Shown: positions 1 through 64,000 of the stretch, one piece after another
How the letters are laid out: each line of letters begins with the position of its first letter
Position numbering within the stretch: the first letter of the stretch is position 1
From: Bacteroidota bacterium
GTDB taxonomy: Bacteria > Bacteroidota > Bacteroidia > JAFLBG01
Direction: 5' to 3'
NCBI GenBank assembly: GCA_017303975.1
Contig: JAFLBG010000004.1
Span: forward strand, 1-64,000
DNA length: 64,000 nucleotides
Program-made: the position numbers and the translations under genes
Notes under the pieces: model-generated
Database searches by the model: none
What the model was told of the DNA's origin: nothing
The model's input: the letters and a program-made list of their open reading frames with translations, nothing else

Positions 1-98
1 ATAACAAATTAAGACCTCATCTAGCATTAAAAATGAAAACGCCTGATGAAGTACATAAGAAAAAATCCCGATCACCTGAGGCAATCGGGATTATTTAA
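1..98 (+). CDS. IS3-family transposase (OrfB), C-terminal end only
   Basis: The frame that opens at base 3 reads NKLRPHLALKMKTPDEVHKK and continues to a TAA at 96-98. The pattern RPHxxLxxxTPxEV is the usual end of the rve (DDE) integrase domain of IS3/IS150-type OrfB transposases. The rest of the gene lies outside the window. The last codons overlap the hairpin at 64-92, so the hairpin serves as both coding sequence and terminator. Whether the element is intact cannot be seen. Confidence 0.7.
   Translation, partial: NKLRPHLALKMKTPDEVHKKKSRSPEAIGII
56..92 (-). terminator. Rho-independent terminator
   Basis: A 9-bp perfect stem (AATCCCGAT at 64-72 with ATCGGGATT at 84-92) closes an 11-base loop. 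Read on the minus strand it is followed by a run of T, so it terminates transcription of the secreted-protein gene at 131-2689. It lies inside the last transposase codons. Confidence 0.65.
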
Positions 99-130
99 AA
101 TCCGTCAACTTATTTTAGGACGTTACATAA

Positions 131-2689
131 CTATTGAATAATCAATCTTTGTACGCCTCTCTTTTCTTTGCTTTCAACCATTATTAAGTAAACACCAGGT
201 GTTAAGTAGTCGGTTTTTATTTGCTTCGATTGGTCTGAGATGGTTTGTGTTAAAACGACTTGTCCCATCAGATTGGTAATCTGTAGTTTTTTCGAGTCTC
301 TAGAATTGTCTTTTTGTATTACTACTATATAATCGTTTGCCGGGTTAGGATACACATCAAAAAACAAGGTTTTCGGTAATGACAATGTATTTACGCCTAG
401 ACCTGAGTCTGCCACAAAAACAGGAAGTGAGCTAGATGTTCCTAAATTCCACATCCACCAGCTTTCTGATGTAATAGCGGGAATATTTGATGTTCCGTTT
501 TTTGCAATGGTAGTGTTTGTTGTTCCTATAAGTCCGCCTTTATACGCTTCTATGTTTTGATTTTCGGAAAGGCGGGAATCAAAGCAAACCCATTGTTTTA
601 AGCCTTTATCCCAAATTTGCACATCATCTCCACTTGTATTGTTTGCAACCGATGGTTGGTTGTAGTTTGTTTCCAACTCTCCCGTAATGAATATACTATC
701 ACCAATGCTGGTTATGTCTCTCAAATAAGTTCCATAATTATCTACATTTATACCTCCACCAAGGGGTTTTGCTTTAGCGCTATCTTGACTATAATAAGCA
801 ATATTGTTTATTCCTCCTGCTCCTGAGTAGGTACCACCAAAATCGCCACCGAAATATACATCCCCATCATTAGCCACATGTACCGATCTAATTTTATTGC
901 CGCTTCCAAAGCCATGAATAACTGTAGCGTTTGTTCCATCGTATTTATAAAGGCTTTGTAAATTGGTAAAGTATAACGAACTATCTATGGAAGACACATC
1001 AAACGCATTATACAATTGATATGTGAACGATGTATAAACTAGAGGATTTCCTGAAAAGGTTTTATTTATCCAGTTTGTACCATCAAATTCATACAAATCT
1101 TCGGCTAATACGAAATACTTTCCTCTTATAAAACCACAACCCCAAGCATCTTTGTTACTGCTGGAGCTAGGTATTCCTGAACCAATTTGAGTAAATGTGT
1201 TTGTAGTTTCATTGTACTCAAATAAAAAATTAAAATAATTATTTCCGCTTATCGTTTTTGCCTGAAATACCGCAAGTAGCGATTGGTTGTTTTTGTGTCC
1301 TATTGCAGCCGGAATAACATTTGTATGCGATGCAATAGAAGGTATTTTAAAGGCAGTATCTATTAATCCGGTTTGTAAATTAAACTTTGCCAATTTTGCA
1401 TTAAAGCTTTGTGAATAGTTAAAATATATTTTATCATTTATTGGCCTTACTTGTCTAAAATTTTCTGCTGCATTCGAAAAACTAGGCTTTATTCCATGAT
1501 ATAGCCTATCTGCAATATTCGATTTTTTAGATTCAATTAGAAGTGCATCTGTCGTTTGTAAAACATATATATCCCCATTTTTTGCGTCTGCTGTCATTCC
1601 AATAATTGAAAAACTCGATGCTGTAGTTGGATTGTTAATTGTAGCCCATTTTCCGGAATTATATCTGGCTATTTTTTTTGCATTTACTTGTTGGTTTAAT
1701 GTGTTGTCCCAAAAATATAAGTCAGCAGAAGAAGTAGAGCCTACAAAAATTCCAGTAGAGGCTACTGATATGGCAGAAACCGCTGCATTGGAAGTAGATG
1801 AAGAAAATCGTGTGGTAGCTGTATCCCAAGCAGCTCCGTTATACATTAAAATACCATAATAATTTTGACCATTGTATTGAGAAAAGGTGCCTCCCACATA
1901 AATTATATTATTATACACATCTATACATGAAATAGTTGTGTTGTTTGAACCATACGTAATTGGCACACCGGAGGCCCCCAATTGACTTATGCTACCGTTG
2001 TGGTATTTGGCTATGCTCTTTATATTTTGTGCACTAGGCTGGGAGGTAAGTTTAATGGTCGTAAATGCACCAACAAGATATAGGCTGTCTAAATTTTTCT
2101 TTATTTTTTTTACTTCAGCATTAGTGGTAATATAGTTTGTTATTGCCGTTGCAGTAGCTTTGTATGTTATATAATTTCCGCTTGAATTTGCTGAAGTAGA
2201 AAAATAAATATCGCCATTTAAAACAGCTATAGATTTTACTTCAGCATTTGATGGAGATAATGATGGAAATGCAGCTGTTGTAACTGAGCTCCACTGTTGT
2301 GTAGTAAAATCATATGCCGCCAATTTATCAAACGATGTGGCTCCTATTTTAGTAAAAGTACCCACTATATATAACTTATTTTGGTCTATAACCGCTGCTT
2401 TTACTTCTCCATTGGGCTCATCTGCCAATCTATACCATCTTCTTGTATTTTTCTCATATAAAGAAATATTCTTTGCAGTATCGCCATATGCGTTTCTAAA
2501 CTTACCTACAACCACAACGTAATTACCCGTGTTTACAATTTCTTTTACAGCTACAGCGGGGGAGGAAAAATTGGGATCGGAAAAGCCTGAACCTAGGTGT
2601 TGATAATAAGAACCTCCACTATAGCAAGATGTTTGTGCAAAATAACTTAAGGAGAAAATACAGGATAATAACAGTAAGGTTTTTTTCAT
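131..2689 (-). CDS. Secreted beta-propeller-like protein with T9SS type A sorting domain
   Basis: An 852-residue protein with an N-terminal signal peptide (MKKTLLLLSCIFSLSYFAQT) for Sec export. The body is a series of repeats of about 50 residues in which phrases such as IYVGGTF, LYLVGAFT and VYFGGDF recur, suggesting a beta-propeller. The last 75 residues (FDVYPNPANDYIVV... LMGQVVLTQTI ... GVYLIMVESKEKRGVQRLIIQ) are a typical type A C-terminal sorting domain. T9SS would therefore carry the protein across the outer membrane and anchor or release it. No catalytic motif is visible, so the function is unknown. The IS3-type end lies just beyond its stop codon. Confidence 0.85.
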   Translation of the reverse strand: MKKTLLLLSCIFSLSYFAQTSCYSGGSYYQHLGSGFSDPNFSSPAVAVKEIVNTGNYVVVVGKFRNAYGDTAKNISLYEKNTRRWYRLADEPNGEVKAAVIDQNKLYIVGTFTKIGATSFDKLAAYDFTTQQWSSVTTAAFPSLSPSNAEVKSIAVLNGDIYFSTSANSSGNYITYKATATAITNYITTNAEVKKIKKNLDSLYLVGAFTTIKLTSQPSAQNIKSIAKYHNGSISQLGASGVPITYGSNNTTISCIDVYNNIIYVGGTFSQYNGQNYYGILMYNGAAWDTATTRFSSSTSNAAVSAISVASTGIFVGSTSSADLYFWDNTLNQQVNAKKIARYNSGKWATINNPTTASSFSIIGMTADAKNGDIYVLQTTDALLIESKKSNIADRLYHGIKPSFSNAAENFRQVRPINDKIYFNYSQSFNAKLAKFNLQTGLIDTAFKIPSIASHTNVIPAAIGHKNNQSLLAVFQAKTISGNNYFNFLFEYNETTNTFTQIGSGIPSSSSNKDAWGCGFIRGKYFVLAEDLYEFDGTNWINKTFSGNPLVYTSFTYQLYNAFDVSSIDSSLYFTNLQSLYKYDGTNATVIHGFGSGNKIRSVHVANDGDVYFGGDFGGTYSGAGGINNIAYYSQDSAKAKPLGGGINVDNYGTYLRDITSIGDSIFITGELETNYNQPSVANNTSGDDVQIWDKGLKQWVCFDSRLSENQNIEAYKGGLIGTTNTTIAKNGTSNIPAITSESWWMWNLGTSSSLPVFVADSGLGVNTLSLPKTLFFDVYPNPANDYIVVIQKDNSRDSKKLQITNLMGQVVLTQTISDQSKQIKTDYLTPGVYLIMVESKEKRGVQRLIIQ

Positions 2690-2844
2690 ATTTTATGTTT
2701 TTATTTATAACACAATATATTAAAAAATTTATTTTTAGAAACTGATTATTATTACATTGAATAAATATTTTCAATGCACTCTATATTAAAGTTATTTGTT
2801 CTAGACTTCTTTCAAATCGACACTGTTTCAATATCTATTTAAGT

Positions 2845-3324
2845 ATGAGTAAAACGGACTACATGTTATCTGTGCCACTTCTTTGGGGGCTAATACACGG
2901 CTACAGAAAAGGATTTATTATACAAATAGCGTCTTTGCTGGCATTGTGTATAGGTGTATTGGGAGCTAGGTATGTAGGCGATTTAATAGCACCACAAATT
3001 ATAAACACTCTTGGTGTTGATTTAAAAAGTGGAAAATTAATTGGATTTGTTTTCGGTTTTTCCATTATTACTATTTCTATTTTATTACTTGCAAAGCTAC
3101 TCGAGCTTCTTATTAAAATTGCCATGTTGGGGATCATTAACAGGCTGATTGGTGCTTTGTTTGGGCTACTAAAGTGGTATTTGATTGTAAGTGTTTTTGT
3201 TGCAGTGTATGAGCGATTGCATGTTTATAAGCATCAAGAAACAAGTAAGAATGATGATAAATCGTATCTATATCCGCTCTGCTTTAATACTGGTAATTAT
3301 ATAATTAGTTTAGGGGATAAGTAA
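2845..3324 (+). CDS. CvpA family membrane protein
   Basis: A 159-residue protein with about four hydrophobic segments. The N-terminal pattern (LLWGLIHGYRKGFIIQIASL) and the following GxxxAxYVG region are characteristic of the CvpA/colicin V production family, inner-membrane proteins whose biochemical role is poorly defined. The start at 2845 puts the first membrane segment near residue 8, as in relatives. The polar tail from about residue 130 is short and lysine-rich. It lies alone upstream of the tetR-like gene. Confidence 0.8.
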   Translation: MSKTDYMLSVPLLWGLIHGYRKGFIIQIASLLALCIGVLGARYVGDLIAPQIINTLGVDLKSGKLIGFVFGFSIITISILLLAKLLELLIKIAMLGIINRLIGALFGLLKWYLIVSVFVAVYERLHVYKHQETSKNDDKSYLYPLCFNTGNYIISLGDK

Positions 3325-3349
3325 CACACAAAGAAAAACGATAAAATTC

Positions 3350-3380
3350 TTGACAAACTAAACACTGTTTATTATATTTG
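3350..3380 (+). promoter_or_regulatory. Bacteroidota-type promoter of the tetR-like gene
   Basis: TTG at 3350-3352 is followed after 20 bases by TATATTTG at 3373-3380, a perfect match to the -33 TTG / -7 TAnnTTTG pattern. The start codon is 19 bases downstream. The palindromic operator lies between the two elements. Confidence 0.7.
3357..3372. promoter_or_regulatory. Probable TetR operator, copy 1
   Basis: The 16-base ACTAAACACTGTTTAT contains the palindrome AAACA-C-TGTTT. It sits between the -33 and -7 elements of the tetR-like gene, where a bound repressor would block RNA polymerase. An identical copy lies before the TonB receptor gene. Confidence 0.65.
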
Positions 3381-3399
3381 CGGTGTAATTATTTTTCAA

Positions 3400-4008
3400 A
3401 TGGGAATTAGCGAACGTAAGGAACGAGAAAAAATAGAGATGAAAAGCCTTATTTTAAAGGCAGCCCAAAGGCAGTTCCTAGAATTGGGGTATGACAAAAC
3501 AAGTATTCGCTCGATTGCAAAGGAGATAGAATTTAGTCCTGCTACGCTTTATTTGTACTATAAAGATAAAAACGAACTGCTGTACGATTTGCATACAGAA
3601 GGGTTTAAACTGCTTTTTGCGAGAATGGTTCCGTTAGCAAATATAAAAGACCCTATGCAACGGATATACAAAACCGGGCTTGCATACTTGAATTTTGCTT
3701 TTGAAAATCCGGAATACTACGAGTTAATGTTTATGATGACAGCTCCTATGGAGTGCATGACTGATAAAGATTGGAAAGAGGGTGATCAAGCGTTTGGGTT
3801 TTTAGTGTCTTCTATAGAAGAATGCAAACAAAAAGGACATTTTAAAAAGCACGAATCGGGTAGCTTAGCTTATTTGCTGTGGAGCAATGTTCATGGATTA
3901 GCTAGTTTGAAAATAAAAGATAGAATGCGTGTGTGTGACGAAACAGGCAATAAGGCTGATGTTTACACAGCTTACGAATATTTTTTTAATATGATAAAGA
4001 AGAACTAA
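3400..4008 (+). CDS. TetR/AcrR family transcriptional regulator
   Basis: A 202-residue protein. Residues about 15-60 form the TetR DNA-binding helix-turn-helix (TSIRSIAKEIEFSPATLYLYYKDKNELL). The rest is the helical ligand-binding and dimer domain, with a FENPEYYELMF stretch common in TetR members of this group. The gene is preceded by a promoter with an embedded palindrome, and the same 16-base site precedes the TonB receptor gene 56 bases after its stop. I infer autoregulation and control of the receptor. The ligand cannot be read from the sequence. Confidence 0.85.
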   Translation: MGISERKEREKIEMKSLILKAAQRQFLELGYDKTSIRSIAKEIEFSPATLYLYYKDKNELLYDLHTEGFKLLFARMVPLANIKDPMQRIYKTGLAYLNFAFENPEYYELMFMMTAPMECMTDKDWKEGDQAFGFLVSSIEECKQKGHFKKHESGSLAYLLWSNVHGLASLKIKDRMRVCDETGNKADVYTAYEYFFNMIKKN

Positions 4009-4024
4009 AAAAATTTATCTCAAC

Positions 4025-4040
4025 ACTAAACACTGTTTAT
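4025..4040. promoter_or_regulatory. Probable TetR operator, copy 2
   Basis: An exact repeat of the 16 bases at 3357-3372, again centred on AAACACTGTTT, 25 bases before the start codon of the TonB receptor gene. No clean TAnnTTTG box is visible in this gap, so how the site overlaps its promoter is unclear. Confidence 0.6.
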
Positions 4041-4064
4041 AATAATTACATATAAAACAAAAAT

Positions 4065-6446
4065 ATGAAACACTCTATTAAGCTTCATCTAATCACAATT
4101 TTTATGCTAGTTGCTAGAACGCTATTGGCGCAAGAACAAGCAAGTACGCAAACTATAAAAGGGCAAATTACAGATAAGGTAACGCATGCGCCTATACCTG
4201 GGGTAACAATTGTATTGCAAAAGCACACTCCGCTTAAGGGCACCACAACTGATATTGATGGATATTATAAATTGACGGGCGTTCCGCTTGGACGACAAGA
4301 AATTAAAATTTCTTTTATTGGTTACAATGAACTGGTTATTCCGAATATATTGGTAACAGCGGGAAAGGAAGTGGTTATTAATGTAGAGTTGGAAGAAAAT
4401 ATTAATCAGATGAATGAAGTTGTGATAAGTGCAAATTCGAAAGATAAAACGCTTAATGAGATGACTAGTGTATCGGCACGCACATTCAGTATGGAAGATG
4501 TTACACGCTATTCTGGTTCTAGAAACGACCCCGCTCGCATGGCATCAAACTTTGCAGGTGTAAGTAATTCGGATGATTCGCGCAACGACATTGTTATTCG
4601 AGGTAATTCACCTACCGGTATTTTATTTAGAATAGATGGTGTTACAGTATCTAATCCAAATCACTTTTCTACATTGGGCACTACTGGTGGACCAGTAAGT
4701 GCATTGAACACAAATGTTTTAAAGAGTTCGGATTTTATGACATCGGCTTTTCCTGCAGAATATGGTAATGCCACAGCCGGAGTATTTGATTTGGGTTTTA
4801 GAACCGGCAATACGGAACGTCATGAATTTACTGCACAAATAGGGGCTTTTACAGGATTGGAACTTTTAGCAGAAGGACCAATTTCTAAAAAAAATGGTTC
4901 TTCTTACTTGATTGGCTATCGTTATTCTTTTGTCGATTTTGCTCGTAAAGCGGGTATTCCGGTGGGAACGAATGCTACTCCTCAATACCAAGATGTGTCT
5001 TTTAAAGTGTCATCAGGTGCAGGAAAGCTAGGTAGAGTTTCTTTGTTTGGTTTGGTTGGATTAAGTAAAATAGATTTTTTAGCAAATGAAATTGATAGCA
5101 ATGATTTGTTTGCAGACCCATCTCAAAACTCTTATTTCTATTCGAATATGGGAATGGTGGGTATTAATCATTCGATAAATATTGGTAGCAAAACATTTTT
5201 AAAAACAACTGTTGCCACAACAATTAATGAAGCACAATATATTCAAGAAGCAATACTCACAGATGGTAGTACCGCCAGAAACATTGAAAACAAAGACACA
5301 TACACAAATTATTTTTTCTCGTCAATTCTTACACATAAAATAAACTCTCGTTTTAATTTAAAAGGAGGGGTGTATGCACAACAACAGAATATGAATTTAT
5401 TTTTACGAAGCAGACAAAATAAGCCAGACTGGATTGTTATGAGAGATTTTGGCGATGGGGCTTTGCTTGCAGAAGCTTTTGTTCAAGGACAATATAAATT
5501 TACAGATCAATTAAAAGCAAACGTGGGTTTACACACACAAAGCTTTTCCCTAAATAATACCAGCGCTATAGAACCTAGAGCAGGATTGGTGTATCAACTG
5601 AACGAAAAAAATTCTATCAATCTTGGTTACGGCATGCACAACCAAATTCAACCACTGCCAATATATTTTTTTGAAACTACTTATGCCGATGGAAGCCGCA
5701 ATGCAACCAACAAAGATTTAGGCTTTACGCGCAGTCAACATTTTGTGTTAGCATATAATACTACCCCTATAAAGGATTACAGAATACGCGTTGAAACGTA
5801 TTATCAATTAATTGACAATGTACCTGTAGAACCTACTAACAGTAGTTTCTCGATGCTTAATACCGGAGCTTATTTTATTTTTCCGGATAACGATTCGTTG
5901 GTAAATACGGGAACAGGAAATAACTATGGAGTAGAACTCACTCTTGAAAAATTTTTTAGTAACGGCTTTTATGGTTTAATTACTGGCTCTTTGTACGATT
6001 CAAAATATAAAGGCAGTGATGGTGTTGAACGAAATACAGCATTTAATAATAAATATGTGTTGAATGTATTGGGTGGTAAGGAATTCATTGTGGGAAAATC
6101 GAAACAAAACGCTATAACGGTTGATTTTAAAGTAACTACAGCGGGCGGACGTTTTTATACGCCAATTGATTTGCAAAAATCTAAACTAGCAAATGAAGAA
6201 GTGTTGGCGGGAGACGATTATGCATTTACCAAACAAAACACCCCTTATTTTAGAGCTGATTTAAAATTTGGATATAGGTTTAATAGCAACAAAAGAAAAG
6301 TGTCGTATCAATTCTTTTTTGATATGCAGAATTTAACCAATAACAAGAATGTGTTTGTACAGCGCTATAATAGGCTTAATCAGAAGGTAAACACACTATA
6401 CCAAAGTGGATTTTTTCCAGATTTAATGTTTAGAGTGCAGTTTTAA
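4065..6446 (+). CDS. TonB-dependent outer-membrane receptor
   Basis: A 793-residue protein with a signal peptide (cut likely after LLAQ). Residues about 30-118 form a carboxypeptidase-D regulatory-like beta-sandwich (IKGQITDKVTHAPIPGVTIVL ... TTDIDGYYKLTGVPLG) common on Bacteroidota receptors. A plug domain follows (VVISAN ... RNDIVIRGNSPTGILFRIDGV), then a long beta-barrel ending in an aromatic residue (FRVQF). It would import a substrate using the proton-motive force via TonB-ExbBD. No SusD partner adjoins, so a polysaccharide locus is unlikely. Its regulation by the TetR neighbour is inferred from the shared operator. The substrate is unknown. Confidence 0.85.
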   Translation: MKHSIKLHLITIFMLVARTLLAQEQASTQTIKGQITDKVTHAPIPGVTIVLQKHTPLKGTTTDIDGYYKLTGVPLGRQEIKISFIGYNELVIPNILVTAGKEVVINVELEENINQMNEVVISANSKDKTLNEMTSVSARTFSMEDVTRYSGSRNDPARMASNFAGVSNSDDSRNDIVIRGNSPTGILFRIDGVTVSNPNHFSTLGTTGGPVSALNTNVLKSSDFMTSAFPAEYGNATAGVFDLGFRTGNTERHEFTAQIGAFTGLELLAEGPISKKNGSSYLIGYRYSFVDFARKAGIPVGTNATPQYQDVSFKVSSGAGKLGRVSLFGLVGLSKIDFLANEIDSNDLFADPSQNSYFYSNMGMVGINHSINIGSKTFLKTTVATTINEAQYIQEAILTDGSTARNIENKDTYTNYFFSSILTHKINSRFNLKGGVYAQQQNMNLFLRSRQNKPDWIVMRDFGDGALLAEAFVQGQYKFTDQLKANVGLHTQSFSLNNTSAIEPRAGLVYQLNEKNSINLGYGMHNQIQPLPIYFFETTYADGSRNATNKDLGFTRSQHFVLAYNTTPIKDYRIRVETYYQLIDNVPVEPTNSSFSMLNTGAYFIFPDNDSLVNTGTGNNYGVELTLEKFFSNGFYGLITGSLYDSKYKGSDGVERNTAFNNKYVLNVLGGKEFIVGKSKQNAITVDFKVTTAGGRFYTPIDLQKSKLANEEVLAGDDYAFTKQNTPYFRADLKFGYRFNSNKRKVSYQFFFDMQNLTNNKNVFVQRYNRLNQKVNTLYQSGFFPDLMFRVQF

Positions 6447-6450
6447 TATT

Positions 6451-6480
6451 AAATAGACAGTTGAAAAGACAACTGACTAA
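6451..6480. repeat. Short hairpin repeat, copy 1
   Basis: AAATAGACAGTTG is followed by a 6-base loop and CAACTG. The hairpin CAGTTG/CAACTG sits at 6458-6475. Nearly the same sequence recurs at 11829-11862, so this is a small dispersed repeat. It lies just after the TonB receptor stop and could also act as a weak 3' end. Confidence 0.5.
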
Positions 6481-6517
6481 ACTAAAAACTATACCTTTAT
6501 GCCTATATTTTAGACAG

Positions 6518-7030
6518 ATGCAACCACTAGTAAAGTACAATTTGCAAATAATTGCTGATAAGATTTATAACCCAAACGACCTTGTTCGTGCTATAGCTGC
6601 TTGGCGTTTAAAAGACAAGAAAATTGTGTTTACCAATGGCTGCTTTGATCTGTTGCATCTTGGGCACATTGATTATTTGAGTAAAGCTGCGGATTTAGGT
6701 GATGTATTAATTGTAGGTGTAAATTCAGACGATAGTGTAAGGCGATTACAGAAAGCTCCATCTAGACCTATTCAAGATGAAAAAAGCAGAAGCACAATTA
6801 TTGCAGCATTACATTTTGTAACTGCTGTAGTAGTTTTTAACGAAGACACTCCCTATGAATTAATAAAACATATTCAGCCGGATGTTTTAGTAAAGGGAGC
6901 TGACTACACTCTAGATAAAGTAGTGGGTAGAGATATTGTTGAAACAAGAGGCGGAAGGGTAGAGTTGATAAACTATTTGGAGGGTTATTCAACAACAAGA
7001 ATTGAGAATAAAATAAAACTAACTAACTAA
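6518..7030 (+). CDS. rfaE2: D-glycero-beta-D-manno-heptose 1-phosphate adenylyltransferase-like protein
   Basis: A stand-alone nucleotidyltransferase of about 170 residues. It has the cytidylyltransferase-fold signature TNGCFDLLHLGHIDYL with the HxGH motif, then VGVNSDDSVRRLQK and KGADYTLDKVVG. This corresponds to the C-terminal half of E. coli HldE, which makes ADP-heptose for lipopolysaccharide core; in this phylum it is usually a separate protein. The frame is open from a TTG at 6461, but those 19 residues run through the hairpin repeat. ATG 6518 is the better start because TACCTTTA, close to the -7 consensus, lies 18 bases before it. Confidence 0.85.
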   Translation: MQPLVKYNLQIIADKIYNPNDLVRAIAAWRLKDKKIVFTNGCFDLLHLGHIDYLSKAADLGDVLIVGVNSDDSVRRLQKAPSRPIQDEKSRSTIIAALHFVTAVVVFNEDTPYELIKHIQPDVLVKGADYTLDKVVGRDIVETRGGRVELINYLEGYSTTRIENKIKLTN

Positions 7031-7219
7031 TGTTATTTCACCCAATCACTTGATTTGAAAAACATCTATAGAGTATTCTGTTGTAAAAAGTGATTACAGC
7101 CCTCGTTCTTTATCTGAATGCGATTGTACAACGTCATTTTTGCGAATAGATTTTAGATGTATAGACTACAAACTACATTAATAAATGTAGAAAGAGGTTT
7201 TGGGAGAAACCTTCATCTT

Positions 7220-7987
7220 TTAAAAATCAATCTCAATCAGCATTGGACAATGATCGGAATGTTTAGCTTCTGGAAGGATTACAGCTCGTTTCAACTTGCT
7301 TTTAAGCGACTCACTTACCAATTGATAATCGATACGCCAACCTAAATTTTTTGCACGTGCATTAGCCCGGAATGTCCACCATGTATAGTGATGTGGATCT
7401 TGATTAAAAACACGAAAGGAATCTACAAAACCACTCTTCATAAAAGTATCAATCCATTCGCGCTCTTCAGGCAAAAATCCGGATGAGTTGGCATTGCTAA
7501 TCGGATTGTGAATATCAATTGGCTTGTGACAAATATTATAATCTCCGGCTATAATTAAATTAGGGCGAGTCTTTTTAAGTTTGTCAATGTATTTTTGAAA
7601 GTCATCTAGCCACACCATTTTAAATGCTTGTCGCTCATCACCACTAGAGCCGGATGGCATGTACACACTCATTACCGATACATCGCCATAATCAACGCGC
7701 AACACGCGACCTTCGGCATCATACTTTTGTATGCCACATCCAACTTCTACATGCGTAGGTTTTTGTTTGCTGAATATGGCAACACCGCTATAGCCCTTTT
7801 TTTCGGCCGAATGCCAGTAGTGTGCGTACCCTAGGTCTTCTAATACTTTGGTATCAATCTGTTCTACATTTGCTTTAATCTCTTGCAAACAAACAATATC
7901 GGGATTTACTGATTTCAACCAATCAATCCAACCTTTGCTCATAGCGGAGCGTATGCCATTTACGTTGTATGTAATTATTTTTTTCAT
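7220..7987 (-). CDS. xth: Exodeoxyribonuclease III (AP endonuclease)
   Basis: A 255-residue protein of the exonuclease/endonuclease/phosphatase family, the usual length for the ExoA/Xth group. Visible motifs: ITYNVNGIR at the N-terminus, CLQEIKA with the metal-binding Glu, AGDYNICHKPIDI with the catalytic Asp and Asn, WWTFR, and the terminal HSDHCPM with the Asp-His pair. It cuts DNA at abasic sites and degrades 3' ends in base-excision repair. It lies 18 bases after a gene of unknown function on the same strand and may be cotranscribed with it. Confidence 0.92.
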   Translation of the reverse strand: MKKIITYNVNGIRSAMSKGWIDWLKSVNPDIVCLQEIKANVEQIDTKVLEDLGYAHYWHSAEKKGYSGVAIFSKQKPTHVEVGCGIQKYDAEGRVLRVDYGDVSVMSVYMPSGSSGDERQAFKMVWLDDFQKYIDKLKKTRPNLIIAGDYNICHKPIDIHNPISNANSSGFLPEEREWIDTFMKSGFVDSFRVFNQDPHHYTWWTFRANARAKNLGWRIDYQLVSESLKSKLKRAVILPEAKHSDHCPMLIEIDF

Positions 7988-8005
7988 CGCGTGTAAAAAT
8001 ATAAA

Positions 8006-9547
8006 TTAATCTTCCGACTTGTACATTTTCTTGTATATATCAAACATCGGTTTGTTGTCAATTTTACTTTTAATCCAAACCAAAATATCAAACTCGTAAA
8101 AGAAATACGACTCGTATCTGTCTTGCCTTTGTTTAGATAAATCTCTATATAAATTTCGGAAAGCATTTTTCGTTAAATCTCCGTTTCTACCTGCACCATG
8201 CCACATAAACTTCAGAATAATTTGTGGACTCGTTTTCTCATTCAACTTTTTCCTATATAGCCACATATAAATTGATTTGGCAAGTGAGCTTATGTAAAAT
8301 ACATCCTTCTCTTCATACCTAATAATTAGTGTAATTATTTTTGCATACAACCCTAAATTAACAGATGAATATTGATGACTATTTTTATTTATTAACCCAA
8401 TCAACTCTTTTACTTTTTTAAATTTGTTTAAATAGAAATAGGACACAAGTAGGGTTAAAAAGAAGTTAGATATAGTTGCCGAATCAATTTTAGCAGAATG
8501 TGTTTTAAGAAAAGCTTTGGCATAGATAATCTGCCTATAACAACTTACCCTACTTTTAAGAGACAGATAGCAAATAAGTTCCTCCGATAAGCACCTAAGC
8601 ATATACCCTTCAAAAGATAAAATATTAAAAGATTCGTTTACATAACAAAGCTGTTTTGTATTCTCTATTATTTGCAACGCTTCGTTTACTCGTTTGTTTT
8701 TAGCTGCAATCTTTGCTAAATTTAACATGCTGGCAATCCGATTTTCCGCCCGGAAGAATGGCGACTCTCCCATTTCAGCATAAACATCAATTTTCTTTTT
8801 CAAATTTATATATGCATTCACAAAATCAAATTTTGCAAACGAAATTGTATACAACAATTGATAATAAACTTCTTTGCTTCTTAAACTGGCGGGTACTTTA
8901 TTTATTTTATAACGAGCCGTAAGCTCGTCAATTTCTTTTGACAATAAATAACTTGGGATTTTGTCGTGAGCAGCATGTGTATCTTGAATTCGAATAGAAA
9001 GATTAAAATAACTATTGATTTCTTGTAGCTCTTGATTAATTGCTTCTGAGGCAGTTAAGACTTCTGCTATTTCATGTGCATATTCCTTATGGCTTCGATG
9101 AGATAACAGTAAATTTTTTTTGATTCGCGTAGAATATGCTAAAAACTCCATAATTGACGATTCCCTACTTCTCTTAATAATTCTATCGCATTGTATTAAT
9201 GCCTCTTCCGGCAGGGACTTAGATTTAAGTATCTCAATATTTTGAAATCCATTTGTAACTTCAAACAAAATACTTTTCTCTGAATTATAATTTCTTAAGG
9301 CTTTTAGAATAAGGTTAGTTAAATACTGTTTTGTTTGAGAAAAATTTTCTTTCTTGATTATTTTAGACAACAACAACTTAAGTTTTTTCTCATCATATTC
9401 ATTTTGTTGCTCAATGGCATCCATTAATTTAATGTAGGTAGGATTATCAGATTGCAGCTTAGCGAATTGCTTTATGTAGCGCTTTTCGCCCTTGTTTAAT
9501 GTTTTAATAATATAGAATAGGTATTTATTATTAAAGTTGGAAACCAT
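8006..9547 (-). CDS. Conserved-type helical-repeat protein of unknown function
   Basis: A 513-residue cytoplasmic protein with no signal peptide or membrane span. It is rich in Lys, Ile and Leu and appears all-alpha. Phrases such as LMDAIEQQNEYDEKKLKLLL, EEALIQCDRIIKRS and INEALQIIENTKQLC-like segments resemble degenerate TPR helices. I do not recognise the family. Its upstream region (9548-9667) is very AT-rich. Divergent transcription from the secreted-protein gene at 9668 suggests a shared promoter region. A scaffold or regulatory role is possible but not shown. Confidence 0.7.
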   Translation of the reverse strand: MVSNFNNKYLFYIIKTLNKGEKRYIKQFAKLQSDNPTYIKLMDAIEQQNEYDEKKLKLLLSKIIKKENFSQTKQYLTNLILKALRNYNSEKSILFEVTNGFQNIEILKSKSLPEEALIQCDRIIKRSRESSIMEFLAYSTRIKKNLLLSHRSHKEYAHEIAEVLTASEAINQELQEINSYFNLSIRIQDTHAAHDKIPSYLLSKEIDELTARYKINKVPASLRSKEVYYQLLYTISFAKFDFVNAYINLKKKIDVYAEMGESPFFRAENRIASMLNLAKIAAKNKRVNEALQIIENTKQLCYVNESFNILSFEGYMLRCLSEELICYLSLKSRVSCYRQIIYAKAFLKTHSAKIDSATISNFFLTLLVSYFYLNKFKKVKELIGLINKNSHQYSSVNLGLYAKIITLIIRYEEKDVFYISSLAKSIYMWLYRKKLNEKTSPQIILKFMWHGAGRNGDLTKNAFRNLYRDLSKQRQDRYESYFFYEFDILVWIKSKIDNKPMFDIYKKMYKSED

Positions 9548-9667
9548 ATTTTTAATATTATAATAATCTAATTTACAATTATTTATATTTAAATAATACG
9601 TATATAATACATATAATTTAAAACAAATGTTAACCAGTATGATGTCAAATTATTACTAGATTCGGCA

Positions 9668-11713
9668 ATGATTTATTTTGCAAAATATTACATCAAACTA
9701 TTCTGTCTATTTTTCTTTCTATCACTCTGTACGAATGTATATGCGCAACCTCCTTATTTTTCTTGGGGTAAATCAGGAGCTGGAGCCGGATCGAACGACC
9801 CTAGCTGGGATGTATCAATAAACAGTAAAGGAAGCATATTCTTCGTTGCTAATTACCTTGACGCAAGCACAGATTTCGACTCCGGAGCTGGCACTGCAAC
9901 ACTTACAGCTGTTGGGGGGAATGATATTGCCGTTGTGAAATACAGCAGTGGCGGTAGCTATACATCTATGTGGGGTATTGGCTCAACAGGAGAAGATACA
10001 GCCAAAAGCATAACGATAGATGGAAACGACAATTTACTAATTGCGGGTACATTTAGTGCTACAGCAGATTTTGACCCAAGCGGCAGCACAGCCAATCTTA
10101 CATCTAATGGTAATTTAGACATTTTCTTTGCAAAGTACGATAGCTCTAGTACCTATTCCTGGGCTTATAATATTGGGTCAACAAGCAAAGATGCTGCTAC
10201 TGCAATTGCTGTAGACGGAAGCAGTAACGTTTATGTAGCAGGGTATTTCCAAGGAACGATGGATCTTGATCCGGGAGCAGGAACATCTACCGTGAGTTGT
10301 GCGGGGGGCACAGATGCATTTGTTGCTAAATACAATAGCAGTGGGGTTTATCAATGGGGGTTTGCAATTGGCGGAACAAGTGGAGACAACATTCTTAGTT
10401 TAGAAATTGATGGTAGCAGCAATGTTCTGGTAAGTGGATATTTTAATGGCACTATCGATTTAGATCCGGGGGTGGGTACTGCAACAGTAACCTCTGCGGG
10501 AGGCGCAGACGCATTCTTGGCCAAATACAATAGCTCCGGAACATATCAATGGGGTGGGAAAATAGGCGGAACCGGTAAAGATGTTGCTCCCGCAATAGAC
10601 CACGATGGTTCAGATAATGTTTATATAACAGGAGAATATACCGGTACAGCCATTGATTTTGATATCGGGGCAGGGTCTTACACATTAACTGCGGCAACCA
10701 TAGGGCAAAGCATGTTTGTAGCAAAATACAACAGTAGCGGAACCATACAATTTGCAAATAGTTTCGGCTGCTCTTCCACTGCATGTACAGCATTTGGATC
10801 TGCTTTGTGTTTAGACGCTAGTGACAATGTATATCTTGGTGGGTCTTTTTCCGGCAGCATTGATTGGGATCCGGGCGCAGGTACAGCGAGCTTAACTGGA
10901 TGTGGATTCATGTGCGGATCCTATGATGGATTAATTGCAAAGTATAATAGCAGCGGAACTTATCAGTGGGCGGCAAAGTTCGGATACAACCCCACAGAGT
11001 CTGTTGTTGCTATGAAAATAGACCTTTCCGGCAATCCCGTTTTTACAGGTAATTTTACTGGAGGAATGGATATTGACCCTACTACAGGATCTACTACTAT
11101 AGTAACGGGTGCGCCCGGTCACCTAGTCGCTAAATGGACAACAGGAAATCCTTTACCTATAGAGCTTTTAGAATTTAACGCTCGATCCGTTGAAAACAAA
11201 GAGGTTGAGCTTACCTGGACCACAACATCCGAAACAAACAACAGTTACTTTACAATTGAGCGCAGCAAAGATGCCGAGGCTTTCGAATCTATAGCAACGA
11301 TAGTAGGTGCAGGAAACTCAAACTCTCTAAAAAACTATCAATTCACCGACAAAAGCCCTTACAAAGGGGTTTCCTACTACCGCTTAAAACAAACCGATTT
11401 TGATGGCAAAGAAGAAAGCTTTGAAATAAAAAGCGTAGAGCTGTTCGAAACCGATTTTTCCATTACCTGCAATAACCCTGTAAACATTGAAGAATTTGAC
11501 TGTACAACAAGTATAGAAAAAGGAAAAAAAATGGAAATTACTTTTACAGACATGTATGGTCGAATTGTTTATTCATCTATCAAGAAATATGAAGAGATAC
11601 AAGATGCTTGGCAAGAGATTAAACAATCTAAAGTAACTTCTGGAATATACTTGCTTTCTGTAAATTCAGATACGAGAACAAATTCTTTAAAAATTGTAAT
11701 TACAGCTAATTAA
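9668..11713 (+). CDS. SBBP-type beta-propeller protein with T9SS sorting tail
   Basis: A 681-residue protein with a signal peptide (cut near NVYAQ). Residues about 30-490 contain about nine repeats of the form DxDPGAGTxxxTxxGGxDxFxAKYxSSGxYxWA, the SBBP (seven-bladed beta-propeller) type. The Asp-rich DFDPG loops could bind calcium. A PLPIELLEFNA ... YYRLKQTDFDGK module (residues about 497-590) follows, which often precedes T9SS tails in this phylum. The last 85 residues resemble a divergent type A sorting domain (MYGRIVYSS ... SGIYLLSV). It is a paralogue of the larger protein at 27719-31360. The function is unknown; a surface adhesin or binding role is possible. Confidence 0.82.
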   Translation: MIYFAKYYIKLFCLFFFLSLCTNVYAQPPYFSWGKSGAGAGSNDPSWDVSINSKGSIFFVANYLDASTDFDSGAGTATLTAVGGNDIAVVKYSSGGSYTSMWGIGSTGEDTAKSITIDGNDNLLIAGTFSATADFDPSGSTANLTSNGNLDIFFAKYDSSSTYSWAYNIGSTSKDAATAIAVDGSSNVYVAGYFQGTMDLDPGAGTSTVSCAGGTDAFVAKYNSSGVYQWGFAIGGTSGDNILSLEIDGSSNVLVSGYFNGTIDLDPGVGTATVTSAGGADAFLAKYNSSGTYQWGGKIGGTGKDVAPAIDHDGSDNVYITGEYTGTAIDFDIGAGSYTLTAATIGQSMFVAKYNSSGTIQFANSFGCSSTACTAFGSALCLDASDNVYLGGSFSGSIDWDPGAGTASLTGCGFMCGSYDGLIAKYNSSGTYQWAAKFGYNPTESVVAMKIDLSGNPVFTGNFTGGMDIDPTTGSTTIVTGAPGHLVAKWTTGNPLPIELLEFNARSVENKEVELTWTTTSETNNSYFTIERSKDAEAFESIATIVGAGNSNSLKNYQFTDKSPYKGVSYYRLKQTDFDGKEESFEIKSVELFETDFSITCNNPVNIEEFDCTTSIEKGKKMEITFTDMYGRIVYSSIKKYEEIQDAWQEIKQSKVTSGIYLLSVNSDTRTNSLKIVITAN

Positions 11714-12071
11714 TTTTTTCTGTATTGCTAATCAAACATCGCATTTTATAAACTTCATAAGTAATTCTGCTTTGTGAACATATACCTTTTGTTGCTAATT
11801 TCCTTTTAGCTACCAATCCTTTTAACCCTAAATAGACAGTTGGAAAATACAACTGCCTACAACTAAATATTAGTAAGGCTTTTAGGGGTTTGAATAAGTA
11901 AGGGAGCCTTACTTATACTAAGTTGGGGTTACCCGTACTAAGACAGATAGTGCGCTTTTTTCAAAAGCTTCTACTGTCTAAATACGGTTTAATTATTACC
12001 AGCCAAAACAACAATAAAACGAACATGCTATTTACTGCACAAATAGTATCTTTGGCTCAACTATTAAGAAA
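11714..12071. other. Gene-free stretch with three hairpins
   Basis: No credible gene lies here. Three inverted repeats stand close together: CAGTTG/CAACTG at 11837-11855 (second copy of the repeat at 6451-6480), ATAAGTAAGG/CCTTACTTAT with a 3-base loop at 11894-11916, which can also pair with AGTAAGGCT at 11872-11880, and AGACAG..TAG/CTACTGTCT at 11941-11979. The alternative pairings could mean a structured small RNA or a miniature mobile element, or simply a 3' end region. Confidence 0.45.
11829..11862. repeat. Short hairpin repeat, copy 2
   Basis: TAAATAGACAGTTGGAAAAT followed by ACAACTGCCTA matches the sequence at 6450-6478 except for a few bases in the loop and 3' flank. The two copies share the CAGTTG/CAACTG stem. 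Confidence 0.5.
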
Positions 12072-12092
12072 GTGCCTACCAACCAATTGTTC

Positions 12093-12500
12093 ATGAACAC
12101 AAAGGAAACGAACATTTTGCTATTTGACGGGGTTTGCAATTTTTGTAATAAATCGGTTCAGTTTATTATTAAAAGAGATTCATCCGAAAAATTTAAATTT
12201 GCTTCACTGCAATCTGAAATAGGACAAACATTGTTAAAAAAATTCGGATTAGAAACTTCTAATTTGGATTCATTTGTCTATATAAAAAATGATTCCTATT
12301 TCGTAAAATCGTCTGCTGCTTTGCACGTACTAAAGGAACTGGGCGGAATATGGCAACTGTTTTATTTTCTATTAATTATCCCCAAACCACTACGGGATTT
12401 TGTATATAACTTCATTTCAAAAAGGCGCTACCAACTATTTGGGAAGAGAGACTCCTGCATGATTCCAACCGATGCAACGAAACACCTATTTTTAGATTAA
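12093..12500 (+). CDS. DCC-family thiol-disulfide oxidoreductase-like protein (DUF393)
   Basis: About 135 residues. The N-terminus ILLFDGVCNFCNKSVQFIIKRD carries the DGVCxxC motif that defines the DCC (DUF393) family, a thioredoxin-fold group predicted to have redox activity. FKFASLQSEIGQ and the basic C-terminal RYQLFGKRDSCMIP are also usual for the family, as is the length. An upstream GTG (12072) would add seven residues, but ATG 12093 directly precedes the conserved core. The physiological partner is not known. Confidence 0.85.
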   Translation: MNTKETNILLFDGVCNFCNKSVQFIIKRDSSEKFKFASLQSEIGQTLLKKFGLETSNLDSFVYIKNDSYFVKSSAALHVLKELGGIWQLFYFLLIIPKPLRDFVYNFISKRRYQLFGKRDSCMIPTDATKHLFLD

Positions 12501-12670
12501 AGTAAACTAAAGAACAGTCGTTTCCCTTGATTTAATTTTTTAAAAGGGGTTGTATAGTCCACTCTTATTGGCTTTAATAAAAACACAGTAAAGAACAATT
12601 TTGTACCATTACCTACAAGACCTTTATTTGGTATATTTTCTTATTTTTACCTACAACCGATTTTAAAAAG

Positions 12671-14701
12671 ATGGCAAAGAAAACTATAACTACTCCTAAA
12701 ACCGCTAAACAAACCATAGCAGATGCACACTCGTGGTGGATAGGCAAAGCTTCTTTTTTTGAGCTAAAGAATTCGATGTACACGTTTATATATCAGGCGG
12801 TACTTATTTCCATTATTGGATATGTGTTTTATCAAAATTCGTTTGAAAACGAATACGCACTAGATGATGGTATTGTGATTGTACAAAATGAATTTGTGCA
12901 AGGTGGAGCCGATTCTATTTGGGGAATTTTTACGAACGATGCCTATACTAGTTTTTATAGACAAATGGGGTCCTCTCAACAGCTATCCGGTGGTCGTTAT
13001 CGTCCGCTTTCTATTGTAACTTTTGCCATTGAGCAAGAGTTGTTTACCGACTCCATGTCTTTAGACGAAACACCGTATGCCCCGGTAAAGAAGGGTTTTA
13101 AGATACCTAGCAAAAAATTACAAGCATCTATTGGTGTAGATGAAAATGGCAAGCCGAAAGATTATAACATGCATTTGGCGCACATACGGCACAAAGTAAA
13201 TGTGTTTTTGTACATATTTTGTGCGGTATTGTTATTGTATTTTTTGCGATTCTTTTTGTTTCAAAAAGTGCCGGATATCGCATTTTTATCGGCACTGCTT
13301 TTTTTAACGCATCCTATACATACTGAGGCAATATCTAATGTAAAAAGTAGGGATGAAATAATGTCTTTGATATTTATTACACTCACATTTATGAGTGTTT
13401 TCAAGTATTTTGACACGAAGAAAATACTATATATACTGTTAGGTGGTATATCGTTTTTCTTGGCATTGCTGTCGAAAGAATATGCTGTAACGCTTATTGC
13501 GCTTATTCCTATTGCGTTGTATGTATTTAGAAAAGCAACTTGGACCAATGCAATTATTACCATGTTGCCATATTTTGCGGTGCTTATTATGTACATGAGT
13601 ATTCGTGTAAATATAGTGGGAGCGTCAACCATTGAAAATCCAGAAGTACTTAATAACCCATATTTATATGCAAAAAAGAGTCAGAAATTGCCTACAAAAA
13701 TTTCTACGGCAAGCAACTATTTTAAGCTACTAGTGTTTCCACATCCGCTGTCTAGCGATTACTCATATAACCAAATTCCTTACAAAAGCTGGAGCCATTG
13801 GAGTGTTTGGCTGTCATTGTTATTGCATGGGGCTATTATTTATTACGGATTTAAATACGTACGAATGCGCCATCCGCTTGGCTTTGCAATAATGTTTTAT
13901 TTGGCATTTTTGGCCATGATTGCCAATATACTTATGGACATAGGTGCTACCATGGGCGAACGTTTGATATTTCACTCTTCATTAGGCTTTGTAATTGCAG
14001 CATCTTATCTACTAATTTATTTAATACACAAAATAAGTTCTGCGGGCAAGGTTGTTCAAACAATTGTTCTTTCGGCATTTTTATTGTGTGTAACCTCACT
14101 TTATGCAATTAAATCATGGGAAAGAAATTTTGATTGGAAAAACGATAAAACTCTTTTCATAAAAGATGTGGAAATTGTTCCAAACAGTGTACTTGTGAAT
14201 GGTAATGCCGGTGCACGTTGCATCGATTTGGCCGATACTGCCAAAGTAGAGAAAAACCGCTTAGATCTTTTATACAAAGGCATTAGTTACTTAGATAAAG
14301 CTACACGTATCCATCCAAAATATGTAAATGGATTTTTAAATTTAGGATTAGCAAACTATAAATTGAAAAATTTAGAAGCTAGTGATGCTGCCTGGGCTCG
14401 AGCAAGACAACTGTTTCCTACAAATCCATATCTGCGAAAATTTACACCACTGTTGGCGCAAGAGTTTTTAAATCGTGCATTCAAAAAAGCTGAGAAAGGC
14501 GATTTAAAGGGGGCTTTGGCAGATATGCAAAAAGCTGTACAAAATGACAGTGGCAATCCAAATCATTGGTATCATTTAGGAGGCGCTCATTATAGTTTAG
14601 GTGAGATTGATAAAGCTCGTGAAGCTTGGACGCAGTGCTTGAAGATAGATCCTAAAAATGTAGAGGCTCAAAAAGGGTTGGCCGCATTACCGGTTAGGTA
14701 A
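12671..14701 (+). CDS. Membrane glycosyltransferase-like protein with C-terminal TPRs (TMTC-like)
   Basis: A 676-residue protein. About ten membrane helices fill residues 40-475, beginning with one followed by NEYALDDGIVI, where the Asp pair resembles the catalytic loop of GT-C glycosyltransferases. GGRYRPLS, HPIHTEAISNVKSRDE and VFPHPLSSDYSYNQIP match the eukaryotic TMTC-type layout. Residues about 515-676 hold TPR repeats (YVNGFLNLGLANYKLKN, HWYHLGGAHYSLGEIDKA). I infer transfer of a lipid-linked sugar on the outer face of the inner membrane. A clear paralogue sits at 36056-37966. The acceptor is unknown. Confidence 0.72.
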   Translation: MAKKTITTPKTAKQTIADAHSWWIGKASFFELKNSMYTFIYQAVLISIIGYVFYQNSFENEYALDDGIVIVQNEFVQGGADSIWGIFTNDAYTSFYRQMGSSQQLSGGRYRPLSIVTFAIEQELFTDSMSLDETPYAPVKKGFKIPSKKLQASIGVDENGKPKDYNMHLAHIRHKVNVFLYIFCAVLLLYFLRFFLFQKVPDIAFLSALLFLTHPIHTEAISNVKSRDEIMSLIFITLTFMSVFKYFDTKKILYILLGGISFFLALLSKEYAVTLIALIPIALYVFRKATWTNAIITMLPYFAVLIMYMSIRVNIVGASTIENPEVLNNPYLYAKKSQKLPTKISTASNYFKLLVFPHPLSSDYSYNQIPYKSWSHWSVWLSLLLHGAIIYYGFKYVRMRHPLGFAIMFYLAFLAMIANILMDIGATMGERLIFHSSLGFVIAASYLLIYLIHKISSAGKVVQTIVLSAFLLCVTSLYAIKSWERNFDWKNDKTLFIKDVEIVPNSVLVNGNAGARCIDLADTAKVEKNRLDLLYKGISYLDKATRIHPKYVNGFLNLGLANYKLKNLEASDAAWARARQLFPTNPYLRKFTPLLAQEFLNRAFKKAEKGDLKGALADMQKAVQNDSGNPNHWYHLGGAHYSLGEIDKAREAWTQCLKIDPKNVEAQKGLAALPVR

Positions 14702-14725
14702 AAACAGCCTTTGCTTTTTTCTTAA

Positions 14726-15406
14726 CTAGTTTACTACAACAATCTTTTGAAATGCCCCAACATTTGAGCCGCTTTCTAGGCGATAATAATATACACCACT
14801 TCCTACAGTAGAAATATCTAATTTAGGATGGTTTTTATCTATCGCTAAACTGGTTACCAGCTCTCCTCTAACATTATAAAGTGTAAACAGAAATCCATTC
14901 TCACTTCTCAACATATTAGGATCAAATGCTAGCAAACCTGTTGTAGGATTGGGAAACGCTTGTAGCGTTCCAAACAATGGATTTATATTGTCGATAGCCG
15001 ATGGCCCACCGGCAGCAACAACAAACGATTTAGAAATAGAATCAGAATGTAAAATATTACACGTTGTTGGGTCTGTAAATGGATCTGTAGTATTGATAAA
15101 ATAGTTCAGCGAATAATTACCCGGAGCTAAAAATCCTAACGATACAGTATCTGTGCTGTGGCAAATTACAGTCAACATACCAACATTGTGGCATGCATCA
15201 ATGGTAATTGTTGTGCCGGTTCCAATTCCTGCTACCGAACTATCTATCATAGCGCAACTACCACTCGTAAACATAGTATATGCAACTACTTTTATGTAGT
15301 CGTTAGTAGTTGGGTTGGGAGGAATAATTTTTAGACTGTCTATTGAATGCGCTTTTGCTAAAATAGATATGCAAAGGATTATAAAAATAGTAGTTATCTT
15401 TTTCAT
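14726..15406 (-). CDS. Small secreted protein with T9SS type A sorting domain
   Basis: A 226-residue protein with a signal peptide (MKKITTIFIILCISILAKA). The middle part (residues 20-125) looks like one beta-sandwich with several cysteines (SGSCAMIDS, IDACHNVG, VICHSTD, PTTCNIL). The C-terminal 75 residues (LFGTLQAFPNPTTGLLAFD ... GELVTSLAI ... SGVYYYRLESGSNVGAFQKIVVVN) form a type A sorting tail, so it is a likely T9SS substrate. The function is unknown. It converges with the TMTC-like gene. Confidence 0.78.
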   Translation of the reverse strand: MKKITTIFIILCISILAKAHSIDSLKIIPPNPTTNDYIKVVAYTMFTSGSCAMIDSSVAGIGTGTTITIDACHNVGMLTVICHSTDTVSLGFLAPGNYSLNYFINTTDPFTDPTTCNILHSDSISKSFVVAAGGPSAIDNINPLFGTLQAFPNPTTGLLAFDPNMLRSENGFLFTLYNVRGELVTSLAIDKNHPKLDISTVGSGVYYYRLESGSNVGAFQKIVVVN

Positions 15407-15538
15407 CTTTTCTAATGGTTTGTGGTTATTCTCAAATATCGAACTAAAAAACCAAAATATACAATCTAAGAAAATTAAAGAATTGTAATTTTGTTTTGAA
15501 AAGATTAGTTTAACTTTAATTAAAACATTGTCAATTTT

Positions 15539-17092
15539 ATGGAAACACTAACAAAAACAACAGATATACAAGCAATATTAAAGCAGTTAGGTATAAATGC
15601 AATTAATAGTGGAGCTTGTACCGGAACAAATTGGATAGATACAAAAGGCGAAGAACTTTCTTCCTTCTCGCCTATTAACGGAGAACTGATTGCCAAGGTA
15701 AAACAAGCTACAGCTGCAGATTACGAAGCAGTTGTTAAAAAAGCACAAGAAGCTTTTGTTACATGGCGTATGATGCCTGCACCCAAAAGAGGGGAAATCG
15801 TGCGTCAAATAGGCGATGAATTGCGCAAATACAAAGAGCCATTGGGTAAACTGGTTACCTACGAAATGGGGAAAATATACCAAGAAGGATTGGGGGAAGT
15901 GCAAGAAATGATTGACATCTGCGACTTTGCAGTTGGTTTGTCCCGTCAGTTGCATGGTTTAACCATGCATTCAGAACGCTTTAAGCATCGCATGTATGAG
16001 CAATACCATCCACTGGGAATTGTTGGAGTAATTTCTGCATTTAATTTTCCTGTGGCTGTATGGTCTTGGAATGCTAAATTGGCAATGGTTTGTGGAGATG
16101 TTGTAATTTGGAAACCATCTGAAAAAACTCCTTTGACTGCAGTTGCTTGTCATAACATCATTTCAAGTGTATTGAAGAAGAATAATGTACCGGAAGGTGT
16201 TTGTTCGTTAGTTATTGGAGGTGCTGATATTGGAGAGTTGATGTCGAACGATACAAGAGTACCTTTAGTTTCTGCCACAGGATCTACCCGTATGGGTAAA
16301 GCTGTAGGTGTAGCTGTTGCTAAACGTTTAGGAAGAAGCTTGCTTGAGTTAGGAGGAAATAATGCCATTGTAATAACTGAAAATGCTGATTTGGACATGG
16401 CTCTAAGAGCAACGTTATTTGGAGCGGCAGGAACCGCAGGTCAGCGTTGTACTACCACTCGCAGATTAATTATTCACTCTTCTGTGTACGAAACATTTAA
16501 ACAAAAATTAATTAGCGGTTACAAACAAATTACAATCGGAAATCCACTAGAAGCGGGAACGCTTGTTGGTCCGTTGATTGACACACTTGCAGTAAAAAAT
16601 TACGAACACGCCATTGCAGAGGTTCAGAAACAAGGAGGAAAAATTGTTTGTGGTGCTGAAGTTTTAAAAGGGGATAAGTACAAATCAGGATGTTATGTAA
16701 CGCCAACAGTTGTTGAGGTTCCTGGTAATGTTCAAATGGTAAAGGATGAAACGTTTGCTCCTATTTTATATTTGTTGAAGTATACTACATTAGACGAGGC
16801 TATTGCCCTACACAACGATGTGCCGCAAGGGTTATCGTCAGCTATATTTTCAAGAAACATGTTGGAAACAGAAAAATTCTTGTCACACGAAGGTTCAGAT
16901 TGCGGAATTGCCAACGTAAACATTGGTACTTCTGGAGCCGAGATAGGTGGTGCATTTGGTGGCGAAAAAGAAACCGGTGGTGGGCGCGAATCTGGCTCAG
17001 ATGCATGGAAAGTGTATATGAGAAGACAAACCAACACAATTAATTATAGCACAGAGTTACCATTGGCGCAAGGGATAAAGTTTGGAAACTAG
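15539..17092 (+). CDS. Aldehyde dehydrogenase, ALDH7 (aminoadipate semialdehyde) type
   Basis: A 517-residue NAD(P)-dependent aldehyde dehydrogenase. It shows the Rossmann signature FNFPVAVWSWN, cofactor-binding WKPSEKTPLTA, SATGSTRMGKAV, the general-base Glu in LLELGGNNA, and the nucleophile Cys in GTAGQRCTTTRR. The C-terminal NVNIGTSGAEIGGAFGGEKETGGGRESG and the overall phrasing match ALDH7, whose members oxidise alpha-aminoadipate semialdehyde in lysine breakdown or related aldehydes. No other lysine-degradation gene adjoins, so the substrate is inferred from family only. Confidence 0.85.
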   Translation: METLTKTTDIQAILKQLGINAINSGACTGTNWIDTKGEELSSFSPINGELIAKVKQATAADYEAVVKKAQEAFVTWRMMPAPKRGEIVRQIGDELRKYKEPLGKLVTYEMGKIYQEGLGEVQEMIDICDFAVGLSRQLHGLTMHSERFKHRMYEQYHPLGIVGVISAFNFPVAVWSWNAKLAMVCGDVVIWKPSEKTPLTAVACHNIISSVLKKNNVPEGVCSLVIGGADIGELMSNDTRVPLVSATGSTRMGKAVGVAVAKRLGRSLLELGGNNAIVITENADLDMALRATLFGAAGTAGQRCTTTRRLIIHSSVYETFKQKLISGYKQITIGNPLEAGTLVGPLIDTLAVKNYEHAIAEVQKQGGKIVCGAEVLKGDKYKSGCYVTPTVVEVPGNVQMVKDETFAPILYLLKYTTLDEAIALHNDVPQGLSSAIFSRNMLETEKFLSHEGSDCGIANVNIGTSGAEIGGAFGGEKETGGGRESGSDAWKVYMRRQTNTINYSTELPLAQGIKFGN

Positions 17093-17107
17093 TTCATATA
17101 AAAACAG

Positions 17108-17115
17108 TATTTTTG
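17108..17115 (+). promoter_or_regulatory. -7 box of the mntA-hepT pair, probably giving a leaderless mRNA
   Basis: TATTTTTG is a full match to TAnnTTTG and ends only 4 bases before the ATG at 17120. Transcription would begin at or next to the start codon, leaving no room for a ribosome-binding site. Confidence 0.55.
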
Positions 17116-17119
17116 TGTT

Positions 17120-17437
17120 ATGAATTTACCTGTAAAAACAAAGCAAGAGCTTATTGATAGACTGCTTTCCAACCAAGAACACATAACGAGTTATGGTGTT
17201 AAACGGTTAGGTATTTTCGGCTCTTTTGTTAGGGATGCAGCCAAAGAAACAAGTGATATAGATTTTTATGTTGATATAGCTCCCGAGTACAAAACCTTGA
17301 AAAACTTTATAGGTTTAGGGGATTATTTAGAACAACTTACCGGAAGAAAGATAGAGCTCGTTACCCCCCAATCATTAAGTAAATATATTGGACCATACAT
17401 ATTAAAAGAAGTAGAATATGTTCCCCTCGCAGCTTGA
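17120..17437 (+). CDS. mntA: MntA-type nucleotidyltransferase antitoxin
   Basis: A 105-residue minimal nucleotidyltransferase. GSFVRDAAKETSDIDFYVDI (residues about 34-53) holds the GSx10DxD catalytic motif exactly. In characterised HepT/MntA pairs the antitoxin transfers AMP groups onto a tyrosine of the HepT toxin and so silences it. The next gene, overlapping by 20 bases in another frame, is the HEPN partner, which supports translational coupling. All active-site residues are present, so the gene looks functional. Confidence 0.88.
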   Translation: MNLPVKTKQELIDRLLSNQEHITSYGVKRLGIFGSFVRDAAKETSDIDFYVDIAPEYKTLKNFIGLGDYLEQLTGRKIELVTPQSLSKYIGPYILKEVEYVPLAA

Positions 17438-17762
17438 GTTTTTAAGACATATACTTGATGAGTGTGCTTATATTCAAAAGGCAATAAAGGGAAAAACACA
17501 GGAGGAGATTCTCGATGATGAAACACAGACAAAGGCGATTATACGCAGTCTTGAAATAATAGGAGAGGCTTCCAAGCGTGTTGATGAAGTGATAAAAGTA
17601 AAATATCCTCACATAGATTGGAGGGAAATGGCAGGAATGAGGGATAGACTAATTCATAATTATTTTGGAGTAGATCATGACATTGTATATAACACAATTA
17701 TAAATGATATCCCGGAGCTTCATCACGAAATAGCACGAGTACTAGAAATTGAATCAGAGTAA
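17418..17762 (+). CDS. hepT: HepT-type HEPN ribonuclease toxin
   Basis: A 114-residue all-helical HEPN (DUF86) protein. RDRLIHNY (around residues 75-82) fits the RX4HXY motif: Arg and His form the RNase site and the Tyr is the residue AMPylated by MntA in studied pairs. The start ATG lies inside mntA, typical of a toxin whose synthesis depends on the upstream antitoxin. The pair may stabilise the locus or respond to phage. It lies in an otherwise ordinary stretch, with no visible integrase beside it. Confidence 0.88.
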   Translation: MFPSQLEFLRHILDECAYIQKAIKGKTQEEILDDETQTKAIIRSLEIIGEASKRVDEVIKVKYPHIDWREMAGMRDRLIHNYFGVDHDIVYNTIINDIPELHHEIARVLEIESE

Positions 17763-17776
17763 TTTATATTCGAACG

Positions 17777-19006
17777 GTGAAAAAAATAGTATATTATTCC
17801 CTCTTTATTCTACTTCCTTGTTGCAAAAACAACACTCATCCGATGAAAGAACTGTCAAATGGAACTTATAGAGCAGAATTAATAATTGATTCAAGGAAAA
17901 ATATCGTTCTTCCCTTTGTACTTGTTGTTCAAAAGAATGATAGTTTATCACAATTGACTATCCTAAACGGAGAAGAGAAAATTACTGTTGATGAAATTGT
18001 TGTAAAGAACAAAACATACATTATACAGCTTCCTGTTTTTGATTCCGAGATAATTGCCAAAGTAGATAGCGATGGTGTTTTCAGAGGTACGTGGATTAAT
18101 CATGCGCGTAAAGACATGAATGTTATTGCTTTTGAAGCCGAGGCCCAAAAAGAGTATCGTTTCTTTCCTGTTGAAGATAACTACAAGGGATTTGATTTTA
18201 GTGGCAAATGGGAAGTTGCTTTTAGTCAAGGAGCAGAAGATGAATACAAAGCATTGGGAGTTTTTTCTCAAAAGGGAAATCGTGCTTATGGCACGTTCTT
18301 AACAGAAACTGGCGATTATCGCTATTTAGAGGGAAACGTGAAAAACGACTCTTTGTATTTATCATGCTTTGATGGCTCACATGCATTTTTATTTAAAGCT
18401 GTGAAACAAGCTGATGGAAGCTTGCAAGGTGAATTCTGGAGCGGCATACACCATTATGAGAAATGGATAGCGAAAAGGAACGATACGTTTGAATTGGCTA
18501 AGCCGGATACGCTGATTAAATCAATCACTACAAATGAAATAGATTTTTCATTTCCCAATCTAGATAGTGTAATAACTACACTAAGTGATGAAAAGTATAA
18601 GAATAAAGCAGTAGTTGTGCAATTAATGGGTTCTTGGTGTCCTAATTGTATGGATGAAACAGCCTATTTATCGGAATTATATAAGAAATTGGATAAAAGT
18701 AAAATCGAGATTATTGCGTTGTGTTTCGAGCGAACTACCGAATTTTCTGTTGCAAAAAGAAATATCGAACGACTGAAGAACAAATACAATTCCAGCTACC
18801 AATTTTTAGTGGCGGGTACTGCTTCAAAAAAAGAGGCTGCCGAAAAACTACCATGGTTGAGCCATGTAGCCTCTTTTCCAACTACCATTCTATTAAACAA
18901 AAAGCACGAAGTGGTGAAAATTTACTCAGGTTTTAATGGTCCTGCAACGGGTAAATATTTTGCGGAATTTAAAATAGAATTTGAAAGGGAAGTAGAATTG
19001 CTTTAA
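17777..19006 (+). CDS. TlpA-like thioredoxin-fold lipoprotein
   Basis: A 409-residue protein starting at GTG 17777, chosen because it supplies a lipoprotein signal (YYSLFILLPC-CKNN) with Cys near residue 15-16. Residues about 25-235 are beta-rich repeats of unknown type, such as GTWINHARKDMNVIAFEAE and GTFLTETGDYRYLEGNV. Residues about 255-409 are a TlpA/AhpC-TSA thioredoxin domain with the redox motif GSWCPNC and a cis-Pro region (SFPTTILL). It is probably a periplasmic disulfide reductase. It lies 14 bases after hepT but is functionally unrelated. Confidence 0.8.
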   Translation: MKKIVYYSLFILLPCCKNNTHPMKELSNGTYRAELIIDSRKNIVLPFVLVVQKNDSLSQLTILNGEEKITVDEIVVKNKTYIIQLPVFDSEIIAKVDSDGVFRGTWINHARKDMNVIAFEAEAQKEYRFFPVEDNYKGFDFSGKWEVAFSQGAEDEYKALGVFSQKGNRAYGTFLTETGDYRYLEGNVKNDSLYLSCFDGSHAFLFKAVKQADGSLQGEFWSGIHHYEKWIAKRNDTFELAKPDTLIKSITTNEIDFSFPNLDSVITTLSDEKYKNKAVVVQLMGSWCPNCMDETAYLSELYKKLDKSKIEIIALCFERTTEFSVAKRNIERLKNKYNSSYQFLVAGTASKKEAAEKLPWLSHVASFPTTILLNKKHEVVKIYSGFNGPATGKYFAEFKIEFEREVELL

Positions 19007-19074
19007 AATTCTGACTTATGCTACACGGCACACTAATAGTTATTTAATTCCTTCACTTTTTACTTGCATCTAAG

Positions 19075-19449
19075 CTATAGTGTATTATTCAACCGGTTTA
19101 CACAAGGGCTATTTATATTCGTTGCGGTACCTCCAGTATTGTTGCCAGTACCCGTATTACTTATATCACAATTGCCAAAATGACTAGCCAACCCGCACTG
19201 CAATCCATCGGTCAAATTACAATTATAACCAGTATAACAAATTAAACCATCAACAGTAAATCCCTGACCCGTGCAATGATCTGATGCCGGACATTTCCAT
19301 ACAGCTGTTTCCACACCATTTACGCCAGCTTCAACACCCTGTGCCATCCCTGTCCCCCCCCCAATTGTAATTTTTTCATTAGAGCTCAAATTTGTTACAA
19401 AACTTTCTACTTTAATTTCGTTTAGGCTAAGTTTTTTAGTTGATTTCAT
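19075..19449 (-). CDS. RiPP-like precursor peptide with pinensin-type leader, copy A
   Basis: A 124-residue peptide. The N-terminal leader MKSTKKLSLNEIKVESFVT with a double-Gly-like GGG near residue 31 matches the pinensin family of lanthipeptide leaders known from Bacteroidota. The presumptive core (residues about 35-124) is rich in Gly, Thr, Asn and Ser and holds seven Cys (KCP, HC, IC, NC, QC, NC, PC), suitable for thioether or disulfide formation. The core is longer than in classic lanthipeptides. No LanB, LanC or protease gene is visible, so maturation would need enzymes elsewhere. The leader is nearly identical to that of copy B. Confidence 0.65.
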   Translation of the reverse strand: MKSTKKLSLNEIKVESFVTNLSSNEKITIGGGTGMAQGVEAGVNGVETAVWKCPASDHCTGQGFTVDGLICYTGYNCNLTDGLQCGLASHFGNCDISNTGTGNNTGGTATNINSPCVNRLNNTL

Positions 19450-19478
19450 GTTTTTAGTTTTTATTGTTTTTTATGATT

Positions 19479-19486
19479 CAAAGTTA
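19479..19486 (-). promoter_or_regulatory. -7 box of RiPP-like gene A
   Basis: On the minus strand TAACTTTG lies 29 bases before the start codon. The wider stretch GGTAACTTTGAATCAT, counting the reverse complement, is repeated before gene B, so the two peptides probably share regulation. Confidence 0.6.
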
Positions 19487-19644
19487 CCCGCCAATTTTTT
19501 CTTTGCCCATTTTAAAAAGATACATATTATATCAAAATATGATATTGTTTGTAATAAGTATCGATTAGTAATATAATTAAATGAACTCATATGATGTTAA
19601 ATTTACAGCTTAAAATAGAAATTGCCGGGTTTAAATACAGCCAA

Positions 19645-20001
19645 CTAACAATTAAATGCTTCACTTAAACAAGCTATGGTAACATGAGTTCCGCATCCAC
19701 GAACAGTTTGGCAAAAAAGGTTGTTGCTATCTGTACATAGCAATTGAGATGCGCCATGACCAATTGTAAAAGTGTCATTTTGTTCCATTAGAGTTGCAAC
19801 TGCACATGAAGCACCTAGTCCCGGTGTTGCAGGTTGTGCTGTTGGAACAGCTGTGAGCGTACCCACAAGCGCACTTGCATATTGACCCATCATTGGCTTG
19901 GCTTCTCCACCATTTATAGTTTCTTTCTCTTTTACATTAATACTTGTAACAAAACTCTCTACTTTAATTTCGTTTAGGCTAAGTTTTTTAGTTGATTTCA
20001 T
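19645..20001 (-). CDS. RiPP-like precursor peptide with pinensin-type leader, copy B
   Basis: A 118-residue peptide whose first 19 residues are identical to those of copy A, followed by NVKEKETINGGEA with a GG cleavage-type site near residue 32. The core is unlike that of copy A: a Pro/Ala-rich stretch, then six Cys (GASC, LLC, LFC, GC, AC, NC at the C-terminus) and several Thr and Ser. A conserved leader with diverged cores is the usual pattern of multi-precursor RiPP loci. The alternative is a small secreted Cys-rich peptide with the same export leader. Confidence 0.65.
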   Translation of the reverse strand: MKSTKKLSLNEIKVESFVTSINVKEKETINGGEAKPMMGQYASALVGTLTAVPTAQPATPGLGASCAVATLMEQNDTFTIGHGASQLLCTDSNNLFCQTVRGCGTHVTIACLSEAFNC

Positions 20002-20027
20002 GTTTTTTAGTTTTTATTTGTTTAGTA

Positions 20028-20066
20028 ATTTTTCTTTGTACTTAGTACTTGATACTTTGTACTTTT
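20028..20066. repeat. GTACTT-type short repeat in the 5' leader of RiPP gene B
   Basis: The units TTTGTACTTAGTACTTGATA and CTTTGTACTTTT repeat GTACTT-like words. The tract separates the promoter of copy B from its start codon and is absent from copy A. It looks like one of the low-complexity dispersed words seen elsewhere in the window. Confidence 0.5.
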
Positions 20067-20079
20067 TTGTTTGATGATT

Positions 20080-20087
20080 CAAAGTTA
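20080..20087 (-). promoter_or_regulatory. -7 box of RiPP-like gene B
   Basis: TAACTTTG on the minus strand, within the same GGTAACTTTGAATCAT context as gene A, but 78 bases upstream of the start codon because of the inserted repeat tract. Confidence 0.55.
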
Positions 20088-20233
20088 CCCCGATTGCCAA
20101 CCCGCCTTCCAACAAAAAAATGTGTATTATATAAAACTGATAGCAATAAAAAGAGATTAAGGTGTTGATAATCAAATAGCTAAATAAAATTCACATTGCT
20201 TAATTTTGGGCGCTTTCTAACTATGTACATGGT

Positions 20234-23200
20234 TTATTTTACCACATTTACGTGCCCCACAAAGGAGTGTCGTCCACCTTTTTTATCGAATAATTTAATA
20301 AGCCAAACGTATGTATCTTGCTGTGCTAGCTCTTTTCCATCATTTGCTCTACCCTCCCAGCCGTAATTTACATCATTAGATTTAAATATTTCATCGCCCC
20401 ATCTATCAAAAATTAAGAGTGTGTATTTGTCAACATCTATTAAGCCCATAGGAACAAACACATCGTTTATACCATCGCCATTGGGTGTAAATGTATTGGG
20501 TGTAAAAAACATAAACTCCGTATCTACATACAATTGCTTGCTAATGGTGTCTTTGCATCCGAACGAATTTTGAACAATTTGCTGAACCTGAAAATATCCG
20601 GTATCGGAATAAATGAAAAAGGGATTTTCTTCTGTACTAAGTGAATTAGTAGCATCTCCAAAACTCCAAAACCAGTTGCTGGCACTTGTTGATTGATTGG
20701 TAAAATTTACTATTGTATTAATTTCTGCAGGTTCTGGATTTATTATAAAATCGGCCTTAGGACCTGGGTATATTGTAATATGGTTTGTGGCCAAAACGGT
20801 ATCTGAACAACCTAACGTATTTGTAACAACAAGTTCTACCGAAAAGGTTCCATCTTGTGTATAACAATGTAATGGAGTATTGTGAGTAGAATATGTTCCA
20901 TCTCCAAAGTCCCAATATTGAATGGTGCTAGAAGATGTGTTAGTGAAATTAACACACAATGAAGTACAACCGAATGTTGTATCTACGGAAAAAGAAGCCT
21001 GTGGAGATTGTTTAATAACAATATTTTTAGAGCTAGTTGCGGTACATCCGTTTGCATCCGTTAATTGAACCCAAAACAACGTTGTGTTTGTGGGACTTAT
21101 TAGCAAAGTATCTAGAATAGAACCGGTGTTCCAAGAATAAGTATAGTTCGGGGTTCCCCCGGTTGGTAGGGCTTGAAATAACAGCTTTTCCCCCTCACAT
21201 ATCGAATCGCTCAAGCTAGCTAAAGTAACGGAAAGCAAAGGCGGGTCAATTATTTGTACGCTTGCTGTAGCTTTACATCCACTACTATCTGTAACTTCAA
21301 CACTATATGTACCCGCCCCAATTGCAGATATTATAGCACCTGTACCTGCATTGCTCCAATTGTATATATAAGGGCTTGTTCCTTGCGCATTTGCAACGAT
21401 AATTCCTGTTGTTTGTCCATTACACAAAGGGTTTGTTGCTAATAGGTTTATAGAAAGAGGTGCGATACTCAAAACAGTATCCACTCCTGTTATACTGCAA
21501 CCGTTTGCATCTGTAACCGATACACTGTACGTGCCTGCAGATAAGGCCGATATTATATTAGAAGAAGCACCGGTATTCCAAGCATAGGTGTAGGCTCCTG
21601 TTCCGCCAGAAGGAGTAACAGAAATACTTCCGATAGATTGTAAACAATTATCGGAAGAGCTGGCAAACAAAAGATTTAATAGAGGGGGCTCTGTAATCAG
21701 TACACTATTCGTTATAGAACAATTGTTTGAATCGTATACCGTTACCGAGTAATTGCCTGCGGAAAGATTGGCAATAGAGCTTGTGGTAGCACCATTACTC
21801 CAAGCATAAGTACTACCGCCCAAAACCGAAACATTACCACTGTTGTTGGCATTGCAAAGCAAATCTATTGGGGTAATAGTTATGGAAAATGGTGGTGGTT
21901 CTGTAAGTACAATCGAAGCAGATGACGAACAGAACCCATCGGAAACCGTTATTGTGTAAGTGCCTGCGGCCACATTGGTCAATTGTGAATTTGTATGTCC
22001 ATTGCTCCATAAATAATTGAATGGGCCTAAGCCTCCCGTTACGCTACTCACAGCACCGCCCGTAGCACTACCATTGCATGTTGCATTGGTAAACGAGGCG
22101 ATGTTAGCCGTGAAAGATGCTGCTCCTCCAATGGTAATTGTTGCTGTTTTAATCAATGGATTGCACGATGCATCCGTTACGGTAACTGTATATACTCCAG
22201 CTGTTAGACCTGTAGCAACATTAGAACTGTTGCTACTTACCGACCAAACATAAACAAATGGAGCTGTTCCTCCAACAGTAGTTACCGTTGCTGTTCCATT
22301 AGATTGCCCACAGCTGGCTGCGGAAGTGGATGTAGTTAGGGTTAGTGTACTTTGTACACAATTAACAACTAGTCCAGAAACAGAAGCCACAAATGTATTT
22401 CCAACAGCATAGATTTCTTGGTTAGGCGCAAACACCATATCATACACAGCCCCCGATGTAGCAGCCGAGGTAACAAATGCTAAATTGCTATCGTATTTTC
22501 TTATTCCTGTTGTGGTGCCCACATATACATTATCACAACTATCTACCAACACACCCGAACACGATCCGGCAGTAGCGTTGGTTATTTTAATTTGCGCCAC
22601 CAGTGCTCCGTTCGTAATGCTTCGCTTTTTTAGTGTATCGCCATTGTAGGTGTACACAAAACAGTTGGATGCAGCAATACAATTTTGTGGACCCGGATTG
22701 GAAAATTGGTAGTTGGGTGTAATATAACCATGGTTAGCGAAAGTATAGCCCGAATATATACTCCACAAAGGGGTAAGTGTTGGTGTGAACCCAAAAACCT
22801 TTCCAACAAAATTTCCCCCATTATGAATAGATATTCCATAAAAATTACCATTGGGCGACAAGCACATTCCCCTTATTTCTGTGTAGGGTGAAACACCAAA
22901 CCCACCAACTGGTGCACTGGGGTTAAGGTTGGTAAGATTTACATTTACTACGGCACCAAAATTACCACTTGGCGGAATTGATGTTCCGCCAACTAATTGT
23001 GTTTGTGTAGCATTAAAGCACAATACAAAATATTCCCACCCTCCAGTTCCAAAACCGGTTGTATTGGTAACAAGGGTTAAACCATTGGGGTCAATTTTTT
23101 GAATTTCTCCATTTCCCTGACCATTACTAACATACGATACACCACTATTTGTTGTAACCAAATCGCCAAACCAATTGGTACTGCTGGGTATGGTGTTTGA

Positions 23201-24196
23201 TGTCCACTGTGGTACACCGGCAGAATTGTATTTTCGTAGCTTAAATGGCAATAGTCCTCCATATACATAAACATTTCCTGCTGCGTCCCTATCTACATCT
23301 AGTGCCTTGTTTTGTGAGGTAAAAACGGGGTTTGTGGTCCAAGGATCAATAACGAGTGTTTTTGATTTATCGTATCCATTTGGAAAATGAAATGAAACAA
23401 CATTATTGTCTAGCTTGAACGATGACTCAACGACTTTTCCAGGTGTCTCGTAAAACGAATATGGTGCGTGGTCTATAATATCCCCGAAAAGGGTTGGTAT
23501 GTTAATATTTCCCGTAACGGTATCCACATAACATATGCTTCCACTATATTTCATTTTTATTACCGCAACATTGGCTCCAGGATGTACAATAAAAGCATAT
23601 TTAATACCAGGTCTATTTTCCGGAAACGAATACACTAAATCTATGCCCGGATATAAATTTTTGTATATTATTTTTTTATATGACTTTGCGTGATTGATGC
23701 TTTCCGTCAAAGATATATTATAATGAAACCGTTCTGAAGTTTGCTCATCTGCAATTATATATGGTTTTGGATTTGCTCCCATCCATTCTATATTTACCAA
23801 ACTTGTATTTACAATATCCAGCAACTTCATTTTTTCTCGGTTGCCATTTTTTCTTTGCTCCTCTTTGTATTCCCTGGTTCCGCTTTCCCATTGTTCTAAC
23901 ATTTTATTTTTTTCATCACTTTTACCCCACTCGTCCATTCTGTATGTTAAGCCCTTTTCGGTAAAATATATTTGAAATCCCATATTTTCCACCCCATATT
24001 GAATCTTATTTTCAGGCATTTTATCTTTACCATCAAATTGCCCTAAATTCTCTACAAAAACTTTGTACTCAAATGGAGATTTTTCCCAGGTAGAAACTTG
24101 GCTGTAGGATTTGAATGAGCAAAGAAAGGTTATAACCCCAAGTATAAATGCGAGTTTCAAAAAAAAACATATATCCATTATATTTTTTTTCATCAT
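20234..24196 (-). CDS. Giant secreted SprB/PKD-repeat protein with gliding-motility (type B) tail
   Basis: A 1320-residue protein. After a signal segment (start MMKKNIMDICFFLKLAF) residues about 45-290 form the FVENLGQFDG...IQYGVENMGFQIYFTEKGLTYR region, found at the start of many Bacteroidota repeat proteins (I recall it as DUF7948). A propeller-like part follows, then about six SprB-type repeats (GTAPFVYVWS...LTAGVYTVTVTDASC) at about 630-1050, and two PKD domains (YWDFGDGTYS; WFWSFGDATN). The last 90 residues (FTPNTFTPNGDGINDVF ... DRWGDEIF ... YVWLIKLFD) are the gliding-motility-associated tail of T9SS type B. A surface adhesin is likely. Confidence 0.88.
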   Translation of the reverse strand: MMKKNIMDICFFLKLAFILGVITFLCSFKSYSQVSTWEKSPFEYKVFVENLGQFDGKDKMPENKIQYGVENMGFQIYFTEKGLTYRMDEWGKSDEKNKMLEQWESGTREYKEEQRKNGNREKMKLLDIVNTSLVNIEWMGANPKPYIIADEQTSERFHYNISLTESINHAKSYKKIIYKNLYPGIDLVYSFPENRPGIKYAFIVHPGANVAVIKMKYSGSICYVDTVTGNINIPTLFGDIIDHAPYSFYETPGKVVESSFKLDNNVVSFHFPNGYDKSKTLVIDPWTTNPVFTSQNKALDVDRDAAGNVYVYGGLLPFKLRKYNSAGVPQWTSNTIPSSTNWFGDLVTTNSGVSYVSNGQGNGEIQKIDPNGLTLVTNTTGFGTGGWEYFVLCFNATQTQLVGGTSIPPSGNFGAVVNVNLTNLNPSAPVGGFGVSPYTEIRGMCLSPNGNFYGISIHNGGNFVGKVFGFTPTLTPLWSIYSGYTFANHGYITPNYQFSNPGPQNCIAASNCFVYTYNGDTLKKRSITNGALVAQIKITNATAGSCSGVLVDSCDNVYVGTTTGIRKYDSNLAFVTSAATSGAVYDMVFAPNQEIYAVGNTFVASVSGLVVNCVQSTLTLTTSTSAASCGQSNGTATVTTVGGTAPFVYVWSVSSNSSNVATGLTAGVYTVTVTDASCNPLIKTATITIGGAASFTANIASFTNATCNGSATGGAVSSVTGGLGPFNYLWSNGHTNSQLTNVAAGTYTITVSDGFCSSSASIVLTEPPPFSITITPIDLLCNANNSGNVSVLGGSTYAWSNGATTSSIANLSAGNYSVTVYDSNNCSITNSVLITEPPLLNLLFASSSDNCLQSIGSISVTPSGGTGAYTYAWNTGASSNIISALSAGTYSVSVTDANGCSITGVDTVLSIAPLSINLLATNPLCNGQTTGIIVANAQGTSPYIYNWSNAGTGAIISAIGAGTYSVEVTDSSGCKATASVQIIDPPLLSVTLASLSDSICEGEKLLFQALPTGGTPNYTYSWNTGSILDTLLISPTNTTLFWVQLTDANGCTATSSKNIVIKQSPQASFSVDTTFGCTSLCVNFTNTSSSTIQYWDFGDGTYSTHNTPLHCYTQDGTFSVELVVTNTLGCSDTVLATNHITIYPGPKADFIINPEPAEINTIVNFTNQSTSASNWFWSFGDATNSLSTEENPFFIYSDTGYFQVQQIVQNSFGCKDTISKQLYVDTEFMFFTPNTFTPNGDGINDVFVPMGLIDVDKYTLLIFDRWGDEIFKSNDVNYGWEGRANDGKELAQQDTYVWLIKLFDKKGGRHSFVGHVNVVK

Positions 24197-24619
24197 TGCA
24201 CTATTGTTGTTTGCCTATTAGAATAAGTTTAATGTACCTCATTTTTTTATTATTGTTCCAACAAGAAAATAAACATTATGAGGAACCGATTATGAACTAT
24301 AATTTGCAAAAGAATAAAAATCAAATGTATATTGTCTTTTTCTAGGCGTTCAATTTACTATTGTTAGCTTCAAACAAGCCTCAAATTTTTTTTCACAATT
24401 ATTATACGTTCATAAATAGGCCGCTATTGAACTATTATCAAGTAAAAAGTTATTTGTGTTTAAAATAGATGAATATGTGCATTATTTATAACAAGTTGAT
24501 AATACGCGGTTGGCATTCTAATTGCGTGTTCAAAACACAATTATTTCAATTTTTTTGTTTGGTATTGTTTATTGGTTGGTATAAATTTCAAAGCAGCAAC
24601 AATAACCTAAAAGAAGAAA
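24197..24619. other. Gene-free promoter region between two divergent secreted-protein genes
   Basis: No gene is supported; the 65-residue frame starting at 24148 is AT-rich noise. An imperfect inverted repeat (ATTGCGTGTT/AACACAAT) at 24521-24541 lies about 80 bases upstream of the GTG at 24620 and might be regulatory. No clear TAnnTTTG box was found. Confidence 0.4.
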
Positions 24620-26338
24620 GTGTCTAATAAAGGAGCTATCAAATTTTTACAGTACGTTCAAGTGCTTTTAATTATTAGCATTCGTTTAAATGCCCAAGGC
24701 GGGATGTGGTCATTTATGAGTGGAGATACGGGCACAACCGCAAACGCTATATTTGGAACAAAAGGCACACCTTCTTCTCAAAACAAACCACCTGGCACTT
24801 ACGAGGCTTGCGAATGGACAGATCATAACGGAAACTTTTGGCTATACGGAGGTGCAATGAATGGCGGAGGCGTTTCGGGTGATTTATGGAGGTTTACTCC
24901 CAGTACAAACGAGTGGACATGGGTGCATGGTTCTGGTGCTGCAAATGCGGTTCCTGTATATGGTACAAAAGGAAGTCCATCTCCCAATAATACTCCTGGC
25001 GCAAGGTGTTTAGGGATAATGACTTGGGTAGATAAAAATGGAGACGACTTATGGTTATTTGGAGGAAGTACCCCAAGTAGTGGTGTAATGAATGACTTGT
25101 GGCGGTTTACTATTTCTACTGGACAGTGGACCTGGATGAGTGGAAGTAATGGTGGGGGATCTGCTGGAGTATATGGTATAAAGGGGATACCATCTTCTTC
25201 AAATTATCCGGGAGCACGCTGCGAAAATAATGCCACCTGGGTAGATAGCATAGGTAACCTATGGCTTTTTGGGGGTGCTGATTTTAATTTTGATTACTAC
25301 AACGATGTTTGGAAATTCAACCCTTCCTCAAACGAATGGACATGGATGTGGGGAATGCCGGCAGCAACCAACAATTCACCTTTTCATGCAGGCAAAGGTG
25401 TTATGGGCACACAGAACGACCCCGGAGGACGCAGTGTTTATGCAAAATTTATAAACAAAAATGAACTATATATTCTTGGTTCTATGCATGCATCTGGTTC
25501 TTTTAGGAATGACATGTGGAAGTTTAATATAGACTCTTTGCAGTGGACATTTGTAAATGGTGTAATTACAAAAAACGATACCGGCTCTATGGGGGCATAT
25601 TGCACGTACGATTCAAGCAATCTACCTTGTGCTAAACTTGAAAACAGGGCATGTTGGAATGATGCACCTTGTGGTTTTTTTGTTTTTGGAGGGTCTTTGG
25701 TAAAGCCTGGATCGGTTGGATATTACAACGATTTATGGCGATACGATATATATAATGATGAGTGGGCTATAGTGTCCGGCACTCAACACACATCGCAAAT
25801 TCACTCTATTGGAACACCTGGTATTGCAAGTATTGCAAACCATCCAGCAAGTAGATCGGGGGCAAATGCCTTTTTCGGAAAAGATGGAAATTTGTGGATG
25901 TATGGTGGAGCGACCATATTTCCCAACGGAACTTGGTACACCATAAAATACACCAACGATTTATGGAAGTTTACTTTCGATACTACATGTGTGCAAATTT
26001 GCAACGCTGTATTCGATTCCATAAATACAGACTCTACTATTACTATAATTCCAGAACAGCATTTAATTATTCCTAACGTATTTACACCCAACGGAGATGG
26101 TATAAACGATGTATTCAAAGTATCCATGAATGGTTACGAAAATTACTCCATCCAAATCTATAATAGATGGGGCGAAATAGTTTTTGAAACCATTGATATA
26201 CTAAAACACTGGAATGGAAATAAAAATAATGATGGCGATACGATGGCCGATGGAACATATTATTATATAATTTCTGTTATAAATTCATTACGTTCGGAAA
26301 ACGAAGTTCACAAAGGGTTTATTACGTTACTTAAATAA
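24620..26338 (+). CDS. Kelch-repeat protein with gliding-motility (type B) tail
   Basis: A 572-residue protein starting at GTG 24620, with AAGAAG just upstream and a signal peptide ending near RLNAQ. Residues about 25-450 comprise kelch-type repeats (NLWLFGGADFNFDYYNDVWKF; LWLFGGSTPSSGVMNDLWRFT; LWMYGGATIF...NDLWKF), which fold as a beta-propeller. The end (IPNVFTPNGDGINDVFKVSM ... YNRWGEIVFE ... GTYYYIISV) is the T9SS type B tail. It is the first of three same-strand genes with gaps of only 10 and 5 bases, suggesting an operon. Ligand unknown. Confidence 0.85.
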   Translation: MSNKGAIKFLQYVQVLLIISIRLNAQGGMWSFMSGDTGTTANAIFGTKGTPSSQNKPPGTYEACEWTDHNGNFWLYGGAMNGGGVSGDLWRFTPSTNEWTWVHGSGAANAVPVYGTKGSPSPNNTPGARCLGIMTWVDKNGDDLWLFGGSTPSSGVMNDLWRFTISTGQWTWMSGSNGGGSAGVYGIKGIPSSSNYPGARCENNATWVDSIGNLWLFGGADFNFDYYNDVWKFNPSSNEWTWMWGMPAATNNSPFHAGKGVMGTQNDPGGRSVYAKFINKNELYILGSMHASGSFRNDMWKFNIDSLQWTFVNGVITKNDTGSMGAYCTYDSSNLPCAKLENRACWNDAPCGFFVFGGSLVKPGSVGYYNDLWRYDIYNDEWAIVSGTQHTSQIHSIGTPGIASIANHPASRSGANAFFGKDGNLWMYGGATIFPNGTWYTIKYTNDLWKFTFDTTCVQICNAVFDSINTDSTITIIPEQHLIIPNVFTPNGDGINDVFKVSMNGYENYSIQIYNRWGEIVFETIDILKHWNGNKNNDGDTMADGTYYYIISVINSLRSENEVHKGFITLLK

Positions 26339-26348
26339 AATGATGTAA

Positions 26349-27713
26349 ATGAATGCAACAAGAATTAAACTAGTATTTGCTTTTATACTAACAACATTTG
26401 GTTGTAATATAAACGCACAAATAAGCAATTATTTGCTTGACAGCACCAATGTAAACATAACAACAATTGTAGACAGCAATAAATGTGATATGCCCTGGGA
26501 TATCAACTGGGGACCTGATAACCGACTTTGGTTTACAAATAGAAAATATATTGTTGCATACAACTTTTCAACTCAGCAATTAGATACCATTTTTAATAAA
26601 GGAAAGGGGAATTACATGGGGCTGGCCTTTCATCCCAATTTTTCTGTAACACCAGAAGTATTTGCAACCTGGGATACCTCTCTCTACTATGGTGGAGGTC
26701 AAGAGATACAAGTGTTTAAATATATATATGATGTCACTGGGGACTCACTTAAAAACGAAACATTGTTTGTTAAGTGGTTTCACCCTGGAGAACATTCCGG
26801 GGGGAGATTACTTGTTTCGCAAGATTCAAAACTTTTAGTTACCACATCGGAATACGGCTGTCAACAAGATACAGGAAATAATTACCTATCCGGTAAGGTA
26901 TTGCGAATAAATCTAGATGGTTCTATACCAAGCGATAATCCAATACCCAATAATTTAACCTACAGTTTTGGTCATCGAAATTCACAAGGAATAATACAAT
27001 TGCCCAATGGCAAAATTTATGCCTCTGAAATGGGCCAAATGATTGACGAATTAAATTTTATTAAGCCTAATAAATATTACGGATGGATGGACTCTGATGG
27101 AAATAATATATGGAATACTTCTACTTGTAAGGGTTTACCCATAGAGTTTCCTATTGATGCAGGAACAAATCCACCCTCCGGAATAGATTGGTATAGTCAT
27201 TCTGCCATTCCAGAATTTAAAGATTGTATTTTAGAATCTGTACTAAGTTTTGGAGGATATATAGGTGGTGTTATTGCTTATAGATTGAATAGTAGCGGAG
27301 ACTCTGTGGTTTCTAAAAAACATTATTTCATTGGTAGTGGAATGAAACGAATTAGAGATGTTGCTGTAGCCCCCGATGGTAGTGTGTATATTATTAGTAA
27401 CGACAGAGCTTACGGAAGAATTAGAAAAATAGAAAAAAGCACATTTAATTCTGTTGAAAAAAATGATTATATAAGACCGTCAATTTCTATTTATCCAAAT
27501 CCTGCTACAGAAAATGTATTTATAAAATCGAATAGTGGTGATTCCTTTTTAGTAGAGATGATAGATGTTTTTGGAAACATAGTCTGCAAAACTATAATTA
27601 ATGCACAAAACAACGTTATTGGCTTACAAAATATTGCAGCGGGAGTTTATTTTACAAAAATTTATTTCAACAAAACCGTAATAAGTGATTCTAAAATTGT
27701 TGTTATTAAATAA
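26349..27713 (+). CDS. Glucose/sorbosone dehydrogenase-like propeller protein with T9SS type A tail
   Basis: A 454-residue protein with signal peptide (cut near NINAQ). Residues about 35-365 read as the GSDH/PQQ sugar dehydrogenase propeller: MPWDINWGPDNRLWFTNR, GLAFHPNF, SGKVLRINLDGSIPSDNP, FGHRNSQGI, YASEMGQMIDELNFIKPNKYYGW, IRDVAVAPDGSVYIIS. Such proteins use PQQ and calcium to oxidise sugars, but many family members have no shown activity. The last 75 residues (ISIYPNPATENVFIKS ... GVYFTKIYF) are a type A sorting tail. It sits inside the three-gene operon. Confidence 0.82.
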   Translation: MNATRIKLVFAFILTTFGCNINAQISNYLLDSTNVNITTIVDSNKCDMPWDINWGPDNRLWFTNRKYIVAYNFSTQQLDTIFNKGKGNYMGLAFHPNFSVTPEVFATWDTSLYYGGGQEIQVFKYIYDVTGDSLKNETLFVKWFHPGEHSGGRLLVSQDSKLLVTTSEYGCQQDTGNNYLSGKVLRINLDGSIPSDNPIPNNLTYSFGHRNSQGIIQLPNGKIYASEMGQMIDELNFIKPNKYYGWMDSDGNNIWNTSTCKGLPIEFPIDAGTNPPSGIDWYSHSAIPEFKDCILESVLSFGGYIGGVIAYRLNSSGDSVVSKKHYFIGSGMKRIRDVAVAPDGSVYIISNDRAYGRIRKIEKSTFNSVEKNDYIRPSISIYPNPATENVFIKSNSGDSFLVEMIDVFGNIVCKTIINAQNNVIGLQNIAAGVYFTKIYFNKTVISDSKIVVIK

Positions 27714-27718
27714 AACAC

Positions 27719-30700
27719 ATGTACAAACAAAATTTAAAATCCAGCCTTTTTATAATTATCGCTTTTTTTTGCAAATCTGTATATGTGCAAGCACAACCAA
27801 GCATTACACCCGATTGGGTAAATAATATTGGTTTAGATAACGGAAGTGATGAGGTGCGTTCGGTAGCAGTAGATGCTTCTGGAAATGTTTATATAACCGG
27901 CTCTTTTCAAGGTTTAGCAGTAGATTTTGATCCTGGTGCCGGAACAAATTACTTGGCTTCGTATTCTGGCTCTACTACGAGCGATATTTTTTTGGCTAAA
28001 TACAATAGCTCAGGTTCTCTCGTGTGGGCTTTTGGCTTAGGTGGATCTGCTGCAGATGTTGGTTATAATGTATCTATCTCCGGAGACTATGTATATTTAA
28101 CCGGAGTAATTAATGGCACATCTGCCATTGATATGGATCCATCTACTAATACAAATACTATTACCGGAGCGGGCTCTACCGATGCCTTTGTGGCTAAATA
28201 CACATCTAGCCTTACACCTACAGACGCTTCTTTTTATCAATGGGCTTTCGCTATCGGAGGAACCGGTGCCGATGCAGCATATCAGGTAGTCGTATCCGGA
28301 ACCGATATTTATTTTTGCGGAAGCATATTTGGCGGTACCGCTATAGACATGGATCCCTCTACTAACACTAATACCATTACCGGTGCAGGTGCAAACAATG
28401 ATGGTTTTGTTGCAAAGTACAATGGAAACTTCGCACCAAGTAGTACATCCTTTTATACTTGGGCGTTTCGGTTTGGTAGATCAACAGCAAGTGAGATTGT
28501 TTACAGTATAGCCGTGGCTTCAAACAATATTTATATTGCAGGACAACTACCCACTTCAGCTGGTAGCGATTTAGACCCCTCTGTAAATACTTATACCTTA
28601 GGAGCAAATGGAGCGGCAAGTGATATTGTTATAGCAAAATATGATGCAAGTTTAGATCCTACCAATACCTCTTTTTTTATTTGGGCTTTTAGGGCAGGGG
28701 GAACTACAGCAGATATTGGTTATAAATTAGCCAATAGTGGTGACGACCTTTATGTAACTGGGGTAATTAACGGCACCACCGCTATAGATATGGATCCTTC
28801 TACTAACACTAACAGTATAACAGGCGCAGGTAGTACTGATATTTTTGTAGCTAAATACGATGGTAGTTTACTGCCGAGTAACACCTCCTTTTATCAGTGG
28901 GCTTTTAGAGCAGGCTCTACCGGAGCCGATGTTGGATATGATATTTTTTTAGATGGAACCGATTTGTACATTTCTGGCTCTATAAACGGAACTGCTGCTA
29001 TAGACATGGATCCATCAACCAACACAAATAACATAACAGGTCAAGGAGCTAACGATGCATTCGTAGCAAAATACGATGCAAGTATAGATCCAAGCAACAC
29101 CTCTTTTTATCTTTATTCGTTTGCATTAGGTGGCACGGCTAATGATGTAAGTTATGCAGCGGCTTTAGAATCATCTAACTTTTATTTGGTAGGTAGTCTG
29201 CTGAGCACTACTATGGATATGGACCCAAGTGGAAGCACTGTAAACATAGGATCTTCATCAAGCACAACCGATGGCTTTATTGGAAAATACTCTACTGCAG
29301 GGGCGTATAGTAATGCGTTCTCAGTTGGAGCAGGGGGAGGAAGTGATGCCGGTAGCTCTATAACAGTAGATGCTTCCGGTAATGTGTATGCAGTTGGTAC
29401 GTTTAGGGGGGAGAATATAGACTTTGACCCATCTGGTTCTACTTCTTTTTTATCTTCTTCCGGTGGCACGGACATTTATGTGGTTAAATACAATAGTTCT
29501 GGGGCACTTGAATGGGCGTTTAAAATTGGAGGAACAGGAAGTGATGCTGCTACTAGTATTAAATTATCCGGAACAGATATTTATGTTTCAGGCTCTATTA
29601 ATGGCACTAGTGCTATTGATATGGATCCATCTACCAATACTAACAACTTAACAGGGGCTGGGAATGACGATATTTTTGTTGTAAAATACGATGGAACTTT
29701 TGCACCTAGCAGCACCTCTTTTTATCAGTGGGCGTTTAAAATTGGGAATGCAGAGTTCGAAGGCAAAAGTGATTTTACCATTAACGGCAACGATTTATAC
29801 TTGGTAGGATGGTCTATATCCACTTCTGTTTTAGATCTTGATCCATCTGGAAATACCAATACAGTTATAAATGGCACCAGCTCTCCTTATGTCTTTTTGG
29901 CTAAATACGATTTAGGCGTAGCTCCCAGTAGTGCTGCTTTTTATCAATGGGGGTTTAATACCGAATTAGATAATAATCAGTCGAAGACCATTATAACTAT
30001 AAACGGAACAGATATTGTTCTTACATCAACAAAGCAGCTGCAATCAAATACAGTAGATATAGACCCTTCTGTAAATACCTATACAATAACAGGCAGAGGT
30101 TTAGCTATGGTAAAATACGATGGTAATTTTTTACCTAGCAGCACTAGCTTTTTTAAGTGGGGTTGGTGTAGTGGTAATCTTGATATGGTCAATGGCTCAT
30201 CTTTTACTGATGCACTTTTGGACGGCAACTATCTATATGTATCAGGGGCAATAGGGTATGATATGGATATAGACCCTTCCTCTAATAGCTACAACATAGG
30301 GGGATCTATATGCGGATTTATTGACGCATGTTTAATAAAATATGATATTAGCTTACTTCCTTCAAACACTTCTTTTTATCAATGGGCATTTACTCTTTCT
30401 AGTACAAGTGATTGCATTGGAGGTTCAAATGAATCTATCAACTCCATAAAAATAGTTGATGATGACCTATATGTATTCGGCTATATTGATGATACTCCCG
30501 TTGATGTAGATCCATCCGCTAATACTAGTAATCTAACCCCTACATCATCAGGACAAGCTTTTTGTTCAGTATATAAGAAAAATCTATCTCCATCAAATAC
30601 ATTTTTTTACCAATGGGGCTTTATTCCAACAGGTGGGGGTGGTTTTGGAAATGAAATGGCGGTTGATGCAATAGGAGATTTATACATTACTGGCTCGTTT

Positions 30701-31360
30701 TATGGTGAGTCGGTAGATTTTGACCCTACTGCAGGAACATTGGCGCATTCGGCTTGTTTAACCGGAACAACAACAACAAATGCGTTCGTTGGAAAATACG
30801 CTTCTGGTGTTCCACTTCCTATTGAGCTTACATATTTTAATGCCGAAGCTGTAAATAACACAATGGTAAATGTTAGCTGGGAAACTGCTTCCGAAAAAAA
30901 CAACAGTCATTTTGTGGTGGAAAAAACAAAAGATGGAGAACATTTTAGCGTGGTAGGAGTGGTAGAGGCAAGCGGAAATTCATCTTCTAAAATAAATTAT
31001 TCAACCATCGACTCTTTGCCATACTTAGGAATCTCGTACTATAGGTTGAAGCAGGTTGATTATGACGGAAAATACAGCTACTCCAATTTAGTGGCTGTTG
31101 ATATAGATTATGCTGGAATTTATGTTTATCCTAATCCAGCAACCAATTCCTTAAACATAAAACTAGAAGAGAAACATATAAATAGTTATTATGAAATAGA
31201 GTGTATAGATATGTTAGGAAGGTGCTTTTCGATTAAAAATTACTATACAGAAAATAATACCATTACAATATATAAAATTGATATCCCTGATGGAGTATAT
31301 ACATTAAAAATACTTCAAGGCGATACATCCTTTATTCAAAGGATAATTATATCTCAGTAG
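27719..31360 (+). CDS. Giant SBBP-type repeat protein with T9SS type A tail
   Basis: A 1213-residue protein with a signal peptide (cut near VQAQ). The body carries about 15 repeats of roughly 65 residues, each with LYVxGxINGTxAIDMDPSTNTNxITGAGxxDxFVAKYD, then SFYxWAFxxGG. The invariant DMDPSTNTN loop suggests repeated metal sites. The C-terminal region holds PLPIELTYFNAEA ... YYRLKQVDYDGK and a type A tail (IYVYPNPATNSLNIK ... GVYTLKIL). Strong DNA identity between repeats implies recent expansion. It is a paralogue of the protein at 9668-11713 and ends the operon. Probable adhesin or matrix protein; function not known. Confidence 0.85.
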   Translation: MYKQNLKSSLFIIIAFFCKSVYVQAQPSITPDWVNNIGLDNGSDEVRSVAVDASGNVYITGSFQGLAVDFDPGAGTNYLASYSGSTTSDIFLAKYNSSGSLVWAFGLGGSAADVGYNVSISGDYVYLTGVINGTSAIDMDPSTNTNTITGAGSTDAFVAKYTSSLTPTDASFYQWAFAIGGTGADAAYQVVVSGTDIYFCGSIFGGTAIDMDPSTNTNTITGAGANNDGFVAKYNGNFAPSSTSFYTWAFRFGRSTASEIVYSIAVASNNIYIAGQLPTSAGSDLDPSVNTYTLGANGAASDIVIAKYDASLDPTNTSFFIWAFRAGGTTADIGYKLANSGDDLYVTGVINGTTAIDMDPSTNTNSITGAGSTDIFVAKYDGSLLPSNTSFYQWAFRAGSTGADVGYDIFLDGTDLYISGSINGTAAIDMDPSTNTNNITGQGANDAFVAKYDASIDPSNTSFYLYSFALGGTANDVSYAAALESSNFYLVGSLLSTTMDMDPSGSTVNIGSSSSTTDGFIGKYSTAGAYSNAFSVGAGGGSDAGSSITVDASGNVYAVGTFRGENIDFDPSGSTSFLSSSGGTDIYVVKYNSSGALEWAFKIGGTGSDAATSIKLSGTDIYVSGSINGTSAIDMDPSTNTNNLTGAGNDDIFVVKYDGTFAPSSTSFYQWAFKIGNAEFEGKSDFTINGNDLYLVGWSISTSVLDLDPSGNTNTVINGTSSPYVFLAKYDLGVAPSSAAFYQWGFNTELDNNQSKTIITINGTDIVLTSTKQLQSNTVDIDPSVNTYTITGRGLAMVKYDGNFLPSSTSFFKWGWCSGNLDMVNGSSFTDALLDGNYLYVSGAIGYDMDIDPSSNSYNIGGSICGFIDACLIKYDISLLPSNTSFYQWAFTLSSTSDCIGGSNESINSIKIVDDDLYVFGYIDDTPVDVDPSANTSNLTPTSSGQAFCSVYKKNLSPSNTFFYQWGFIPTGGGGFGNEMAVDAIGDLYITGSFYGESVDFDPTAGTLAHSACLTGTTTTNAFVGKYASGVPLPIELTYFNAEAVNNTMVNVSWETASEKNNSHFVVEKTKDGEHFSVVGVVEASGNSSSKINYSTIDSLPYLGISYYRLKQVDYDGKYSYSNLVAVDIDYAGIYVYPNPATNSLNIKLEEKHINSYYEIECIDMLGRCFSIKNYYTENNTITIYKIDIPDGVYTLKILQGDTSFIQRIIISQ

Positions 31361-31364
31361 TTTA

Positions 31365-31733
31365 CTATTTCTTAAAAATAAAATATACCGCTAAAATCAG
31401 GAAAACAAAACCTACAAAGTGATTCCATTTGAATGTTTCTGTTTTAAAGACCAACACAGCAAACAGCATAAATACAGATAAGGAAATTACTTCCTGAATC
31501 ACCTTTAATTCAACTAAAGAGAACGCTCCTCCGTTTCCACTGTATCCAAGCCTGTTTGCCGGCACCTGAAAACAATATTCAAAAAGAGCAATTAGCCAAC
31601 TAATCATGATTATTCCGAAAAGGCCAGTGTTTTCGAGTAACTTAATGTCTTTGAATCGTAAGTGTCCATACCAAGCAATTGTCATAAATGCATTTGACAA
31701 TATGAGTAATGTTATTGGAGTAATGTAATTCAT
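31365..31733 (-). CDS. DMT-family small membrane protein (DUF486)
   Basis: A 122-residue protein with four membrane helices. It matches the DUF486 family: TPITLLILSNAFMTIAWYGHLRFK at the start, MISWLIALFEYCFQVPANRLGYSG in the middle, and a VISLSVFMLFAVLVF segment. Its length is normal for the family. Transport activity has been suggested by relation to EamA/DMT proteins but not shown. It converges with the giant repeat gene (4-base gap) and lies 21 bases after radA on the same strand. Confidence 0.88.
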   Translation of the reverse strand: MNYITPITLLILSNAFMTIAWYGHLRFKDIKLLENTGLFGIIMISWLIALFEYCFQVPANRLGYSGNGGAFSLVELKVIQEVISLSVFMLFAVLVFKTETFKWNHFVGFVFLILAVYFIFKK

Positions 31734-31754
31734 AGTTATTGATTACAAAAAAAA

Positions 31755-33125
31755 TTATGCAAACAATTGTCTAAATACCTCTTCCATCTTGCCAACCTGA
31801 ATTAGTTGAATTCCATAATCTTTTGCAGAGATACCTTTGTTATAGCGGGATATAAAAATTTGCTCGAATCCTAGTTTTTCTGCTTCTGAAATTCGTTGCT
31901 CCACGCGGTTTACTGGACGAATTTCTCCTGACAAACCCACTTCAGCTGCAAAACAGGCTTTGGGGTTTATCGGCAAATCAACATTGGAAGAAAGTACTGC
32001 GCATACCACAGCCAAATCAATTGCAGGGTCTTCTACTTTAATTCCGCCTGCAATATTTAAAAAAACATCTTTGGCTGCAAGCCTAAAGCCACAGCGCTTT
32101 TCAAGCACAGCGAGCAACATGCTTAGCCTGCGCAAATCAAAACCGGTTGACGAACGCTGCGGGGTTCCATAAGCTGCAGAGCTTACCAATGCTTGTGTTT
32201 CAATTAGCATTGGGCGTAAGCCTTCCATGGTAGCAGCAATAGCAATTCCACTTACAGGTTCCTCTCTTGCAGAGATTAATATTTCTGATGGGTTTGATAC
32301 TTGACGCAATCCCACACCTTGCATTTCGTATATACCTAATTCGTTGGTAGAGCCAAAACGATTTTTTGTGGTTCGCAATAACCTATATACATGGTTTCTA
32401 TCTCCTTCAAATTGCAATACCGTATCTACCATGTGTTCCAAAACCTTCGGTCCTGCTAGGCTTCCGTCTTTTGTGATGTGGCCAATTAAAAAAACGGGGG
32501 TGCTGCTTTCCTTTGCAAAGCGCATCAATTCATTGGTACACTCACGTATTTGAGATACACTTCCAGGGGAAGATTCTATACGCGCTGTATGCAGTGTTTG
32601 TATAGAATCTATAATAATTAAGTTAGGCTCTAACTGCTCAATTTGCTTAAAAATATTTTGAGTTGCAGTTTCGTTTAGTATATAACACCCCGGATTGTCA
32701 ATTCCAATGCGTTCCGAACGCATACGTATTTGTTGTTCACTTTCCTCTCCCGATACGTATAGAATTTTAAGTTTTTTTAATTGCAGTGCCAACTGTAGCA
32801 TCAGTGTTGATTTTCCAATGCCCGGCTCTCCGCCAAATAATACCAATGAACCTGGAACGATACCGCCTCCCAAAACTCTGCTTAGTTCTTTATCATAGAT
32901 CGGAATTCTGTGTTCTTGTGAAAGGCTTATCTCGTCTATCTTTTGAGGCTTTGCCACTTTTTTTAATCCACTTGGTAATGTATTTGCAACAGAATTGGTG
33001 TCTGCTTTTTCTAGTACTTCTTCTACGAAAGTGTTCCATTCACCACACGAGTTGCACTTACCAACCCACTTAGGAGATTGTGCCCCACAATTTTGACAAA
33101 AAAATGCTGTTTTTACTTTAGCCAC
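31755..33125 (-). CDS. radA: DNA repair protein RadA
   Basis: A 456-residue RecA-like ATPase of standard length. N-terminal zinc finger FCQNCGAQSPKWVGKCNSC (residues about 9-27), Walker A GEPGIGKST near residue 94, Walker B LIIIDSIQT, the RadA-specific KNRFG (RTTKNRFGSTNELGI), and a C-terminal Lon-like domain (LNIAGGIKVEDPAIDLAVV ... GLSGEIRPV). It helps branch migration of recombination intermediates. It is the first gene of a two-gene run with the DUF486 protein. Confidence 0.96.
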   Translation of the reverse strand: MAKVKTAFFCQNCGAQSPKWVGKCNSCGEWNTFVEEVLEKADTNSVANTLPSGLKKVAKPQKIDEISLSQEHRIPIYDKELSRVLGGGIVPGSLVLFGGEPGIGKSTLMLQLALQLKKLKILYVSGEESEQQIRMRSERIGIDNPGCYILNETATQNIFKQIEQLEPNLIIIDSIQTLHTARIESSPGSVSQIRECTNELMRFAKESSTPVFLIGHITKDGSLAGPKVLEHMVDTVLQFEGDRNHVYRLLRTTKNRFGSTNELGIYEMQGVGLRQVSNPSEILISAREEPVSGIAIAATMEGLRPMLIETQALVSSAAYGTPQRSSTGFDLRRLSMLLAVLEKRCGFRLAAKDVFLNIAGGIKVEDPAIDLAVVCAVLSSNVDLPINPKACFAAEVGLSGEIRPVNRVEQRISEAEKLGFEQIFISRYNKGISAKDYGIQLIQVGKMEEVFRQLFA

Positions 33126-33429
33126 TTAAAAAAATTTTGAATGTTGTCCCGATAGCTATCGGGATGTGAATGTTAAATAATAAAGCTGATATAAATATAA
33201 TTATTAATTGTGTCTTGTTTTGCATATACCAAGAACTATCAAAATTACTCTTATACTGGAAGTGTAACTGTTTTGAAATAAGGAGTGATTTTTTAAACGC
33301 CAACCTTGACTCTTCAGCAGGTTCGGGCTAACAATTCTGGTTTGGACTTAACTTATCCTTTGCTAAGGTTAACTGGATTTTGTTTGCTGTCGTGCTGAGG
33401 AACGAAGTACTGACATTCAAATTATTTCT
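33126..33429. other. Gene-free stretch between lnt and radA
   Basis: It holds the REP-like palindrome at 33148-33163. Farther on a stretch (33300-33420) includes GTGCTGAGGAACGAAGTA, resembling a degenerate form of an intergenic word often seen in Bacteroidota. The 61-residue frame at 33118-33303 overlaps the repeat and is not credible. I considered a riboswitch for the AGGTTCGGGCTAAC region and found no full consensus. Confidence 0.45.
33141..33178. repeat. REP-like palindromic repeat, copy 1
   Basis: CCCGATAGCTATCGGG at 33148-33163 is a perfect 16-base palindrome. With flanks (GTTGT before, GATGTGAATRTT after) it also matches the reverse complement near 63753-63785, so the repeat is at least about 33 bases long. 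Confidence 0.65.
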
Positions 33430-35025
33430 CTACTTTTTTTTAATGAATCTAAGTACGAATGCAGCAATCGATAGAATGCTTGTAAACACTAAACATACTG
33501 CAGCAATAGCATCTCCAAATCGCGTATAAAAAGTTTTTTCTAAGTGTAAATTAATTGTTGTTTTAAACGCTGTTGGTTGCCACCATTCAGTTTTATTTTC
33601 AACATCTCCTCGTTCGTTTATTGTACATGAAATACCAGTATTAGCAGAACGTGCAATTTCCCTGCGTGTTTCAATAGCTCTTAGTCTGCCGTAAATTAAA
33701 TGTTGCTTATAGCCGTGAGTATCGCCCCACCAGCCATCGTTGGTAATTATAAAAATAGCATTCGCTCCATTTTTTACATAGTCTGAAACATATTCTCCAT
33801 AAATAGATTCATAGCAAATTACTGGCGCTACCCCTATAGAATCTTTGGAATACAAAACTGTTCTTTCCTTTTGTACACCAAGGCTTCCTGCGGTGCCCCC
33901 CAAGTCAATGGCAAATTTTTCGATATGTTTAAAAATCCAAGGGAACGGCATTTTCTCAACACCGGGAACTAGTTTAGACTTGTGATAAATTTGAACATGT
34001 TTCGAAGAATCAATTAGTAACGCTGTATTGTAGGAATCATAATACTTATCTACATCACTGAATTTGCGAGCCGTCTCTGATACTTTTTCTCCATCCTCAA
34101 ACGCGCGTAGCGTAGATGCTCCGGTAACTATGGATAATTTACCAAACTTTTTTGCAAACAATTGGAGTTGTGTAATGCTCTCTGTTTCGTTTATATTGTT
34201 TTCCCAAATGTTTTCTATCAAGGCTGTTTCCGGCAAAACCAAAAAATCGGTAGTGCTGTCTACCAATGTTTCTGCGAGTGCCAACATTTTTTCAATTTGT
34301 ACGGATTGTGGATCAACAAATTTTTCGTTATACGGATCAATGTTGGGTTGAATAACAACCACATTTGCCTTATTACTTAGTGTAGTTTGTACACTATTGT
34401 ATAGTAACACCGAAAAAAAGATGGGGATAATGATTAAGAAAAGCGCAATAATCAATTGTTTAATACTGAGTTTTTTGTTTTGTAGTTCGTAGTGTAGTAT
34501 AAACTCAAAAAGCAATATGTTAACTAGTAATATCCACAGTGACCCGCCAAACACACCGGTAAACTCATACCACTGAATCCAAGTATGTTGCGCAGCAAAT
34601 ATGTTTCCGAGTGTTAACCATGGCCAGGTTAAATCCCAATCAAGATGTAAGTATTCAAACGAGATCCAAATGGGAATTAAGAAAAATGTTGAATGCTGAA
34701 TGTTGAATGTTGAAATTCGTTTTTTAATAATATGAAATGCCTGAAATGTAAATGACATTAAGAGCGAGTTGGCTAGTATGGCCATGGCGGCTCCTCCAAA
34801 GGAAGCATTCTTTATCCACCAGGTGGTTAGGATGTTCCACAGCAAGAAAGTAAGGTAGGAGAACCCTAATAATTTAAGTCCTCCTTTATTTTGTTTACTA
34901 AGTGTATTTTCTACACTAAGCAATGGAATCCATGCAACAAATATCAATAGGGTAAATCCATTTATCGGCCAAGCAAATGATAGGAGTAGAGCTGAAAGTA
35001 GGCTATATGCTAAAAGTCGTAACAT
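33430..35025 (-). CDS. lnt: Apolipoprotein N-acyltransferase
   Basis: A 531-residue protein with several N-terminal membrane helices (residues 1-220) and a nitrilase-type catalytic domain (about 225-490). The triad can be seen as Glu in FLVLPETALIEN, Lys in YHKSKLVPGVE, and Cys in VICYESIYGEYV. It adds the third acyl chain to outer-membrane lipoproteins at the periplasmic side of the inner membrane. Residues 104-114 (ISTFNIQHSTF) look like an in-frame insertion of a repetitive word. The start is 1 base beyond the hemB stop, so the two are probably cotranscribed. Confidence 0.92.
   Translation of the reverse strand: MLRLLAYSLLSALLLSFAWPINGFTLLIFVAWIPLLSVENTLSKQNKGGLKLLGFSYLTFLLWNILTTWWIKNASFGGAAMAILANSLLMSFTFQAFHIIKKRISTFNIQHSTFFLIPIWISFEYLHLDWDLTWPWLTLGNIFAAQHTWIQWYEFTGVFGGSLWILLVNILLFEFILHYELQNKKLSIKQLIIALFLIIIPIFFSVLLYNSVQTTLSNKANVVVIQPNIDPYNEKFVDPQSVQIEKMLALAETLVDSTTDFLVLPETALIENIWENNINETESITQLQLFAKKFGKLSIVTGASTLRAFEDGEKVSETARKFSDVDKYYDSYNTALLIDSSKHVQIYHKSKLVPGVEKMPFPWIFKHIEKFAIDLGGTAGSLGVQKERTVLYSKDSIGVAPVICYESIYGEYVSDYVKNGANAIFIITNDGWWGDTHGYKQHLIYGRLRAIETRREIARSANTGISCTINERGDVENKTEWWQPTAFKTTINLHLEKTFYTRFGDAIAAVCLVFTSILSIAAFVLRFIKKK
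34684..34716. repeat. Repetitive GAATGTTGAATG word inside lnt
   Basis: AATGTTGAATGCTGAATGTTGAATGTTGAA repeats the unit TGAATGT/CTGAATG. It keeps the lnt reading frame and adds about ten residues between predicted membrane helices. Comparable words usually lie between genes in this phylum, so this is an unusual coding insertion. Confidence 0.55.
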
Positions 35026-35026
35026 G

Positions 35027-35998
35027 TTATTTTATCCAATCATTCAACGCAATATCCTTCGCATGATACGTAATAATCAAATCGGCCCCCGCACGAGCAA
35101 ACGCGTGCATATTTTCTAATACGATAGAACGCTCGTCAATTAAGTTGTGTGCAGCAGCATTTTTTACCATGCTGTACTCCGCAGACACATTGTAACACGC
35201 TACCGGTAAGTTGGTGTGGTTGCGTAAATTCTGTATTACATCTAAATAAGCCAGTGCTGGTTTTACCATCAAAATATCTGCTCCCTCATCTTCGTCCAAC
35301 ATAGCTTCTTTCATGGCTTCTCTGCCGTTTCTGAAGTCCATTTGGTAACTCTTTCTATCTCCAAATTGTGGAGTAGAATCGGCAGCCTCTCTAAATGGTC
35401 CGTAGTAAGCCGAGGAGAATTTTACTGCGTACGACATGATGGCCGTGTTGCTCAACTTGTTTTCATCCAGTACAGTACGAATAGCGCCAACTCTGCCATC
35501 CATCATATCCGATGGAGCTACCATATCAGCCCCTGCTTCAGCATGGCGCAATGCCATTTGCGATAGTACATTCACCGATTTATCATTTACCACATATTTA
35601 TCTTCAATTATTCCACAATGTCCATGCGTAGTGTAGGCGCACACGCACACATCGGTGATTATATAAGCTTCAGAGCCAAACTGTTTTTTTAGTTCTTTTA
35701 CTGCTTGCGCTACTATCGTATTTTTGCTGTAAGAAGAAGATGCATCTTCTGTTTTATCTTCTCCAACTCCGAACAATAAAAATTTGTTTACTCCTTTTTT
35801 TAAAAGCTGTTCTGTTTCTTTTAAAATTAAATCAACCGACAAGTGGCTCACTCCAGGCATCGCACCAATTGGGTTGTTTACATTGCTGCCCTTTTTTGCA
35901 AAAAAAGGATAAATAAGCATATTTTTTGAAATACGAGTTTCTGCTACTGCTTCGCGAATAACAGAGTTGATGCGCAATCTACGAGGACGATTAATCAT
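35027..35998 (-). CDS. hemB: Delta-aminolevulinic acid dehydratase (porphobilinogen synthase)
   Basis: A 323-residue enzyme of normal length. It condenses two 5-aminolevulinate molecules to porphobilinogen in haem synthesis. The two Schiff-base lysines are in YAVKFSSAYYGPFREA and ILMVKPALAYLD. A zinc site is indicated by DVCVCAYTTHGHCGI with three Cys. The end (MHAFARAGADLIITYHAKDIA) is also standard. It is followed by lnt after 1 base and preceded by a GT-C/TPR gene 57 bases away. Confidence 0.96.
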   Translation of the reverse strand: MINRPRRLRINSVIREAVAETRISKNMLIYPFFAKKGSNVNNPIGAMPGVSHLSVDLILKETEQLLKKGVNKFLLFGVGEDKTEDASSSYSKNTIVAQAVKELKKQFGSEAYIITDVCVCAYTTHGHCGIIEDKYVVNDKSVNVLSQMALRHAEAGADMVAPSDMMDGRVGAIRTVLDENKLSNTAIMSYAVKFSSAYYGPFREAADSTPQFGDRKSYQMDFRNGREAMKEAMLDEDEGADILMVKPALAYLDVIQNLRNHTNLPVACYNVSAEYSMVKNAAAHNLIDERSIVLENMHAFARAGADLIITYHAKDIALNDWIK

Positions 35999-36055
35999 AT
36001 TAAATCAAATTTTTTCTAGATTAAAGATAATACAAAACAAAGCAACGATGTAATC

Positions 36056-37966
36056 TTATTTGGGTTTTAAGGAAGCATCCAGTTGATAGGCTTTTTGTAG
36101 GTTTTCCGTTTCTTTTACTTTGTTGCCTTTGTACCCATAAGTCATTCCTAAGAAATAAAATGCTCGTGCATTGGTAGGCGACAATTGTACCGCTCTTTCG
36201 AACCAATAAATAGCTTTATCAAAATTTTGCACCGTGCCATAACAGCTCGCTAGGTTTACCATGGCATCTACATATCGTGGGTCAATAACTAATATGCGCT
36301 CAAAAATTTCTATGCATTCCTTGTACATTCCTTTTGAAAAATATTCTGCAGCTAGGTTGTTAAGTGTAATAGGATCATTGGGCTGTATTTCTAACCCTTT
36401 TTTATAACACTCAATTGCTTTTTCCGAATTGCCCATGCGTTTGTACCCAAGCCCCATTTGGCTGTAGGCATCGGCATATCGAGGTGCAATGGCAATTGAC
36501 TTTTCCATTTCTTTTATACCCCACATAAAAAAATCTTTTTGTTTCCTCGGGTCTTTTTCGTTTGGAGCTATTTCTTTAATAAGCTCTCTACCTAAGTAAT
36601 AGTGTATTCTACAGCTGTTAGGGGATAAATTTACATCGTTAGAATAAAGTGTAAAATTACTTTTCCAAACACTATTCCTGTCAATAGTTTTGAAAGAGAA
36701 TAGAAAAAACACAAGCCCCAACAGCCCAATCAGTGGCTTGTTTACAGCTAGTAGTTTTTTGGGCGAATCAATTTTTGTGGTGGTGTCTACTTTTAGTAGT
36801 TGTATTAGAAGCAATACAACCGCCAAGCAAAAACCAAATGAAGCAAAGTAAACAAAACGCTCTGCCATGATAGAGCCTATTTTAACTACTATATTCGAAA
36901 ACAACGCGATAGATGTTAGATAGAATAGAATAGCAAAACTAAGTGGGGTTCTTTTTTTCAATCCAACAAAAGCAATTGCTGCAAGAGCCAAATGAATTAC
37001 TAATCCTGCAATTGCTCGAATGTTGGAAAACGGCACATTCGGAATTTCGTTAAATGATCGGTCGCACACCAAGTGGGTGGGTACAAATAAAAGCTGAATG
37101 TACTCATACAAAACCGAGAATGCAGTGGCAAGTTGCACTATTGTATCTTTTGTTGCAAATAAAGAGTTGTCTATATACGACACGCTCTCCAGTCCTTTAG
37201 CGGAGCCCAATACAGCGCTTCTAATAAAAAAGTATAAAACAACCGGCACTGCCAAAGGAATAGCAGATATGGCGGTTTGTTTAACGGTTGTATTTCTGAA
37301 AAAATAGAGTAACAAAGGCAATATAGCCAACATGGTTATACCGGTTTCCTTCGATAAAAGTGCCAAAAAGAAATAGACACTGACAAGGAGAAAATTACTA
37401 GTCGATTTTTTTTCAGAATAAGAGAGTAGCGCATTTCCTGCTAACAGACAAAATAAAAAACTTAAAATTTCATCCCTACTTTTTATACTTGCTACAATCT
37501 CGGTATGAATGGGGTGTACAATAAACAATAGCGTTGTTAAAAGCGGAATTAAAACGTTTTGATGAATGAGTAATCTCCTCAACAATCGATATAAAACAAT
37601 GGCAGTGAGTATGTACAAAAAAACATTTATCCAATGCGATATGGCAGGTTTGTCGGGAAATAGCCCCCATTCAATAGCGTACGTTACCAATGAAAGTGGC
37701 CGGTACAAACCATCGTTTATAGATAAATATCCGTATCGATAAGATGTTTTTAAAATAGTGGGAATTCCCTTAAACCCTTGTACTGTAACAATATTTTCTT
37801 TTATAACAGAATAATCATCGAGCGTATAGCCGTGATTAAGTGTATTGAAGTATAAAAGAAACGCAATAGCCGACAGGAAAATAATGATTGATTTGTCTAG
37901 TCTAGAGTTTTCTAAAGATAGAGTGGTTGTTTTAGACTGCTTGTTTTTTAATGGTTTAGATGCCAT
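36056..37966 (-). CDS. Membrane glycosyltransferase-like protein with C-terminal TPRs, second paralogue
   Basis: A 636-residue protein of the same architecture as that at 12671-14701: about ten membrane helices (residues 25-420), HGYTLDDYSVIKEN with the Asp pair in the first outer loop, GLYRPLSLVTYAIEWGLF, FIVHPIHTEIVASIKSRDEILS, and then TPR units (ADAYSQMGLGYKRMGNSEKAIECYKKGLEIQPN and similar) to the end. Resemblance to TMTC O-mannosyltransferases suggests sugar transfer to exported proteins. The cytoplasmic N-terminus is short and basic. Confidence 0.72.
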   Translation of the reverse strand: MASKPLKNKQSKTTTLSLENSRLDKSIIIFLSAIAFLLYFNTLNHGYTLDDYSVIKENIVTVQGFKGIPTILKTSYRYGYLSINDGLYRPLSLVTYAIEWGLFPDKPAISHWINVFLYILTAIVLYRLLRRLLIHQNVLIPLLTTLLFIVHPIHTEIVASIKSRDEILSFLFCLLAGNALLSYSEKKSTSNFLLVSVYFFLALLSKETGITMLAILPLLLYFFRNTTVKQTAISAIPLAVPVVLYFFIRSAVLGSAKGLESVSYIDNSLFATKDTIVQLATAFSVLYEYIQLLFVPTHLVCDRSFNEIPNVPFSNIRAIAGLVIHLALAAIAFVGLKKRTPLSFAILFYLTSIALFSNIVVKIGSIMAERFVYFASFGFCLAVVLLLIQLLKVDTTTKIDSPKKLLAVNKPLIGLLGLVFFLFSFKTIDRNSVWKSNFTLYSNDVNLSPNSCRIHYYLGRELIKEIAPNEKDPRKQKDFFMWGIKEMEKSIAIAPRYADAYSQMGLGYKRMGNSEKAIECYKKGLEIQPNDPITLNNLAAEYFSKGMYKECIEIFERILVIDPRYVDAMVNLASCYGTVQNFDKAIYWFERAVQLSPTNARAFYFLGMTYGYKGNKVKETENLQKAYQLDASLKPK

Positions 37967-37996
37967 TGCTTAAGAATCTTGAAATGTCGATACAAT

Positions 37997-38623
37997 TTAC
38001 AATGCTTCCGCAACAACCTCGTTTACGCCAGGTACCATTTTTTTTAACAACCCTTCAATCCCGGCTTTTAGAGTAATGGTTGATGATGGGCAGCCACTGC
38101 ATGAGCCTTTAAGGGCAACAGTAACAACACCTTCTGAAAACGATTTGAAAGTAATTAATCCTCCATCTTGCTCAACAGCAGGTCTAATGTACTGTTCCAA
38201 CACTTCAATAATTTTATGCTCTGTTTCGTTTTGCGGAGCAACATGTTCACTATATATTGTTTTTGTTTCCGAAAAGCGATTGTCTGTATGCACCTCTACT
38301 TTTGGCAGTTCGGTTACAACAGCACTTCCGGAGTCTAAATACGATTTAATAAATTCGCGCAATTCTAAAATAATATCATCCCAAGCAATACCATCCTTTT
38401 TGGTAACAGTTATATAATTGGAGTTAATAAAAATAGACTTTACAAAGGGCAGTTGAAATAGCTTAGCCGCTATGGGCGCACCTTTTGTAGATGCAGGGCT
38501 TAGATATTCAGCCGTAGCGCCATCTGCAATCAACAGGCTGTTTGCCACAAATTTCATGGTTGCCGGATTGGGCGTGCTTTCGGCATAAACAATCACCGGT
38601 TTTTTAATTGTAGTAGTTTCCAT
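37997..38623 (-). CDS. Nfu/NifU-type iron-sulfur scaffold protein
   Basis: About 208 residues from ATG 38623. The N-terminal domain (YAESTPNPATMKFVANSLL ... IFINSNYITVTKKD, residues 10-95) is the Nfu N-terminal fold and the C-terminal domain (EQYIRPAVEQDGGLITFKSF...LKGSCSGCPSSTITLKAGIE) carries the CxxC that binds a 4Fe-4S cluster. The frame is open farther upstream to 38776 but would run into dnaX, and the conserved domain starts just after ATG 38623. It delivers clusters to client enzymes. It diverges from dnaX. Confidence 0.9.
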   Translation of the reverse strand: METTTIKKPVIVYAESTPNPATMKFVANSLLIADGATAEYLSPASTKGAPIAAKLFQLPFVKSIFINSNYITVTKKDGIAWDDIILELREFIKSYLDSGSAVVTELPKVEVHTDNRFSETKTIYSEHVAPQNETEHKIIEVLEQYIRPAVEQDGGLITFKSFSEGVVTVALKGSCSGCPSSTITLKAGIEGLLKKMVPGVNEVVAEAL

Positions 38624-38736
38624 AAAAAATAAGTATGCCCAAAGATAGCTAGAATTGGCAGAAAACAGCCCATCCTTTGTGAATAAATATTCTTTGTGCA
38701 TCCCAACTTGTTTCCGTATTTTTACGCTCAGCAAAA

Positions 38737-40491
38737 ATGGAAAACTTTGTAGTATCAGCACGTAAGTACAGACCAAGCACCTTTGATACGGTGGTTGGAC
38801 AAAGTTCTATTACCACAACGTTAAAGAATGCCATTAAGAACAACCATCTTGCGCAAGCGTTTTTATTCTGCGGACCACGTGGTGTTGGAAAAACTACCTG
38901 TGCCCGAATTTTAGCAAAAACAATTAATTGCTTCACGAAAACTGCTGCTGTAGAGGCTTGCGATGAATGTGAATCGTGCAAATCGTTTAATAGTGGACAT
39001 TCGCTAAATGTGTATGAGTTAGATGCTGCATCTAACAACTCTGTTGACGATATTAGAAATTTAGTAGATCAAGTGCGTCTGGCACCACAGTTGGGCACAC
39101 ACAAAGTATATATTATAGATGAGGTGCACATGTTGTCTCAGGCGGCTTTCAATGCATTTCTAAAAACACTGGAAGAGCCGCCAAAGCACGCTATTTTTAT
39201 TTTAGCTACTACCGAAAAACATAAAATCATACCTACCATTTTATCTCGTTGTCAAATATTTGATTTTAAACGGATACAGGTAGATGATATTTCAAAACAC
39301 CTGGAGAGTATTGCGCAAAAAGAAGGAATTACCGCAGAGCCTGAAGCGCTTCATATCATTGCACAAAAGGCTGATGGTGGTTTGCGCGATGCACTTTCTA
39401 TTTTTGATCAAATAGTAAGTTTTGCTGGAAACAATGTAAAATACCAGGCTGTAATCGAAAACCTAAACGTATTAGATTACGATTATTACTTTAAAGCCAT
39501 TGATTTTGCGCTTGCCAATGATATCTCTGGAAATTTATTGTTGTTGAATGAGGTAATTGGCAAAGGCTTTGATGGGCATCAATTTATAGTTGGATTGGGG
39601 GAACACGTAAGAAATATTTTAGTTGGAAAGGACCCTCAAACCATACAGCTGTTAGAGGTTGTAGGAAGTATCCGAGAAAAGTATCAGCAACAATCTGCTA
39701 AGTGCGATGTGCCTAGCTTAATTAGATGGTTGGGGGTAATTAATAAAACGGAATTATCGTATAAGTCGAGTAAAAACGCGAGGCTACAGTTAGAGTTGTG
39801 TTTAATACAGCTTAGCACTGTCAGTAATAGCAAGGTCGAAATAGCGCCCCAAGATAATGCTGCAACAGTAGTTGTTGCAAAACCTGCTGCTGCTGTTGTT
39901 CCTGTTCAACAAGCCGCACCACCGTTACAGAAAACAGAACCACCAGCGGTTTCACCAACCCCACCTGTTGTTTCTGCTACTCCAACTCCACAACCTGCAT
40001 CTATACTAGAAAAGAAAAGTATTCTTAAAACACCCTCTATCAGCCAATTTATGGGAGGTGCGAAAAAAGATACTAAACAGGAGGTGGAAACAAAAGAACC
40101 ATCTACACAGAACCTACCTACAACTAATTTTACCGAAGAACAAATGCAAGCTGCATGGGCTGATTTTACTAAAATACAGCAACAATCGGGTAAGGTAAAT
40201 TTATATACAACTCTTGCATCTCAAAAGCCATTGCTGAAAGAAAATTACCAACTAGAGTTTTCTGTTGAAAATAAAGTGCAGGAGGATGTGTTGGATGAAA
40301 TAAGGCTCGACTTATTGGAGTTTTTGAGAAAAAAACTAAATAACTATTCCCTTTCTTTACAAGTTGTTGTAAAGAGAGATTTAAGCGAAAAAAAAGCGTA
40401 CACTTCTTCTGATAGATTTAAAAAAATGGCAGAAAAGAATCCCCTCATCAACAAGCTGAAACAACAGTTTGATTTGGAAGTTGATTTTTAA
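38737..40491 (+). CDS. dnaX: DNA polymerase III subunit gamma/tau
   Basis: A 584-residue protein. Start MENFVVSARKYRPSTFDTVVGQSSI is typical of the clamp loader. Walker A is GPRGVGKTT, followed by the zinc-binding CDECESCKSF, DAASNNSVDDIR, DEVHMLSQAAFNAFLKTLEEPP and the sensor ATTEKHKIIPTILSRC. The C-terminal third (residues about 370-470) is a Pro/Ala-rich linker and then a tau-like domain. It loads the sliding clamp in replication. No frameshift signal for a shorter gamma form was noticed. Confidence 0.95.
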   Translation: MENFVVSARKYRPSTFDTVVGQSSITTTLKNAIKNNHLAQAFLFCGPRGVGKTTCARILAKTINCFTKTAAVEACDECESCKSFNSGHSLNVYELDAASNNSVDDIRNLVDQVRLAPQLGTHKVYIIDEVHMLSQAAFNAFLKTLEEPPKHAIFILATTEKHKIIPTILSRCQIFDFKRIQVDDISKHLESIAQKEGITAEPEALHIIAQKADGGLRDALSIFDQIVSFAGNNVKYQAVIENLNVLDYDYYFKAIDFALANDISGNLLLLNEVIGKGFDGHQFIVGLGEHVRNILVGKDPQTIQLLEVVGSIREKYQQQSAKCDVPSLIRWLGVINKTELSYKSSKNARLQLELCLIQLSTVSNSKVEIAPQDNAATVVVAKPAAAVVPVQQAAPPLQKTEPPAVSPTPPVVSATPTPQPASILEKKSILKTPSISQFMGGAKKDTKQEVETKEPSTQNLPTTNFTEEQMQAAWADFTKIQQQSGKVNLYTTLASQKPLLKENYQLEFSVENKVQEDVLDEIRLDLLEFLRKKLNNYSLSLQVVVKRDLSEKKAYTSSDRFKKMAEKNPLINKLKQQFDLEVDF

Positions 40492-40673
40492 ATTATTCTA
40501 TTGGCTATCGCGAAACATTCGTCTAGTTAGCAAAGAAATTAAACAGGCGCTATTGTTAATAATTTACCAACTTTCTTTTCTTATACTTTCTTAGCTTTGG
40601 ATACTCATTTTACCCGATTCATCCTGATTTATTAGGCGAGTAAATGACAACTAAAAAATAACATTATTTACAA

Positions 40674-42461
40674 ATGAACACTACCTATAAAAATTTAACG
40701 GCAACAATTATTTTTTTTGTTGTTTGCCTTGTCCATATTGTCGCACAACCCAAAGTAGAATATTGGGACAAAGAGCAAACAAAAAAACGCAGTGAAGAAA
40801 ATTACAAGAATGGTTTGCAACACGGAAAATCAACCTATTGGTACGAAAATGGGAAAGTAGTTAAAGAAGGAAATTATACAGACGGGAAAGAAGATGGTAA
40901 GTGGCGGTTATACTATGATGATGGTAAGCTAAAGGCTGAAGAGATTTATTTAAAGGGAAAGAAAGATGGCTTGTGGCAATACTTTTACAACAGCGGAAAC
41001 AAAGCACAAGAAATTTTTTACAAAGAGAACAAACCGGATAGCGTATGGAAAGTGTTTCATTCCAACGGAAAAATTAAAAGTATTGAACAGTTTAAGAATG
41101 GCGTTAAAGAAGGCTTGTGGCAATATTTTTATGACACCGGAAATTTAGAAAGCGAAGGTGTATTTAAAAATAATTTACAAGAAGGAGCATTTACTGCTTG
41201 GTATAAAACCAGCAACAAAAAACTGCAAGGCGAATACAAAGCCGATAAACAAACAGGTAAGTGGACAGAGTGGTACAGCAACGGAAAGCTTAAACAAGAG
41301 TCTGAGTACAAGAACGATTTGTTTTACCTAACTACTTATTTTGATGAGCAAGGGAATCAGATTATAAAGAATGGTGAAGGGAAATTTACAATGGTCTATG
41401 ACAATGGAATTAAGCGTGGAGAGGGTGTTTACAAAGCAGGAAGGCAAAGTGGAGAGTGGATTTTTTGGGATACAGATGGTAGAAGGGAAACCGTAATTAC
41501 TTATGAAAATGGTTTCAAGAATGGCGTTTATAAATCATGGTTTACAGATGGTAAACTAAAAAGTGAGGGCGAATTTAAAAATGATAAGCGCACAGGCTAC
41601 TGGAAGTGGTATAGACAGGGAGGCACCTTGGAAATGGAGGGCTCTTTGCTGGATGATAAGCGTACAGGCAAGTGGCAGTATTGGTTTGAGAATGGCAATA
41701 AAGAATCAGAAGGACTGTTTGTTGACGATAAGATGAATGGCAAGTGGACGTACTGGTATGCAAACGGAGCCAAGTGGAAAGAAGGCGAGCAGGTAAATGA
41801 TTTAAAGTCGGGACATTGGATGTATTGGTTTGAAGATGGGAAAAAAATGATGGAGGGTGATTTTTTCACGAATAAAGAGAATGGATTGTGGCTTTCTTGG
41901 TACGACAATGGACAAAAGAAAGACGAAGGCAACTATAAACTAGGAATGATGGATGGCGCATGGAAAGGGTGGTTTAAAGAAGGTAAAATTAAATACGAAG
42001 GTTTTTATAAAAATGATTTAAAAACAGGTGCATGGACTTTTTGGAAAGTAGATGGAACCATTTGGGAGAAGGGGAGTTATTTAGATGGAAGGAAGGATGG
42101 TTTTTGGGAATTCTATTCTGACAAAGGAATTAAGGATAGGGAGGGAAAATATAAAAATGAAAAACCGGTAGGTAAGTGGATGTATTATTACGAAACCGGG
42201 CAAAAATTTCAAGAACAAAATTTCGTAGATGGCAAGCTTAATGGCACTTGTACTGCTTGGTATCCGGATGGAAAAGTTAAAAGCATTTCTTCATATAAAG
42301 TGATAAAGAACAAAGCCGAAACGGTGGAGTTTGAAAATAAACCTAAGGGAGACAAAGTAGATGTGTATAAAAGTGTTCCGCATGGGGAATGGCTTTTCTA
42401 CGATGCCAAAGGAAACGAAATGAGTAGAATGAAGTACAAAAAAGGAGTTAAAGTCCAGTAG
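40674..42461 (+). CDS. MORN-repeat protein (YwqK-like), exported
   Basis: A 595-residue protein with signal peptide (cut near HIVAQ) and about 22 tandem units of roughly 24 residues of the form EGNYKNGKKDGxWxxWYxNGKxK, the MORN-variant repeat. In YwqK-like proteins this is annotated as an antitoxin, but no toxin neighbour is seen here and the name is a label only. The regular repeat would give an elongated beta sheet, perhaps contacting membrane or cell wall. It is followed after 23 bases by the EamA transporter gene. Confidence 0.8.
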   Translation: MNTTYKNLTATIIFFVVCLVHIVAQPKVEYWDKEQTKKRSEENYKNGLQHGKSTYWYENGKVVKEGNYTDGKEDGKWRLYYDDGKLKAEEIYLKGKKDGLWQYFYNSGNKAQEIFYKENKPDSVWKVFHSNGKIKSIEQFKNGVKEGLWQYFYDTGNLESEGVFKNNLQEGAFTAWYKTSNKKLQGEYKADKQTGKWTEWYSNGKLKQESEYKNDLFYLTTYFDEQGNQIIKNGEGKFTMVYDNGIKRGEGVYKAGRQSGEWIFWDTDGRRETVITYENGFKNGVYKSWFTDGKLKSEGEFKNDKRTGYWKWYRQGGTLEMEGSLLDDKRTGKWQYWFENGNKESEGLFVDDKMNGKWTYWYANGAKWKEGEQVNDLKSGHWMYWFEDGKKMMEGDFFTNKENGLWLSWYDNGQKKDEGNYKLGMMDGAWKGWFKEGKIKYEGFYKNDLKTGAWTFWKVDGTIWEKGSYLDGRKDGFWEFYSDKGIKDREGKYKNEKPVGKWMYYYETGQKFQEQNFVDGKLNGTCTAWYPDGKVKSISSYKVIKNKAETVEFENKPKGDKVDVYKSVPHGEWLFYDAKGNEMSRMKYKKGVKVQ

Positions 42462-42484
42462 GCACATGTTTGTTCAATTACACA

Positions 42485-43357
42485 ATGAATAAAAATTTAC
42501 AGGCCCATCTAGCCCTGCTCTTTGCAAACTTAATTTACAGCGCAAGTTTTACGATTGCCAAAGAAGTAATGCCTGATTTCGTAAAACCATCAGCACTTGT
42601 GTTTTTGCGGGTGATAGGTGCTTGTTCACTATTTTGGATATACTCCTTATTCATAAAAGAAAGAGTAGATAAAAAACACATACTGCATTTTTTCTTATTG
42701 TCCATATGTGGTGTGTTTTTGAATCAAATGATGTTTTTAAAAGGGTTAAGCATTACTACTCCCATTAATGCAGCCATAATAATGGTTACATCGCCTATTG
42801 TGGTAGTTTTATTGGCGTTACTTACTGCACGAGAAAAATTTAATACAAATACACTATTCGGTGTAGTGCTTGGTTTTATTGGAGCAGCGGCATTACTTAC
42901 ACTTAAATCAGATTTGTCGTTCGGTACCGAAACAATGTTGGGAGACTTATTAATATTACTAAATGCGGTATCATGGAGTATTTATATTATTTACGTAAAA
43001 AAATATATGTTGCTGTACAACACCGTAACTGTTTTAAAGTGGGTTTTTCTATTTGGTTTAATCTTGGTAACCCCCTTTAGTATTGGGGAAGTGGGAGATA
43101 TTTCGTTTCACTTGTTTACGCCAAGAATATGGATGTTTGTTCTTTTTATTGTAGTAGTAACAACTTTTTTTGCATACTTATTAAACACCTATGCTCTTAA
43201 AACACTTAGTTCATCGGTTGTTAGTGCTTATATATATTTACAACCGCTGTTGGCTACTGCCATCGCATTGTTTGCGGGCAAGGATAGCATAAGCGGAATA
43301 AAAATAATTTCAGCATTGCTGATTTTTTTGGGTGTATATTTAACAAGTAAAAAATAG
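42485..43357 (+). CDS. EamA/DMT-family transporter
   Basis: About 290 residues with ten predicted membrane helices in two EamA halves (HLALLFANLIYSASFTIAKE at the start, LLILLNAVSWSIYIIYVKK in the second). This is a drug/metabolite transporter of unknown substrate, sited in the inner membrane. A TTG five codons upstream (42470) could also start the frame, but ATG 42485 follows directly and fits the first helix better. The yicC gene follows after 3 bases, suggesting cotranscription. Confidence 0.87.
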   Translation: MNKNLQAHLALLFANLIYSASFTIAKEVMPDFVKPSALVFLRVIGACSLFWIYSLFIKERVDKKHILHFFLLSICGVFLNQMMFLKGLSITTPINAAIIMVTSPIVVVLLALLTAREKFNTNTLFGVVLGFIGAAALLTLKSDLSFGTETMLGDLLILLNAVSWSIYIIYVKKYMLLYNTVTVLKWVFLFGLILVTPFSIGEVGDISFHLFTPRIWMFVLFIVVVTTFFAYLLNTYALKTLSSSVVSAYIYLQPLLATAIALFAGKDSISGIKIISALLIFLGVYLTSKK

Positions 43358-43360
43358 AAA

Positions 43361-44230
43361 ATGATAAAATCGATGACGGGCTTTGGTAAAGCCACTTGCG
43401 AATTAAAAGACAAAATAATCACAATTGAACTTCGCTCTTTAAACAGTAAGCAATTAGATATGTCTGTCCGTATTCCGCAATTGTACCGCGAAAAGGAATT
43501 TGATATTCGAAACGAGTTTTCTAAAGTGATTGAACGAGGAAAGGCAGATGCTTTGATATTGGTGGAATACACATCGGAAGCTAAAACTTCCAGAATAGAT
43601 AAAGGGCTTGCCAAAAACTATTACAAAGAAATGAAAGAGCTTGCTTTAGAACTAAACGACAGCTCCAATGATTTGCTAGCTACCATTATGCGCCTGCCCG
43701 ATATTTTAAAACCCGACAAACAAGAAGTAGGAGAAGAAGAATGGAAAGCTCTTTTTTCCAATATTAACAAGGCCTGCAAGCTATTTTCTGATTTTAGAAT
43801 CAGTGAGGGAAAATCACTGGAAACAGAATTGATAAACAGAATAACTAAAATAGCGGAAGGCTTGGCTATTGTAGCCGAACAAGATGGCAAACGATTGGAG
43901 CAAATAAAAAGTAGAATAAAGAACAATATTGTTGAAACTATTGGGCTAGAAAAGGTTGATGAGAATCGCTTTGAACAAGAGTTGATTTATTATATGGAAA
44001 AGATTGATATTACAGAAGAGAAGGTTCGCTTAAAAACACACTGCGATTATTTTTTAAAAACACTAAAAGATCCTTCTAACGGGCGAAAGCTGGGTTTTAT
44101 ATCGCAAGAAATTGGTCGTGAAATAAACACCATAGGCTCTAAAGCCAATGATGCTGCCATACAAAAAGTGGTAGTTGAAATGAAAGATGAGTTAGAGAAG
44201 GTAAAAGAGCAACTGCTCAATGTATTGTAA
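43361..44230 (+). CDS. yicC: YicC-family endoribonuclease
   Basis: A 289-residue protein matching the YicC family: MIKSMTGFGKA at the N-terminus, ELRSLNSKQLDMSVRIP, RGKADALILVEY in the first half and YMEKIDITEEKVRLKTHCDYFLKTLKD...GRKLGFISQEIGREINTIGSKANDA at the end. YicC homologues are RNA-cleaving enzymes linked to small RNA turnover in E. coli. The length is normal and the sequence looks intact. Confidence 0.92.
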   Translation: MIKSMTGFGKATCELKDKIITIELRSLNSKQLDMSVRIPQLYREKEFDIRNEFSKVIERGKADALILVEYTSEAKTSRIDKGLAKNYYKEMKELALELNDSSNDLLATIMRLPDILKPDKQEVGEEEWKALFSNINKACKLFSDFRISEGKSLETELINRITKIAEGLAIVAEQDGKRLEQIKSRIKNNIVETIGLEKVDENRFEQELIYYMEKIDITEEKVRLKTHCDYFLKTLKDPSNGRKLGFISQEIGREINTIGSKANDAAIQKVVVEMKDELEKVKEQLLNVL

Positions 44231-44239
44231 ATACAAGGA

Positions 44240-45133
44240 TTAAGAAGCTTTATACCCAAACTGCTTCAGCCTGTTTTCGTTGTTTCGCCAGTCTTTGTCA
44301 ACTTTTACAAACAACTCTAAAAACACACGTGCATCTAAAAAGTTTTCGATGTCTTTGCGCGACTCAATTCCTACTTTTTTGATAGACTCTCCTTTGTGCC
44401 CAATAATAATACCTTTTTGGGTATCTCGCTCTACAATAATAGTAGCTCTAATTTTTGTTATTCTTTCCTCTTCTTTAAACTCATCAATCAATACTTCGGC
44501 ACTGTAAGGAATTTCTTTGTGGTAGTTAAAAAATATTTTTTCGCGAATTATTTCCGACACAAAAAAGCGTTGTGTTTTATCGGTAAGTTCCTCTTTGTCA
44601 AAGTAGGGTGGGCATTCAGGCAATAGCTTTACAACTTTATCTATAACTAAGTGCACATTTAGTTTGTGTAACGCTGCAATGGGAAGCACTTCTGTGTTGG
44701 GCATTTTTCTTCTCCATTCTGCAACAAGTTCAAGCATTTTATCTTGCTTTATTAAATCACATTTGTTTAACAAAACCAATTTCGCAATACCTGAGTTTTT
44801 AACATTCATTAAAATCTCTTCGTTGAAGGGCTCTCTATCGGTAACATCAATCATTAACAAAAAAACGTCCGCATCAGACAGGGAGCTTTTTACAAAGCCC
44901 ATCATGTTTTCTTGTAGTTTGTAGTTGGGCTTTAAAATGCCTGGTGTGTCGGAATAGACGATTTGAAAATCATCGCTATTTACAATCCCCATTATTCGGT
45001 GCCTTGTAGTTTGTGCTTTAGGGGTAATAATAGATAGCTTTTCCCCAACCAAAGCGTTCATTAGAGTGGATTTTCCGGCATTGGGGTTTCCAATTATATT
45101 TACGAATCCTGCCTTATGTTTTGTAGTACTCAT
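44240..45133 (-). CDS. era: GTPase Era
   Basis: A 297-residue ribosome-assembly GTPase. G1 GNPNAGKST, G3 SDTPG, G4 NKCD and a C-terminal KH RNA-binding domain (VERDTQKGIIIGHKGESIKKVG) are all visible. Era binds the 3' end of 16S rRNA and helps mature the small ribosomal subunit. It converges with yicC with a 9-base gap. The tRNA promoter region lies on its 5' side. Confidence 0.96.
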   Translation of the reverse strand: MSTTKHKAGFVNIIGNPNAGKSTLMNALVGEKLSIITPKAQTTRHRIMGIVNSDDFQIVYSDTPGILKPNYKLQENMMGFVKSSLSDADVFLLMIDVTDREPFNEEILMNVKNSGIAKLVLLNKCDLIKQDKMLELVAEWRRKMPNTEVLPIAALHKLNVHLVIDKVVKLLPECPPYFDKEELTDKTQRFFVSEIIREKIFFNYHKEIPYSAEVLIDEFKEEERITKIRATIIVERDTQKGIIIGHKGESIKKVGIESRKDIENFLDARVFLELFVKVDKDWRNNENRLKQFGYKAS

Positions 45134-45174
45134 GGGATTATAGCTTGATTTTGTCTAATGTTAAGGTAATATGT

Positions 45175-45204
45175 TTGGTACTAAGGTAATAATATATATA
45201 TTTG
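45175..45204 (+). promoter_or_regulatory. Promoter of the tRNA-Met(initiator) gene
   Basis: TTG at 45175-45177, a 19-base spacer and TATATTTG at 45197-45204 match the Bacteroidota consensus. The tRNA begins 42 bases later. AAGGTAAT-like words repeat around it. Confidence 0.65.
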
Positions 45205-45246
45205 CTCTTTCAAATATAATCGTTCATTAAGGTATTCAAAATATAT

Positions 45247-46928
<1,682 letters not shown>

Positions 46929-46951
46929 GGTTTTCGTTTTTATGGTTATTA

Positions 46952-47170
46952 CTATGCAGCCTCTTTTAATTCTTCAAAAGAATTCTGCGTATTATTTTTT
47001 TGTTCTATACTCTGCCTGATTTCAATTACAATCCGGCAAAATGCTCTCAGGTTGTTCATAAGCTTTTTCAAATCTTCATCACTTATGGATTTATTATTCA
47101 ACAACTCTCTTGCTCTCTCAAGTGTTACTTCCTTCACACTTTCTTTCTTATTTAATTCAATCACTCTCAT
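46952..47170 (-). CDS. Small protein of unknown function
   Basis: About 72 residues from ATG 47170. That start has GGAGG 7 bases before it, a stronger ribosome site than usual in this phylum, whereas an upstream in-frame ATG (47221) has none. The protein is helical and charged (ELNKKESVKEVTLERARELLNNKSI). It precedes the recombinase by 23 bases on the same strand, so they may be cotranscribed. A regulatory or recombination-directionality role is possible but unshown. Confidence 0.55.
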   Translation of the reverse strand: MRVIELNKKESVKEVTLERARELLNNKSISDEDLKKLMNNLRAFCRIVIEIRQSIEQKNNTQNSFEELKEAA

Positions 47171-47240
47171 TTTAAATCCTCCAAACTTATTGCTATTATT
47201 GACTTTCAGCCTGTCTAACATAATTCATGCCTTCCATATA

Positions 47241-47294
47241 AAAAAGTCCCGCCAAAAGCCCCAACGTGTGCGGAACACAGGCGGAGACCTTTTT
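47241..47294 (-). terminator. Hairpin terminator after the small-gene operon
   Basis: On the minus strand AAAAAGGTCTCCGCC pairs with GGCGGGACTTTTT, leaving a T run. It would end transcripts of the small genes at 47322-48894 before the next gene. Confidence 0.55.
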
Positions 47295-47321
47295 ATACTT
47301 TAAGGTATTTGCAAAAACGGG

Positions 47322-47549
47322 CTAATCTTCCTCTTCTTCCTGCTCCTCCTCCTCTTCTTCGTAGTAATCATCAAGAAGTTCGGTCAAGGCAAATACAGCA
47401 GCCCGATCTTCTTTTTCATAACTCACCTCAATCAGGATTTCTCCATCTTCTGTTACTCCGTTGATTTCATTAGTTAATTCGTGTTCTGCTAATGCCTCTG
47501 CAAACTCGCAGATAAAATCATTCTGTACTTCAAATTCTTTAGTTCTCAT
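47322..47549 (-). CDS. Small acidic protein, paralogue 1
   Basis: A 75-residue protein with a Glu/Asp-rich tail (YYEEEEEEQEEEED). The core LTNEINGVTEDGEILIEVSYEKED lines up with LKNEITAVNENKAFIEIKVEYQN of the 84-residue protein at 48246-48500, so they are paralogues standing on either side of the zinc-finger gene. Its acidity resembles DNA-mimic proteins, but that is speculation. Its start overlaps the zinc-finger gene stop by 4 bases. Confidence 0.6.
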   Translation of the reverse strand: MRTKEFEVQNDFICEFAEALAEHELTNEINGVTEDGEILIEVSYEKEDRAAVFALTELLDDYYEEEEEEQEEEED

Positions 47550-48244
47550 TTATCTTTTGTTTTAAAATTTAATTCGCTGAATTTTACTTTTGATGCAACT
47601 GATCTGAGCTCGCAGCGATAAACGATCAGATCAATTTTTACTCTCCGGACGAGTTTGATTTGAACGAAGTCTGAATCTTCGTTTTCTATATAAATGTTTT
47701 TCAACTTATCTCTTAAATCCTTTATCAGTTGGTAATAAGGGTAGTGTTCAGATATATTTTTCAGATGTTCAGACTTTAGCAATAATGTAAAGGCATTTGT
47801 AATTTCAACTAAGTCAGCTAATGGCAAACTTTTTCTTTCAGAAATTAAAAGCAGAATTTCAATCAAGCATCGTAGGCGAACATTTATCCATGATACACTC
47901 TTTGTAAATGCCTTATTGTTCTGTACATATGCTTGAATTGAAACTTCAATACTTCTGCGCTTTAGTTGTGATATAATATCATTAACAAACCTGCTTTCAA
48001 GTTCCTTGTATTGCTTTTCAACTGTCTTTTCTTTTTTTATTACAACAGATTCCTCTTCAATTGCAGGAGTAGTTTGATGGATAATAACTTCTTTAGGCTC
48101 TTCAATAGATTTGCTCTCATTCCCAAATAAGGTAATAGCCTTCTTCTGCAAATGATTTAATTGCCGGCAAGATGCAGAGCAGAAATGTTTATCCACTCGT
48201 CTTGCTTCAAATTCTTTATTACAATATGCACAAGTCTTTATCAT
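47546..48244 (-). CDS. Zinc-finger protein of unknown function
   Basis: About 232 residues from ATG 48244. The N-terminus MIKTCAYCNKEFEARRVDKHFCSASCRQLNHLQKK has four Cys in CxxC...CxxxC spacing, an FCS-like zinc ribbon often found next to DNA-binding parts. The rest is helical and Lys/Leu-rich. An alternative start lies at 48301 but would overlap the next gene. The same zinc motif occurs in small mobile-element proteins. It sits between the two acidic paralogues. Confidence 0.6.
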   Translation of the reverse strand: MIKTCAYCNKEFEARRVDKHFCSASCRQLNHLQKKAITLFGNESKSIEEPKEVIIHQTTPAIEEESVVIKKEKTVEKQYKELESRFVNDIISQLKRRSIEVSIQAYVQNNKAFTKSVSWINVRLRCLIEILLLISERKSLPLADLVEITNAFTLLLKSEHLKNISEHYPYYQLIKDLRDKLKNIYIENEDSDFVQIKLVRRVKIDLIVYRCELRSVASKVKFSELNFKTKDK

Positions 48245-48245
48245 C

Positions 48246-48500
48246 TTAACTGTTTCTCCAATCGGTTTCTTCTTCTTCAAAACGATAGTAGTTATAATCA
48301 TCTAAAATGCTTTCGATGTTGGCGATTGCTTTTTGATGAAAGCCCAAGCCGTTTTGATACTCTACTTTGATTTCAATAAAAGCCTTATTTTCATTGACTG
48401 CTGTTATTTCATTTTTTAATTCCATCTCCAGAATTACTTTGACGATATCCGTCAAAATATCTAATGGAACTGTAAATCTTTTGAATGTGGCGGTTTCCAT
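48246..48500 (-). CDS. Small acidic protein, paralogue 2
   Basis: An 84-residue protein related to that at 47322-47549 (shared ELxNEIxxVxE and ESILDDYNYYRFEEEE-like end). It is placed 1 base upstream of the zinc-finger gene start and 1 base downstream of the 130-residue gene. Tight spacing shows an operon. Function unknown. Confidence 0.6.
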   Translation of the reverse strand: METATFKRFTVPLDILTDIVKVILEMELKNEITAVNENKAFIEIKVEYQNGLGFHQKAIANIESILDDYNYYRFEEEETDWRNS

Positions 48501-48501
48501 A

Positions 48502-48894
48502 TTATCTGAGTATTGATGTTTTTTTCTTAGTTGGTTTTACATACTTCTCCTTTTTGTTAAAGGAGATAATCTCATCATCTTCCTCCTCTTCTTTTGAAGC
48601 GTTAAAACGTTTTGACGTTTCTCCTTCCAATCCTTTTAAGGCCTGTTCAAGCTTACTATAGAAGTCTCTGTCCACCTGCTTTTGTTTTAGTTTAATTTCT
48701 GCGATGTCATCTTTTAAATCTTCTATTTGTTCTGTCATTGCTTTAAAGTTGTCCTGTAATGGTTTTACCCAAAGCATATAGCTACCACCCATACTGCCTA
48801 ATCCGCTCAGGATTGGGACTAACCATGATGGAATTCCTTTATCCTGATCTCCCTCAAGAATGTTACTTGTTTTGTTTTTCCCTTCTTCTGCCAT
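48502..48894 (-). CDS. Small membrane-anchored coiled-coil protein
   Basis: A 130-residue protein. IPSWLVPILSGLGSMGGSYMLWV (residues about 20-42) is a likely membrane helix, and MTEQIEDLKDDIAEIKLKQKQVDRDFYSKLEQALK forms a coiled-coil. The C-terminus is acidic, then basic. It is the first gene of the small-gene operon and its start lies in the first copy of an 82-base direct repeat. No family recognised. Confidence 0.6.
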   Translation of the reverse strand: MAEEGKNKTSNILEGDQDKGIPSWLVPILSGLGSMGGSYMLWVKPLQDNFKAMTEQIEDLKDDIAEIKLKQKQVDRDFYSKLEQALKGLEGETSKRFNASKEEEEDDEIISFNKKEKYVKPTKKKTSILR

Positions 48895-48969
48895 TGTTAT
48901 CTGTTTTTATGTTTTGACGTTTTACTGGAGCAAATTAACGGTGGTGTTTTTGGCCACTTTGTCGGTTTG
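48888..48969. repeat. 82-base direct repeat, copy 1
   Basis: It shares about seven of every eight bases with 49049-49130, with no gap. Read on the minus strand each copy holds an AAAACGTCAAAACATAAAAA-type leader, a TTTG-type -7 box (TTAATTTG here) and ends in ATGGCAG at a start codon. Confidence 0.65.
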
Positions 48970-49056
48970 AAAAAACTCTTTCAATGTTTTTTGATCTTTT
49001 TCAATGTTTTTCTTTCTGATGATCCCGCTTGATTTTCCTATTGCTTCTGCTGCCAT
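48922..49056 (-). CDS. Possible small gene (44 residues)
   Basis: Starts at ATG 49056 (MAAEAIGKSSGIIRKKNIEK...) and stops at TAA 48922-48924. It is basic and otherwise unremarkable. Evidence: its start and upstream leader duplicate those of the 130-residue gene through the 82-base repeat. It may be a remnant of a gene of which only the promoter region was duplicated. Confidence 0.35.
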   Translation of the reverse strand: MAAEAIGKSSGIIRKKNIEKDQKTLKEFFQTDKVAKNTTVNLLQ

Positions 49057-49130
49057 TGCTACCTGTTTTTATGTTTTGACGTTTTACAGGGGCAAAGTAA
49101 CGGTGATGGTTTTGGGCACTTTCCCGGTTT
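49049..49130. repeat. 82-base direct repeat, copy 2
   Basis: Second copy of the repeat at 48888-48969, containing the TTACTTTG-type -7 box and the start of the possible 44-residue gene on the minus strand. Confidence 0.65.
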
Positions 49131-49256
49131 GGGAGCGAGTTTTCTGTTTTTTCCTTAAAAGGAGTGAAAGGGAGTTATATTTTCTGTTCTTTTTAACTTT
49201 TTTAAGGTGGTTAATAAAAAGAATGCTGAAAAGGTTTCAAAAATCAAAACAAAGTA

Positions 49257-49278
49257 TATATTTGACATAGTTTGTCAA
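49257..49278 (+). promoter_or_regulatory. XRE promoter with overlapping palindromic operator
   Basis: TATATTTG (49257-49264) is a full -7 box. TTGACA-TAGTT-TGTCAA (49262-49278) is a perfect inverted repeat that begins inside it and runs into the likely transcription start. A bound XRE dimer would shut off its own promoter and the downstream operon. Confidence 0.7.
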
Positions 49279-49293
49279 GCCAACATAAGTAAA

Positions 49294-49584
49294 ATGAATT
49301 CACTCGGAGAAATTTTTCGAAAAGAAAGGGAAAAAAGAAATCTATTATTAAGACAGGTAGCTGGTTCAATCGATATGGATCAGGCAGTACTTAGTAAGAT
49401 AGAAAGGGATGAAAGAAAACCAACAAAGCAGCAATTGATAGAGTTGGTTAAATTTTATAAGCTAGACGAAAAAGAAATAATGGTTGAGTGGAATAGCCAA
49501 AAGCTTGTAAAACAACTTAAAAGCGAAGAGTATGCTATTGAAATTTTAAATCAATCGATTAAAAAATTGAAATCTAAAAAATAA
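49294..49584 (+). CDS. XRE-family regulator of the defence operon
   Basis: About 96 residues from ATG 49294, 29 bases after the -7 box. LGEIFRKEREKRNLLLRQVAGSIDMDQAVLSKIERDERKPT (residues 3-44) is a Cro/CI-type helix-turn-helix with a dimerising helical tail. It is followed after 3 bases by the PLD-helicase gene, so it heads that operon. The palindrome over its promoter indicates negative autoregulation, as in controller proteins of restriction-modification systems. It could also gate the timing of the methylase and nuclease partners. Confidence 0.85.
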   Translation: MNSLGEIFRKEREKRNLLLRQVAGSIDMDQAVLSKIERDERKPTKQQLIELVKFYKLDEKEIMVEWNSQKLVKQLKSEEYAIEILNQSIKKLKSKK

Positions 49585-49587
49585 GTA

Positions 49588-52500
49588 ATGACTCAAGAAA
49601 CTATAAATAAAATACATACTGATCTTACTTTTTTTACCAATGAAGAAGGTCAAACCTTGCTCGACCGTTTTAGAACAACGTTAAAGGATACTCAATATTT
49701 TGATGTTTTGGTTGGTTACTTTCGTTCTAGCGGATTTTATCAATTATACGAATCAATAGAGCCAATAGATAAAGTCCGTATTCTAGTGGGACTTGGGGTA
49801 GATGAAGATGCCTATAAAACAATAAATCAATATCAAACACAAACTATGTTTGATTTTGAATCCCATCATAATGCAAAAAAAGAATTTCAAAAGAATTTAA
49901 TAAATGAGATTGAGAACTCTAGAGAGATCGATGAAAGATTGGAAATTGGGTTACGACATTTCATAGATTTTTTGCAAGCGGATTGTTCTAATACTGAACA
50001 AGACAAAAAAAATGGTGGCAATGGTAAAAAACTTGAAATTAAAGCTTATCCTTCAAAAAATATTCATGCAAAAGTTTATATCAGTAGATATAAAGAAAAT
50101 ATAAGTCATATCCAATATGGTTCTGTTATTACGGGTTCGAGTAATTTTTCATTAAACGGTCTTGTTGCTAATAGAGAGTTCAATGTTCACTTAAAAGATA
50201 GACGTGATATTGAGTATGCCTTGAATCAATTTGAAACATTATGGAAAGACTCCATTGATATTTCTGATGAGTTTGTTGATTCGGTAAAGAACAAAACATG
50301 GCTCAACGATTCTATAAAACCTTATGAACTTTATCTAAAGCTTATTTACGAGTACTTACAGGAAGATATTAATCTTCAGGATAAATATGAATCATTTCTA
50401 CCTGATGGGTTTATGAAACTAGACTATCAAGAACAAGCAGTAATTCAGGCTTTGAAAAAATTGGAAGAGTATAATGGAGTATTTCTTGCTGACGTTGTTG
50501 GTCTCGGTAAAACATTTATAACAGCGCAACTCCTACAACAATTGAGGGGTAGAATACTTGTGATCTGCCCTCCTGTTCTACAAGACTATTGGAAAGAGAG
50601 TTTACTTGAATTCCGAGTGCCAGCAGAAGTTGAATCACTTGGTAAACTGGAAAGTATAATTCAGAAGGGAATAGAAAAATACGATTATGTAGTTGTTGAT
50701 GAAGCGCATAGATTTAGAAATGAAGCTACTCAATCTTATGCTGATCTGTTAGATATTTGTAGAGGTAAAAAAGTAGTTTTGGTTACAGCAACACCATTAA
50801 ATAATACTATTGACGATATTTTTTCTCAGCTAAAACTATTTCAAGCACCAAAGAATTCAACCATTCCGGGTGTTCCTAATTTAGTGTCCTTCTTTAATAA
50901 ATTAAAAAAGAAGTTGGATGAGTTTAAACCTAAAATCTATAAAGATGATAAGGGAGCTGTTTACAGACTACGTGAGGAGGAAGATGCTTATAAAAAAGCC
51001 ATCAAAGAGGTTTCTAATGAAATCAAAGATAAAGTTCTAAAACATGTAATGGTTAGAAGGACAAGGAAAGATGTAGTAAATTATTTTAAAAACGATATAA
51101 AAAACCAAGGCATTGTATTTCCTGAAGTTCAAGACCCGAGTAAGATTGTTTATTATTTTAAAGGAAAAACGGAAACTGTTTTTAATTCAACAATACAATT
51201 ACTTCAAAGTTTTAAGTATTCAAGATACATACCCTTGACCTACTATATAGGCAACAAAGGTTTAAGTGCATTTGAACTTCAGCAACAAAGAAACGTTGGA
51301 GGCTTTATGAAAGGAATATTGGTAAAGCGTTTAGAAAGTAGTTTTTTCGCTTTTAAACAAAGTGTAGATCGTTTTATTGATTCCTATAATAATTTCATTG
51401 CAATGTATAATCAGGGAACTGTATACATTAGTAAGAAAGTAAATGTATATGATTTATTAGACAATGATGATTTTGAAAAATTAGAGAAGTATGTTGAAGA
51501 GGAAAAGGCGCATAAATACGATTCTAAAGATTTCAGAAAAGATTTTATTACAGATTTAGAACATGACTTAGAAACACTTAAAGAAATAAAGAAGAATTGG
51601 GCGGCAATAAACGATGATCCGAAACTTGAACAGTTTGTTGCTGATTTAAAAAGTAATAAAAGCCTTAAGAAGCAAAAACTTGTTGTATTTACTGAATCAA
51701 AAGAAACTGGGGATTATATTTTTGAAAAATTAATCTCTGAATTTCCTGGAGAAGTTATGTTTTATTCAAGTAAGGGAGGACGACATTCGGATAGTAAGTT
51801 AGTTTCAAAACATAATATTTCTCGTGAAATAATTAAGAATAATTTCGATCCAACTCAAAAAGATAAATCTGATGATATACGGATTTTGATTACTACAGAT
51901 GTTTTGGCGGAGGGCATAAACTTACATCGATCAAACTGTTTAATTAACTACGACCTGCCTTGGAATCCAACAAGAGTGTTACAAAGGGTTGGGCGCGTTA
52001 ACCGTTTGGGAACAAAACATCCTGAAGTGTTTATATACAACTTTTTTCCTACAACACAATCAGATGAACATTTGGGATTAGAACAAAATATCACAAACAA
52101 AATTCAAATGTTTCATGACATTTTGGGAGAAGATGCCAAGTATCTTTCTGATGGAGAAGAAATAGGAAGCCAAGAATTATTTGATACTTTAAATAATAAG
52201 AAGTCATACACCGGAGAAGATGAAGATGGAGATTCCGAACTTAAATATTTGGAGTTAATTAGAAAAATAAGAGATAAAAATCCGGATCTATTTGAAAAAA
52301 TTAAAACCCTACCTAAAAAAGCTCGTTCCGGTTTTGAAACAACTAAAATTGAATCTGATCAATTAGTCACATTTTTCAGATTAGGTAAACTAAAAAAGTT
52401 TTATTTGAATGTAAATACTGAATCAAATGAAATAACCTTTTTTGATGCTGTAAAAATACTTGAATGTGATCCTAATACTGAAAGAAATAAAATACCGTCA

Positions 52501-52887
52501 AAACAGTACTTCCAAAAATTAGATATAAATAGAGCTAGGTTTGAATTAGACTCAACTATTTCGGATGACGATGAAGGAAGTGGAGGAAGATCAAATTTAA
52601 AATATATAGAGACTAGATTAAAAGATAAAACTTTTAAAAACTGTAAGCAGTTTACCGATAGTGATGAAGAGTTTATTAATGGTGTGAAATTTATGTTATC
52701 TCAAGGAAGCTTGGCAAAAAAGACCGCTCAAGCAATTAAAAAGGAATTTGAAAAGGTATTAGACCCCTTGCAAATGCTTGGCATACTGAGGAAACACATT
52801 AGAACTATTGTTGCGGAAGAAAATCAGCATGGAGGAAGTTTTACTAAAAGAGAAGTTATTTTATCAGGATATTTGACTAAGGCATAA
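49588..52887 (+). CDS. Helicase with N-terminal phospholipase D-like nuclease domain
   Basis: A 1099-residue protein. Residues about 10-235 are a PLD-like domain with the catalytic HxK (IHAKVYISRYK, near 160) and GSSN (ITGSSNFSLNGL). Residues about 275-860 are an SF2/SNF2-like helicase: Walker A VVGLGKTF near 305, DEAH (VVVDEAHRF) near 370, VTATPLNN, and motif VI QRVGRVNRLG near 800. An acidic C-terminal region follows. Combined nuclease-helicase proteins occur in anti-phage systems. It overlaps the methylase gene by 1 base. It may sense and cut foreign DNA. Confidence 0.88.
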   Translation: MTQETINKIHTDLTFFTNEEGQTLLDRFRTTLKDTQYFDVLVGYFRSSGFYQLYESIEPIDKVRILVGLGVDEDAYKTINQYQTQTMFDFESHHNAKKEFQKNLINEIENSREIDERLEIGLRHFIDFLQADCSNTEQDKKNGGNGKKLEIKAYPSKNIHAKVYISRYKENISHIQYGSVITGSSNFSLNGLVANREFNVHLKDRRDIEYALNQFETLWKDSIDISDEFVDSVKNKTWLNDSIKPYELYLKLIYEYLQEDINLQDKYESFLPDGFMKLDYQEQAVIQALKKLEEYNGVFLADVVGLGKTFITAQLLQQLRGRILVICPPVLQDYWKESLLEFRVPAEVESLGKLESIIQKGIEKYDYVVVDEAHRFRNEATQSYADLLDICRGKKVVLVTATPLNNTIDDIFSQLKLFQAPKNSTIPGVPNLVSFFNKLKKKLDEFKPKIYKDDKGAVYRLREEEDAYKKAIKEVSNEIKDKVLKHVMVRRTRKDVVNYFKNDIKNQGIVFPEVQDPSKIVYYFKGKTETVFNSTIQLLQSFKYSRYIPLTYYIGNKGLSAFELQQQRNVGGFMKGILVKRLESSFFAFKQSVDRFIDSYNNFIAMYNQGTVYISKKVNVYDLLDNDDFEKLEKYVEEEKAHKYDSKDFRKDFITDLEHDLETLKEIKKNWAAINDDPKLEQFVADLKSNKSLKKQKLVVFTESKETGDYIFEKLISEFPGEVMFYSSKGGRHSDSKLVSKHNISREIIKNNFDPTQKDKSDDIRILITTDVLAEGINLHRSNCLINYDLPWNPTRVLQRVGRVNRLGTKHPEVFIYNFFPTTQSDEHLGLEQNITNKIQMFHDILGEDAKYLSDGEEIGSQELFDTLNNKKSYTGEDEDGDSELKYLELIRKIRDKNPDLFEKIKTLPKKARSGFETTKIESDQLVTFFRLGKLKKFYLNVNTESNEITFFDAVKILECDPNTERNKIPSKQYFQKLDINRARFELDSTISDDDEGSGGRSNLKYIETRLKDKTFKNCKQFTDSDEEFINGVKFMLSQGSLAKKTAQAIKKEFEKVLDPLQMLGILRKHIRTIVAEENQHGGSFTKREVILSGYLTKA

Positions 52888-55800
52888 TGGAAAAAAAAGA
52901 AGCTACACAACTTATCGAAAAGACCTTTAATGCAAGGTTTGATTTAGAACAATTTACTTTCTTCCTAAAAAACTTGTTAAATGATTACGATGAGCAAAAG
53001 GAAAGAGATTGGGCTCAAGGAAATTACATATATGAGTCGTTTAGGGAGCATATCAATCGATTTAAACGATTAGGTATCTACACCGACCCAGAAGGAAACG
53101 AAATGGAACTTTTAGTTATTGAAACTAAAGCGACTTCAAAGCTAGAAAAAGCAAGAACTTCATTGAGAAATTTTGTTATAAAAAGACTTAATGATAAAGG
53201 CAGAGATTACGCACTTGCCGCCTTTTATAGCAGGGATGATAATGGTGCAGACTGGAGGTTCTCTTTTATTAAGATTGAACATGAAAGCTTTAGAGATCAA
53301 AAAGGAAAAATTAAAACAAAAAAGGAACTGACTCCTGCAAAGCGTTACAGTTTTCTCGTTGGTGAACATGAGCAAGCACATACTGCTCAGAAGCAACTAT
53401 TACCAGTCCTACAAAACACATACAGTAAGCCGTCCCTTGAAGATCTTGAAGGCTGCTTTAGTATAGAAAAAGTTACGGATGAATTCTTTGATCAGTATAA
53501 GGATTTATATATTAAGCTATCCGAACATTTCGAGAATGATGAACTTGTACAAAAAGTTATTAAAGATGCCGAAATTGAAACGGCTCGCTTTACAAAGAAA
53601 CTTTTAGGGCAAATTGTTTTCTTATATTTCTTGCAAAAAAAAGGGTGGCTTGGCGTTCCTAAAAATGAGCCATGGGGAAAAGGTGAGAAAAAGTTTGTTC
53701 AGAAATTATTTGATGATGCAAGCAAAAAAGAGAAAAATTTCTTTAATGATTATTTGAAATTTCTTTTTTACGAAGCTCTTGCTAAAGGACGAACAAAAAG
53801 TCCAGATCCTGCCTATTATAAAAGATTTGACTGTAAAATTCCATTTTTAAATGGAGGATTATTTGAGGCGGACTATGACTGGGAAAATGTTCAAATCGTT
53901 ATTCCAAATGAATTATTTAGGAATGAGGAAAAGAATAAAAATGGGGATAAAGGAACGGGGGTTCTGGATGTTTTTGATAGGTATAATTTTACTATTAAAG
54001 AGGATGAGCCACTTGAAAAGGAAGTCGCAGTTGACCCTGAAATGCTTGGAAAAGTATTTGAAAATATGTTGGAGATAAAAGAGAGAAAAAGCAAAGGAGC
54101 CTTTTATACTCCAAGAGAGATTGTACATTATATGTGTCAAGAAAGCTTGATACAATATCTTTTTAATTCAATAAATGATGATCAGGAAAGCTATCAGGCT
54201 TTAGGTGAAGATCAACTTGCAATATTTAGGGGTTCTAATAATAAAAAGGGGCAATCAAAACTTGAGATAGAACATTACGCAAAAAATTTGGTATCAAAAG
54301 AAGATATTGAAGTATTCATCCGAAAAGGATTTTTAGCAACAGAAAATGACACTACAATTATTGAAAAAGGCAAAGAAACCAGTAGCTATAAATTTCAATT
54401 ACCTGAATCAATAAGAGTTAATGCTGATATTATAGACAATAGAATTACAACCATTAAGATTTGTGACCCCTCTATTGGTTCAGGAGCTTTTCCTGTTGGG
54501 TTATTACATGAATTAGTTACTGCACAAAAGGTCTTGTTACCATATTTAAGTAAAGATTATTTAGTTTCAAAACTGAGTGAAATAGAACTTGATTATGAAG
54601 ATTATAAAGAAGACAATTCTAAATATATCTATCGTGTTAAAAGACACACTATTCAAGAAAGTATATATGGAGTTGATATAGATGCGTCAGCAATTGATAT
54701 TGCTCGTCTGCGCTTGTGGTTAAGTTTAATTGTTGACGAGGATGATTTTTATAGCATTGAGGCTCTTCCAAATTTAGATTATAAAATCATTAAGGGTAAT
54801 AGTATAATTGGTTTGCCTGAAAAAAATCTTGTAGACGATGATGCAACAAAAAAATTAGAAGTTTTAAAGGATGAATTTTTTGGTTTAACTGATGAAACAA
54901 GGAAAAAGCAACTTAGGAAAAACATTAATAATGAAATCAATAGAATATTATCAACGAGTGAAGAATTTACTGGAATAGTGATTGACTTTGATTTCAGGTT
55001 ATTCTTTTCTGAAGTTTGGCATAAGAAAAATGGTTTTGACATTGTAATTGGTAACCCGCCTTATATCTCGTATTATGGAAATAATGGACAAGAAATTACT
55101 GATTTAACAAAGAGTTATTTTAAAAATAATTATGATCATGTTATTAAAACGAATGATAGAATTAACAGCATGAATCTATTGACAGAAAAGGGGCTTAAAC
55201 TTCTTAATAAAAAGGGGTTCTTATCCTTTATTACAAATAAAACTCTTGCAGTATTGCCTTCCTATATTAACCTTAGAGAATATCTCTTGAAAAATTATTC
55301 CATTGATTTTATTGTAACTAATCTAGATCCTTTTGAGGCAATTGTTGATTGTGTTGTGTTTGGCATTAATAAAGAAAAGAAATCAACTAAACTAAAATAC
55401 TTTAAGGGACAGCTAACAGATTCAAAGTTAATCTCACAAATTGATTTTCAAAAGAATGGTAAACTTGAATTTCATGTAGGTGATAATAAAGAATTAATAG
55501 ATAAAATAGAAATTCATAAAAATAAATTGGAGGATATCCTCACTGTTAATAGGGGAGTAAATATTGGCGGGTGTTCAGAATACTTTTTGTCAAAAGAAAA
55601 GAAAGTTGGTTATTATCCTTATTTGGCTGGAACAAAGAATATTAAAAAATTTTCTTACAAACTAGATCCAGAGGATGGTTATTTTATTTTTGATTTAGAA
55701 CGAGAAAAGCAATTAAGAGATAGTGGGGCAACAATTGTTTTAGGAAACCCTGAGCGATATATTCAGCCTCATTTATTTATTCCTGAATCCGGTCAAACAA

Positions 55801-56357
55801 TTATGTCAGCTATATGTTTAGATCAAATTTATGGATCATACGGTTTATTAGTAGGCACATCTGATGATTTAAGTAATTTGAAATTATGCTGCGCGATTTT
55901 AAATAGTGAAATAATAAGTTATTATGCAATAGAAAAGGAGATTTTAAGAAAAGGAAATAAGGCTACCCCGCATGTCGGAGTTCGAGGACTCAACAGCATA
56001 CCTATACCTGTTTTCTCTGAGAAGGCAGTTGATATACTAGTTAATTTGGTTGACTATATTGTTTTTCTTAAAAGTGTTGATGAAAGAAAAATAGAAATTT
56101 CCTTTTTTGAAGCATTGTTAAATTCAATTATCTACGAATCATATTTCAGTAAAGAAATTGAAATGGTAAATAAACATTTAATTAAACATATACCGAAATT
56201 AAATAAAATAGATACCTCTTTGAATGACGAAGGGAATATGAAAATTATCACATCTGTATTTAACAAATTGTACGATCCTAATCATGTAGTAAGAAATAAT
56301 TTGGAAACATTAGATAGCATAGAAGAAATCAGAATTATTAAAGATTTTTTTAAATGA
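52887..56357 (+). CDS. Eco57I-type DNA adenine methylase with N-terminal nuclease-like domain
   Basis: A 1156-residue protein. Residues about 525-535 hold motif I (KICDPSIGSGAF) and NPPY (VIGNPPYISYY) lies near 722: the N6-adenine methyltransferase core of the Eco57I family. The C-terminal third (NRGVNIGGCSEYFL ... YYPYLAGTKNIKKF) resembles a target-recognition domain. In the N-terminus GNEMELLVIETKATSKLEKARTSLRNFV is like a PD-(D/E)xK nuclease strand, as in type IIG enzymes, but the full catalytic set was not seen. It overlaps the helicase and ATPase genes by 1 and 4 bases, so all are cotranslated. Confidence 0.87.
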   Translation: MEKKEATQLIEKTFNARFDLEQFTFFLKNLLNDYDEQKERDWAQGNYIYESFREHINRFKRLGIYTDPEGNEMELLVIETKATSKLEKARTSLRNFVIKRLNDKGRDYALAAFYSRDDNGADWRFSFIKIEHESFRDQKGKIKTKKELTPAKRYSFLVGEHEQAHTAQKQLLPVLQNTYSKPSLEDLEGCFSIEKVTDEFFDQYKDLYIKLSEHFENDELVQKVIKDAEIETARFTKKLLGQIVFLYFLQKKGWLGVPKNEPWGKGEKKFVQKLFDDASKKEKNFFNDYLKFLFYEALAKGRTKSPDPAYYKRFDCKIPFLNGGLFEADYDWENVQIVIPNELFRNEEKNKNGDKGTGVLDVFDRYNFTIKEDEPLEKEVAVDPEMLGKVFENMLEIKERKSKGAFYTPREIVHYMCQESLIQYLFNSINDDQESYQALGEDQLAIFRGSNNKKGQSKLEIEHYAKNLVSKEDIEVFIRKGFLATENDTTIIEKGKETSSYKFQLPESIRVNADIIDNRITTIKICDPSIGSGAFPVGLLHELVTAQKVLLPYLSKDYLVSKLSEIELDYEDYKEDNSKYIYRVKRHTIQESIYGVDIDASAIDIARLRLWLSLIVDEDDFYSIEALPNLDYKIIKGNSIIGLPEKNLVDDDATKKLEVLKDEFFGLTDETRKKQLRKNINNEINRILSTSEEFTGIVIDFDFRLFFSEVWHKKNGFDIVIGNPPYISYYGNNGQEITDLTKSYFKNNYDHVIKTNDRINSMNLLTEKGLKLLNKKGFLSFITNKTLAVLPSYINLREYLLKNYSIDFIVTNLDPFEAIVDCVVFGINKEKKSTKLKYFKGQLTDSKLISQIDFQKNGKLEFHVGDNKELIDKIEIHKNKLEDILTVNRGVNIGGCSEYFLSKEKKVGYYPYLAGTKNIKKFSYKLDPEDGYFIFDLEREKQLRDSGATIVLGNPERYIQPHLFIPESGQTIMSAICLDQIYGSYGLLVGTSDDLSNLKLCCAILNSEIISYYAIEKEILRKGNKATPHVGVRGLNSIPIPVFSEKAVDILVNLVDYIVFLKSVDERKIEISFFEALLNSIIYESYFSKEIEMVNKHLIKHIPKLNKIDTSLNDEGNMKIITSVFNKLYDPNHVVRNNLETLDSIEEIRIIKDFFK

Positions 56358-57871
56358 AAATTAAGACAATAGAAATAAACAATTATAAGGCGTTTTATAA
56401 AAAACACTCATTTGACATAGGTAGTAAAAATGTTTTTGTCTATGGTGAAAATGGAAGTGGCAAAAGTTCTTTATATTATGCGCTAAAAGACTTCTTTCAA
56501 TCTTCAAGAGAAGATATAGATTTTGATGAACTCGAAAATATTTTCATAAATAAGAATGAGCGTGGTAAAGGCTATATTAAGGTCACATTTAATCCGGATA
56601 AAGATGGAAATCTTGTTGATAAAGCTTACTTATTTAGCAAAAAGAAAAAGGACACATATTCGCCAACTGATAATAGTATACGTGATGCAATAGGTTTAAA
56701 GAGTTTTTTAACTTATAAGCACCTGTTGGGAATACATAATATTAAAAAAGGACAGGAAATTGATCTATTTGATTTGTTGGTAAAGGGGGTTCTAAAACAC
56801 TTTAGGAGTACAGTTATCACAGGTGGTAGAGAGTTAGGTGAACTTTGGGATAATGTAGAATTTTCATGCAAAAAGGAGCTGGATGGGAACAAATACAAAA
56901 TGGCCAATAAGAAGAATGATGTTGAAAAAGCAATAGGCTCTTTTAATAAGGCGTTCCGGGAATTATTCAAAGATAGTAGTGCTGATAATATTAATAAGGT
57001 AGCTCAACCTATTTTGGATGAGTTTAAACATGGAATAAGATTCAAACTCTTTTATAAAGAAACAAAACCTAATGCCGAATTTAATGGATACTTAAACAAC
57101 AATGTATCGATAAAACTTTATTATCTCGAAAAGGAAATAAGTGAACCACATTTATTTCTAAATGAAGCTAGACTTTCTGCTATTGCCATTTCTATTTATC
57201 TCGGTATGGTTAAAAGACATCCTCAATTAAACATCAAATCAAAAATACTTTTTTTGGATGATATTTTTATTGGATTAGACATAGCTAATCGTTTACCACT
57301 TTTTGATATACTTGAGAATCATTTTTCTGATTATCAGAAATTTATTACCACTTATGATAAACCTTGGTATGAATATATGAAGTTTTATTTAGAAAAGAAC
57401 TCTTCTTGGAAAACAATCGAATTATATAGTAGGCGTACTAGAAAGGGATTTGAACAGCCTGTAATGATTTATGGAAATGACAAGCAAAGCGGGAGTCATA
57501 TTTCAAGGTTCATCACTCAAGCAGAGGATTACTATAATCAAGGGGATAACAAAGCCGCAGGTGTTTATCTGCGATCTGCATTTGAATTTATTTTAAAAAG
57601 ATATTGTTTGTCAAAAGCATTGCCTGTTTCCTTTAAGCTTTCCATCTCAGATTTAAATACTGATAATTTTTGGATTGCAATCAAGGATTATAAAAATGCA
57701 TATCCAACAAGGTGTAACTTAACTCCTGCAACGACTTCAAATATTGAAAGCTTCAGAAAACTGGTTTTAAACCCACTAAGTCACCATGACATAAACAAGC
57801 ACGAGATTTCATCTGAAATAATAAGTGCAATTGGAGTTATTAGAACATTAAGAACTGAATTGAACGTCTAA
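56354..57871 (+). CDS. SMC/RecF-like ATPase with helical C-terminal domain
   Basis: A 505-residue protein. Walker A GENGSGKSS near residue 32 and an ABC-type signature region (EARLSAIAISIYLG) with Walker B ILFLDDIFIGLD near 298 define a RecF/SMC-like ATPase, as in OLD or defence ATPases. Residues about 375-505 (SHISRFITQAEDYYNQGDNKAAGVYLRSAFEFILKRYC ... LVLNPLSHHD) are helical and HEPN-like, but the canonical RX4-6H spacing is not seen. It overlaps the methylase gene by 4 bases, completing the helicase-methylase-ATPase trio. Confidence 0.85.
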   Translation: MKIKTIEINNYKAFYKKHSFDIGSKNVFVYGENGSGKSSLYYALKDFFQSSREDIDFDELENIFINKNERGKGYIKVTFNPDKDGNLVDKAYLFSKKKKDTYSPTDNSIRDAIGLKSFLTYKHLLGIHNIKKGQEIDLFDLLVKGVLKHFRSTVITGGRELGELWDNVEFSCKKELDGNKYKMANKKNDVEKAIGSFNKAFRELFKDSSADNINKVAQPILDEFKHGIRFKLFYKETKPNAEFNGYLNNNVSIKLYYLEKEISEPHLFLNEARLSAIAISIYLGMVKRHPQLNIKSKILFLDDIFIGLDIANRLPLFDILENHFSDYQKFITTYDKPWYEYMKFYLEKNSSWKTIELYSRRTRKGFEQPVMIYGNDKQSGSHISRFITQAEDYYNQGDNKAAGVYLRSAFEFILKRYCLSKALPVSFKLSISDLNTDNFWIAIKDYKNAYPTRCNLTPATTSNIESFRKLVLNPLSHHDINKHEISSEIISAIGVIRTLRTELNV

Positions 57872-57948
57872 AAGGTTAAGACTATTCAGCTAACATAAAG
57901 CATTTAATAAATGAATTATAATTTCAATTTAGTCAAGAAAAAAAAAGA

Positions 57949-57956
57949 TAACTTTG
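57949..57956 (+). promoter_or_regulatory. -7 box of the DUF488 gene, probably giving a leaderless mRNA
   Basis: TAACTTTG ends 4 bases before the GTG at 57961. The distance equals that seen before mntA. It shows that the DUF488 module has its own promoter. Confidence 0.6.
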
Positions 57957-57960
57957 TACT

Positions 57961-58845
57961 GTGTATTATAGAAGAAAAGTCATATTAGCCCTTTTAGAGT
58001 CTTTTAATGGAGAATTAGGTAAAATTTCCTTCCAAAAATTACTCTTTTTATTTACCAAGCATCAGGAGAAACCTGCGTTTGATTTTGTTCCATACAAACA
58101 AGGATGCTTTTCTTTCCAGTCTTATGCTGATATGCGCACTATGATGAAATATGGAATGGTGGCGGAAGAAAAGGAAAAGTGGACAAAGACAGATAAAACA
58201 AATTACACATCTACACTTACCGCTAAAGACAAGCAAACATTACTTTATATCAAAAACAAGTTTGGTAAAGCTTCAAGCGATGATTTAATAGAATTTACGT
58301 ATAAGAATTATCCTTACTACGCTTTCAAAAGCACTATTTCAAAGAAGTTTTTAAGTACTGAAGAATTGAAGACAGTTGCCAAAACCGTACCTGCAAATGA
58401 TGATACAATTCTTTATACTATTGGATACGAAGGTATAAGTCTTGAGCAGTATTTAAACAAACTCATTCTTAACAATGTTAAGGTGCTTTGTGATGTAAGG
58501 AAAAATCCACTGAGCATGAAGTATGGTTTTTCAAAGAGTCAATTACAAAAAGCTTGCGAAAACCTTGATATAAAATACATTCATATTCCGGATCTTGGTA
58601 TAGATTCAGATAAACGTCAAAGTCTAAATACTCAAAACGATTACGATCGTTTATTTAAAGAATATGAAAAGACTACGCTAGTAGCAAAGAAATCAACAGT
58701 TCATCAGGTACTTGATATTTTAAAAGAGAATGATAGAGTTGCATTAACTTGCTTTGAAGCTCACCAATGCCAATGCCATAGAGGAACTTTAGCTAAAGCG
58801 ATTACACATTTGCCCGAATGGAAGTATGAATTAAAACATCTGTAA
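57961..58845 (+). CDS. DUF488-domain protein with N-terminal helix-turn-helix-like domain
   Basis: A 294-residue protein starting at GTG. Residues about 150-290 are DUF488 (YTIGYEGISLEQYLNKL, LCDVRKNPLSMKYGF, YIHIPDLGI, and the CFEAHQCQCHRG end, with three Cys and two His, perhaps binding metal). Residues 1-140 (KISFQKLLFLFTKHQEKP ... YKQGCFSFQSYADMRTMM) resemble a winged-helix module seen beside some antitoxin-like proteins (Panacea group), a guess from pattern only. DUF488 has no firmly established activity. It has its own promoter and is followed after 1 base by the next gene. Confidence 0.78.
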   Translation: MYYRRKVILALLESFNGELGKISFQKLLFLFTKHQEKPAFDFVPYKQGCFSFQSYADMRTMMKYGMVAEEKEKWTKTDKTNYTSTLTAKDKQTLLYIKNKFGKASSDDLIEFTYKNYPYYAFKSTISKKFLSTEELKTVAKTVPANDDTILYTIGYEGISLEQYLNKLILNNVKVLCDVRKNPLSMKYGFSKSQLQKACENLDIKYIHIPDLGIDSDKRQSLNTQNDYDRLFKEYEKTTLVAKKSTVHQVLDILKENDRVALTCFEAHQCQCHRGTLAKAITHLPEWKYELKHL

Positions 58846-58846
58846 A

Positions 58847-59662
58847 ATGGCACTTACAAAAGTTTTAATTACAGTAAAAACCTATCCAACCTTATCAGCT
58901 AAATATGAGGAGTTGGTTTGTACTGCCGGATTTAGGGAAGATGGCACGTGGATTAGAATTTACCCTGTTCAGTTCCGAAAAAAGGCTTACCATGAGCAAT
59001 ATGGTAAATACCAATGGATTGAAATTGACTTGGTAAAAAACGATAGTGATTTTCGTCCGGAGAGTTACAGACCTATTACACACGATACAGAAATTAAGAT
59101 TATCGGAAGTATACCCACTGATGGTGATGCTTGGATGGAAAGAAGAAAATTTGTCTTAAATAAGGTTTACTTCAGCCTTACAGAGTTAATTGCTGAAGCA
59201 AAAGACAGAAATATAGAAACTTCATTAGCTGTTTTTAAGCCAACTAAAGTATTGGATTTTATATGGGAATCCGTTGATCGGGAGTGGGATGAGAAAAAAC
59301 TTGCAGTTCTTCGACAGTATAACTTATTTGAACCTGATGCCGAAAACAGACTAGAAGTAGTAAAAAAATTGCCTTACAAATTCTCCTATGTTTTTTCTGA
59401 TAACCAAGGAAAAGAAAGTACAATAATGATTGAAGATTGGGAGGTCGGTGCTTTGTTTTGGAATATGCTTAAAAAACTTGGTAATGAAGAAGAGGCTTGC
59501 AAAGCTGTAAAAGCTAAGTATTTTGATGATTTTGCGATGACTAAAGATTTACATTTTTACTTAGGCACTTCTGCTCAATTCCACTTGGTTGCTCCAAATC
59601 CTTTCTTAATTATTGGTACGTTCCACCCTAAGAAAATTACTCAAGCTACCCTTGATTTTTAA
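58847..59662 (+). CDS. Unrecognised 271-residue partner of the DUF488 protein
   Basis: A 271-residue soluble protein I do not recognise. The N-terminal ALTKVLITVKTYPTLSAKYEELVCTAGFREDGTWIRIYPVQFRKK looks beta-rich; KEST...EDWEVGALFWNMLKKLG and KDLHFYLGTSAQFHLVAPNPFLIIGTFHPKK end it. It follows the DUF488 gene by 1 base, so the two probably act together. No signal peptide, membrane helix or known catalytic motif is visible. It converges with the 193-residue gene, sharing 4 bases. Confidence 0.7.
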   Translation: MALTKVLITVKTYPTLSAKYEELVCTAGFREDGTWIRIYPVQFRKKAYHEQYGKYQWIEIDLVKNDSDFRPESYRPITHDTEIKIIGSIPTDGDAWMERRKFVLNKVYFSLTELIAEAKDRNIETSLAVFKPTKVLDFIWESVDREWDEKKLAVLRQYNLFEPDAENRLEVVKKLPYKFSYVFSDNQGKESTIMIEDWEVGALFWNMLKKLGNEEEACKAVKAKYFDDFAMTKDLHFYLGTSAQFHLVAPNPFLIIGTFHPKKITQATLDF

Positions 59663-60240
59663 GTTGAATTTTTCAAGTTCCTGAGCCACCTTTCGTGGTT
59701 TTCAAAGTCGTCTTTATCTTTTTTAAACTTTTCATAGCTGTTATAAATCCCTGCTTCCAACCAGACGTGAATTATTTGAGCTTTGTCTGTAAATTCATGT
59801 TGGATTCTACTAACAAAGAAATTGCCCATACCATTATTAAATGCTCTCAAGAATGGAAATTCAAAATCATCACCGACTCTTGGCATAATAGGTATTTTGC
59901 CTTTAAAATTAATGGAGTTCCTCCATCCTTTGACATAAAAGGCATAAATCAACTCTTTAAAATTGAATAAATCCGGATTATCGAAAGCAATTTTAAAAAT
60001 TTCATCATGAATTTGCTCCATTTGGGATTTGATTTTCTGATGACTTAAACCAGTTAACTCTTGAAGCTCTTTACTACTAAAATAACGATCCTCATTGTTT
60101 TCGTCATAAAAATCCTTAGAAATAAGTACTTGCAATAATTTATTGTAAGTGTTATTATTAGCTAAAAGCGTTTCTGCCTGCGCTCTCATTGCCTGAATTG
60201 ACATAATCAAGTCTTTAAATCCCATTGTTTCTTCTTTCAT
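59659..60240 (-). CDS. Protein of unknown function at the island's right part
   Basis: A 193-residue protein (possible start at the Met six residues in). SSKELQELTGLSHQKIKSQMEQIHDEIFKIAFDN is helical and helix-turn-helix-like, while LRAFNNGMGNFFVSRIQHEF and WLEAGIYNSYEKFKKDKDDFENH follow. No family recognised. It points towards the DUF488 module, ending over the last bases of its partner, so it is not part of that operon. Confidence 0.55.
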   Translation of the reverse strand: MKEETMGFKDLIMSIQAMRAQAETLLANNNTYNKLLQVLISKDFYDENNEDRYFSSKELQELTGLSHQKIKSQMEQIHDEIFKIAFDNPDLFNFKELIYAFYVKGWRNSINFKGKIPIMPRVGDDFEFPFLRAFNNGMGNFFVSRIQHEFTDKAQIIHVWLEAGIYNSYEKFKKDKDDFENHERWLRNLKNST

Positions 60241-60270
60241 AATTCCAATCTATTAAGTAAAGGCTAAAAT

Positions 60271-60323
60271 AAGCCGTAAAAACGGATTCCTGAACCGTCA
60301 AAACGTTTCGCTTTTTACGGCTT
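60271..60323. terminator. Long hairpin with T run (first)
   Basis: AAGCCGTAAAAA (60271-60282) pairs with TTTTTACGGCTT (60312-60323), enclosing ACGG/CCGT. A T-rich stretch follows on the plus strand. Confidence 0.5.
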
Positions 60324-60366
60324 TTATTCTTTGGTAACGAGGGTTTGGGCAATGTTGAAAGAAAAA

Positions 60367-60402
60367 CCCCGCAAAAGCCAAAATAATGGTATTTTTGCGG
60401 GG
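60367..60402. terminator. Hairpin CCCCGCAAAA/TTTTGCGGGG
   Basis: A perfect 10-bp stem with a 16-base loop and A/T runs on both sides, able to work in either direction. Confidence 0.5.
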
Positions 60403-60516
60403 AGAAAAAGTCAAACTTAAGCTAGAGGTCTTTTCAATAACCGAACAGGTGTTTTTTTATGCCAAGAAAGTCGGCCACAAACCGCTTCGATGTCATGCAA
60501 ACCCGTTCTACTAGAG

Positions 60517-60553
60517 AAAAGCCGATTCATTAATTTGAGTCGGCTTTTTTATT
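60517..60553 (+). terminator. Terminator, duplicate 1
   Basis: AAAAGCCGA (60517-60525) pairs with TCGGCTTTT (60540-60548), and a T run follows. Nearly the same sequence returns at 60641-60680. Confidence 0.65.
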
Positions 60554-60569
60554 TTCTTCAAGTTACGAT

Positions 60570-60632
60570 GTTGGGCTCTTATCCGCCAGTTGGCGGACAT
60601 CGGTTCGATCCCGAAAGCTATCGGGACGGTCC
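60570..60632 (+). pseudogene. Broken tRNA-like remnant, perhaps the displaced 3' half of tRNA-Met
   Basis: GTTGGGCTC (60570-60578), CATCGGTTCGA (60598-60608) and CGGTCC (60627-60632) match the tRNA-Met at 45272-45280, 45294-45304 and 45308-45313 in the same order. Between them sit the palindromes TCCGCCAGTTGGCGGA (60582-60597) and TCCCGAAAGCTATCGGGA (60609-60626). A terminator follows directly, as after a real tRNA. Confidence 0.5.
60609..60626. repeat. REP-like palindromic repeat, copy 2
   Basis: TCCCGAAAGCTATCGGGA differs by one base from the palindromes near 33148 and 63762. It interrupts the tRNA-like remnant. Confidence 0.6.
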
Positions 60633-60640
60633 TAACTAAT

Positions 60641-60680
60641 AAAAAAAGCCGATTCATAAATTGAATCGGCTTTTTTTATT
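60641..60680. terminator. Terminator, duplicate 2
   Basis: AAAAAAAGCCGATTC (60641-60655) pairs with GAATCGGCTTTTTTT (60663-60677). It is close to the hairpin 120 bases upstream, so it arose by duplication or recombination. Confidence 0.65.
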
Positions 60681-60732
60681 TGAATTAAATCGAAAATCTG
60701 GAGTTTACATCAAAAAGGTAGTATCCTAACTT

Positions 60733-61704
60733 CTATTGCCCCAAAATCCAGGCAAATACAAGTGGCGCAACTATTGTAGCATCACTCTCAATTATAAATT
60801 TAGGCGTTGTTTTATCTAATTTTCCCCACGTAATTTTTTCATTTGGCACCGCTCCGGAATAAGAGCCATAACTAGTTGTTGAATCGGATATTTGACAGAA
60901 GTAGCCCCAGAATGGAACATCATGCCACTCTAAATCTTGGTACATCATTGGCACTACACAAATAGGAAAATCTCCTGCTATACCACCACCAATTTGAAAA
61001 AAACCAACTCCTTTGCCTGATGAATTTTTTCTGTACCAGTCGCTAAGCCACACCATATAGTCAATTCCCGACTTCATGGTGGTGGATTGTATTTCTCCTT
61101 TTATGCAATACGATGCAAAAATATTTCCCATGGTAGAATCTTCCCAGCCCGGACATATGATTGGTAAATTTTTTTCTGCAGCCGCCAACATCCAACTGTT
61201 TTTTGGGTCTATCTCATAATATTCTTTCAACACCCCACTCAATAACATTTTGTACATAAACTCGTGTGGAAAGTAGCGCTCTCCCTTATCGTTCGCATCT
61301 TTCCATAATTTATAAATATGCTTTTGTAATCTACGGAAAGCTTCTTCTTCCGGAATACATGTGTCTGTAACACGATTAAAGCCATTCTCTAGCAAATCCC
61401 ACTCGTCTTGTGGACTTAAGTCTCTGTAGTTCGGAACACGCTTGTAGTGGCTGTGTGCAACTAGGTTCATAATATCTTCTTCCAAGTTAGCTCCTGTACA
61501 AGATATAATTTGAACTTTATCCTGGCGAATCATTTCTGCTAAGGATATTCCCAATTCCGCAGTACTCATAGCACCTGCAAGGGTAATCATCATTTTTCCG
61601 CCCTCTTCCAGGTGAGTAACATATGCCTTAGAAGCATCTACCAGTGCGGCAGAGTTGAAGTGTAAATAATTTTTTTCAATAAATTGAGAAATAGGTCCTT
61701 TCAT
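60733..61704 (-). CDS. Deoxyhypusine synthase-like enzyme
   Basis: About 323 residues from ATG 61704. The family's NAD-binding region is seen at MITLAGAMSTAELG and SCTGANLEEDIMNL. Near the C-terminus VPNEKITWGKLDKTTP resembles the EAVSWGKI motif with the active-site Lys. In bacteria without eIF5A such proteins are thought to act on spermidine, for example as homospermidine synthases. The frame is open 15 residues farther, but those repeat FKLSNFKLN, encoded by a low-complexity word, and are not credible coding sequence. Confidence 0.85.
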   Translation of the reverse strand: MKGPISQFIEKNYLHFNSAALVDASKAYVTHLEEGGKMMITLAGAMSTAELGISLAEMIRQDKVQIISCTGANLEEDIMNLVAHSHYKRVPNYRDLSPQDEWDLLENGFNRVTDTCIPEEEAFRRLQKHIYKLWKDANDKGERYFPHEFMYKMLLSGVLKEYYEIDPKNSWMLAAAEKNLPIICPGWEDSTMGNIFASYCIKGEIQSTTMKSGIDYMVWLSDWYRKNSSGKGVGFFQIGGGIAGDFPICVVPMMYQDLEWHDVPFWGYFCQISDSTTSYGSYSGAVPNEKITWGKLDKTTPKFIIESDATIVAPLVFAWILGQ

Positions 61705-61957
61705 ATAATTAAGTTTAAAGTTGGAAAGTTTAAAGTTTGTTGGACGCAAAAATAGGAAAATGAATTAAAAAACCGGAATAATTGTTGCACAATAGTTTCG
61801 TGTTATGTGCAAACTACCATAATAATGAAACTTGTAATCTATTTCGTTCTCCTTCTTAATCGATTCACAATTGCAAGGTTAACACCCCGCTATACTCCTA
61901 AAGGATTGAGTAAAAGAAGTGTGCAAGAATTAGAATTATAAACAATTCATTTATATG

Positions 61958-63634
61958 TTATTCTTTTATTATTCTATTCACACTAACACCATTGTTATCA
62001 ATTATTTTAACAATATACACGCCTTCTGAAAATGTTGATAAATCAAGCTGTGTAGCGCTAGAGGTAATAGAAATGGTATTTAACCGTTTTCCATTGGCAC
62101 TGAATAGTTCAAGCGTTGTTGTGTTTTCCTTGGAATACGAAGGGATATAAACTGTTGTGACCCCCTCTGTTGGATTTGGGATAAGTACTATGCTACCTTC
62201 GGATAAACTTGTTGTAAATGAGTTTACCCAAACTGCATTGGCGTGCTTACTGGCCGATTTAGCAGACTGATTGTCAAAGCTGCTAACCGTGTAGTAATAG
62301 CCGGAAGAAGCCGGAGCAGAAAAATCATCGTAATACGTGTTTGTAGTGGTGCCTATGTATTCCCAGTATCCTTCGTTGGTGGCAGAGCGGTACACTCTAT
62401 ATCCGCCAAGTGGAAACGAGCCTGCGGTGCTTGCCTGCCACGATAGTGAGTAGTGGTCTTGAAAAGCAGTTGCTTGCAGCGAAGTGGGCACGGAGGGTGT
62501 AAAAATGTTTGTACCTCGCCCGGCTACAAGCTCTGCAAAACCATTACCGCTCACGGGTTTTCCTCCTATCGTGCCTTTTAAAGATGTTCCCCCCTCCCAA
62601 AACTTAAACAATACAACATTCGTCAACTGGTTTAGAATTAGGGGTGTCATTTCTACATTTATTCCACGCAAGGGATTGATAAATCGCCAACCGCTAGAAT
62701 AATATTTATTATTCACTTGATCGTGCCAATAGCCCGTTCTTTCGAATATAAAAGTAGAACAGGTATCTTGTGAATCATCATCATACATAGCACTTACAAG
62801 TCGTGACGATGGTGTGCTTGGAATACTGTTGGTATCTGAAAATATCTGCCAAATATTAAACTCCGATGGGGTTTGCGGAATGCCCGGTGTAGTGCCCGGT
62901 TTATCGAGTTGAAGTGAAAACCACTCATAGTAATTGTCAGGATTAATACCTACTGTAAATGGTCCGTATTGCCTGTCTATCCAAGCAATGCCCGATGATA
63001 TAGTATCTACTACACCGGCAAATTTAATCGTACCGGTTACTTTCATGTTGGAGTAAGAGTAGTAGTAAGAAGAATCGCCTTGCTCACCAATAGCTATAAA
63101 CCCATCTTCTCCAACAATTAAAGGCGCTCTGTTACTTATCACATTTACATTCAGCTCATCGTTGTATATAATAGATTTTGCACGTGAATTGTAACTAAAT
63201 GTTTTGCCATCTGTGGGGTATGTCCACTTGGAGTAGTCGCTAATAAAGGGCGGTATGGTGTATGTAAAATCCCACTTGCCGGTTTGTTGCGAAAACACAA
63301 ACTGAGTAATATTTACATCGGTATGAAAAGTACCATCATTGGGCGTTGCAATATTAAAAATACGCATGGTAGCAGGTTTGGAAAAATAACACAACATCAC
63401 ATCGTACACCTTGTAATTAGGAGCCGAACCAATAATGTGCAAATTTAAATACCACCATTCCGTAGAGGTACTGGAACTTGTATGTTTACCATCATCAATG
63501 GGAAACGAGATTTTGCAATTGGGTGGTGTGTAGGGATAAGTTTGCCAGCTCTGTGCAAACATAGTTGCTGTAACAGCAAAAAAAATAAGCAAAGAGAAAA
63601 AGTGGTTATGTCGCATTTTAAAAAAGTTGAGCAA
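61958..63634 (-). CDS. AttH/CrtC-like protein with fibronectin-type domain and T9SS type A tail
   Basis: A 558-residue protein with signal peptide (cut near TMFAQ; either Met 1 or Met 7 may start it). Residues about 35-370 match the AttH/CrtC lipocalin-like family (EWWYLNLHIIG ... SGIAWIDRQYGPF, where an aromatic and acid-rich loop recurs). Residues about 378-470 resemble a fibronectin type III domain, and a type A sorting tail follows (IVLIPNPTEGVTTVYI ... GVYIVKIID). CrtC enzymes hydrate carotenoids, but many AttH proteins have no shown activity. It would act at the cell surface. Confidence 0.8.
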   Translation of the reverse strand: MLNFFKMRHNHFFSLLIFFAVTATMFAQSWQTYPYTPPNCKISFPIDDGKHTSSSTSTEWWYLNLHIIGSAPNYKVYDVMLCYFSKPATMRIFNIATPNDGTFHTDVNITQFVFSQQTGKWDFTYTIPPFISDYSKWTYPTDGKTFSYNSRAKSIIYNDELNVNVISNRAPLIVGEDGFIAIGEQGDSSYYYSYSNMKVTGTIKFAGVVDTISSGIAWIDRQYGPFTVGINPDNYYEWFSLQLDKPGTTPGIPQTPSEFNIWQIFSDTNSIPSTPSSRLVSAMYDDDSQDTCSTFIFERTGYWHDQVNNKYYSSGWRFINPLRGINVEMTPLILNQLTNVVLFKFWEGGTSLKGTIGGKPVSGNGFAELVAGRGTNIFTPSVPTSLQATAFQDHYSLSWQASTAGSFPLGGYRVYRSATNEGYWEYIGTTTNTYYDDFSAPASSGYYYTVSSFDNQSAKSASKHANAVWVNSFTTSLSEGSIVLIPNPTEGVTTVYIPSYSKENTTTLELFSANGKRLNTISITSSATQLDLSTFSEGVYIVKIIDNNGVSVNRIIKE

Positions 63635-63687
63635 AGATATTGATAATTCTATTTCTCACAAGGGAGCCACTTTTTATAACACCACCC

Positions 63688-63707
63688 TAACCCTCCTCAA
63701 GGAGGGA
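63688..63707. repeat. Dispersed CCCTCC/GGAGGG hairpin word
   Basis: CCCTCCTCAAGGAGGG forms a short stem and 4-base loop. Very similar words are frequent between genes in this phylum, from general knowledge. Confidence 0.5.
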
Positions 63708-63752
63708 AAACAAAATTTAGTAATAGAACTAATCTTGTTTTTAAAATTCAAT

Positions 63753-63785
63753 ATTCACATCCCGATAGCTATCGGCACAACACTC
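63753..63785. repeat. REP-like palindromic repeat, copy 3
   Basis: The reverse complement of the unit at 33141-33178: CCGATAGCTATCGG at 63762-63775 with matching flanks (ATTCACATC before, GCACAAC after). Confidence 0.6.
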
Positions 63786-64000
63786 AATATTGGCTTTTTA
63801 TATACGCCAAGCACAAGTCAATGGTGGCTTCTATACCTTTTTTGTGTGTACGCTCCACTCCGTGAGAAGCTGCTACCCCCGGACCAATTAGTGCTACACG
63901 AAAATCTTTTCCGGCTCTTAATGCAGCGGATCCGTCAGATCCGTAATAGGGATACACATCTAATTTGTAAGGAATTTTGTTTTTGTCTGCTAATTCTACC
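63784..64000 (-). CDS. M42-family metallopeptidase, C-terminal end (5' part outside window)
   Basis: An open frame from the window edge to a TGA at 63784-63786. It reads VELADKNKIPYKLDVYPYYG, GSDGSAALRAGKDFRVALIG and PGVAASHGVERTHKKGIEAT, typical of the M42 aminopeptidase C-terminus, where the His of SHGVERTH binds metal. At least 70 residues are visible. This enzyme family removes amino acids from peptide N-termini. Confidence 0.75.
   Translation of the reverse strand, partial: VELADKNKIPYKLDVYPYYGSDGSAALRAGKDFRVALIGPGVAASHGVERTHKKGIEATIDLCLAYIKSQY

Follow-up and report, generated by a model that had tools for sequence, protein, structure and literature searches.

Four open reading frames, designated XRE, HEL, MT, and ATP, lie on the plus strand of the window (the whole 64,000-nucleotide stretch of DNA that was analyzed), and a check of the window detected no internal stop codon in any of them. 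Three bases separate XRE from HEL, HEL and MT overlap by one base, and MT and ATP overlap by four bases (ATGA). Pfam domains were assigned as HTH_3 for XRE; PLDc_2, SNF2-rel_dom, and Helicase_C for HEL; Eco57I and TaqI_C for MT; and SMC_N/AAA_15 for ATP. The compact, nearly overlapping operon of an XRE regulator, a PLD-helicase, an Eco57I-like methylase, and an SMC/RecF-like ATPase described in the first-pass annotation was confirmed in its coordinates, overlaps, and domains. The Walker A, DEAH, HxK, and NPPY motifs are all present. The coordinates of the features are presented in Table 1.

Table 1. Features of the operon and its genomic context.
Feature	Position	Strand	Basis
tRNA-Met (context)	45247-45322	+	ARAGORN
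Large serine recombinase gene, 3' end overlapping tRNA-Met (context)	45279-46928	-	Resolvase + Recombinase
XRE-family HTH regulator, 96 aa, probable operon control protein	49294..49584	+	HTH_3 E 2.2e-9
HEL, HKD/PLD nuclease + SNF2 translocase, 1099 aa	49588..52887	+	PLDc_2, SNF2-rel_dom, Helicase_C
HEL HKD signature, H160xK162, GSSN 183-186, N195xE197xN199	50065..50184	+	Sequence conservation
HEL SNF2 motor, aa ~281-860, DVVGLGKT, DEAH, TATP, QRxGRxxR	50428..52167	+	Sequence conservation
MT, Eco57I-type (gamma) adenine-N6 methylase + specificity subunit, 1156 aa	52887..56357	+	Eco57I E 4.3e-27, TaqI_C E 1.7e-9
MT catalytic core, aa ~380-830, motif X FYTP, motif I DPSIGSGAF, motif IV NPPY	54024..55376	+	Conservation
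MT target-recognition domain (TRD), aa ~830-1050, hypervariable	55374..56036	+	Pairwise MT identity
MT C-terminal tail, aa ~1086-1156, ~70 residues, putative ATP-docking element	56142..56354	+	Co-occurrence, covariation
ATP, SMC/RecF-head ATPase without long coiled coil, 505 aa	56354..57871	+	SMC_N E 1e-12
ATP C-terminal helical domain, R407, E411, N473, H477	57497..57868	+	Residue conservation; HEPN/DUF4145-like tentative

Conservation and genomic setting of the operon

HEL, MT, and ATP occur in the same order and on the same strand at 36 of 61 loci, a count that covers only ATP relatives with more than 8 kb of upstream sequence, and the three-gene set is spread over about ten phyla. The shared order indicates that the set is not due to chance and bears out the earlier proposal that the helicase, methylase, and ATPase belong together. 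A search for relatives within the order and the family to which the window genome belongs recovered that genome alone. The operon is an intact, widely conserved set of immune type with a predicted anti-phage role. Several genes are inserted between MT and ATP at other loci, and the overlap of these two genes in the window is therefore not universal. The divergence of HEL is correlated with that of the MT core (rho = 0.82), which indicates that the two proteins work as one machine. The divergence of ATP follows that of HEL and MT only loosely (rho = 0.24-0.28), and two-gene HEL-MT pairs without ATP were found at 11 loci; ATP is thus dispensable for some restriction units of this kind.

The XRE relatives located just 5' of HEL contain 96-99 residues at four other loci, which supports the start assigned to XRE, and 93 residues at a fifth. 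Scans for promoters and terminators returned nothing better than shuffled sequence. The tRNA-Met gene and the recombinase gene overlapping it probably mark the left end of a mobile element in which the operon is carried. A recombinase of 59% identity overlaps a tRNA-Leu gene beside the same operon in another genome, and some relatives sit in viral contigs. A search for the right-hand attachment repeat of the tRNA-Met gene gave no exact repeat of at least 13 bp up to position 80000. PDC-M19A/B were rejected as members of the operon because a homologue is absent from all of the related loci examined.

Catalytic and recognition domains of HEL and MT

HEL was matched to phrog_26785 with an E-value of 2e-201, and its best PADLOC match is C3a139 'HKD+Snf2' (E = 6.8e-54). 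The nuclease-like domain proposed earlier for the N-terminus of the helicase is an HKD (PLDc_2) domain, and its catalytic residues are invariant: H160, K162, G183-N186, E197, and N199 are retained in all 46 three-gene systems and in all 11 two-gene systems. The motor residues are invariant in the same 46 three-gene systems, and the sole exception in the family is the conservative substitution T309S in one two-gene member. HEL is probably a nuclease that moves along DNA and cuts DNA that is unmarked. The translocating SF2 motor linked to a nuclease that characterizes type I and type ISP enzymes is recognized here at the sequence level only, from the domains and invariant residues of HEL. The HKD nuclease might act on a target other than invading DNA.

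The best PADLOC label for MT is the type IIG model REase_MTase_IIG (PDLC03596; E = 2.4e-191, residues 1-837). The motifs of the catalytic core are at least 90% conserved among 64 relatives, and the core is akin to PglX (NCBIfam BREX_1_MTaseX, E = 2.8e-18). Adenine is the predicted target of methylation. The first-pass annotation had also placed a nuclease-like domain at the N-terminus of the methylase. This second nuclease was rejected, since the ExK-like residues E79 and K81 are found in 28 and 32 of the 64 relatives, respectively, and vary among the closest ones, and no PDB structure matched the fold of the well-modeled N-terminus at E ≤ 1e-3.

MT is a gamma-class methylase with a C-terminal TRD, as are type IIG enzymes. 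In many pairs of MT proteins the cores are 80-100% identical and the TRDs 7-30% identical, with identity recovering at the C-terminus. For the pair L051/L039, identity is 84-100% over most of the N-terminal region and catalytic core, falls to 17-29% in the TRD, and returns to 70% at the C-terminus. The divergence of the TRD between similar flanks points to the specificity swapping of restriction-modification systems, and the exchangeable TRD of type I and type ISP enzymes is therefore represented in MT.

ATP and the C-terminal tail of MT

The AlphaFold2 model of ATP has a pLDDT of 90 and contains no long coiled coil. The fold was matched by Foldseek to the heads of SMC1A, Rad50, and RecF (best E = 8e-12). 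Pfam matches to SMC_N, AAA_15, and AAA_23 were obtained, DUF499 is absent, and the Walker A and B motifs are invariant among relatives. R407, E411, and N473 of the C-terminal domain are present in 81 of 81 relatives, and H477 in 80. A weak profile match aligns these four residues with those of HEPN/DUF4145 domains, and weak DUF4145 matches were detected in 20 of 60 relatives; the domain is tentatively described as HEPN/DUF4145-like.

The tail of MT and ATP are both present at 49 loci and both missing at 13; ATP alone is found at 2 and the tail alone at none. These counts are cleaner than the first count of tail absence (34/35), which took in split genes and distant homologues. ATP is present with no detectable tail at L083 and L168. 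In a later set of eight new loci with the tail, ATP is missing from two; loci with the tail and no ATP within 4.5 kb include L211 and L212. The tail-ATP correlation is 0.69 (rho) and remains 0.66 as a partial correlation given the MT core, a value reached by 0 of 2000 permutations; the partial correlation of the MT core with ATP given the tail is 0.07. The correlation of the tail is higher with the ATPase head (0.71) than with the C-terminal domain of ATP (0.39). Independent changes of tail and ATP on well-supported branches were concordant in 3 cases and discordant in 0 (p = 0.25), a comparison that is underpowered. The association of the tail with ATP is new in this analysis. ATP is predicted to dock on the tail, a concrete element of 70 residues. 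Such docking hints at the way in which SMC/RecF-like ATPases are joined to DNA readers in immunity.

The TRD and tail were also found without the methylase core, directly before ATP, either behind TIR-TPR or FRG-TPR or alone. Fusions of the TRD and tail to TIR-TPR or FRG-TPR, paired with the same ATPase, occur in Poribacteria, Latescibacterota, and Gemmatimonadota, and no TIR-TaqI_C fusion was described in the literature searched. The TaqI-like TRD, the tail of ~70 residues, and the SMC/RecF-head ATPase could constitute a portable sensor of DNA sequence, and perhaps of methylation, for effectors as different as an HKD-SNF2 motor with methylase, TIR-TPR, and FRG-TPR; the chance of this is rated at somewhat below even. 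Immune systems built on such a sensor would form a family, with a DNA reader of the restriction type triggering an effector outside restriction. If the TIR and FRG relatives share the reader, a restriction-type specificity domain would trigger other effectors and link restriction-modification with abortive infection.

Proposed mechanism and comparison with known systems

The operon is interpreted, with moderate confidence, as a split, translocating restriction-modification system of type I/ISP-like character, with the ATPase docked on the specificity subunit and a putative role in defense. MT would read a short DNA sequence via the variable TRD and methylate adenine there in host DNA. When an unmodified site is met by MT, HEL would be recruited or released to travel along the DNA and cut, by analogy with type I and type ISP enzymes. 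Docked on the MT tail, ATP may use its ATP cycle either to permit the change from methylation to cleavage or to hold the enzyme on foreign DNA as a clamp. XRE probably keeps expression low until methylation is established.

Alternatively, HEL and MT could form a complete restriction system and ATP a separate second-line effector, with the MT tail and TRD as its sensor only; when restriction is triggered or fails, the HEPN-like RNase domain would stop or kill the cell. Such a division of labor is consistent with the HEL-MT pairs that occur without ATP, the decoupling of ATP from the HEL/MT lineage, the (near-)invariance of R407, E411, N473, and H477 with weak DUF4145/HEPN similarity, and the pairing of the same ATP with TIR proteins, the usual suicide effectors. 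It is considered unlikely, however, since the catalytic arginine of the usual HEPN motif Rx4-6H lacks conservation in ATP, where L/M-N-P-x-S-H is found instead, similarity to DUF4145 is weak, and covariation with the tail is stronger for the ATPase head than for the C-terminal domain.

An ordinary type IIG or type ISP enzyme with unrelated neighbors is very improbable. The PADLOC label of MT and the swapping of its TRD would suit such an enzyme, but the co-divergence of HEL and the MT core and the conservation of the HEL-MT-ATP order in many phyla would not. MT was matched to the type IIG model over most of its length, yet lacks a conserved PD-(D/E)xK site, so that the N-terminal nuclease and gamma methylase of type IIG enzymes are not combined in one chain and cutting is assigned to the separate HEL. 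The type ISP enzymes LlaBIII and LlaGI (PMC7049714, PMC4872093) likewise combine an SF2 motor, a nuclease, a gamma adenine methylase, and a TRD, but in one polypeptide; here the functions are divided between two, the HKD nuclease being joined to an SNF2 motor, and the SMC-like ATPase and MT tail are additional.

A reversed use of methylation as in BREX or Pgl, in which MT would methylate DNA that is invading or replicating and HEL and ATP would then attack the marked DNA, is equally hard to credit. The MT core is common to PglX, and Pgl has been described as marking phage progeny DNA that is restricted later (PMC3710099). However, PglZ, BrxC, and other BREX proteins are absent among the neighbors tested, and TRD swapping fits site-specific restriction-modification. 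BREX itself was rejected because PglZ and BrxC/PglY are absent from the operon and the neighbors scanned.

Membership in Hma, the type suggested in the first-pass annotation, was rejected with near certainty: Hma and the DUF499-centered BREX-related systems (PMC8565338, PMC12839542) also combine a helicase, a methylase, and an ATPase, and their type-2 members have an SNF2 helicase with an N-terminal HKD domain (PMC12839542), but the defining component HmaC is a DUF499 ATPase (PMC12839542), whereas ATP has an SMC/Rad50/RecF head. HmaA matches the generic motor core of HEL alone (E = 1.6e-25, residues 546-810) and is seventh in the list. The PADLOC comparison proposed with that assignment gave type IIG as the best label for MT and 'HKD+Snf2' as the best match of HEL. 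No DUF3780 gene, as in the type-2 form of Hma, was detected among nine neighboring proteins scanned with Pfam.

DISARM class I and ARMADA (PMC12458937) resemble the operon in an SNF2/RapA-like helicase (DrmD, E = 1e-41) adjoining a PglX/DrmMI-like methylase, but here there is no YprA-type helicase and no DrmA/B/C, and HKD is fused to the SNF2 helicase. DISARM class I was rejected: among the matches listed for the operon and its neighbors, DISARM models hit only HEL (DrmD-like, plus DrmA over the motor core) and the DrmMI-like MT. ARMADA, defined by a YprA-family helicase (PMC12458937), was rejected because the sole helicase of the operon is of the SNF2 type. CxC-ABC/PbeABCD (PMC10853773) pairs an HKD+SF2 helicase with an ABC-type ATPase and sometimes a methylase; there the ATPase has a Zn-hook coiled coil, DndE is a partner, and the methylases are of the cytosine type, whereas here a 505-residue head and an adenine-type methylase are found. 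It was rejected since the ATP model has no long coiled coil and no DndE is present among the proteins scanned.

No named system of HKD-SNF2, Eco57I methylase, and SMC-like ATPase was found in the literature searched, nor do the profile libraries searched contain a separate name for the restriction-like three-gene system, which is shared by about ten phyla. The best PADLOC label of its methylase is type IIG. MADS, of which MAD3 is a component, is a methylation-linked defense system. ATP gave a weak match to PADLOC mad3 (E = 1.6e-12), and MADS was rejected on the score of 15.3 bits for ATP against the NCBIfam antiphage_MADS3 cut-off of 420.

Gene order, family and relation to known systems

The first-pass annotation had placed four genes in the window, encoding an HTH regulator (XRE), a combined HKD/PLD nuclease and SNF2 helicase (HEL), an Eco57I-type methylase (MT), and an ATPase with an SMC/RecF-type head (ATP). 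All four positions were correct, and the compact layout was confirmed with a gap of 3 bases between XRE and HEL and overlaps of 1 and 4 bases at the HEL/MT and MT/ATP junctions, respectively. No sign of a frameshift, a possibility raised in that annotation, was seen in the four genes because all of the reading frames are open and align end to end with relatives.

Coordinates of the operon, its surroundings and features of related loci (L, loci collected for comparison; others, window positions)
Feature	Position	Strand	Description
XRE	49294-49584	+	HTH_3 (Pfam)
HEL	49588-52887	+	PLDc_2, SNF2-rel_dom, Helicase_C (Pfam)
MT	52887-56357	+	Eco57I, TaqI_C (Pfam)
ATP	56354-57871	+	SMC_N/AAA_15 (Pfam)
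Recombinase/tRNA-Met	45247-46928		3' end of gene overlaps tRNA
Recombinase/tRNA-Leu	L178:8058-9705		G043
PDC-M19A/B matches	57961-59662		two genes after ATP
Second TRD	L099:13705-15515, L106:15714-17492, L111:15637-17335	opposite	viral contigs
Genes after MT	L212:9248-13501		look-alikes by sequence appearance
Split tail	L085:5020-10001		Desulfonema magnum
Schlafen/AlbA_2-like insertions	L024:8190-9656, L032:8411-9877, L036:6835-7293, L096:5075-6574, L012:7066-8460		identified by eye
TIR-TPR or FRG-TPR with TaqI-like TRD and MT-type tail	~6200-11500 in each of L040, L043, L047, L048, L050, L052, L053, L055, L058, L059, L060, L065, L069, L088		followed directly by SMC/RecF-head ATPase

The first relatives of ATP came from a class-level search, with matches in 5 of 295 genomes, and from plasmid matches; HEL, MT, and ATP occur in this order in five of these loci. 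A wider scan of GTDB contigs with an ATP alignment provided 80 loci. The earlier proposal that the helicase, methylase, and ATPase act as a set is supported by their order, which is kept on one strand in 36 of the 61 loci for which the upstream sequence of ATP exceeds 8 kb. By our reading, a protein combining TPR repeats with a target-recognition domain (TRD) directly precedes ATP in 19 further loci of the 61, five of which have a separate MT further up; MT-ATP with no helicase found occurs in three, and the remainder are odd or empty. HEL-MT-ATP is a conserved gene set, with members in Bacteroidota, Chlorobiota, Pseudomonadota, Thermodesulfobacteriota, Planctomycetota, Cyanobacteriota, Acidobacteriota, Chloroflexota, Latescibacterota, and other phyla. 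An XRE relative is found immediately upstream of HEL in five related loci, and several carry additional genes between MT and ATP. Proteins that look Schlafen/AlbA_2-like by eye recur as insertions at the HEL/MT or the MT/ATP junction.

The name Hma was taken from helicase, methylase, and ATPase (PMC8565338), and the type was later defined by a DUF499 ATPase (PMC12839542). The initial suggestion that the operon resembles the Hma type was not sustained. No match to DUF499 was obtained for ATP in a Pfam scan, whereas its AlphaFold2 model (mean pLDDT 90) matches the heads of SMC, Rad50, and RecF (best E 8e-12), and the HmaA profile matches HEL on the motor core only. Hma was rejected because its defining DUF499 ATPase was not found; DISARM, ARMADA, BREX, CxC/PbeABCD, and MADS were each rejected on a defining feature, judged from the operon and the neighbouring proteins scanned. 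No report of anti-phage activity for family members was found in the literature searched. We read the operon as a probable restriction-modification system built in a new way, and make a specific, testable claim on how its ATPase is attached.

Cutting and target specificity

The HKD signature of HEL (H160xK162, GSSN at 183-186, and NxExN at 195-199) is accompanied by SNF2 motor motifs. Residues H160, K162, GSSN, E197, and N199 are identical in 46/46 three-gene systems and 11/11 two-gene HEL-MT loci, in agreement with the nuclease domain previously noted at the helicase N-terminus. The nuclease-like N-terminus proposed for MT did not hold up: its ExK-like residues 79/81 are variable, also in the closest relatives, and a model of this region (pLDDT 85) gave no PDB fold match at E<=1e-3. 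A second nuclease is thus not supported there, and by sequence DNA cutting would fall to HEL.

Across 64 relatives, motif I (DPSIGSGAF) and NPPY of MT show conservation of 90% or more. Close MT pairs (for example L051/L039 and L019/L072) share 80-100% identity in the core, only 7-30% at residues ~830-1050, and ~60-70% again at the C-terminus. Swapping of the TRD in this way typically marks restriction-modification specificity. Since the TRD is replaced while the core and C-terminus stay alike, we take MT as the specificity subunit. The divergence of HEL correlates with that of the MT core (Spearman 0.82), versus 0.24-0.27 for ATP with either; therefore, HEL-MT is the tightly linked pair, to which ATP adds a third component with a separate history.

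In two-gene HEL-MT loci on viral contigs, a second TRD lies between long inverted repeats of 291 nt (98%), 101-111 nt (95-100%), and 304 nt (88%) in L099, L106, and L111. These repeats suggest an invertible (phase-variable) target specificity.

The MT tail and the role of ATP

MT ends in a conserved tail of ~70 residues (about 1086-1156), with the consensus HPVRxNLxxLDSxxxVRII. Among 64 full-length MTs, tail and ATP are both present in 49, both absent in 13, with ATP only in 2 and tail only in 0. The ATP-less MTs terminate soon after a generic type IIG-like ending. Across locus pairs, which are not independent, the tail co-varies with ATP at 0.69, or 0.66 with the MT core removed (0/2000 permutations as high), and with the ATPase head (0.71) more than the ATP C-terminal domain (0.39); the MT core and ATP with the tail removed give 0.07. 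The well-supported independent contrasts on the MT tree number only 3 concordant and 0 discordant. A later tail-only search brought up 8 previously unseen loci; in 2 of them (L211 and L212), MT carries a tail but no ATP was seen within 4.5 kb. We infer that the tail is the docking site of ATP.

In L212, this MT is followed by metallo-beta-lactamase-fold, SIR2-like, and HerA-like ATPase look-alikes. In L085, the MT has no tail, and a lone TRD-tail protein stands between it and ATP; apparently, the tail can pass from MT to a subunit of its own.

In the proposed mechanism, MT would methylate target sites in host DNA, and an unmethylated site would engage HEL, which would translocate and cut with its HKD site. 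The coupling of motor to nuclease would resemble that in type ISP enzymes (PMC7049714). ATP, seated on the MT tail, would license the engagement or cutting step. The main rival makes ATP a separate suicide effector whose active part is the helical domain at its C-terminus. In this domain, R407, E411, and N473 are kept in 81/81 relatives and H477 in 80/81; it resembles DUF4145, a HEPN-type family, only weakly, and lacks the classical HEPN arginine.

Genomic surroundings and loci with other possible effectors

To the left of the operon, the 3' end of a large serine recombinase gene overlaps a tRNA-Met. Because a 59% identical, tRNA-overlapping recombinase adjoins the same operon in genome G043, the operon looks to be carried on a mobile element, and the two share a type of tRNA-targeting element with a large serine recombinase. 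The GC content is 0.29-0.34 in the operon versus 0.34-0.40 in most nearby flanks. No right end was found, as judged by exact tRNA-Met repeats of at least 13 bp up to position 80000. The two genes after ATP are full-length matches to the PADLOC candidate PDC-M19A/B (E 2.8e-128 and 1.5e-124, respectively), of which PDC-M19A is a DUF488 protein with a SocA-like N-terminus. No homologues were found in the other related loci; the pair was treated as a separate neighbour and is likely a second defence module.

A different gene directly precedes ATP in Poribacteria, Latescibacterota, and Gemmatimonadota; its product has the MT-type TRD and tail at its end and no methylase core. Among 22 such proteins scanned, TPR repeats were detected in 19, a TIR domain in 10, and an FRG domain in some; in Nostoc and Desulfonema, there are TRD-tail proteins that stand alone. 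Because these other proteins carry the same TRD and tail before ATP, the tail-TRD-ATP unit looks portable. The TPR-TRD group nests among HEL-MT-ATP loci on the ATP tree, adjoining a Latescibacterial HEL-MT-ATP locus, so the simplest reading is that it arose by effector change from a restriction-modification ancestor. The TIR-TPR and FRG-TPR loci form a candidate immune system whose DNA reader would be of the restriction type. Their TIR domains retain a C-N-x-E-L-like stretch, in our reading of the kind expected around an NADase glutamate.
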